Made by a program: the position numbers and the translations under genes. Below the pieces are notes generated by a model. The model ran no database searches, had not been told where the DNA came from, and saw nothing but the letters and a program-made list of their open reading frames with translations. This document shows, in pieces, positions 1 through 39,177 of a stretch of DNA of 39,177 bases. This DNA comes from Dicyema japonicum. Its lineage: Eukaryota; Dicyemida; Rhombozoa; Dicyemidae. Within the stretch, counting starts at the first letter, position 1. Every line of letters starts with the position of its first letter. The DNA lies in contig RDEW01000056.1 of the NCBI GenBank assembly GCA_011109175.1, forward strand, positions 238,224 to 277,400. Reading direction: 5' to 3'.

Positions 1-182
1 AGACACAGCATAGAGGTTGACCCCAAGAAGAGAAGATTGAGTTAGAAGGGCTTTATAAAATAATTTCTTTTACTAAAAATTTAAATAAATAACAAACATC
101 TTTTTTACCAATTAATTATTATAAAGTAAATTTTCCACGTTTTATATTAAGTTTTTTAAAAAAGACTCTACACACGCCGTGT
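1..182 (+). other. Window edge: possible C-terminal codons of an upstream gene, then AT-rich spacer
   Basis: Frame 1 is open from the window edge to a TAG at 43-45 and would end in a lysine/arginine-rich tail (DPKKRRLS). Fifteen codons are too few to identify anything. The rest is AT-rich, has a TTATAAAATAA stretch that could act as a polyadenylation signal, and leads into the LINE that follows. Confidence 0.15.
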
Positions 183-1005
183 TTGACGTCCCTCTTGAAA
201 AGTATGTCTGAAAAACACGAAAATTGCAACCTAAATGACTTCTCTCTTTTAACGTTCAATGTCAGAGGACTCTCTAGTGCATGGAAAAGAAAAGAACTTT
301 GTGAAGACCTTTCAAAATACAAGATATTAGTCGGATGTCTCCAAGAGACAAAAATATCGAAGGAGTTTGAAGAACAACATGGAAAGTTTAAGTTAATCTT
401 TCTCTCTGGGGGATCAAAACATTACGGACTCGGATTTGCTGTAAGAAAGGACCTACTCCGGCGCATATACCGTTATTGGACAATCAATGAAAGGATTGGG
501 ATTCTACAAATAACATTGGACGATTATAACTCTCCGAAGAGCTATCTTACTATTATTAACGCATATGCTCCACATAGTGGATGGATCAATAAGAAACCCG
601 AGGAAATTGACGACTTTTATGCGAATCTGTCTGATATTTATCCCAATTATGCAAATTCCACATTAATATTGATTACCGGTGATCTTAATGAAAAAGTTGG
701 AAGTCGAATCACTATAGAAGAAGCATTTATTTGAAGACATGGAAGGGGAAAAAGGAACATTGCAGGAACCCTGTTAGCTAGCTTTTGTCAAGCAAATAAT
801 CTATTCCTTTGTAACACGGCCTTTATGCACTCAGCAAGACACAGGACAACTTGGTCAGGCAATAGAAGCATTGCGAAAATCTACAATCAAATAGACTATT
901 GTCACTGATGCCCGTGCTTATGGAGGGCCTATAATTGACAGCGATCACAAGATGGTTATTGCCAAATTGTCCATAAAGAAACTTATGGGTTTGCAAGGGA
1001 TGAAA
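183..1005 (+). pseudogene. LINE endonuclease domain (exonuclease-endonuclease-phosphatase fold), broken
   Basis: In LINEs this domain nicks the target DNA to prime reverse transcription. The landmarks are in order: LLTFNVRGL at the start of the fold, GCLQETK with the metal-binding Glu, the GLGFAV strand, INAYAPH, and ITGDLNEKVG with the catalytic Asp-Leu-Asn. After an in-frame TGA at 732-734 the same frame continues with RHGRGKRN, then NNLFLCNTAF, TTWSG and YNQIDY. A second stop and a frame change near 905 lead to SDHKMVIAKL, the usual SDH end of the domain, around 938-968. The TGA lies where related elements have Gly, so a single GGA to TGA change would explain it. Confidence 0.85.
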
Positions 1006-3100
1006 AGAAAGTGCATTGGACACACGGAACTGCGGGGGAAGGGATACGTTTTAGACCATCTAAAGAACAATACTATCCAGGGAGAGGAATTCAGAAAATA
1101 CCTCGATGAGGGATTGGAAGAAATATCAGTAGATTTGGCACCGCAAATTGCGTGGACCTTGGTCAAACAGAAGATCATGATTGCTGCGGATATATACCTG
1201 AAAGAGGACTACGTAACTAAAATACCCACTGAAGAAGCAACCGCTTTGAAACTCTTTGCAAATCAACAAAAGGCGATATGGATACAATGTCTAAATACAG
1301 ATGACAAAAATACGAAACAGCGGCTACAAAAGGAAAGAACAGTCATCAAAAAGAAAATAAGAAAAGCTGCACGTCGGATATTAAAGAACGAAACAATAAC
1401 AAAAATAGAGAAAATCGAAGGCCTTAAAGACAATGCGAAGTTTTATGAAGCTGTCGGACAAATCAGAAAACTACCAAGGAAAACACTGATTTTACGAGAT
1501 GAAGAAGGAAAACATATTGCTAACCAACAAGAAATTGCAGAACTTATAGCGGATTATTTTGAAGCACAATTCGTATCAAAAAATAGCAAAAAACTCACCA
1601 TTAACACGGATCAGGGAAAATTAGACGAAGAAATAATTGTGGAAGAAGTGATGACAGCAAGTTACAAACTGAAGGACAATAAGAGTCCCGGCTTAAATGG
1701 TGAATTTTTCAAATATGGAACTCATAAGCTATACATGATAATTGCCTGGATTCTAAACGAAATGTATAGTAAAGGCCACGCCACTTGGAGAAGGACTATT
1801 GATACCAGTACAGAAGCCAAACAAAAAATCGGGGAAAGTTGAGAACCTAAGACCAGTGGTATTAACCAACACATTACGGAAGATACTAGCCAATATTACG
1901 CTTCAAAGAATGGAGGGACGCCTAGACCCGTACCTGTCGGCTTATCAAAGTGGTTTCCGCAAGAGATCAACGTCAGATGTTATATGGAGCCACAAATGGA
2001 GAAGTGCCACTGTTCAAAAATTTAAAATAACGACAACCATTCTGGGGATTGATATGTCAAAGGCCTTTGATTCCGTCAACAGGAACAAGCTGCTGCAAAT
2101 ACTGGAGCACTTCTTGGAGGCTCAACGATTAGGATGGTCAGACACTCTTGACGGACACGAGTTTGATGGTCAGGACTGGGAAAGCTTTATCGAGGACATT
2201 TGAAACGACAATTGGTACCCCTCAAGGAGATCCATTATCCCCGATTTTGTTCATTATTTATCTGGAGGCAGCTCTACGAGACTTGAAGCCTCATATCGGA
2301 GAAGGAACGAGCATAATAGCATATGCGGACGACGTGGACTTTATTTCGAATAACAAAGAAGAGTTAATTGCACTTTTGGAGAAAATGCCTGATAAAATGG
2401 CTGAGTGGTCATTAAAAGTAAACACAAACAAAACCGAAATCACGGAGCTAAAAAGAAGTGAGGAAAGGACCGACGAGCACTGGCGTAGATCAAAAAAACT
2501 AGGATCCCTTCTCGGTGACACGAAGATATAACACGAAGGAAGACACTAACTAATGTCGCTTTCAACAAAATGAAGAAGACCTGGCTTCTGCACAAAGGGC
2601 TTGACCCTAAAACTCGAATGAGACTATACAATGCCCTAGTGAGGCCAATCCTATTATATAATGCCGGTACATGGGCATGTACAGGGCAGGAACTCGAAAA
2701 GTTGAATTCTTTTCACAGAAATCATCTCCGAGCACTCCTTTCTTTCCGAAGCTTTTTCAAAATGCCGTCCGAAATCTTATACAAGAGAACAGGAACTGAG
2801 TCAATATCATGTGATATTACTGATTCAAGATGGAGGCTCTTTGGACACATACTCCGCCACGATATGGGGACTTCTGCCAACATAGCAATGGAGGAGTATT
2901 TTGTCTTAGAAGCTTCTCGTTTCCGCGGCCGGCTGAGGACAACACTGTTGGGTATTCTAGATGAAGATCTCAGGAGGATTGGAAAGTGCCTTAAAGATGG
3001 GGACGATCTAGATATGCTACGGAACATGGAAACGGATCGAAAAAGATTGGCGACGTTAATTAGATTGTTAACTTTTCGTGTTGCACATGCTTTGTCATGA
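908..3100 (+). pseudogene. LINE linker and reverse transcriptase, broken by frameshifts
   Basis: The linker (952-1790) is rich in Lys and Glu. Near 1660-1720 it contains LKDNKSPGLNGEFFKYG, the block just before RT in RTE elements. The RT fingers/palm (1799-2203) contains IPVQKPNKKSG, NLRPVVL, YQSGFRKRSTSD and DMSKAFDSVN, the first catalytic Asp block. After a frameshift the palm continues with IGTPQGDPLSPILF (about 2211-2252) and AYADDVDF with catalytic YADD at 2322-2333. A further frameshift near 2525 leads to LTNVAFNKMKKTW, then the thumb and C-terminal region ending at a TGA at 3098-3100. All catalytic motifs survive, so only the frame breaks stop it being a polyprotein. Confidence 0.87.
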
Positions 3101-3142
3101 TCTTGGCATCGCATACGTGCCTATAATAATAACAATAATGAC

Positions 3143-3869
3143 GTGTCTGAATGGTTCACTTAGTCTCGACAAGAAACAATGGAAAAAATAAAGAATTCAA
3201 GACTCAATCCAAGCCAATTTGGGCTGAAGATTCTGAATTTAGAGTTTAAAGATTTAGGCCAAATCAAATGCCAAATCTTTAATTTTTGAAGATGATATCC
3301 TTATATAATCAAAAATCAAACTAAATTGAGATTTTTTTGTAAGGAAGAAGAACTTAAGCTAAAATTTATTGAGGTTTTCATTTTATTGAGTTTTAGCCTG
3401 AGAGAATCTGAATCAATTTGGTCGGGATCAGTTGTATTGAAAAATCTAAGAAAATATTGAATTAGAACAATTAAAGGCCGTCAACAATGAATTACTGAAA
3501 TTGGATGATTTGAGAAAAGATGCATACATAAATGGAAGGCAGCAGACAGGATGGAAGATAAGCGTAAATGGAAATACGATTAAGATGCGTTTAAAACTGG
3601 CAGCATGATTACATTAAGGTGTAACATCTTATAGTTATTAAAAATTATTTAGACAGGATAATGATGCCAATTCGAGACAATTCCCGTTATATGATGGATT
3701 GGAACTTACGAGATACATAATTGTCGATAAGAAATTTTGAATCTGTACATTGGAAAGTGAGTCCGGTGAACTTTTGGAAGGGGTACATCCTTCACGAATA
3801 TTTAAAATTGGATATGATTGATTAATTTAATTAAAAAGATTAAAAATTAATTTTTATTTTGTAATTTTA
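3143..3869. other. AT-rich spacer without a recognisable gene
   Basis: No confident gene is seen. One frame at 3450-3608 stays open for 52 codons and reads like a short coiled segment (QLKAVNNELLKLDDLRKD) followed by GWKISVNGNTIKM. I could not tie it to a family or connect it to neighbouring exons, even allowing for very short introns. Confidence 0.4.
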
Positions 3870-4199
3870 CGTAGTAGCAGCATAGTGGTTGGTGTCGGGC
3901 TTAAGTGACTTAGGTTACGGGTTCGAATCTCGATGATGTTCACCTGGTGGAAGGTTCCACATCTACGATGCAGAAAGGGTTTGACGAGTGACGTCGTCAT
4001 CAGTGGATACTCACTGCGGAACTGGATTGTCTAAAAAGGACCCACACACAAGAAAAAAAAAAAAAGTGAAGATCATTCCTTGGTTCTACGATTAGTTAAA
4101 ATTAATTGTTCTTTAATTAAATAAAGTGTGTCCTGCCTATGCGGAGCTATAGATATTATGGCTCTAGTGAAAAGGCTATTATTATTATTTGCGTAGTAG
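3870..4199 (+). mobile_element. tRNA-derived SINE with candidate target-site duplication
   Basis: The 5' part resembles a tRNA gene with internal RNA polymerase III promoter boxes: an A-box-like GCAGCATAGTGG at 3877-3888 and a near-perfect B box GGTTCGAATCT at 3920-3930. A unique body and an internal A-run (about 4050-4065) follow. The 3' end is an ATT-repeat tail at about 4175-4190. CGTAGTAG occurs at 3870-3877 and again at 4192-4199 just after the tail, which fits an 8-bp target-site duplication. The 3' half of the same element recurs in reverse orientation at 15536-15703, confirming a dispersed repeat rather than a single-copy tRNA gene. Confidence 0.75.
3920..3930 (+). promoter_or_regulatory. 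RNA polymerase III B box of the SINE
   Basis: GGTTCGAATCT matches the tRNA T-loop promoter consensus. It lies 32 nt after the A-box-like block at 3877-3888, a spacing normal for tRNA-type promoters. Confidence 0.7.
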
Positions 4200-4342
4200 A
4201 ATTCCGATTTTTAAATAGTGTTTGAAGTTAGGATTTAGAATTAAGATAGGGTTGATTACGATTAGTTTTAGGGTAATTTTTGATTAAGTTGGGTTGGGGT
4301 GTAAGTTTTTAGTGTTAGGGGTTGTTAGTTAGTTAAAGCTCC
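4200..4342 (+). other. C-depleted G/T-rich tract with TTAGGG-like words
   Basis: From about 4225 to 4337 the plus strand has almost no cytosine and repeats variants such as TTAGGAT, ATAGGGTT, TTTTAGGGTAA, GGGTTGGGGTG and GTTAGGGG. It is not a regular array. It could be a degenerate interstitial telomere-like tract or the tail of the adjacent minus-strand LINE. No ORF is present. Confidence 0.4.
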
Positions 4343-6160
4343 TTCGCGTAGCCCTAAAAAATTTCACTTGATTCACGCTCTACAATTATCCTCCTCGCCA
4401 TTTTCGCCTACGCCATAGAGTTTTTGGCCCAGATTCGAACATCATCCAGATCGTCTGCTGTCACCAATTTAAGATTGTCCGTAATCATCTTTTAAGAAAA
4501 TTGGAATTGTATTTCTTGGTCTGGCTCGAAATCCGTGAATTCCAGGAGCAGTAGAAGTATTCTTCCATTATTCTGTTACACGGACTAGTCGGGTCCAGTC
4601 AGAGAATATGTCCAAATAGTTGCAATCTCGATAGAATAACGTCCATGCTAATTGGTGTAGATTTTCAAAGAGCATATAGTTTCTCGTTTTATGATTGCTT
4701 CTGTGAAATGTATCTAGCCTCTCTAAATCGTTTTTCGAGGTTCCCAATTCTCCGGAATTGTATATTAGTAATGGCATGATAAACGTGTCGTATAATCTGA
4801 CATGAAGTTTCAGTGAAACACGTCTTTTTCCATTCCAAATGTTGTTCATTTTTTGAAATATATGGTTGCCAGCATTTTCCTTCGACAAATATCCTTGGCA
4901 TCAGCGACTAGTAAGCCGAGTTTTTTGTATGCCTCCAGAGTTTGTCATTTCTTGACTTGGATCGTTCGATTCGTGTGTAGTCCGTTTTTTTTTTAAATAT
5001 TTTGTATGCAGATCCAATTTATTTAAAATGATTTCGGCTTAAACTAAAATTTGGTCACGTGGGTTTTTCTGGTCACCACACACAAAGTCTCCATCATCTG
5101 CGTACAACAATTCAATTATATTTTCGTAATTAGAACCCATTTCTTTTCTCAGCTCCTTGAGGGCAGCTTCGAGTTTGACTTTGGGAAAGGTATTTTTCCA
5201 CTGGTTTTTGTATATGGTTAAGCACTATGATCGATTATGTATTCCTGATAGTTGGTAGTGGAATAATAAGCCTTAATCCATCCAGCGATTTGTGTATCTG
5301 AATTAAGACTCCATGTCCTAATAGAAGTGAACAGTGAAGTTCCATCTTACTTGTTTAATATATCCGTGATTATGTTCCCAGCAATAACCGGACCATGTAT
5401 TAGCAACTCGCCCGGGATGCTATCATAGCCAGCTGAACGATTTCTTTTTAGGTGTATGAATTCATTTGTTACTTCCTTTATTGAATTTTGTTTGTACGTG
5501 GTCTTGGATTTCCAAAAAATTTGGTATATTCACCCCAACGGAATTAAACTGCATCTCGAAGTGTTTGGAAATATGGTTTGTTTTATCCTACACGCTTTGT
5601 CGCAGATTTTCAGCGACTTTTTCGCAGTTCTTCGTGTAAATAATTTAACAGCAGAAAATATTCATCTCCCATACTGACAGTTTCAATTTTAGTCGCAATA
5701 TCGTCCAAATATTTGTGTCATAGGTCATTCGATTGTTTTCTTATCAAATGTGAAATTTGATTACGTTTTCTCTTTAATGCACTTGAACTACCCAGTTTCA
5801 GTTTCAAACGTATTTCCTTCTGCTGTTCCGACAATTCTCTTATTACGGGGTCATGAATAATACGTCTATTCCGGGCTTTTCCCTGGTATTCAACAGTCTC
5901 TGTCGCCGACAGTTTTAAGATATTTAAGATCTTTCCAAGGTCAGTCGAGGGGTGCTACTAATTTCAACACCCCGCAATTGTTTAGAGACGTTTTGTTGGT
6001 ATCTCCTTTGCCATTTGTCAAAAGTCAACAATTCCACAGCCAAACGTCTATTTAAAAAGGAACTTTTCCTCTTTACTGCTTTACTTCCGAAGTATCGTTT
6101 AAGATTTAATCTGGTCATTATTAATTTATGTTCACTGTCAGTTAAGAGTCAGTCAACAGT
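4343..6160 (-). mobile_element. Second RTE-type LINE, 5'-truncated and heavily degenerate
   Basis: Read on the minus strand from 6160 downwards, this is another RTE-like element. It begins with only the end of the endonuclease (SEHKL then MTRLNLKRYFG, about 6095-6155). A linker follows with HDPVIRELSEQQKEIRLKL near 5780-5860 and LKRNRSAGYDSIPGELL near 5395-5455. The RT palm has LYADDGDF (YADD at 5093-5104), and the thumb-like region at 4568-4888 has LRLYDTFIMPLLIYNSG-like sequence and LERLDTFHRS. Many stops and shifts break it, and the GTPQGD block is not recognisable. It is older than the first element and in the opposite orientation. Confidence 0.75.
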
Positions 6161-6415
6161 CTCTTTTAAAAAAATTAGGCAGATAATATGTCACATGGGC
6201 AACATGAAGCCTATGGGCAACTTGTTTTTTACGTGTTTTTATAGTAACCAAATTATACTACATAATATGAATTTTTTGTAACTCTTATAAAAACAACATT
6301 TAACTAATTTATTAATTCTAAATAAAAAATTAATTCAAACTGTATTTATTAAATGGCTAACCTGATTTCTTTTAATTTTAACAGCATGGTTTAGTGATTT
6401 TGTATGTCTCAATTT
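6161..6415. other. AT-rich spacer up to the duplication boundary
   Basis: No gene is seen. The sequence ends in pyrimidine-rich stretches followed by AG (6381 and 6416). These resemble 3' splice sites ahead of the integrase-like reading, but no upstream exon could be assigned. Confidence 0.4.
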
Positions 6416-7620
6416 AGGGGTACATTAGAGATCTCAACGAATATGACAAAATTAAACAGATATTTTGTGGAATCGATCCTGAAGATGTAAGTACTCAAAT
6501 GAAACGGAGAGTACAAGAAAAGGCCTTACATTTTTCGCTTAGAAACGATAAGTTTAATTCTGATTTAATTAGACTTTTCTTGAATGGAAACACAGAAAAA
6601 TTGGTTATTCCTCTGGACTGTGAGTCTGAGATGGACAATCATTCCAGAACCCTCCATCTGATCTCACACGGAGGGATCAATAAAATCGAATTTCTTTGCC
6701 GTCGGAACTATTTATATTTCCGTAATAAGAAAAGTTATTAATGATTGTGAAGTTTGTAAGTTTACGCTTATTCTTAAGGTTATCTTTTTTAAACAACTGC
6801 TTAGACTGTTGACGAGAACTATCATGTTTTTGCGTCTGCTCCAAATGAGCTTTTTCAAATTGATCTAATCGATCTGAAAAAATTTCAAAGTGTCAACAAG
6901 GATATAAATGGATCTTATTCTTAATTGAGTCGTATTAAAATTTTTATAGTCGGTATTAAATTTTTATAACCACGTTAGTTTCCCTTTTGCAAGGCTGTTG
7001 TTAAATAAGTCGGCATTTGAAGTATGTCAGAATTTGGACTTCCGAAGACCAAATAATCCAAGATACCAAGTTTGTGCACAAATTGATTTTTAGGGAATAG
7101 TAGAACGTTTCAATCAAACGTTGACAAGCTCAATATCTAGACTTATTGATGGGAATCCTAGAATATGCAGTTTACAGCTACTACGCGACAATGCAATCTT
7201 TTTCAAATGAGATGCCATTCAAACGGTATCGCGGAATTTTTTGAACAAATTTCTTTCAAAAGATAGAATGAGAAGATGGTGCTACATTTAGATTTTATAA
7301 TTTTAGAATCAGTAATAAGAGTTAATGAAGTTTCAACTATTTGCGAATAGGCTCATCAAATTAATGGCGGTTTTTAATTTATAAATTACAATTTTGTAGA
7401 ATCCTTTAATTTTGAGATAACATCAATTGTGGGTGTCGATCAATACTATCGACGGATGAATAGAGGAATGGGTGTACATTGTAGTAAGTACAATTATGCA
7501 ATTGGAGATCATGTTAAATTTTTGGTGTATTTGGAAAGACTGGGATTATTGTATATTCTGAGGCATTAACGCGAAATTTACTTCATTGAGCGAATGTACC
7601 TTATAACTTAAATTTTTTAC
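6416..7620 (+). pseudogene. Retroviral-type integrase (rve) relic with zinc-binding N-domain, copy 1
   Basis: The N-terminal H2C2 zinc motif is LHLISHGGINK followed by DCEVCK, about 6650-6760. A one-base shift after YFRNKK (near 6735) breaks the frame in both copies. A 26-nt GT..TAG intron candidate at 6779-6804 joins the zinc motif to NELFQIDLIDLKKF, which carries the first catalytic Asp. Further on are EFGLPK (about 7027) and GIVERFNQTL (about 7100), which carries the catalytic Glu. The stretch with the second Asp (SDNG block) is lost among stops. YAIGDHVKFL near 7497-7525 fits the C-terminal domain. The source could be a Ty3-like or Ginger-type element, or a domesticated integrase; I cannot choose. 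It is not functional as read. Confidence 0.7.
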
Positions 7621-7689
7621 TTTTGTTTTTCATTTTTAATCAATAAAATTTACAGCTAAAAATAATTTAAAAGTACCAGCTTTTTTAAA

Positions 7690-10090
7690 AAGGATCTTTT
7701 AGGAAGAATTAATTCAGCTATCTATGAATATATGAAATCTAATTCTCCTGTGAATTTAAACGATATTACTGATATCGTTTATGCTGGCCAATGTTCTTAT
7801 GAAATTCTCTCAACATCTACAAGAAAAAAAGATTAATTGGAGTCACCATTTTGAGTTGAAAATGATTGAATTGAAGAAGGAAATGGTACAAATCGAAACA
7901 ATTGGAGAGCAGAAATCAAACCAAAGTTATGACGAAGAAACCAGAGAAGTGCTGTGTAGATATGGATTTCGAAAATCAAAGAAGATAAGAATTGCATCAG
8001 GTATCCAAGATGAAATCAAACTCTTAGAAAAGAAACTAAAAATTCATGAGTCGAGAAACGAATTTAAAAACAGAATTGGTGCTTTGAATTAATAGGAGGT
8101 ACTTTTACAGGAATCTGAATGGAGAACATGAAAAAGCCAAGTTTGGCTTTAATAAAAATGAGTGCCTCGCATTCTGGGAGAACATCTGGAATAAACAAGA
8201 CAATGAGGAAAAAGTTTTGCAATTAAATAAGAACTCTACAGGCTCTGAAGAAATGCATGCTAATTTTACTAAAGAATTCATCTTCGATATAATTAAAATT
8301 TCCCCAAACTGGAGAACAGCTGGTTGTGATGGAGTGTACAATTTCTTTATTAAGAAATTTACATAAATACATGACTCTCTTTGTGAAAAATCGTCAAGAT
8401 AATTCATGGTGAATACTCACCTCAAGAGTGGTTTTACAAGGGAATAACATATTTGATCCCGAAAAAAGTTAATTGTGATTCTCTAAAAGACTTGAGACCT
8501 ATTACCTGTATGCCAAGTATGTACAAGCTGACAACGAAATGTGTGAATAAGAATCTATCAGACTACATTGAAGCACATAGACTGATTAGTAACAACCAAC
8601 TGGGAACTCGTAGATTCTGTCAAGGGGCCAAAGAGCAAGCACTAATAAATCAGTGTATCAATCAGGAGAAAGGGAATAATTCGGCTACTGCCTGGATATA
8701 CGTTAAAAAGGCTTTTGATTCCGTGGATCATGATTTCCTGAATAAAGTACTTGAGACATCTGGATTGCCTGTTTGGATCGTTAATTTTATTAAAAACTTG
8801 GTAACTAAATAGAAGATTAAATTGACATTAAGTCAGAAATGAAAATATCCTTCAGGATGACTCACTGTTCCTTCAGATCTTTGTCTTTGTGATGGATGCG
8901 TTGAGCAAATCATTAAGTGGAAAATTTCCGAGAGTGATAATTAACGGATGTCATCCAGATCGGATGTCACTCTTATACGCAACAAATTTCTATTGTTTAT
9001 GGATGATTTGAAACTATTTTCCCATAAAGAGGATACATAGGTAAGAATGATGAATCAAATAATGCTTTTCTTTAAGCTGCTGGACTTGAAAAGAATTTTG
9101 ATAAGTCAGCAACAAATGTACGAAGATTATCTGATGAGCAAGGTTACTAGATGGTTACTGCTACCTGGGAGTGCTTGAAGATAAGTCAAGCAGTGTTTTG
9201 AAGAATGATGTATTGAAGGCAATTTTTGATACGATGAACAAAAAAATAAATAATTTAGCAAATTCGAAACTTAACTCTGCTAACATGTTCAAGGCCATCA
9301 ACAAACAAGCACTGTCACTATATAATTACTACATCAGAATTGTCGATATCGATCCAAACGAATTCGAAAACATTGATAAAAAAATACGCGGGATACTAAC
9401 AAGTCATTGAATTCATCGAAACCTTCTAATTAATAAAGACTTTAAATGCCAAGAAACAAACTAGGAAGAGGATTGATATCTATAACCCATAAGAGCGAAC
9501 GTATGCTTTTTCAATTTCTCAGGGATCTGGAGAAAAAATCCTATTAGTGCCCAAGAAGAGTAGGAATTCTACGAGTTATTAAATCAAAAAAACACATATG
9601 GCGAAAGTGTCAGAAAACTGAATATATTGAAATCATTCTTAAATTCCAGGCCGTCACGGGAATGCGCTGTTGTCTTGTACAATCAACTTTTAAAACTTCA
9701 TGGACTTATGGAGTTTCAATATCAAATTTGTTCAGCCAAATTGGTACGTCTAACTAATCTACCTGCCAATCTTTTCCCCCAATGCTTGACCACACTTCAA
9801 TCGAAAACAACGGCTCCGGTTTCATCGGTCTGTGTGGTCACGAAAAAAGTAGTTTTTTCCATTCAAGACTAGAACAAGCAAATACACGTAAATTGGGGAA
9901 AAAACCTACCCTTTTTTCAAATTTTAATAAAAAGTAATCGTTGTCGATACAGGAAAGCCGTGGGTACTCTGGAGGAACACAAGAAAAACCTTTCGATCCT
10001 TTTGATGTTTACCGGGATCACCAAATTAGTTAGTTTACTCCTTCTTTCTTGGTGTTCCCTTCTCGGAGTTATTAAATAAATAAAAGAACT
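7690..10090 (+). mobile_element. R4/Dong-like LINE, degenerate, copy 1
   Basis: The order of blocks matches R4/Dong-type elements, which carry RT followed by a restriction-like endonuclease. They are: INSAIYEYM...ITDIVYAGQ (about 7700-7785); GCDGVYNFFIKKF (about 8325-8365); YLIPKKVNCDSLKDLRPITC (about 8450-8510); NNQLGTRRFCQGAKEQALIN; a KKAFDSVDHDFLNKVLE palm block (about 8707-8755); FMDDLKLFSHK with catalytic MDD (8996-9028); YLGVLEDK; and NMFKAINKQALSLYNYYIRI with LGRGLI after it (about 9160-9490). Many stops and shifts are present. About 22 nt around the GILQGDSL block are deleted here but kept in copy 2. The endonuclease end is too decayed to assign residues. Confidence 0.75.
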
Positions 10091-10331
10091 AATGAGATTA
10101 ATATATAACTAGACATCTCAGCACGCTCCGCGTAATTAGTGAACCGTTATATGACACGTGGGAGACTATAACTTTAGGGTCAGTGTTACGATTAATTGCT
10201 TCTTTCACCCGATGAATTCGTCGAGAGTGCTTGACCTCAGCACAGAATTCTTTTAAACATTCAGTGGGGAACGACATGATGACTCTCCAGAACATTGGAT
10301 TCGATGATGGATAAATCTCAATTCAGCTCAA

Positions 10332-11510
10332 TTACCCCAATGAGACAACAACAGCACTCATGTCTCTGACGCACCGGGATATCCCACGTGGATATGATAA
10401 AAGATTATTAAGTATAGAGTCGTCTTTGTACTTACCACGAAGCTCAGTTTCAAAAATCTTATTAACAACAATAGGAGAACAACCACCAAATTATGAAATA
10501 TGTTTTCCAACAATTTCAGTCACGTGTTTAAAATCCAAAAATTCATTAATTCCCTTGGTTGTCATAACAATACAAATATCCTCAGACCTTATTGAATGAG
10601 ACATAACTTCTGAGAAAGCTTTGATGTATGGGGGAGACTTGTATAATTCAGGAAGCATGATACCCTCCATGCCTTGAGAAGTCATAAATTTCATAACATC
10701 AGTGAGGTATTCACGAGACCACTTGAACTGGAAGTGTCCGAATGCTCGAAGAGGCATAAAAATACCACAAAGTCCACCATCAACTAAGATTTCTTTCCTT
10801 TCTTCTTCGGGGACAGAGTTTTTAATCCTCTCGACTTTTTCCAAATTCTCAAAAGTGTAGGGATTAGTGAGTTTAACTGCCTTGAATTTGCCATTATCTG
10901 CAGAAACAACGAATGCTGAACAATCTCCAGTACTAGCGACATAAATAATCTTTTCATGATGTATGCAAGGCAGACACATGCTCCGGAAAGAGCTGTCAAG
11001 ACGGACTGATGTATAAATTAAAGAGGTTCTCCTCACTATTTGGGTTGGAAGAATATTCCTAGCCGAGGAAGTCATCGAAGCGTGTGAAGCCCAACGAGAT
11101 CGACTCCGATGAATTTGGGAAAACGTTTAAATTAGTCGAATCAGGATGGGAGACCTACAGTTTTAGGCATATTTACATTAATTGGGTCGTAAATGTAGGA
11201 ACTAACGAAATGAAGGAGTAACTGTGAGCATAATCTACCACAGTGAATTCCTCCATGACCGTCAACAACGCCAATTATGAAATCATTTTTAATGTGGATC
11301 TTAGTTTGGATAATAAAGTCTTTACATAAAGTATTGGACGGAAGCTTACGTTGCCTTGTAATAGAGATCAAGTGGAGAAGCTACCGGGTCTCACGCGCGT
11401 CGTGGCTTTTTAGAGTAGCTAGGTATCCAAGTTTCAGGGTAAACCTCGCTTTTCTACGATGTGGGAACCACCTCTTTTTACCTACGTACAAATCCTCCGT
11501 GCCTTTTGCA
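10332..11510 (-). pseudogene. Pyruvate dehydrogenase phosphatase-like PP2C relic, copy 1
   Basis: PDP is a mitochondrial PP2C enzyme that dephosphorylates and activates pyruvate dehydrogenase E1. Blocks in order on the minus strand: LPSNTLCKDF; FIIGVVDGHGG (PP2C metal motif, about 11240-11285); then VASTGDCSA, LERIKNSVPEEE-like sequence, GIFMPLRAFGHFQFKWS (about 10715-10770), YKSPPYIKAFSEV, ICIVMTTKGINEFLD and VTEIVGKHIS. A TAA at 10488-10490 interrupts it, and LLSYPRGISRCVRDMSAVVV resumes as the family C-terminus. RAFGD-KFKWS is diagnostic of PDP. Catalytic Asps are lost: RAFGD has become RAFGH, and the TDG motif is TKG. The middle region between the DGHGG and STGD parts is missing or scrambled. 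Confidence 0.75.
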
Positions 11511-11757
11511 ACCTTTACAAGCTGACAACAAGTAACCTATTTGATTTTCATGATTTAGGAGAACATTCTTCTACAATGACAGGACTGACCGATCTATGGG
11601 AGCGATCGGCATTTGCTGCGAATGTATTAGCTGCTGGCTCCTAAAAGTCAGCGTTGACGAAGTTACTTAACTATCAAACTTTAATAAAAACGTACATATA
11701 TCATAGTTGTTCAATGGTTATAAGGTCACGATCACAGAAAGCGCATTTAACGTCTAG

Positions 11758-11892
11758 AAATATTCGGAGTATGTGTTGAACTTGGTTGAAGATTTATTCT
11801 GTTCGAAATGTTTGATTGTCATCAACTGTGATAAAAAATTTGCAGATGATTCACATCGTAAAACTAGGAAGCATCTAAAGGACCAAGTATAA
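11758..11892 (+). pseudogene. CGGBP1/hAT-like zinc-finger fragment, copy 1
   Basis: A 44-codon open stretch after a TAG contains LFCSKCLIVINCDKKFADDS followed by HRKTRKHLKD. The C-x2-C ... H-x5-H layout resembles the finger of CGGBP1-like proteins derived from hAT transposons. The frame ends in TAA and no transposase follows. The same fragment is kept at 30421-30555. Identification rests on motif layout only. Confidence 0.4.
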
Positions 11893-12025
11893 TTTCTTTA
11901 TAGATGATATGACAGCTCATTTAAAAACGACTATACGATTATGTCAGATAATGGAATCGGCTCAATTAACGTTCGCGCCACGTGGAATAATATGGACATC
12001 AGAGTAAAGAACATTTTTTACATTA

Positions 12026-12930
12026 ACATTTATTAACCCCGGATACACCGAGAAAGAAGTTAAAGTATCAACTAATTAAGTGTATCCAGTTTCCACTGCT
12101 ACAGAAACAAAGTCCAACCGGATTGGTTCTTGGCGTCATGTGATGCTTCGTGGTTAATTGGTTAAAATTTTCTGCTTGCTTGTCTGTTCCTCCTCTTTTT
12201 TTTTATTAGAGTGGCGTCATATGATCCCTTTGTCTAGGTGGCGCCCAGTGCCAGGCCGGCACGAATAAAGGATCATTTGCTCTTCCCCACTCCACTGGAG
12301 GGGTTTCCACAACAGATTATAGAATTGTGCCACCAATAGACTTTTCATTTAATTGGCCATTTTTTTGTTAATTTTATATAATATTTTTAATTATATAAAT
12401 CGAATATTATGTAGTCTGATCATAAAATTACTACGATTACCTTCTGCATGAAAATTTACCCTCTCCTCTTCCGGATCGAACGTATAAACTCTCTCAGGCG
12501 TAAAACCACACAGCTCTGCAAGCCGATGATTTCTTTTTGAAAAGACAACGCTGAGAAATGGAGAGAGTTTCTTAAGTTTTTGCAAGATGCTAGGCAACCT
12601 ATTCTGAGAAAGGGTGGTTCATGCAGAGGAATTCCGATCTACCATAAATAATTGAACCAAAATTAAATTCCTCTGCATACACAAAAGAAATCATTTTCGG
12701 TGAGCATTTGGATCACTGGCAGAAAATTCAAGGAGAGTTCGGGAGATATTGGAGGAATTTAGTTGGCGGTGGTGGCGTGTGAAAATATCAACGGTGGATG
12801 CTCAGGACATCTTCATGCTTGGTTAGCGTCATTGTCTTTAGAGGCGATAATAAGGTCATCATCCGCAAATGATAGAAGTGTCTAGAATTAATTAAAATAT
12901 CACTTAGGTAGAATTTGATTAAAGTTAGAG
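12026..12930 (-). mobile_element. APE-type LINE 3' fragment (same family as the 21481-24258 element), copy 1
   Basis: On the minus strand LSFADDDLIIASKDND (12840-12872) is an RT catalytic block. A decayed C-terminal region follows, including an open stretch at 12391-12597. The fragment ends with a 3' terminus near 12026-12100 that closely resembles the termini at 19256-19320 and 21481-21555: a variable stem-like stretch, CACTTAATTAG, and then GGTTAATAAAT. About 582 bp (12262-12843) are absent from copy 2. Confidence 0.55.
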
Positions 12931-13057
12931 AAAGAAGTGATACCAACAATTTGGATTGAGATTCTAAATAATTGTGATAATTTACTGGATTTAGTTATTA
13001 ATAATTTTATTTATTTAGTAAATTATAAATTATATAAAATAAATAAATAACCTATAA

Positions 13058-13827
13058 ATGATCGTATCCTTATATGCATATGAATCATTAATTATTTTGA
13101 TAACTCCAGTAATTCTACGTGGTGATGGTTAACTTACTATTTGAATTTAGCACATTTATGCATCCATCCATATGCCAGATACAATACATTGTGGTATAGT
13201 CAAAGTCCAAATGGTAAAATAAATGCAGTTTTAAAAGCGCTAATATTCGTAAAATATAAGAATGAAAATAATTTTGTAAATTTTATTCAATATTAGACTA
13301 TCGAACGCACATTGATTAACATAAACGGCAAATTAAAGAGAATTCAGTCAAAAGACGAAATTCGTCTTATCTTAACGTCCAACGATATTCTCTTGTCGTT
13401 CACATTCACCTTTTCTGGTCGAGAGTATATCCTTAAAAAGATTGAAATAAATCATATTTTTAATGTTTACAATAATTATGAGATTGAACTCAATCAGCAG
13501 CCGACTAAAGATCCTGAAATACATTTATGCAAAAAAATTGTTAAAAAATTTCCCAATCTTTATTTCAAACTGTCGTGTTTAGTCGCCCGAATACATGGAA
13601 GAGGAGATATTGAAGGATCTTTATTCTACAGTTTATTTTTTTAATATATTTTAGATAAGCAATGCATGAGTAAATCATCGTATAAAATCAGGAAAGTGAT
13701 TATATCCTTACTTTGTTGTGTCATTGTAATCTTGGCTTGGATAGCAATATTCGTGGTCAGTGTTGCATGTCAGAAAATAGGAAAATACAGGTTGTTTACT
13801 AACCAAAATAAATTATCCAGTAACTAA
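13058..13827 (+). CDS. LAMP-like lysosomal membrane glycoprotein, intact, with three 21-24-nt introns (copy 1)
   Basis: Exons are 13058-13127, 13151-13275, 13297-13630 and 13655-13827; introns are 23, 21 and 24 nt, all GT..TAG. Spliced, they give 233 residues with no stop. The N-terminus has a hydrophobic signal-like stretch (residues about 9-20). The lumenal part has a sequon (N64-F-T), the block RTLININGK, then LLSFTFTF and YILKKIEI, which follow the beta-strand order of a LAMP domain. C143 and C180 are 37 residues apart, matching the second LAMP disulfide loop as I recall it. Residues 191-214 form one transmembrane helix. The 19-residue tail carries YRLF (221-224), a YxxPhi endolysosomal sorting signal. 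The first LAMP disulfide is not obvious. Membership is inferred from layout and short motifs; the membrane topology is well supported. Confidence 0.7.
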
Positions 13828-14547
13828 TCATTAATAAGGGAATTTTGGTTTATTTAATATTATCCGAAATACATTGAAAATCGCCATTAAATAAGGGCGT
13901 GTGATTAAATTGTTAAGTAGTTCGACCGACCTGTCCATAGATCACTCTGGACCTTAGTATTTCCAATTTTTCTAATTCTGTTCTGTGTAAGTTTCTGGAA
14001 ATTTTCAATTTAAGTTGGGGATTTCGTTAAAATAGATATGTAAGCAATATTTTACTTTTTTTGATAATTTTTTTATTTTAAAGCCTAATCTGGGATTCTA
14101 AGTTGACATTTCTTTTGTGCTGTGCTGACATAATTAGTTGACCTCATTTGAAATAGTTACTTGTTAGCATGTTATTGTGAGAGACCAAATTGTTTTCGAA
14201 ATTTGAGAGACCAAGTTAAAGACAGAACCTCTGTCACGTTATTTGCAACAAGAAAACCTCAACTTGTATTCCTTAATACTCTCTGACTGACAGTGACGTA
14301 CCTTGATTTGGTCAAAGAAATCTAGTTCAGTTTGGAGGTATAGTTCTAGCCGTTCACAAAAACCCCCATTTAACTTTCGATATGATCCAGGCCCGCCTGT
14401 TGCAGAGATGACAAGAATCTATCCGACATAAGAGATCGCTTTATGACCTTGTTAATGAAGCGTGCAGCGGGAACCGTACACTGCTGCGTCGACAAAAGAG
14501 GGTCCAAAGTCTTTTGTGGTTCACCACATTTTTAAATCGGCAGGGTT
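13828..14547. other. Spacer with no recognisable gene, copy 1
   Basis: The minus strand has a short stretch reading ELEKLEILRSRVIYGQ (about 13935-13985) that could be a scrap of a LINE thumb region. Nothing else is supportable. The equivalent stretch in copy 2 has extra sequence near 32270-32420 and 32605-32650. Confidence 0.4.
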
Positions 14548-14556
14548 GAGGCTGAC

Positions 14557-14818
14557 GGTTGTAGGAAAAAAAGTCAAGTGGAAAAAAAGTCAAGCGGAAA
14601 AAAAGTCAAGTTGTCTTTTTTTAGTTTATATCGCATTTTTGTGATACTACTAGCATCTTTTAATTTTTAAAAATTTTTTCAATACTTGACTTTTTTTCCG
14701 CTTGACTTTTTTTCCATTTTTGAAAATTTTTCCCTTATAAATTTTCGAAATTTAGCGCAAAATGGAAAAAAAGTCAAGTCCGCTAACGAAATCACGGACT
14801 TGACTTTTTTTCCGCTTT
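14557..14818 (+). repeat. Left terminal inverted repeat of the MULE-like element
   Basis: It contains seven copies, in both orientations, of the 15-nt motif GGAAAAAAAGTCAAG (complement CTTGACTTTTTTTCC). Short hairpin-forming pairs lie near the inner end, around TCCGCTAACGAAATCACGGA. Its reverse complement matches 15964-16231. Confidence 0.9.
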
Positions 14819-14901
14819 GGTATAATCGCTTTGACTAAATCAATTTAAGAATTTCAAGGTAATAATAAAAAAAAAATTTTTTATTATAAAATGAATAAAA
14901 A

Positions 14902-15219
14902 TTAAATTAAGGCATCCGAATGGGCATGCTATTTCCCCTAACAATAGCCAACGAGATACGTTCTCGGAACCAACTAGTCTCTCGCAGATCCTTGGTCACA
15001 GCTTGAATCATGGAGCCGATCTTACGAACCAACTCATCTGCTTGGAGGCCAAGGATTCATATAAATTAAGGCATCTGAATGGCCATGCTATTTCCCCTAA
15101 CAATAGCCAACGCGATACGTTCTCGGAACCAACTAGTCTCTCGCAGATCCTTGGTCACAGCTTGAATCATGGAGCCGATCTTACGAACCAACTCATCTGC
15201 TTGGAGGCCAAGGATTCAT
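14902..15219 (+). repeat. Two tandem copies of a 159-bp unit inside the MULE-like element
   Basis: Unit 1 is about 14902-15060 and unit 2 about 15061-15219, with only a few differences (for example CATCCGAATGGGC versus CATCTGAATGGCC). The unit is less AT-rich than its surroundings, so it may be captured host or element DNA. I do not recognise it. Confidence 0.9.
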
Positions 15220-15535
15220 AATATAATAAAATTGACTTAACTTTTTTCGCTTTGGTTTAATTTTTTTGACCTTGACTTTTTTCGCTTTGGTTTAATCTTT
15301 TTGACTTAATCAATATACGGATTTTAATTCCTTTCGAAAAAGAATTTCAACAAGAACAAATAAAAAAACGATTGATAGACAAAAAAAAACTTTTAAATAT
15401 ATTTCTGGATCGCCAGGACGGAAAAAACAGTAGGAGAGGCCCTAAAACCAATTGCATGGAATATTAAATATTCTTTTGATTCACATTAAATAATCCCTTG
15501 ATTCACGTTAAATAAAAATCATATGTTTATTTTTT

Positions 15536-15703
15536 TTAAAGCTTTTTCACGAGAGCCATAGTATTTCATAGCTCCGCATAGGCAGGACACTCACTTTATT
15601 TAAGTAAAGAACAGTTAATTTTAACTAATCGTAGAACCAAGGAATGATCTTCACTTCTTTTTTTCTTTTTCTTGTGTGAGTGTCCTTTCTAGACAATTTA
15701 GTT
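15536..15703 (-). mobile_element. 3' half of the SINE, inverted, inside the MULE-like element
   Basis: This is the reverse complement of roughly 4025-4180 of the SINE: the GACAATxxx / CCTTT / CTTGTGTGAG block, the A-rich run, GAAGATCATTCCTTGG, CCTGCCTATGCGGAGC and the terminal GGCTCT..GTGAAAA. The promoter boxes are missing, as in a 5'-truncated SINE. Confidence 0.85.
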
Positions 15704-15765
15704 AAAAGTAGAAAAAATCATTTTTAGAATTTATTTCCACCACGTGTAGTTTTAGTTGTGGCGAG

Positions 15766-15947
15766 ACATTTTAATTCATTAACATTAGCCAAAATTAACT
15801 ATTCAAATAATTTGTTATTCTAAACTCGCTTACTTTAAAATGAAACGATCATGAATACATTTTAATTCATTAACATTAGCCAAAATTAACTATTTAAATA
15901 ATTTGTTATTCTAAACTCGCTTACTTTAAAATGAAACGATCATGAAT
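15766..15947 (+). repeat. Two tandem copies of a 91-bp unit inside the MULE-like element
   Basis: Copies at 15766-15856 and 15857-15947 both start ACATTTTAATTCATTAAC and end CGATCATGAAT. They are nearly identical, so the duplication is recent. Confidence 0.9.
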
Positions 15948-15963
15948 AAAAATCTTAATTTAT

Positions 15964-16231
15964 AAACGGAAAAAAAGTCAAGTCCGTAATTTCGTTAACG
16001 GACTTGACTTTTTTTCCATTTTGCGCTAAATTCGAAAATTTATAAGGGAAAAATTTTCAAAAATGGAAAAAAAGTCAAGCGGAAAAAAAGTCAAGTATTG
16101 AAAAAATTTTTAAAAATTAAAAGATGCTAGTAGTATCACAAAAATGCGATATAAACTAAAAAAAGACAACTTGACTTTTTTTCCGCTTGACTTTTTTTCC
16201 GCTTACGGACTTGACTTTTTTTCCGCACTCC
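15964..16231 (-). repeat. Right terminal inverted repeat of the MULE-like element
   Basis: This is the reverse complement of 14557-14818, again with seven copies of the GGAAAAAAAGTCAAG motif in both orientations. Extra bases near 16201-16215 and differences in the outer 7 bp are the main mismatches. Confidence 0.9.
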
Positions 16232-16240
16232 GAGGCTGAC

Positions 16241-17280
16241 ACAAGTCTCATCAGAACGGTTTCGAGTAGTTACTACTAACCGAATAAGAAAGGCTTGGAA
16301 ACATCCAGTTTCTACCTTAAGTCGTGGTCAGTCCTTAAAACCAACGCTTTTTTTACTTAAAACTTAATTCACAAATCCTGTGCGTTATTATTTGTATTTA
16401 TCTTACCTCTTTTAAGGCACGAAGATTTTTTGCTTGTTCAGCTTGCGGTTGAAACTCCGAATCTTGTACACCTCCGACGTTGGAATTTCTGAGTACTCAT
16501 GGAAATCGGATTTCTACACGAATAGGAAATCTCAATGAGTGCTGTTTGCTATTTGAGTGGATCTCGTTCGTCATTCTTAGAGAGGATAGCCAATAAGTCA
16601 TGGCGGCCACAGTATGACCCTAGGACGACCTATATGTTGTCCTTAAATCGTCGCGAATATGGCTAAATACAGTTACAACTGTCCCCATTTAAGTAAAGGA
16701 GCATGACGGTTGATCATTTAGATCCATGCTCTGCCAAGACAATATGTGGAGGAATAACGAGGTTGTATGTAGTTTCATCTTCAATAAGTATGGTATTCGC
16801 CACACCAGAAAGTAGCGGACTAATAAGGTGCAATCTGTAGTAGAGAACACAAGGTCCAAGTCAAGATAGACAGTGTAATTCGTCGGTGCTTGTCAAGCCA
16901 TTTTGGTACTAATAACCGGCCATTTTGGTACAAAATTAAGAATGTGACCAAGTCCTTATCATAGAAGTTGGTATTATGTCTCAAGACCGGTTGCAGACGG
17001 TGGTGAGCGACAGCAGTAACTACTACACTGGTGTGCGACAGCAGGTCTAACGAGTTACTAAAAACGATTGCAAAATAATAAAATGGTTCTAAATTTGAAT
17101 GCAATTGTTAATTGAAAATTGTATGTTTCAATTATTATAGTTTTATATTTTAATTAATTTAATATGGTTAACCCCAATAACGTTAAATTTAACCATGTGT
17201 TAATAATTGGTTCTTGTGATTACAAGTATTATCCCTGTACGATTCCTGATTAATCGTTCGTATGAAGAACCTATTATATT
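16241..17280. other. Spacer with no confident gene, copy 1
   Basis: Open stretches exist on both strands, such as 16820-17104 (-), but the few differences from copy 2 there mostly change amino acids, so they do not look selected. A 29-codon frame at 17164-17253 (+), starting MVNPNNVKF, follows an AT-rich leader and is nearly unchanged in copy 2 (34706-34795). It could be an orphaned first exon cut off by the adjoining LINE fragment. Confidence 0.35.
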
Positions 17281-17860
17281 TTTTATTATCTTTATTTTTG
17301 TCCGATCTCCCCATTCCGGAATCCGAAAACGATGTTCTTCTCTCTTATGCAGATGATTGTTTTAGTTTCAAGAGACAGGGATATTCAGAATGCCACAGAG
17401 AGGATCCAAAATAACTTGGATAGTCTAAACATTTGGATGATAGAAAACCCCTTAGGATGAGTGCAGAAAAGTTAATCATTTCATTTTTCACTTCAGACAA
17501 AAGATTGGAAAGGAGGACAATCACCTTGAAGTTCGACAAGGACGATTTCCCTTTTAACAGATGACAGAGGATATTGGGGTGACATTTGATATGCACCTTT
17601 GCTCATCATTTCATATTGAAGACATACTACTCAAAATGCGAAAGGAAATTAATATTCTCAAGACCTTATCTGGAATATGGAAGGTCGGTACCCACCTAGT
17701 ACTGAAGAACATATACAAGCAGTACATCGATCCATGTATTTCATATGCATGTGCTTTGTGGGAACCCTCCATCTCATTAAAAATAAAAGAAAATTGGATA
17801 AAATGCAGAAGAGGGCGTTCCGAATTACGGAGCGATGGACCGACTCCTCTGGAAGTCCTC
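17281..17860 (+). mobile_element. APE-type LINE fragment, RT palm to thumb, copy 1
   Basis: The plus strand reads, across several shifts, DVLLSYADDCFSF (RT catalytic YADD, about 17328-17366). Next come an IQNATERIQNNLDSLNIW block and AEKLIISFFTSDKR. Then GVTFDMHLCSSFHIEDIL (17577 on) leads to LVLKNIYKQYIDPCISYAC and a MQKRAFRITE-type block. The order YADD ... LGVTFD ... YKQYIRPxLEYA ... QxRALR is the palm-thumb order of Jockey/I-like elements, and the motifs resemble those of the element at 21481-24258. Confidence 0.65.
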
Positions 17861-18125
17861 ATGAGGCTAGATTCCGAGATGACTCAAGGAACCCGATACG
17901 TACATGTGCGACATCGAGAGAGTGACATTGGGTAAAGATGAGGACTTTATTCGAACATATTGGGATCACGTGATAGTTAGTGGACCGACTCCTCTGGAAG
18001 TCCTCATGAGGCTAGATTCCGAGATGACTCAAGGAACCCGATACGTACATGTGCGATATCGAGAGAGTGACATTGGGTAAAGATGAGGACTTTATTCGAA
18101 CTTATTGGGATCACGTGATAGTTAG
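17836..18125 (+). repeat. 145-bp tandem duplication, present only in copy 1
   Basis: Units 17836-17980 and 17981-18125 begin TGGACCGACTCCTCTGGAAG and end GATCACGTGATAGTTAG, with very few differences. Copy 2 has one unit, at about 35398-35541. Confidence 0.9.
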
Positions 18126-19255
18126 TTTCGATTTTTGACCGGGTCTTGTGGTGTTTAAATAAATAAGATAATAGATTATCCGCCTCCTGGACTGAATCTT
18201 TCTCTTGTTGGTCTTGAGACATGACAACTTCCCGGAAAAGTGGGTGCTTCAGATTCTTACGGTATGAGATATTGTCGCTAGTGAGTCTAATTCGGTTTAT
18301 AGTTTCCGAGCGTAAGTCATTTCATTTGTTTAAAATTAAAAATGAAGTTTTCGTAGTCAATCTTATGAATGCAGATATGGAGGGAAGATATAGAGAAGTC
18401 ATCATCTTGAGGAGATGACAACCCAGTCTGGACTTGTAAATTTTCTTGAATTACGAAAAATAAGCTAAGTCACACGACTGTCGCTTTTTTTTAATAAGAG
18501 TTACCTATTCCTCTACACACCAGAATATTCTCTTCAGCAATGACCACAGGTTGGTTCTAACAAGAGATGAACTCCTTTTCGATACAATTAGGAATAATCA
18601 GTTTCCATGGTTGCTGGAAGTGGCATGTCCCTCCAGAACACTTAAGTAAAGTAAACATGCATTGTGTGACTATTATGTGATTTCTTCTGTGGCCGTATAA
18701 CAACCAAGGCTTTCTTCTTCGCTTTTTCATGTTTTTTTTACAAAATTCGGTAGACTCTATATGTTAGGGTAGTTGGCACACTGGAGTGAACTGCATGTCC
18801 GTTTACCTTACGGAGACAATGAAGGGGGTTGATACTATCCAAACGTCTGCAGATTTTAAATTTATTACAAAAAGCAATAGACCCAACTGAACTTCAACAT
18901 TATTCGATGTTCTTTCCTTGAATGGGCTGAAAGAACATATTATTTTTTTATATCGCGGTTCCTTTGAGTAAAGAAACTGGTTGTTAAAAAAGCAATAACT
19001 CAAAGAGGGCGTTTCCAGAGATCACTCAATTTGATCTTGTGGGGCGAAGCCAAATGTGATCTTGGACAAAATATAAGATAACTCGTTTTTTAGTCGTTGG
19101 TTTTCATCGGGTTAACTGCTCGTATTGAAAACTGCCAAAAATGCTGTGGCGAACAGATCAAGCTTCATTGCTTTACCGAGCAAACTTATTACGGTTGTTA
19201 GGTATTGGTTAAAGGACGAGCGTATGGTTACCGTCCCATGATCAATTTATGTGAA
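18126..19255. other. Spacer with no recognisable gene, copy 1
   Basis: Short open stretches (18221-18418 +, 18803-19003 -) diverge freely between the two copies and match no family I recognise. Decayed transposon sequence is likely. Confidence 0.4.
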
Positions 19256-20230
19256 AACTATTTATTTTAAAACCCCAAGACCGACAAGAACGTATAAACT
19301 CATTAATTAAGTGATCCCAGTCTCCAACATGCAAAGGAATTCTATTAGAGTGAACTTTGAATTCCTCTTAATGAGCCGCTCTTTCTCTGAATTGGTTTCC
19401 ATATCTTTGCAGATACGTATGAAGCCTTGGCTATTCCTCAACGTCGCCGCTCTGAAAGGAGACTGAGAATGGATAAGGTGTCTGATTGCATATGTCGCAT
19501 GATCCTCGCCTAGAGAGTCATACGCTCCATCCTCGAAGAGAGAAGAGTGAATCTCCAAGCAGAATATGCATATTCAATCGTCAGCACAATAACTTGGAGA
19601 TATATCTTACTGACACAAGAAAAAGCTCTTCGTTGTGATAGCTTTTAAAAAGTTCCATTTTCGAAGATCCTTGGTTAACACAGACTCCGTGTAACTAGAG
19701 AACGTCATAAGATAGTCGAATGTCACACCAAGGACCTTCAGGCTTCCCGTATAATGAATGGGAATGTTTCCTAGGAATATCTCAAATCACCTTTAAAAGT
19801 CCTGTCCGTAGTAAATGGAGTGAACTAAGACTTGGATGCAACACAGACAGCAAACACGGAGTGAAAACTATAAATTATTATTATTAACCCCAGGCTTACC
19901 ACAGTAAGCTCAGTACAAACAGTCATAACTAACTCATCCAAGGAAAAAATCAAAGAGAGAACATCATCTTGTGCCTACCAAATCCATCTTTCAATACATC
20001 ATTACAGGCTTCCATTTCCGAAGAGAAGTGGGGAAATAGGTCCGCCCTTTTCCATTTTTGTCCCACGTCCTACCGTCGCGGACATCACTTCATTCTTTAG
20101 CAGAATAGTTTTCATAATGCAATCTTCATCAGAGGATTTGGTCAGGGAGAAAGGTAGGAAGATCCCTTTTAACAACTGTGTCGTGCCAGAAGGACTCGTC
20201 GCCTCACGGGTGGGATCTGTTGACAAGAAT
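19256..20230 (-). mobile_element. APE-type LINE 3' fragment, copy 1
   Basis: On the minus strand a block reading LGVTFDYLMTFSSYTESVLT, followed by a KAITTKSFSCVSKIYLQVI-like stretch and IEYAYSAW (about 19560-19760), is the palm-to-thumb part of the same LINE family as the element at 21481-24258. A C-terminal tail follows (about 19307-19558). It ends in the shared 3' terminus near 19256-19320 (AACCCC...CTTAATTAA...). Stops and shifts are numerous. Confidence 0.55.
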
Positions 20231-20340
20231 TGACCTTTGCTGAAAACTATAAAATATAAAAATAAATTATTGCTTTATTTAATTAAATATTAATAATTTT
20301 AAAAATAAGTTTTAATTATCAATTTGAATTTAATTGCCTA

Positions 20341-20818
20341 ATGAATTTACTCAAATTAATCAAAAATTTTCAAAATTATAGACAAAATAGCACAGTAAAT
20401 TTCAATTCTTTCATCCAATCTGTTCAATGGATAAAATCATCACCAGATGAGAAAATTTGCAGATTTGTAGTAGAAGATAGCCACGTGGATGAATCCGGAA
20501 ATTTACATGCTGGTTGTGCCTTGACTTTGATGGATGTGTTGACTTCGCACTGGCACTTTGATCAGTACAAAATCATGCCAATGAGCATAAACCTTCATTC
20601 CATGTAATTTATGACAATAAATCACTAGATTCTATAATCCCGCACGTGTCGGAGATTCCCTGGTTATTAGATGCACTAATATGACTGTTCACAGAAAAAT
20701 AATCACTGCTAACTGCAGCATAAGGAGAGAAGAGGATTGGGCTGATGTAGCTTTTGGTATTCATACAATTTTTAAAGTCGACCAAACTGACCTTAATACG
20801 TCTAATATATTAAAATAA
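20341..20818 (+). CDS. ACOT13-type hotdog thioesterase, intact, one 25-nt intron (copy 1)
   Basis: Exons are 20341-20603 and 20629-20818; the 25-nt intron 20604-20628 starts GTAATTT and ends CACTAG. Splicing gives 150 residues without a stop. Unspliced, the frame stops right after the intron start. ACOT13/THEM2 enzymes hydrolyse medium- and long-chain acyl-CoA, in part at mitochondria. Hotdog landmarks are GNLHAGCALTLMD (residues 53-65), SINLHS, NPARVGDSLVIRC and FGIHTIFKV. The family HGG motif is HAG here. Asp65 is kept, but the active-site Asn at position 50 (numbering coincides with the human protein) is Asp, so activity may be altered. The start ATG follows an AT-rich leader and aligns with the family N-terminus. 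Confidence 0.85.
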
Positions 20819-20839
20819 ACTATTTTATGGTTTTCTAAT

Positions 20840-21085
20840 AAATTTATTCCTAAAATCAACAAATAAAGATAATAACTGATGTTCTCGTCTACATTGGTCA
20901 GGTCCTTGTGTAGAACCTCTGGTAAAGTTATGCGAGGTCTTCCACAGAACGAGGTATTCACTTCTACTGAGACAAAAGCTGAAAACTGGAGACGATTTGG
21001 ATGCGCTCAGAATAACTGCCAATAACCGTGGAGCATGGAAGAAGTTAGTTAAGAGAATTGTGGAAGAAAGAATAACCTGAAGAAA
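20840..21085 (+). mobile_element. LINE C-terminal scrap, copy 1
   Basis: The frame reading RLHWSGPCVEPLV and then KTGDDLDALRITANNRGAWKKL (about 20888-21078) resembles the last part of RTE/Jockey-type ORF2 proteins (RRLRWLGHV...RAWRxLV). It ends with a TGA at 21078-21080. A similar scrap follows ACOT13 in copy 2. Confidence 0.45.
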
Positions 21086-21480
21086 AATACGACACAAGCG
21101 GAACCTTAATTAAATAAATTACTTTTTTGGTTCTTCGAAAGTGCTACTAATAATAATATGATGTTCTCGGCACACCTCTCAATTCTCTCAGCTTCACACA
21201 AATCCGTGATAGACTAAGAACCCAATAATCTCCTTAATATCGGGAGATTAAATGGCATGGCTGTTGCAATACAATGATGCTCTATGGGTTCAATTCCTCT
21301 TTTACTTGGTCGAAGGGTTCGTTCATTTTGTTCTTTCTCTCTCTGTCTCTTATGGTTCCCAATGCCAGATTGGTGGGAAATAAAATTATCTGCTCATCTC
21401 CCTTGAACAGAGACGTTCTCATAATAGCAAAGAATAGATATTTTCCGGTGTTTCGCTTCTGTGTGCTACCAACGCTTTAT
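21086..21480. other. Spacer with no recognisable gene
   Basis: A 72-codon open stretch at 21274-21492 is disrupted in copy 2 and has no recognisable motif. Nothing else is supportable. Confidence 0.4.
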
Positions 21481-24258
21481 TTATTTTATTAACCACGAAA
21501 TCACGAGAAAAAGGATAAAAGTTATCGTCTAATTAAGTGATTCTGGTGTCCATAACAGTCCTTTTCCTGCTGTTAGTTTTGGAGTCCTGGATTAATCTCC
21601 ACAGCGGGGAAGGTTTCTTCTCATATCTCGGGCAGGCGTCCATATGTGCGCTCCGAGAGGATGTCAGAAGACTTTGCGATCTTGATGAAGTCTTGGTGAC
21701 GCTCCGTAAGGTATTCGATGATTGAGGAGACATTTAGTGTTCTCCGCAGTAGCGAGGTGGACGTCTTTTTCGACGATCTAAATAGAATCCTGAGACATCA
21801 ATTTGTAAAACCTCCAGCTTACTCTGTGCCGATATTGATAAAAGGGCAATCTATCCAGCACAGGCGTACTCGATACCACGTAGAACGAATTGTTTGTATA
21901 GAAACTCTAACGATGGGCAGGAAGAAACTGGAAAGTTAGTGAACGCCTTGAGAATTCCAATTTTTTGGATCCTCGCGGTTACAAGGTCCATTTGATGAGT
22001 AAATGTGAGTAGGGGATCCAGGATGACTCAAGGTTTGAAAGGGTTTTCTTAATGGGAAGCGGGGAGTCATACAATGTTATTCGTGTGGTTGCCCGTAATT
22101 TTTTCCGTGCTGAAGTAAACGTCATCACATGTGACTTTTCTGGTGATATATTCAGACAGTTCTTCAGGAACCAAAGACCCTCTGGTTTAGTAGGTTTTGC
22201 ACGGATCGTGTCGCCTCCTCGATTCTTCGATGTTTCACTGCGACCACGAGATCATCCGCATACGATAGAAGAATTGTGTCTTTGGTGGTAGGGGATGAGA
22301 GGTCACTGATGAACATGTTGAAGAGCATTGGAGACAACGGTGATCCTTGTGGATCTCTATTTGGAAGTTATCGTGGTTTTGATTTTTGGTTGTTTGCCAC
22401 CACTTGGTCCATTCGACCGTTGATGAAGTTAACCAACCATGACTTGAATTTAGGGTGGATCGACTTCGTAAAACTTTTGCTGAAGGATCTCCCGGGATAC
22501 TGAGTCACAAGACTTCTCTACATCCACTGAGACCGGCACGGTTCTCACGCGTGGATTTGGGGTATTCAGGCCGTCCGAAATGAATTGAACCAGTTTTGTT
22601 AGATGAGTTGTTGTTGGGTGTCCTTCGCGGTATCCTTGTAGAAAAGATGGTAGAATTATGAAAAGACCAGTTTTTCTAACACTCGTAATAAGGCGCAGAT
22701 AATAGATACCGGGTGGTAGGAGAACTGGCAGTTTAGTGGTTTGTTTTTCTTCAGAATAAGGTGTTCAGGTATTTCCTCCATATTGACGGAATCTTGTTCT
22801 CGTTTATTGAGAGGTTGAAAATGTGTGTTATTGGGGCCGTCGCGGAAGGTCCCAGGTGATCTGTTAGAGAATGGAGAAGTCATCTGAGCAGCGGGACGAA
22901 GAGTTATTCATTTTTCTGATTACTGAGTGCACCACTGAAGGATCGAAGAAAGTCATGTTGGGAAATTTATTCCTCCGACCATTGCCAGAACAAACATTCA
23001 GGTCTTTTGAATATGGTTTTTTTGACTAATTTTTACATAGTGCTTAATAATTTCATTGAGATTTGGATATGGCTCTCGATTTCCAATTAAATGTGGATTG
23101 CACTTCTTAAGTTTCCTTATCAAGTCCCATATACAGTGAAGGAAGTATTGTTCTTAGCTTTTCTGCGCAAAACTTCCCAACGTTCTTTGTTGTGTTTTGT
23201 GACGTTCCGTGTGATTTCTTTGTTCAGTTTTGATATCCTTTCAGTTACGTCCACTGATTGTCTTTAGAAATTCTTCAACGTGTTTCTCGTTGGATTAGAC
23301 ATCGAGTTTCATAATCAATTGGGTGTGATGGACGTTTGAAAATGACCCATCGGAATGTATCTTTGCGAGCTCGGAGTATAATCTCGTTGAGGTATTTGAC
23401 AGCAGTGTCGATAGATCCAAGTTCTCTATCCGGAAGGCCTGGAGATGTAGTTCGGTAAAATGTGTGAAGGCAGGCCATATTGCCTTTGAGAAGTTCACAT
23501 CGGTTCTCGCAGTGTTAACTAACTTATGTTTTTCTGGGATCCTCATAAAGATCGGGATTGCCGGTATGTAAGACGTATATAAATCTCATGAAATAACAGC
23601 CTCAAGAAAAGGAGAAGCAAAAGAAATGTTGAGTGACGTAAGGAGAACGCCAAAAGTGTCGGATATGAGGGCTCCCAGTTGATCCAGTTGTTGGTCAGCA
23701 TACCATTGAGAACTCTTCGCATTTAGGTCACCGCCAATAAGCGTGTTCTCCAACCTGATAAATCGTGTGAGTTCAGGGCTGTAACCGCTGGGGCATAACG
23801 GTGGAGGAGGTATGTAGATTTTGACAGCTGTCAATCTGAGCGAGGGTAGGAATTTTCTCAGAGTTAGATGTTCCAGTGTGTCGTCCGAGATATTTCTGGC
23901 CATTATTTGTTTCCTGATTAAAGTAATAAAGCCTCTTTTCTTTCCATGATCTCAGTCTCGTCTGAAAACTGAGTATCCCGGAAAGTTGGGGGTTGGAAGC
24001 TGTGGGTTAAGTTTCGTCTCTTAGAAGAGCTATATCCATTGAGTGTTTTATGAGAAAGCGTTGTAGTTCGGCAATTTTTGTTCGGGTACCATTGATGTTA
24101 ATTTGTAATATGACTAGATCTGGTCCAGTATTTTCCTCGACATCTCCACAGAAAAGGAGTAGGTTTCCGAGCATCCACTGTTGCGGAATAGGAAGTTTGC
24201 GACTCTTTTCCAACACTTCAAGTGAGCGATGACACCACGTAGGCGAGTCACACGGCAT
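21481..24258 (-). mobile_element. APE-type LINE of the I/Jockey/Ingi-like group, with 2A-like motif, inactivated
   Basis: On the minus strand from 24258: a short leader of about 32 residues, then LLLFCGDVEENTGP (24121-24162), resembling a 2A ribosome-skipping motif. The endonuclease follows directly (LVILQINING, DIALLRDET), with IGGDLNAKSSQW near 23700-23740. Downstream are DVNFSKAIWPAFTHF (near 23470-23510) and an RT with NKPLN...YHPVSI (about 22700-22740), EGHPTTTHLTKLVQFISDGL (about 22570-22640) and ILLSYADDLVVAVKHR (about 22240-22290). A C-terminal region runs to 21533, then a 3' terminus with CACTTAATTAG and GGTTAATAAAATAAATAAA. Several stops and shifts break it. The clade assignment is tentative. 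Confidence 0.75.
24121..24162 (-). other. 2A-like ribosome-skipping motif with NPGP changed to NTGP
   Basis: Residues 33-46 of the 24258 (-) frame read LLLFCGDVEENTGP. The 2A consensus ends D-V/I-E-x-N-P-G-P after a hydrophobic stretch, and all but the first Pro of that core are present. 2A sequences at the N-terminus of LINE polyproteins are established in trypanosomal and several metazoan elements. Loss of that Pro would be expected to abolish skipping, which fits a decayed element. Confidence 0.75.
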
Positions 24259-24454
24259 GCTACTATCTTGTTATTGTTGGCTAAATCGACGCTATATTGA
24301 AAACCAAACTAATGAAATGGAAAATCCCAGTAAAACCATAATGAATAATCACGTGATCCAACTTAGTTTGGGAAACAACGCCATCATCTTGGACCTGTGT
24401 TCATCCCTATAACAGAATAAAACCTGTACTGACAGAGTCATTCATATCTTGTTG
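24259..24454. other. Short region upstream of the 2A-bearing LINE
   Basis: No gene is seen. It may hold the 5' untranslated region of the minus-strand LINE. Confidence 0.3.
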
Positions 24455-24726
24455 ATGGAAAATGGTAAGTACCAATTCTATCATTAACTATTTAAAGTTA
24501 GACGGTCATTATGAAAAAAAAATTGACTATAAAATAGAACAAGTAAATAATCTAAGTAGATTTTATTCCAGATGGCTGGTGTCCCTTTCCATCTCTTAGA
24601 AGGAGTGTGCCACAAAGTCCCTCATCACCACATCAGAGTCAGTCGAAATATCTGAGAGAGTTCAGGAGGTGTACTCTTCATCAGAACGCATCATCCCGTG
24701 AGTTATTAAATACGATTTTAATCTAA
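24455..24726 (+). CDS. Weak candidate: small two-exon ORF with a 107-nt intron
   Basis: An ATG at 24455 is followed after 10 nt by a consensus donor (GGTAAGT). A TTCCAG acceptor ends at 24571, and exon 2 continues in frame to a TAA at 24724-24726. The product would be 54 residues, rich in Ser, Arg and Pro, matching nothing I know. The 107-nt intron contrasts with the 21-25-nt introns of the other host genes, so either the gene is spurious or it belongs to a different class. Confidence 0.2.
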
Positions 24727-24969
24727 AGTAAAATAAGATGATTATCGAAAAATATCATTAATAAAAAATTGTAAATTAAAGCGATTTAAAAGTAATTTTA
24801 GTAACCACAAAACCACAAAACCCATGTTAATTCTAAAAATTTAAATTAACTGTTGGATGAAGAATTTTTAATTAGTTTTTAATAAAATTAAATATATTTT
24901 TATACGAAACACAATAATAAAATAGTTTTTAAACAATTTAAAAATTTAAATTTAAATAAAAGGAAACAC
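24727..24969. other. AT-rich region upstream of HPRT, presumptive promoter and leader
   Basis: Almost pure A/T with no ORF. It ends 1 nt before the HPRT ATG and probably contains its promoter, but no specific element can be named. Confidence 0.35.
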
Positions 24970-25761
24970 ATGATCACAGTAATTTAATTATTACTAAATA
25001 GATTCCCGACGAAGTAAATAATAATGTTTCGGACTATGACATCTTGTGGAGATACAAAGGTTACATTGAATCAATCATCATCTCCAATGATCAGGTAAAA
25101 ATGAGGTACTTTTCATTTTCATCTAGAATCGATCAAATGGCTCGGGATATATGGAATGCCTACAGGGGAGACTCTGTCCTACTTCTCTGTGTCCTTAGGG
25201 GAGCTTTTAAATTTACCGCAAAAATAGTCGATGCCTTGGAAAGGCTAAACCTTGCTTGTCCTTCAGAATCGTATGTAAGATTTAATTTGGAGTTTATCCG
25301 AGCTTCAAGCTACTTTGTAATGTGCTATGATTAGTTAGAATGATAAATCCCTTGGATTTGTTAAAGTATTTAACCCCGAGTCTCTGGAATGTGTCAGAAA
25401 CAGAGTTTGGAGTTTTTTGATTCATAGAATGTGCTGATCGTGGAAGATATTGTGGACACTGGTAAGACGATAACAAAGCTGAGGGAGGTTATTGCAGAAT
25501 ACGACCCAAAATCATTAAAGCTTGCCAATTTTCTATCGAAGAGGTTACCGACTCCCACTTTGAATGGGGATTGTATTATTTACTTTTATTGCTAGTCGTT
25601 GGATTCAGTATACCAAATCGGTTCGTTGTGGGAAATGGATTTGAGTATAATGGATATTTCTGGGATTTGCCTGTTTGCTGTTGGGTTACATTTAGCACTG
25701 TGCTTTCATAACTGATGCCGCTATTGAGGAATTGAAAATTAAAAATAACCATTCATGTTAG
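24970..25761 (+). CDS. HPRT1: Hypoxanthine-guanine phosphoribosyltransferase, intact, six introns of 21-23 nt
   Basis: Exons: 24970-24978, 25002-25105, 25127-25316, 25339-25404, 25428-25572, 25596-25672, 25696-25761. Introns are 23, 21, 22, 23, 23 and 23 nt, all GT..TAG. The exons sum to 657 nt, giving 218 residues, the length of vertebrate HPRT1. The enzyme salvages hypoxanthine and guanine to IMP and GMP using PRPP in the cytosol. Landmarks: RIDQMARDI, LCVLRGAFKF (residues 58-67, family CVLKGGYKF), FIRASSYFND, the PRPP-binding signature VLIVEDIVDTGKT (125-137), LSKRLPTPTLNG, and DFVGFSIPNRFVVGNGFEYN with YFWDLPH. The Asp of the family LDYNEYF block is Glu here. Every intron must be removed to restore family sequence, and each junction falls inside a conserved run. 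The start codon is fixed by a 9-nt first exon (MIT), the least certain part. Confidence 0.93.
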
Positions 25762-25790
25762 GAAATTTCTTACAAGGAAATTTCTTACAA
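25761..25790 (+). repeat. 15-bp tandem duplication at the HPRT 3' end
   Basis: GGAAATTTCTTACAA occurs at 25761-25775 and 25776-25790, overlapping the last base of the HPRT stop codon and lying 14 nt before the copy 2 boundary. Confidence 0.9.
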
Positions 25791-25803
25791 AACGTTTTAA
25801 GAA

Positions 25804-26615
25804 AGGGGTACATTAGAGATCTTATCGAATATGACAAAATTAAACAGATATTTTGTGGAATCGATCCTGAGGATGTAAGTACTCAAATGAAACGGAGAGT
25901 ACGAGAAAAGGACTCACATTTTTCGCTTAGAAACGATAAGTTTAATTCTGATTTAATTAGACTTTTCTTGAATGGAAACACAGAAAAATTGGTTATTCCT
26001 CTGGACTGTGAGTCCGAGATGGACACTCATTCCAGAACCCTCCATCTGATCTCACACGGAGGGATCAATAAAATCGAATTTCTTTGCCGTCGGAACTATT
26101 TATATTTCCGTAATAAGAAAAGTTATTAATGATTGTGAAGTTTGTAAGTTTACGCTTATTCTTAAGGTTATCTTTTTTAAACAACTGCTTAGACTGTTGA
26201 CGAGAACTATCATGTTTTTGCGTCTGCTCCAAATGAGCTTTTTCAAATTGATCGAATCGATCTGAAAAAATTTCAAAGTGTCAACAAGGATATAAATGGA
26301 TCTTATTCTTAATTGAGTCGTATTAAAATTTTTATAGTCGGTATTAAATTTTTATAACCACGTTAGTTTCCCTTTTGCAAGGCTGTTGTTTAATAAGTCG
26401 GCATTTAAAGTATGTCAGAATTTGGACTTCCGGAAGACCAACTATCCTAGATCCCAAGTTTGTATCAAAATAATTTTTAGGGAATAGTCACATCCATGAA
26501 AGACCAAATAATCCAAGATACCAAGTTTGTGCACAAATTGATTTTTAGGGAATAGTAGAACGTTTCAATCAAACGTTGACAAGCTCAATATCTAAACTTA
26601 TTGATGGGAATCCTT
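25804..26615 (+). pseudogene. Integrase (rve) relic, copy 2
   Basis: Same blocks as copy 1: LHLISHGGINK and DCEVCK, a 26-nt intron candidate at 26167-26192, NELFQIDRIDLKKF and GIVERFNQTL. The one-base shift after YFRNKK is shared, so it pre-dates the duplication. A tandem duplication of roughly 70 bp (about 26430-26560) precedes the GIVERF block. The C-terminal domain and the start of the next LINE are deleted. Confidence 0.7.
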
Positions 26616-28745
26616 ATGACAAAGAAACCAGAAATCAAACCAAAGTTATGACAAAGAAACCAGAGAAGTGCTGTGTAGATATGGATTTCGAAAATCAAAC
26701 AAGATAAGAATTGCATCAGGTATGAAATCAAACTCTTAGAAAAGAAACTAAAAATTCATGAGTCGAGAAACGAATTTAAAGACAGAATTGGTGCTTTGAA
26801 CTTAATAGGAGGTACTTTTACAGGAATCTGAATGGAGAACATGAAAAAGCCAAGTTTGGCTTTAATAAAAATGAGTGCCTCGCATTCTGGGAGAACATCT
26901 GGAATAAACAAGACAATGAGGAAAAAGTTTTGCAATTAAATAAGAACATTACAGGCTCTGAAGAAATGCATGCTAATTTTACTAAAGAATTCATCTTCGA
27001 TATAATTAAAATTTCTCCAAACTGGAGAGCAGCTGGTTGTGATGGAGTGTACAATTTCTTTATTAAGAAATTTACATCAATACATGACTCTCTTTGTGAA
27101 AAATCGTCAAGATAATTCATGGTGAATACTCACCTCAAGAGTGGTTTTACAAGGGAATAACATATTTGATTCCGAAAAAAGTTAATTGTGATTCTCTAAA
27201 AGACTTGAGACCTATTACCTGTATGCCAAGTATGTACAAGCTGACAACGAAATGTGTGAATAAGAATCTATCAGACTACATTGAAGCACATAGACTGATT
27301 AGTAACAACCAACTGGGAACTCGTAGATTCTGTCAAGTGTGCCAAAGAGCAAGCACTAATAAATCAGTGTATCAATCAGGAGAAAGGGAATAATTTGACT
27401 ACTGCCTGGATAGACGTTAAAATGGCTTTTGATTCCTTGGATCATGATTTCCTGAATAAAGTACTTGAGACATCTGGATTGCCTGTTTGGATCGTTAATT
27501 TTATTAAAAACTTGGTAACTAAATAGAAGATTAAATTGACATTAAATCAGAAAATGATTGGAGTAGTGAAAGTGAAAAGGGGATCCTTCAGGGTGACTCA
27601 CTGTACCTTCAGATCTTTGTCTTTGTGATGGATGCGTTGAGCAAATCATTAAGTGAAAATTTCCGAGAGTGATAATTAACGGATGTCATCCAGATCGGAT
27701 GTCACTCTCATACGCAACAAGTTTCTATTGTTTATGGATGATTTGAAACTATTTTCCCATAGAGGATACATTGGTAAGAATGATAAATCAAATAATGCTT
27801 TTCTTTAAGCTGCTGGACTTGAACTACCTGGGAGTGCTTGAAGATAAAGTCAAGCAATGTTTTGAAGAATGATGTATTGAAGGCAATTTTTGATACGATG
27901 AACAAGAGAATAAATAATTTAGCAAATACGAAACTTAACTCTGCTAACATGTTCAAGGCCATCAACAAACAAGCACTGTACTATATAATTACTACATCAG
28001 AATTGTCGATATCGATCCAAACGAATTCGAAAACATTGATAAAAAAATACGCGGGATACTAACAAGTCATCTAATTCATCGAAACCTTATAATAAAAAGA
28101 CTTTAAATGCCAAGAAACAAACTAGGAAGAGGATTGATCTCTATAACCCATAAGAGCGGACGTATGCTTTTTCAATTTCTGAGGGATCTGGAGAAAAAAT
28201 CCTATTAGTGCCCAAGAAGAGCAGGAATTCTACGAGTTATTAAATCAAAAAAACACATATGGCCAGTGTCAGAAAACTGAATATATTGAAATCATTCTTA
28301 AATTCCAGGCCGTCACGGGAATGCGCTGTTGTCTTGTACAATTTCAACTTTTAAAACTTCATTGACTTATGGAGTTTCAATATCAAATTTGTTCAGCCAA
28401 ATTGGTACGTCTAACTAATCTACCTGCCAATTTTTCCCTCAATGCTTGACCACACTTTAATCGAAAACAACGGCTCCGGTTTCATCGGTCTGTGTGGTCA
28501 CGAAAAAAGTAGTTTTTTCCATTCAAGACTAGAACAAGCAAATACACTTAAATTGGGAAAAAACCTACACTTTTTTTCAAATTTTAAATGAAAAGTAATC
28601 GTTGTCGATACAGGAAAGCCGTGGGTACTCTGGAGGAACACAAGAAAAACCTTTCGATCCTTTTGATGTTCACCGGGATCACTAAATTAGTTGGTTTACT
28701 CCTTCTTTCTTGGTGTTCCCTTCTCGGAGTTATTAAATAAATAAA
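26616..28745 (+). mobile_element. R4/Dong-like LINE, degenerate, copy 2
   Basis: Lacks the first few hundred bases of the copy 1 element. It retains GCDGVYNFFIKKF, LIPKKVNCDSLKDLRPITC, a FDSLDHDFLNKVLE palm block, GILQGDSL (about 27577-27605, deleted in copy 1), FMDDLKLFSH and an NMFKAINKQAL block. About 60 nt present in copy 1 near 9095-9155 are missing. Frame breaks are abundant. Confidence 0.75.
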
Positions 28746-28982
28746 AGAACTAATGAGATTAATATATAACTAGACATCTCAGCACGCTCCGCGTAATTAG
28801 TGAACCGTTATATGTCACGTGGGGACTATAACTTTAGGGTCAGTGTGACGATTAATTGCTTCTTTCACCCGATGAATTCGTCTAGAGTGCTTGGCCTCAG
28901 CACAGAATTCGTTTAAACATTCAGTGAGGAACGACATGATGACTTTTCAGAATATTGGATTCGATGACGGATAAGTCTCAAT

Positions 28983-30154
28983 TCAGCTCAATGACCCAAA
29001 TGAGACAACAACAGCACTCATGTCTCTGACGCACCAAGATATCCCACGTGGATATGATAAATGATTTTTAAACATCGAGTCGTTTTTGTACTTCCAACAA
29101 AACGCAGTTTCAAAAATATTATTAACAACAATAGAAGAACAACCACCAAATTATGAAATATGTTTTCCAACAATTTCAGTCACGTGTTTAGAATCCAAAA
29201 AGTCATTAATTCCCTTGGTTGTCATAAAAATACAAATATCCTCAGGCCTGATTGAATGAGACATAATTTCTGAAAAAGCTTTGAGGTATGGGACAGACTT
29301 GTATAATACAGGAAGCATGATATTTCTCTTCATTCCTTGAGAAGTCATAAATTTCATAACATCAGTGAGGTAATCACGAGACCACTTAAACTGGAAGTCT
29401 CCGAATGCTCTAAAAGGCATAAAGATACCACAAAGTCCACTATCAACAAAGATTTCTTTCTTTTCTTCTTCGGGGACCGAGTTTTTAATTCTCTCAAATT
29501 CTTCCAAATTCTTAAAAGTGGGAGGATTAGTGAGTTTAACAGTCTTTAATTTGACTTCATCTGCAGAAACAACTAATGCAGAACAATCCCCAGTTCTAGC
29601 GAAATAAATAATCCTTTTATGATGTATGCAAGGCAGGCACATGCTCCGTAAAGAGCTGTCAAGACGGACTGATTTATAAATTAAAGAGGTTCTCCTCACT
29701 ATTTGGGTTGGAAGAATATTCCTAGCCAAGGAAATCATCGAAGCGTGTGAAGCCCAACGAGATCGACTTCGATGAATTTGGGGAAACGTTTAAATTAGTC
29801 GAATCAGGAAGAGAAATCTACTGTATTAGACATATTTACATTAACTGCGTAGTAAATGTAGGAACTAACAAAGTGAGGGAGTAACTGTGAGCATAATCTA
29901 CCAAAGTGAATTCCTCTATGACCGTCAACAACGCCAATGATGAAAGCATCTTTAATATGGATCTTAGTTAGGATGATAAAGTCTTTACATATAGTATTGG
30001 ACGGAAACTTAAGTTGCCTTGCAATAGAGATCAACTGGAGAATCCACCGGATCTCACACGCGTCGTGGCTTTTTAGTGTAGATAGGTATCCAAGTTTCAA
30101 GGTAAACCTCGCTTTTCTACGATGTGGGAACCACTTCTTTTTACCTACGTACAA
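28983..30154 (-). pseudogene. Pyruvate dehydrogenase phosphatase-like PP2C relic, copy 2
   Basis: The N-terminal block is open at 29804-30154 and contains FPSNTICKDF and IIGVVDGHRG, where the second Gly of DGHGG has become Arg. The C-terminal block, 29151-29738, has FARTGDCSALVV, FMPFRAFGDFQFKWS (Asp kept, unlike copy 1), YKSVPYLKAFSEI, the TKG substitution shared with copy 1, and VTEIVGKHIS then the shared TAA. After that stop the C-terminal reading has changed at many amino acids relative to copy 1, as expected without selection. Confidence 0.75.
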
Positions 30155-30420
30155 ATCCTCCGTGCTTTTTGCAACTTTTACAAACTGACAACAAGTTACC
30201 TATTTGATTTTCATGATTTAGGAGAACGTTCTTATACAATGACAGGACTGACCGATCTATGGGAGCGATCGGCATTTGCTGCGAATGTATTAGCTGCTGG
30301 CTCCTAAAAGTCAGTGTCGACGAAGTTACTTAACTATCAAACTTTAATAAAAACGTACATATATCATAGTTGTTCAATGGTTATAAGGTCATGATCACAG
30401 AAAGCGCATTTAACGTCTAG

Positions 30421-30555
30421 AAATATTCGGAGTATGTGTTGAACTTGGTTGAAGATTTATTCTGTTCGAAATGTTTGATTGTCATCAACTGTGATAAAAA
30501 ATTTGCAGATGATTCACATCGTAAAACTAGGAAGCATCTAAAGGACCAAGTATAA
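30421..30555 (+). pseudogene. CGGBP1/hAT-like zinc-finger fragment, copy 2
   Basis: Unchanged counterpart of 11758-11892: C-x2-C then H-x5-H, ending in TAA. Confidence 0.4.
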
Positions 30556-30682
30556 TTTCTTTATAGATGATATGACAGCTCATTTCAAAAAGACCATACG
30601 ATTATGTCAGATAATGGAATCGGCTCAATTAACGTTCGCGCCACGTGGAATAATATGGACATAAGAGTAAAGAACATTTTTA

Positions 30683-30990
30683 ACATTAACATTTATTAAC
30701 CCCGGATACACCAAGAAAGAAGTTAAAGTATCAACTAATTAAGTGTATCCAGTTTCCACTTTTACAGAAACAGAGTCCACCCGGATTGGTTCTTGGCGTC
30801 ATGTGATGCTTCGTGGTTAATTGGTTGAAGTTTTCTGCTTGCTTGTCTGTTCCTCCTCTCTTTTCCTATTAGAGTGGCGTCATGTGATCCATTTGTCTAG
30901 GTGGCGCCCAGTGCCAGGCCGGTGATAATTAGGTCATCATCCGCAAATGATATAAGTGTCTAGAATTGATTGGAATATCACTTAGGTAGA
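30683..30990 (-). mobile_element. LINE 3' fragment with internal deletion, copy 2
   Basis: Holds the shared 3' terminus (about 30683-30765) and the start of the FADDD block (about 30915-30950). The 582 bp between them seen in copy 1 are missing. Confidence 0.55.
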
Positions 30991-31135
30991 ATTTGATTAA
31001 AGTTAGAGAAAGAAGTGATACCAACAATTTGGATTGAGATTCTAAATAATTGTAATTATTTACTGGATTTAGTTATTAATAATTTTATTTATTTAGTAAA
31101 TTATAAATTATATGAAAAAAATAAATAACCTATAA

Positions 31136-31902
31136 ATGATCGTATCCTTATTTGCATATGAATCATTAATTATTTTGATAACTCCAGTAATTCTACGTGG
31201 TGATGGTTAACTTATTATTTGAATTTAGCACATTTATGCATCCATCCATATGCCAGATATAATACATTGTGGTATAGTCAAAGTTCAAATGGTAAAATAA
31301 ATGCAGTTTTAAAAGCGCTAATATTTGTAAAATATAAGAATGAACATAATTTTGTAAATTTTATTCAATATTAGACTATCGAACGCACATTGATTAACAT
31401 AAACGGCAAATTAAAGAGAATTCAGTCAAAAGACGAAATTCGTCTTATCTTAACGTCCAACGATATTCTCTTGTCGTTCACATTCACCTTTTCTGGTCGA
31501 GTATATCTTTAAAAAGATTGAAATAAATCATATTTTCAATGTTTACAATAATTATGAGATTGAACTCAATCAGCAGCCGACTAAAGATCCTGAAATACAT
31601 TTATGCAAAAAAATTGTTAAAAAATTTCCCAATCTTTATTTTAAACTGTCGTGTTTAGTTGCCCGAATACATGGAAGAGGAGATATTGAAGGATCTTTAT
31701 TCTACAGTTTATTTTTTAATATATTTTAGATAAGCAATGCATGAGTAAATCATCGTATAAAATCAGGAAAGTGATTATATCCTTACTTTGTTGTGTCATT
31801 GTAATCTCGGCTTGGATAGCAATATTCGTGGTCAGTGTTGCATGTCAGAATATAGGAAAATACAGGTTGTTTACTAACCAAAATAAATTATCCAGTAACT
31901 AA
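31136..31902 (+). pseudogene. LAMP-like gene, copy 2, frameshifted by a 2-nt deletion
   Basis: The four exons and three tiny introns (23, 21 and 23 nt) of copy 1 are recognisable. In exon 3 copy 1 reads GGTCGAGAGTATATCC but here it is GGTCGAGTATATCT (around 31495-31507). Two bases are lost, shifting the frame so that a TAA follows at once. The transmembrane and tail exon stays nearly identical at the DNA level, so inactivation is recent. The ACOT13 copies have no such lesion, so the two duplicated genes have had different fates. Confidence 0.85.
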
Positions 31903-32648
31903 TCATTAATAAGGGAATTTTGGTTTATTTAATATTATCCGAAATACATTGAAAATCTCCATGAAATAAAGGGATGTGATTGAATTGTTGGGTAGTTCGA
32001 CCGACCTTTCCATAGATCACTCTAGACCTTAGTATTTCCAATTTTTCTAATTCTGTTCTGTGTAAGTTTTCTGGAAATTTTCAATTTAAGTTGGGGATTT
32101 CGTTAAAATAGATATGTAAGCAATATTTTACTTTTTTTGATAATTTTTTTTATTTTAAAGCCTAATCTGGGATTCTAATTTGACATTTCTTTTGTGCTTA
32201 ACTGACATAATTAGTTAACCTCATTTGAAATAAAGTTACTTGTTAGCATGTTATTGTGAGAGACCAAGTTGTTTATTTTAATCAGTCATCTCTTAATTTT
32301 TATTTTCAGTCGATTCAAGGTTTCAACTATTTTCTTATAATAATGTCTCAGCGGTCTCAATGTAAGCTCATTTTTAACCATTTGCTTTGTAAACAACATG
32401 ACTTATGGAAAGAAGACAGGACCTCCGTCACGTTATCGCTACAAGATAACCGCAACGAGTATTTCTACATTATACACAGATGGCTGAAATCAATACTCTC
32501 TGACTGACAGAGACGTACATTGATTTAATCAAAAAAATCTAGTTCCGCTTGAAGGTATAGTTCTCTGTCGTTCACGAAAGCCCCCAGATAACTTTCAATT
32601 GAAAAAATCCTTTGCCCCCGAGAGGAAGGGTCCCGTCGTTGCGTTTCC
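31903..32648. other. Spacer with no confident gene, copy 2
   Basis: Corresponds to 13828-14400 of copy 1 plus extra sequence. An 83-codon open stretch at 32256-32507 has no counterpart in copy 1 and no recognisable domain. Confidence 0.4.
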
Positions 32649-33613
32649 ATCTAAACCAGAGGTTGTCAACGGTGTGCCGCGGCACACTAAGTGTGCCGTA
32701 AGACAATTTCTAGTGTGCCGCCTGCTAAACACAATTTGAATAAATTTATATACATTTTTTGACGTAATTAATTTAAAAAGATAAACGAATTAAAATAATT
32801 ACTAAAATTAAAATAATCATTTTTTATTATATATTAACTGACATTTACATTGGTTAACCATTATTTATTAATTTTTTAATAACGTGCGCATCAACGTGGT
32901 TATGGGTAAATCATTTCGTCGTTCTTATAAAGATTCTTATTTGTCATTTGACTTATATGCAAAGATAAATTAAACTACCTCAATTTCTAATTTGCATGGA
33001 AGTTTTGGCAAATGATGCTATGGTTCCTAGCAAACTAAAGAGACATTTTACTTCCAAGCATCCGACTATTCCGAAAAATCTGTGGATTATTTTATCTATT
33101 TGAAAAAACAGCACAAGTATTATTTAGTTTTTACTATAAATCGTAGATCTAGTCAAATGATGTTCAGTGAAACTTTTGTAAATACAAAGGAATCATTGAA
33201 ATGTTCATGCCTGATCTCAAAATTGATAGCAAAACAACTAAAACTCACATTATTGGCGATAACTTGATAATCCCTGCTTGTCGTATTATTGCTCGGACTA
33301 TGTTTGGTCATAAATATGAACAAAAAATAATAAAGATACCTTTGTCAGATAATAATGTTTCTCGTCGGATTTGTGCTAAAATGCGGTGGCTTTGTCAACC
33401 ATTCGACCTGATGTTGATGATATATGCAAAAACAATAATAATTAAGATTTCATTTTTTTATTAATAAAAATTTGGGCATTAAATTACCAATTTTTGTACT
33501 TAGTTTTACACATCTTAAAAATTTAATTTTTTAATTTTTAATGTGTGCCGTGGATTATTTTTTACGATTAGTGTGCCGCGAGAATTATTTTTTGAAAAAG
33601 CTCTGATCTAAAA
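32649..33613 (+). mobile_element. Non-autonomous hAT element (ZBED5-like), copy 2 only
   Basis: The element 32657-33605 (949 bp) starts CAGAGGTTGTCAACGGTGTG and ends ...TTTTTGAAAAAGCTCTG, giving CAGAG-type hAT termini. Next to each end is a GTGTGCCGCGGCACAC-type palindrome. The flanking 8-mers ATCTAAAC (32649-32656) and ATCTAAAA (33606-33613) fit a hAT 8-bp target duplication with one mismatch. Inside, NDAMVPSKLKRHFTSKHPT (about 33012-33066) is a BED-type finger remnant. THIIGDNLIIPACRIIARTM and then KIPLSDNNVSRRI (33240-33375) match ZBED5-like hAT transposases. The catalytic core is deleted. Confidence 0.88.
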
Positions 33614-34820
33614 CGATCCAGCCCCCTGTTGCAAAGATAACAGGAATCCATCCGCCATAAGAGATTGCTTCATGACCTTGTTTATGAAACGTGCATCGGG
33701 AACCGGCCACTGTGCGTCGACAAGAGAGGGTCCAAAGTCTTTTGCGGTTCATCACATTTCCAAATCGACAAAGTTGAGGCTGACACAAGTCTCATCAGAA
33801 CGGTTTCGAGTAGTTACCTACTCACCGGATAAAAAAAGTCTTTGGAAACATCCAGTTTCCACCTTAAGTCGTGGTCAGTCTTAAAAACCAACGCTTTATT
33901 ACTTAAACCTTAATTCACAAATCCTGTGTGTTATTATTTGTATTTATCTTACCTCTTCAAGGCACGAAGATTTTTGCTTGTTCCGCTTGCGGTTGAAACT
34001 CCGAATCTTGTACACCTCCGACGTTGGAAATTCTGAGTCGTCACGGAAATCAGATTTCTACACGAATAGTAAATCTCTATGAGTGCTGTTTGCTATTTGA
34101 GTGGATCTCGTTCGTCATTCTTAGAGAGGATAGCCAATAAGTCATAGCGGCCACAGTATGACCCTAGGACGACCTATATGATGTCCTTAAATCGTCGCGA
34201 ATATGGCTAAATACAGTTACAACTGTCCCCATTTAAGTAAAGGAGCATGTCGGTTGATCATTTAGATCCATGCTCTGCCAAGACAATATGTGGAGGAATA
34301 ACGAGGTTGTATGTAGTCTTCATCTTCAATAAGTATGGAATTCGCCACACCAGAAAGTAGCGGACTAATAAGGTGCAATCTGTAGTAGAGAACACAAGGT
34401 CCAAGTCAAGATAGACAGTGTAATTCGTCGGGGCTTGTCAAGCCATTTTGGTACTAATAACCGGCCATTTTGGTACACAATTAAGAATGTGACCAAGTCC
34501 TTATCATAGAAGTTGGTATTATGTCTCAAGACCGGTTGCAGACGGTGGTGAGCGACAGCAGTAACTACTACACTGGTGTGCGACAGCAGGTCTAAAGAGT
34601 TACTAAAAACGATTGCAAAATAATAAAATGATTCTAAATTTGAATGCAATTGTAATTGAAAATTGTATGTTTTAATTATTATAGTTTTATATTTTAATTA
34701 ATTTAATATGGTTAACCCCAATAACGTTAAATTTCACCATGTGTTAATAATTGGTTCTTGTGATTACAAGTATTATCCCTGTACGATTCCTGATTAATCG
34801 TTCGTATGAAGAACCTATTA
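33614..34820. other. Spacer with no confident gene, copy 2
   Basis: Counterpart of about 14395-14547 plus 16241-17280 of copy 1, joined here without the MULE-like insertion. The empty-site GAGGCTGAC is at 33776-33784. Confidence 0.4.
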
Positions 34821-34822
34821 TA

Positions 34823-35390
34823 TTTTTTATTATCTTTATTTTTGTCCGATCTCCCCATTCCGGAATCCGAAAACGATGTTCTTCTCTCTTATGCAGATGA
34901 TTGTTTTAGCTTCAAGAGACAGGGATATTCAGAATGCCACAGAGAGGATCCAAAATAACTTGGATAGTCTAAACGTTTGGATGATAGAAAACCCCTTAGG
35001 ATGAGTGCAGAAAAGTTAATCATTTCATTTTTCACCTCAGACAAAAGATTGGAAAGGAGGACAATCACCTTGAAGTTCGACAAGGACGATTTCCCTTTCA
35101 ACAGATGACAGAGGATATTGGGGTGACATTTGATATGCACCTTTGCTCATCATTTCATATTGAAGACATACTACTCAAAATGCGAAAGGAAATTAATATT
35201 CTCAAGACCTTATCTGGAATATGGAAGGTCGGTACCCACCTAGTACTGAAGAACATATACAAGCAGTACATCGATCCATGTATTTCATATGCATGTGCTT
35301 TGTGGGAACCCTCCATCTCATTAAAAATAAAAGAAAAGAAAATGCAGAAGAGGGCGTTCCGAATTACGGAGCGATGGACTCCTGGAAAAC
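34823..35390 (+). mobile_element. APE-type LINE fragment, RT palm to thumb, copy 2
   Basis: Same blocks as copy 1: the YADD block near 34890, GVTFDMHLCSSFHIEDIL from 35121, LVLKNIYKQYIDPCISYAC and KMQKRAFRITERW near 35339-35380. The last block reads in one frame here but is shifted in copy 1. Confidence 0.65.
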
Positions 35391-36650
35391 ATTGATCTGG
35401 ACCGACTCCTCTGGAAGTCCTCATGAGGCTAGATTCCGAGATGACTCAAGGAACCCGATACGTACATGTGCGATATTGAGAGAGTGACATTGGGTAAAGA
35501 TGAGGACTTTATTCGAACTTATTGGGATCACGTGATAGTTAGTTTCGATTTTTGACCGGGTCTTGTGGTGTTTAAATAAATAAAGATGAATTATCCGCCT
35601 CCTGGACTGAATCTTTCTCTTGTTGGTCTTGAGACATGACAACTTCCCGGAAAAGTGGGTGCTTTAGATTCTTATGGTATGAGATATTGTCGCTAGTGAG
35701 TCTAATTCAGTTTATATTTTCCGAGCGTAAGTCATTTCATTTGTTTAAAATTAAAAATGAAGTTTTCGTAGTCAATCTTATATACAGATATGGAGGGAAG
35801 ATATAGAGAATCTTGAGGAGATGACGACCCAGTCTGGACTTGTAAATTTTCTTGAATTACGAAAAATAAGCTAAGTCACACGACTATCGCCTTTTTTAAT
35901 AAGAGTTACCTATTCCTCTACACACCAGAATATTCTCTTCAGCAATGACCACAGGTTGGTTCTAACAAGAGATGAACTCCTTTTCGATACAATTAGGAAT
36001 AATCAGTTTCCATGGTTGCTGGAAGTGGCATGTCCCTCCAGAACACTAAAGTAAAGTAAACATGCATTGTGTGACTATTATGTGATTTCTTCTGTGGCCG
36101 TATAACAACCAAGGCTTTCTTCTTCGCTTTTTCATGTTTTTTTTACAAAATTCGGTAGACTCTAGTAGTTGGCACACTGGAGTGAACTGCATGTCCGTTT
36201 ACCTTACGGAGACAATGAAGGGGGTTGATACTATCCAAACGTCTGCAGATTTTAAATTTGTTACAAAAAGCAATAGACCCAACTGAACTTCAACATTATT
36301 CGATGTTCTTTCCTTGAATGGGCTGAAAGAACATATTATTTTTTTATATCGGTTCCTTTAAGTAAAGAAACTGGTTGTTAAAAAAGCAATAACTCGAAGA
36401 GGGCGTTTCCAGAGATCACTCGATTTGATCTTGTGGGGCAAAGCCAAATGTGATCTTGGACAAAATATAAGATAACTCGTTTTTTAGTCGTTGGTTTTCA
36501 TCGGGTTAACTGCTCGTATTGAAAACTGCCAAAAATGCTGTGGCGAACAGATCAAGCTTCATTGCTTTACCGAGCAAGCTTATTACGGTTGTTAGGTATT
36601 GGTTAAAGGACGAGCGTATGGTTACCGTTCCATGATCAATTTACGTGAAA
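35391..36650. other. Spacer with no recognisable gene, copy 2
   Basis: Counterpart of 17981-19255. It carries one rather than two copies of the 145-bp unit and several small indels. Confidence 0.4.
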
Positions 36651-37690
36651 ACTATTTATTTTAAAACCCCAAGACCGACAAGAACGTATTAAGTCACTAA
36701 CTAAGTGATCCCAGTCTCCAACATCTCTTGAATTCTCTTCGAATGCTCCGCCAGCGATCCAACTGCATTCCTGAAGTGTCTTCTTTTTATGTCTGCAAAG
36801 GAATTCTATTAGAGTGAACTTTGAATTCCTCCTAATGAGCCGCTCTTTCTCCGAATTGGTTTCCATATCTTTGCAGATACGTAGGAAGCCTTGGCTATTC
36901 TTCAACGTCGCCGCTCTGAAAGGAGACTGGGAATGGATAAGGTGTCTGATTGCATATGTTGCATGATCTCTCGCCTAGAGAGTCATACGCTTCATCCTCG
37001 AAAAGGGAAAAATGAATCTCCAAGCAGAATATGCATATACAATCGTCAGCACAATAACTTGGAGATGTATCTTACTGACACAAGAAAGAGCTCTTCGTTG
37101 TGATAGCTTTTAGGAAGTTCCATTTTCGAAGATCCGTGGTTAACACAGACTCCGTGTAACTAGAGAACGTCATAAGATAGTCGAATGTCACACCAAGGAC
37201 CTTCAGGTTTCCCGTGTATTGAATGGGAATGTTTCCTAGGAATATCTCAAATCACCTTTAAAAGTCCTGTCCGTAGTAAATGGATGAACTAAGACTTGGA
37301 TGCAACACAGACAGCAAACACGGAGTGAAAACTATAAACTATTATTATTGACCCCAGGCTTACCAGTAAGCAGAACAAACAGTCATAACAAACTAATCCG
37401 AGGAAAATCAAAGGATAACATCTGCTTGTGCCGACCAAATCCATCTTACAATACTTTATTACAGGCTTCCGCTTCCGAAGAGAGGTGGGGAAATAGGTCC
37501 GCCCTTTTCCATTTTTGTCCCACGTCCTACCGTCGCGGACATCACTTCATTCTTTAGCGAATAGTTTTCATAATGCAATCTTCATCAGAGGATTTGGTCA
37601 GGGAGAAAGGTAGGAAGATCCCTTTTAACAACTGTGTCGTGCAGAAGGACTCGTCGCCTTACGGGTGGGATCTGTTGACAAGAATTGACC
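36651..37690 (-). mobile_element. APE-type LINE 3' fragment, copy 2
   Basis: Same LINE tail as 19256-20230, with about 70 bp (36722-36792) that copy 1 lacks. The minus-strand reading at 36636-36905 ends the C-terminal region and runs into the shared 3' terminus. Confidence 0.5.
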
Positions 37691-37795
37691 TTTGCTAAAA
37701 ACTATAAAATATAAAAATAAATTATTGCTTTATTTAATTAAATATTAATAATTTTAAAAATAAGTTTTAATTATCAATTTGAATTTAATTGCCTA

Positions 37796-38273
37796 ATGAA
37801 TTTACTCAAATTAATTAAAAATTTTCAAAATTATAGACAAAATAGCACAGTAAATTTCAATTCCTTCATCCAATCTGTTCAATGGATAAAATCATCACCA
37901 GATGAGAAAATTTGCAGATTTGTAGTAGAAGATAGCCACGTGGATGAATCCGGAAATTTACATGCTGGTTGTGCCTTGACTTTGATGGATGTGTTGACTT
38001 CGCACTGGCACTTTGATCAGTACAAAATCATGCCAATGAGCATAAACCTTCATTCCATGTAATTTATGACAATAAATCACTAGATTCTATAATCCCGCAC
38101 GTGTCGGAGATTCCCTGGTTATTAGATGCACTAATATGACTGTTCACAGAAAAATAATCACTGCTAACTGCAGCATAAGGAGAGAAGAGGATTGGACTGA
38201 TGTAGCTTTCGGTATTCATACAATTTTTAAAGTCGACCAAACTGACCTTAATACGTCTAATATATTAAAATAA
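37796..38273 (+). CDS. ACOT13-type hotdog thioesterase, intact, one 25-nt intron (copy 2)
   Basis: Exons 37796-38058 and 38084-38273, intron 38059-38083, identical in structure and intron sequence to copy 1; 150 residues. Compared by eye with copy 1, the coding differences are three silent changes (an Ile, a Ser and a Phe codon: ATC/ATT, TCT/TCC, TTT/TTC) and one Ala-to-Thr change (EDWAD to EDWTD). The neighbouring non-coding sequence has more indels. This suggests that both copies are under selection, or that the duplication is young and the gene is converting. The Asp50 and HAG peculiarities are shared. Confidence 0.85.
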
Positions 38274-38289
38274 ACTATTTTATGGTTTT

Positions 38290-38545
38290 CTAATAAATTT
38301 ATTCCTAAAATCAACAAAGTAAAGATAATAACTGATGTTTTCGTCTACATTGGTCAGGTCCTTGTGTAGAACCTCTGGTAAAGTTATGCGAGGTCTTCCA
38401 CAGAACGAGGTATTCACTTCTACTGAGACAAAAGCTGAAAAGACGATTTGGATGCGCTCAGAATAACTGCCAATAACCGTGGAGCATGGAGAAGTTAGTT
38501 AAGAGAATTGTGGAGAAAAAATAACCTGAAGAAAAATACGACACA
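38290..38545 (+). mobile_element. LINE C-terminal scrap, copy 2
   Basis: Counterpart of 20840-21085, further decayed by short deletions in the DDLDALRITANNRGAW block. Confidence 0.4.
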
Positions 38546-38934
38546 AGCGGAACCTTTATTAAATAAATTACTTTTTTGGTTCTTCGAAAGTGCTACTAAT
38601 AATATGATGTTCTCGGAACACTCCTCAATACTCTCAACTTCACACGTCCGTGATAGACTAAGAACCCAATTATCTCCTTAATATCGGGAGATTAAATGAC
38701 ATGGTTGTTCCAATACCATGTCTCTAATGATGCTCCATGAGCTCAATTTCTCCCTTACTTAGTCGAAGGGTTCGTTCATTTTGTTCTTTCTCTTTCTTTC
38801 TCCAATGTTTCCCAGTGCCACAATGGTGCGAAATTAAATTATCTACTCATCTCCCTTAAACGGAGACGTTCCCATAATTTAAAAAAATAGATATTTTCCG
38901 GTGTTTCGCTTCTCTGTGCGACCAACGCTTTATT
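38546..38934. other. Spacer with no recognisable gene, copy 2
   Basis: Counterpart of 21086-21480, with numerous substitutions and small indels. No ORF is kept in common. Confidence 0.4.
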
Positions 38935-39177
38935 TATTTTATTAACCCCGAAATCACGAGAAAAAGGATAAAAGTTATCGTCTAATTAAGTGATTCTGGT
39001 GTCCATAACAGTCCTTTTCCTGCTGTTAGTTTTGGAGTCCTGGATTAATCTCCACAGCGGGGAAGGTTTCTTCTCATATCTCGGTCAGGCGTCCATATGT
39101 GCGGTCCGAGAGGATGTCAGGGTACTTTGCGATCTTGAGGAAGTCCCGGTGACGTTCCGTAAGGTATTCGATGATTG
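38935..39177 (-). mobile_element. 3' end of the 2A-type LINE, copy 2, cut by the window edge
   Basis: Matches 21481-21724 with few differences, including the CACTTAATTAG and GGTTAATAAAATAAATAAA terminus. It shows the duplication extends at least into this LINE. Confidence 0.8.

Follow-up and report, generated by a model that had tools for sequence, protein, structure and literature searches.

The window analysed in the present study is a 39,177-nt stretch of DNA from a genome assembly of 64.7 Mb in 191 contigs, and it carries an HPRT-like gene, a gene of purine salvage, on the plus strand (Table 1). The first-pass annotation had proposed that six GT..TAG segments of 23, 21, 22, 23, 23, and 23 nt interrupt this gene. 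Their removal gave 218 codons followed by a stop codon, in agreement with that proposal. All six introns have GT..TAG ends, and most of them are AT-rich. The gene contains 23 GT..AG pairs spaced 19 to 28 nt apart; exactly six of these have the form GT[A/T]..TAG, and they are the six introns.

Table 1. Features of the HPRT-like gene, in positions of the window
Feature	Positions	Strand	Length	Phase	Remarks
HPRT-like gene, coding part	24970..25761	+	218 aa		seven exons, six introns
Exon 1	24970..24978	+			codes MIT; weakest exon, outside the conserved domain
Intron 1	24979..25001	+	23 nt	0	contains TACTAA
Exon 2	25002..25105	+
Intron 2	25106..25126	+	21 nt	2	at human c.134
Exon 3	25127..25316	+
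Intron 3	25317..25338	+	22 nt	0	at human c.318
Exon 4	25339..25404	+	66 nt		equal in length to human exon c.319-384
Intron 4	25405..25427	+	23 nt	0	at human c.384
Exon 5	25428..25572	+			codes the VEDIVDTGKT loop
Intron 5	25573..25595	+	23 nt	1	at human c.532
Exon 6	25596..25672	+	77 nt		equal in length to human exon c.533-609
Intron 6	25673..25695	+	23 nt	0	at human c.609
Exon 7	25696..25761	+			includes the stop codon

Elsewhere, the window contains a large tandem duplication (6416-21572 and 25804-39025), the copies of which lie approximately 17-19 kb apart. Identity is 89-100% between the listed ungapped pieces that occur twice, which represent 20 of 42 families. The HPRT-like gene ends 42 nt upstream of the second copy. 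Approximately 150 nt separate the last listed duplication match from the end of the contig. Each copy carries one member of a pair of PP2C phosphatase open reading frames (ORFs) on the minus strand (10491-11075 and 29151-29738). The ORF at 183-734 matched the endonuclease/exonuclease family (PF03372) and perhaps belongs to a LINE-type element, while the ORFs at 952-1842 and 2570-3100 had no Pfam match at E 0.001. A DNA similarity search did not reveal a second HPRT copy within the window.

Support for the intron calls

The spliced protein was identified as a member of the HPRT family, as had been annotated. It matched the Pfam domain Pribosyltran (2.9e-20), and its PDB matches comprised 55 distinct sequences, the best of which were HPRTs (best E 5.6e-46). 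Among the best 120 of 1153 matches to database HPRTs, the closest was that of Heterobilharzia, with 41% identity over 89% of the length.

We aligned the DNA to human HPRT with a spliced aligner written for this analysis, which applies the GT..AG rule and accepts introns from 15 nt. The alignment score was 324 with introns and 122 without them. The best score was 43 among 30 control stretches taken from both strands of 15 windows and 44 among 20 block-shuffled controls. An alignment free of any GT or AG rule deleted 21, 22, 23, 23, and 23 nt at introns 2-6, with an offset of 0-7 nt, and hit the exact bounds of intron 5. Three additional deletions, of 29, 10, and 13 nt, were placed in the N- and C-terminal parts, where conservation is poor. 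Since the same lengths were obtained without a splice-site rule, the intron lengths are not a product of seeking GT..AG.

The GT/AG-constrained alignment recovered introns 2-5 on its own and did not reach intron 1. With a maximum intron length of 40 or 60 nt, it ended short of intron 6, which is based on the full protein alignment and the rule-free search. With a maximum of 300 nt, it called a 139-nt last intron (25680-25818); we regarded this call as spurious because of the low scores at that end of the alignment and the 23-nt deletion that the rule-free search placed at 25671. Of the six introns, the first is the least certain. When it is left in, the frame runs into a stop codon, and there is no ATG before residue 37.

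In-frame stop codons are absent from three of the six introns, one of which also has a length divisible by three. This is intron 2, which would code for seven residues. Because of its length and the lack of an in-frame stop codon, a transcript retaining it is predicted to escape stop-dependent decay.

Short introns are ordinary in this genome

Introns were sampled from aldolase (two loci), Ras-family genes (97 matches, 30 loci used), HPRT paralogues (two loci), and the window gene. There were 143 calls; well-aligned flanks were required, which retained 87 calls and excluded 56. Among the 87, 73 were 19-28 nt in length, with a mean of 23.6 nt and the commonest lengths being 23 nt (18 introns) and 24 nt (17 introns). 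In 79 of the 87, an in-frame stop codon or a frame break required removal of the intron. The five introns longer than 200 nt are probably alignment errors. For CCT genes (eight loci), for which a distant subunit served as the reference and a looser filter was applied, nine of 18 calls were under 30 nt. Many long CCT calls were taken as errors of alignment to the distant subunit, and the nine of 19-28 nt that had fair flanks were used.

A dicyemid source had been suggested from the intron lengths, and aldolase supported it. Dicyemids are tiny parasites of octopuses and their relatives. The best match of the spliced aldolase was that of Dicyema acuticephalum, with 75% identity over the full length, and the other 119 of the 120 matches listed had at most 62% identity. 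The two aldolase copies share 269/361 and 254/361 residues with the D. acuticephalum aldolase. The source is a dicyemid and in all likelihood a species other than D. acuticephalum.

Dicyemid introns of approximately 25-27 nt have been in print since 2007. The values given in the relevant parts of the sources are a mean of 26.2 ± 1.9 nt (n=16; PMC2222250), approximately 25 nt (n=41; PMC2483917, from our reading of an unlabelled table row), and a median of 27 nt (PMC6543705); the mean intron length given for D. japonicum gene models is 38.2 nt (PMC6736024). No later paper on dicyemid introns was evident by title, most of the later ones being judged by title alone, and the word "intron" does not occur in PMC12249979. 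Since lengths of 21-23 nt are ordinary for this genome and near the published dicyemid values, the HPRT introns are not special in length. They fit a known dicyemid trait, and the phenomenon itself is already known. The HPRT introns had also been described as approaching the lower limit for spliceosomal splicing. They are indeed very short; however, the known limit is lower, with 15 nt in Stentor, 16-17 nt in mikrocytids, and 18-21 nt in a nucleomorph, according to the parts of PMC12316389 and PMC10245619 on short introns.

Splice signals and the putative branch adenosine

The 5' splice site is weak. GT is followed by A or T in 65 of 71 introns, and G is present at +5 in only 14. The 3' end is TAG in 45 and CAG in 14 of the same 71 introns. 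Counting the last G of the intron as -1, A was found in 48% of introns at -7, 48% at -8, 25% at -9, and 24% at -6. Of 79 distinct introns, 77 have an A within -6 to -9. Shuffling of the introns gave 59.2 on average, and this number was not attained in any of 5000 shuffles. The corresponding count for 449 AT-rich GT..AG decoys taken from the window was 352.

The zone from -6 to -9 was picked after viewing the data. A further 19 introns, separate from the 79, all have an A in the zone (p 0.0072), although their A counts by position had already been viewed and the test was therefore not blind. These are dropped Ras and aldolase introns of 19-28 nt, excluding those with a start less than 40 nt or so from that of an accepted intron. 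All six HPRT introns also have an A in the zone, and the further 19 and the six HPRT introns together gave 25/25, against a shuffled mean of 18.6 (p 0.0002). An earlier test restricted to -7 and -8 yielded p 0.054 for the 19 further introns and p 0.012 for the nine CCT introns. Overall, 102 of 104 short introns carry an A at -6 to -9.

The sequence around this adenosine is biased weakly. T lies two nucleotides before the A in 47 of 76 introns, and the match to the complement of the U2 branch-pairing stretch is weakly raised (z 2.2 over 71 introns other than those of HPRT). TACTAA occurs in one of the six HPRT introns. Since the bias is weak, distance, rather than a motif, seems to count. We lean slightly towards a distance code, in which introns would be specified by GT[A/T], a motif-free branch A at -6 to -9, and a length of approximately 21-28 nt. 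In other respects, the animal has normal-looking snRNAs, SF1, and a U2AF2-like gene. The first-pass annotation had stated that such introns leave almost no room for separate recognition of the branch point and acceptor. This was too strong because almost every intron examined has an A at -6 to -9.

Alternatively, the lengths may be correct but introns may be chosen without reliance on a placed branch A, in which case the peak of A would only reflect the T-rich tail. Real introns are T-rich at -3 to -6 and at -9/-10, and the part of a published survey that covers dicyemids assigns them the weakest 5' score and no branch-point signature (PMC2483917), both of which are consistent with this explanation. 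However, permuting each column from -6 to -9 among introns, with the composition of every column preserved, gave a mean of 66.9 introns carrying an A in the zone, against the 77 observed, and none of 5000 permutations reached that number. Furthermore, the AT-rich decoys do not show a peak at -7/-8. We consider a mere reflection of the T-rich tail to be rather unlikely.

In-frame stop codons were also counted by intron length. Among introns with a length divisible by three, 22 of 30 contain an in-frame stop codon, against 16.5 in shuffles (p 0.012; a small sample). Introns of the other lengths show no excess (10/21 against 10.3 and 7/20 against 9.4). The excess fits the exposure of retained introns through stop codons, and HPRT intron 2 is an exception to it.

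Spliceosome components in the genome

A search for U2 snRNA returned 25 matches, 22 of which were above the cut-off, and the branch-pairing stretch is unchanged in the four copies read. For U1-like RNA, none of 11 matches reached the Rfam cut-off, the best scoring 69.0 bits against 69.5; the core ACTTACCTG is present in the one copy read. The SF1-HH domain was found above its cut-off. U2AF2-like pieces lie in order on contig C114 and score below the whole-protein cut-off, with the exons having been scored separately.

Parts of the minor spliceosome also seem to have been kept in a dicyemid genome. A U12 snRNA was found with 85.4 bits (G000:C68:163471-163599), and its 5' part resembles that of human U12. 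A U6atac match scored 37 bits against a cut-off of 33 (G000:C34:237761-237858).

Ancestral intron positions

Introns 2-6 were mapped by protein alignment to human c.134, 318, 384, 532, and 609, with phases 2, 0, 0, 1, and 0. Human HPRT has intron borders at c.134 and c.485. The part of a table of human HPRT mutants that indicates intron borders places others at 27/28, 318/319, 384/385, 402, 532, and 609/610 (PMC7674755). Therefore, five of the six positions are identical to those of human HPRT to the nucleotide and in phase. Intron 1 shares its phase with the human c.27 intron, from which it lies one codon away in a stretch without confident alignment; it is probably the counterpart of that intron and is a candidate for positional homology. 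The window gene does not have counterparts of the human introns at c.402 and c.485.

Three further HPRT-like copies are present in the genome. Two form a 98% identical pair approximately 24 kb apart on contig C62, and one is located on C120. In these copies as well, introns interrupt codon positions 113, 303, and 369, and they measure 21-25 nt except for one reading of 39 nt on C120. A 21-nt intron is located at the same codon as intron 2 of the window gene in the C62 and C120 paralogues. Their fourth intron, of 21-22 nt, lies two codons from that of the window gene, and they do not have the last intron. Putative introns that the paralogue alignments placed at frame breaks are false.

Since five positions and phases match human introns exactly and the rule-free alignment makes the same deletions, these segments appear to be ancient spliceosomal introns that shrank in place. 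The annotation of very short spliceosomal introns is thus supported by the spliced alignment, the five human positions, and the restoration of a conserved protein. In this respect the gene is a clean example of a known trait, as the five shared positions show that old introns can shrink to approximately 22 nt without moving.

The encoded protein and the state of the gene

Residues are numbered as in human HPRT, counted from Met1. The residues of the PRPP loop, ED..DTG.T, are kept in the window protein. Three other residues are changed: Asp194 to Glu (D in 119 of 120 relatives), Arg200 to Trp (R in 116 of 120), and Thr111 to Leu (S or T in 114 of 120). Every conserved block had been described as being in register. 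The blocks themselves are; however, the near-invariant HPRT residues Asp194 and Arg200 are both replaced. Because of D194E and R200W, we refer to the window protein only as a putative enzyme. D194N is listed among human mutants selected for the loss of HPRT in the part of PMC7674755 that covers this residue.

These two replacements raise the possibility that the window copy is a decaying pseudogene and that some of its introns are damage resembling GT..AG. The other HPRT copies, which keep D194 and R200, do decay: the frame is broken in both C62 copies within the conserved loop coded by exon 3, and in the C120 copy at a different place, just after the break of the C62 pair. However, the window copy has 218 codons without a stop codon and five introns at ancestral places. 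Moreover, a comparison with one C62 copy over 168 codons revealed 63, 48, and 111 differences at codon positions 1, 2, and 3, a pattern in which selection on the protein is visible, although part of it may predate any decay. Decay of the window copy is therefore improbable.

Another explanation is that the segments are removed from DNA and not from RNA, as short internal eliminated sequences of the ciliate kind. Loss of DNA from somatic cells has been described for this lineage, with elimination in the embryo. All six segments are short, and most are AT-rich. Part of PMC6543705 considers circular DNA contigs and a possible diminution of DNA in dicyemids. This explanation is hardly credible given five of six segments exactly at human intron positions and phases, GT..TAG in all six, and spliceosome RNAs in the genome.

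Interpretation

The locus is very probably a dicyemid HPRT-family gene with six ordinary U2-type introns, at least five of which were inherited from the animal ancestor and shrank to 21-23 nt. Intron positions and phases, the dicyemid source, the prevalence of short introns in the sampled genes, and genes for U1-like RNA, U2, SF1, and a U2AF2-like protein were all read from DNA. We infer splicing itself and the manner in which its sites are chosen. To the known trait, the present study adds that the intron positions coincide exactly with human ones and that the branch A appears to be set by position.

Each intron is probably recognised as a single short unit. The marks acting together would be a weak 5' site (GT[A/T]), a T-rich stretch with an end that is mostly TAG or CAG, a branch adenosine at -6 to -9, and a total length of approximately 21-28 nt. 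The branch A would be set by distance and not by a sequence motif. Unspliced transcripts would probably be destroyed in most cases through a frame shift or an in-frame stop codon. If true, the distance code would correct the published statement that dicyemids have no branch-point signature. A position-set branch A also offers a testable account of how an animal spliceosome may handle introns with hardly any sequence signal.

Comparison with other very short introns

Human HPRT1 belongs to the same family as the window gene, with five intron positions the same to the nucleotide and 37% identity (78/210 aligned residues). It differs in its extra introns at c.402 and c.485, whereas D194E, R200W, and T111L are found in the window copy. 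D. acuticephalum, Dicyema sp., and D. japonicum share the phylum, uniform very short introns, conserved positions, and very weak signals. Relative to published dicyemid introns, those in this genome may be slightly shorter, and a position-set branch A is seen.

In the 15-16-nt introns of Stentor, the branch A is the 10th of 15 nt in approximately 91%, according to the part of PMC9505925 on these introns. Stentor resembles the dicyemid in lacking a strong branch motif and in having the branch A at a nearly fixed position, and the distance code, if true, would represent an equivalent of this arrangement in an animal. In contrast, Stentor is a ciliate with even shorter introns, and the dicyemid A floats over four positions and the intron length over approximately 8 nt. 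The introns of mikrocytids (16-17 nt), the Bigelowiella nucleomorph (18-21 nt), and Trichomonas type B (23-25 nt) are of the same length class. Mikrocytid introns show sequence conservation, and CTAA is retained in Trichomonas type B introns, as described in the parts of PMC10245619 and PMC12316389 that treat them, whereas dicyemid introns keep no clear motif. Nucleomorph introns, like those of dicyemids, are described in the corresponding part of PMC2483917 as being without a branch signature.
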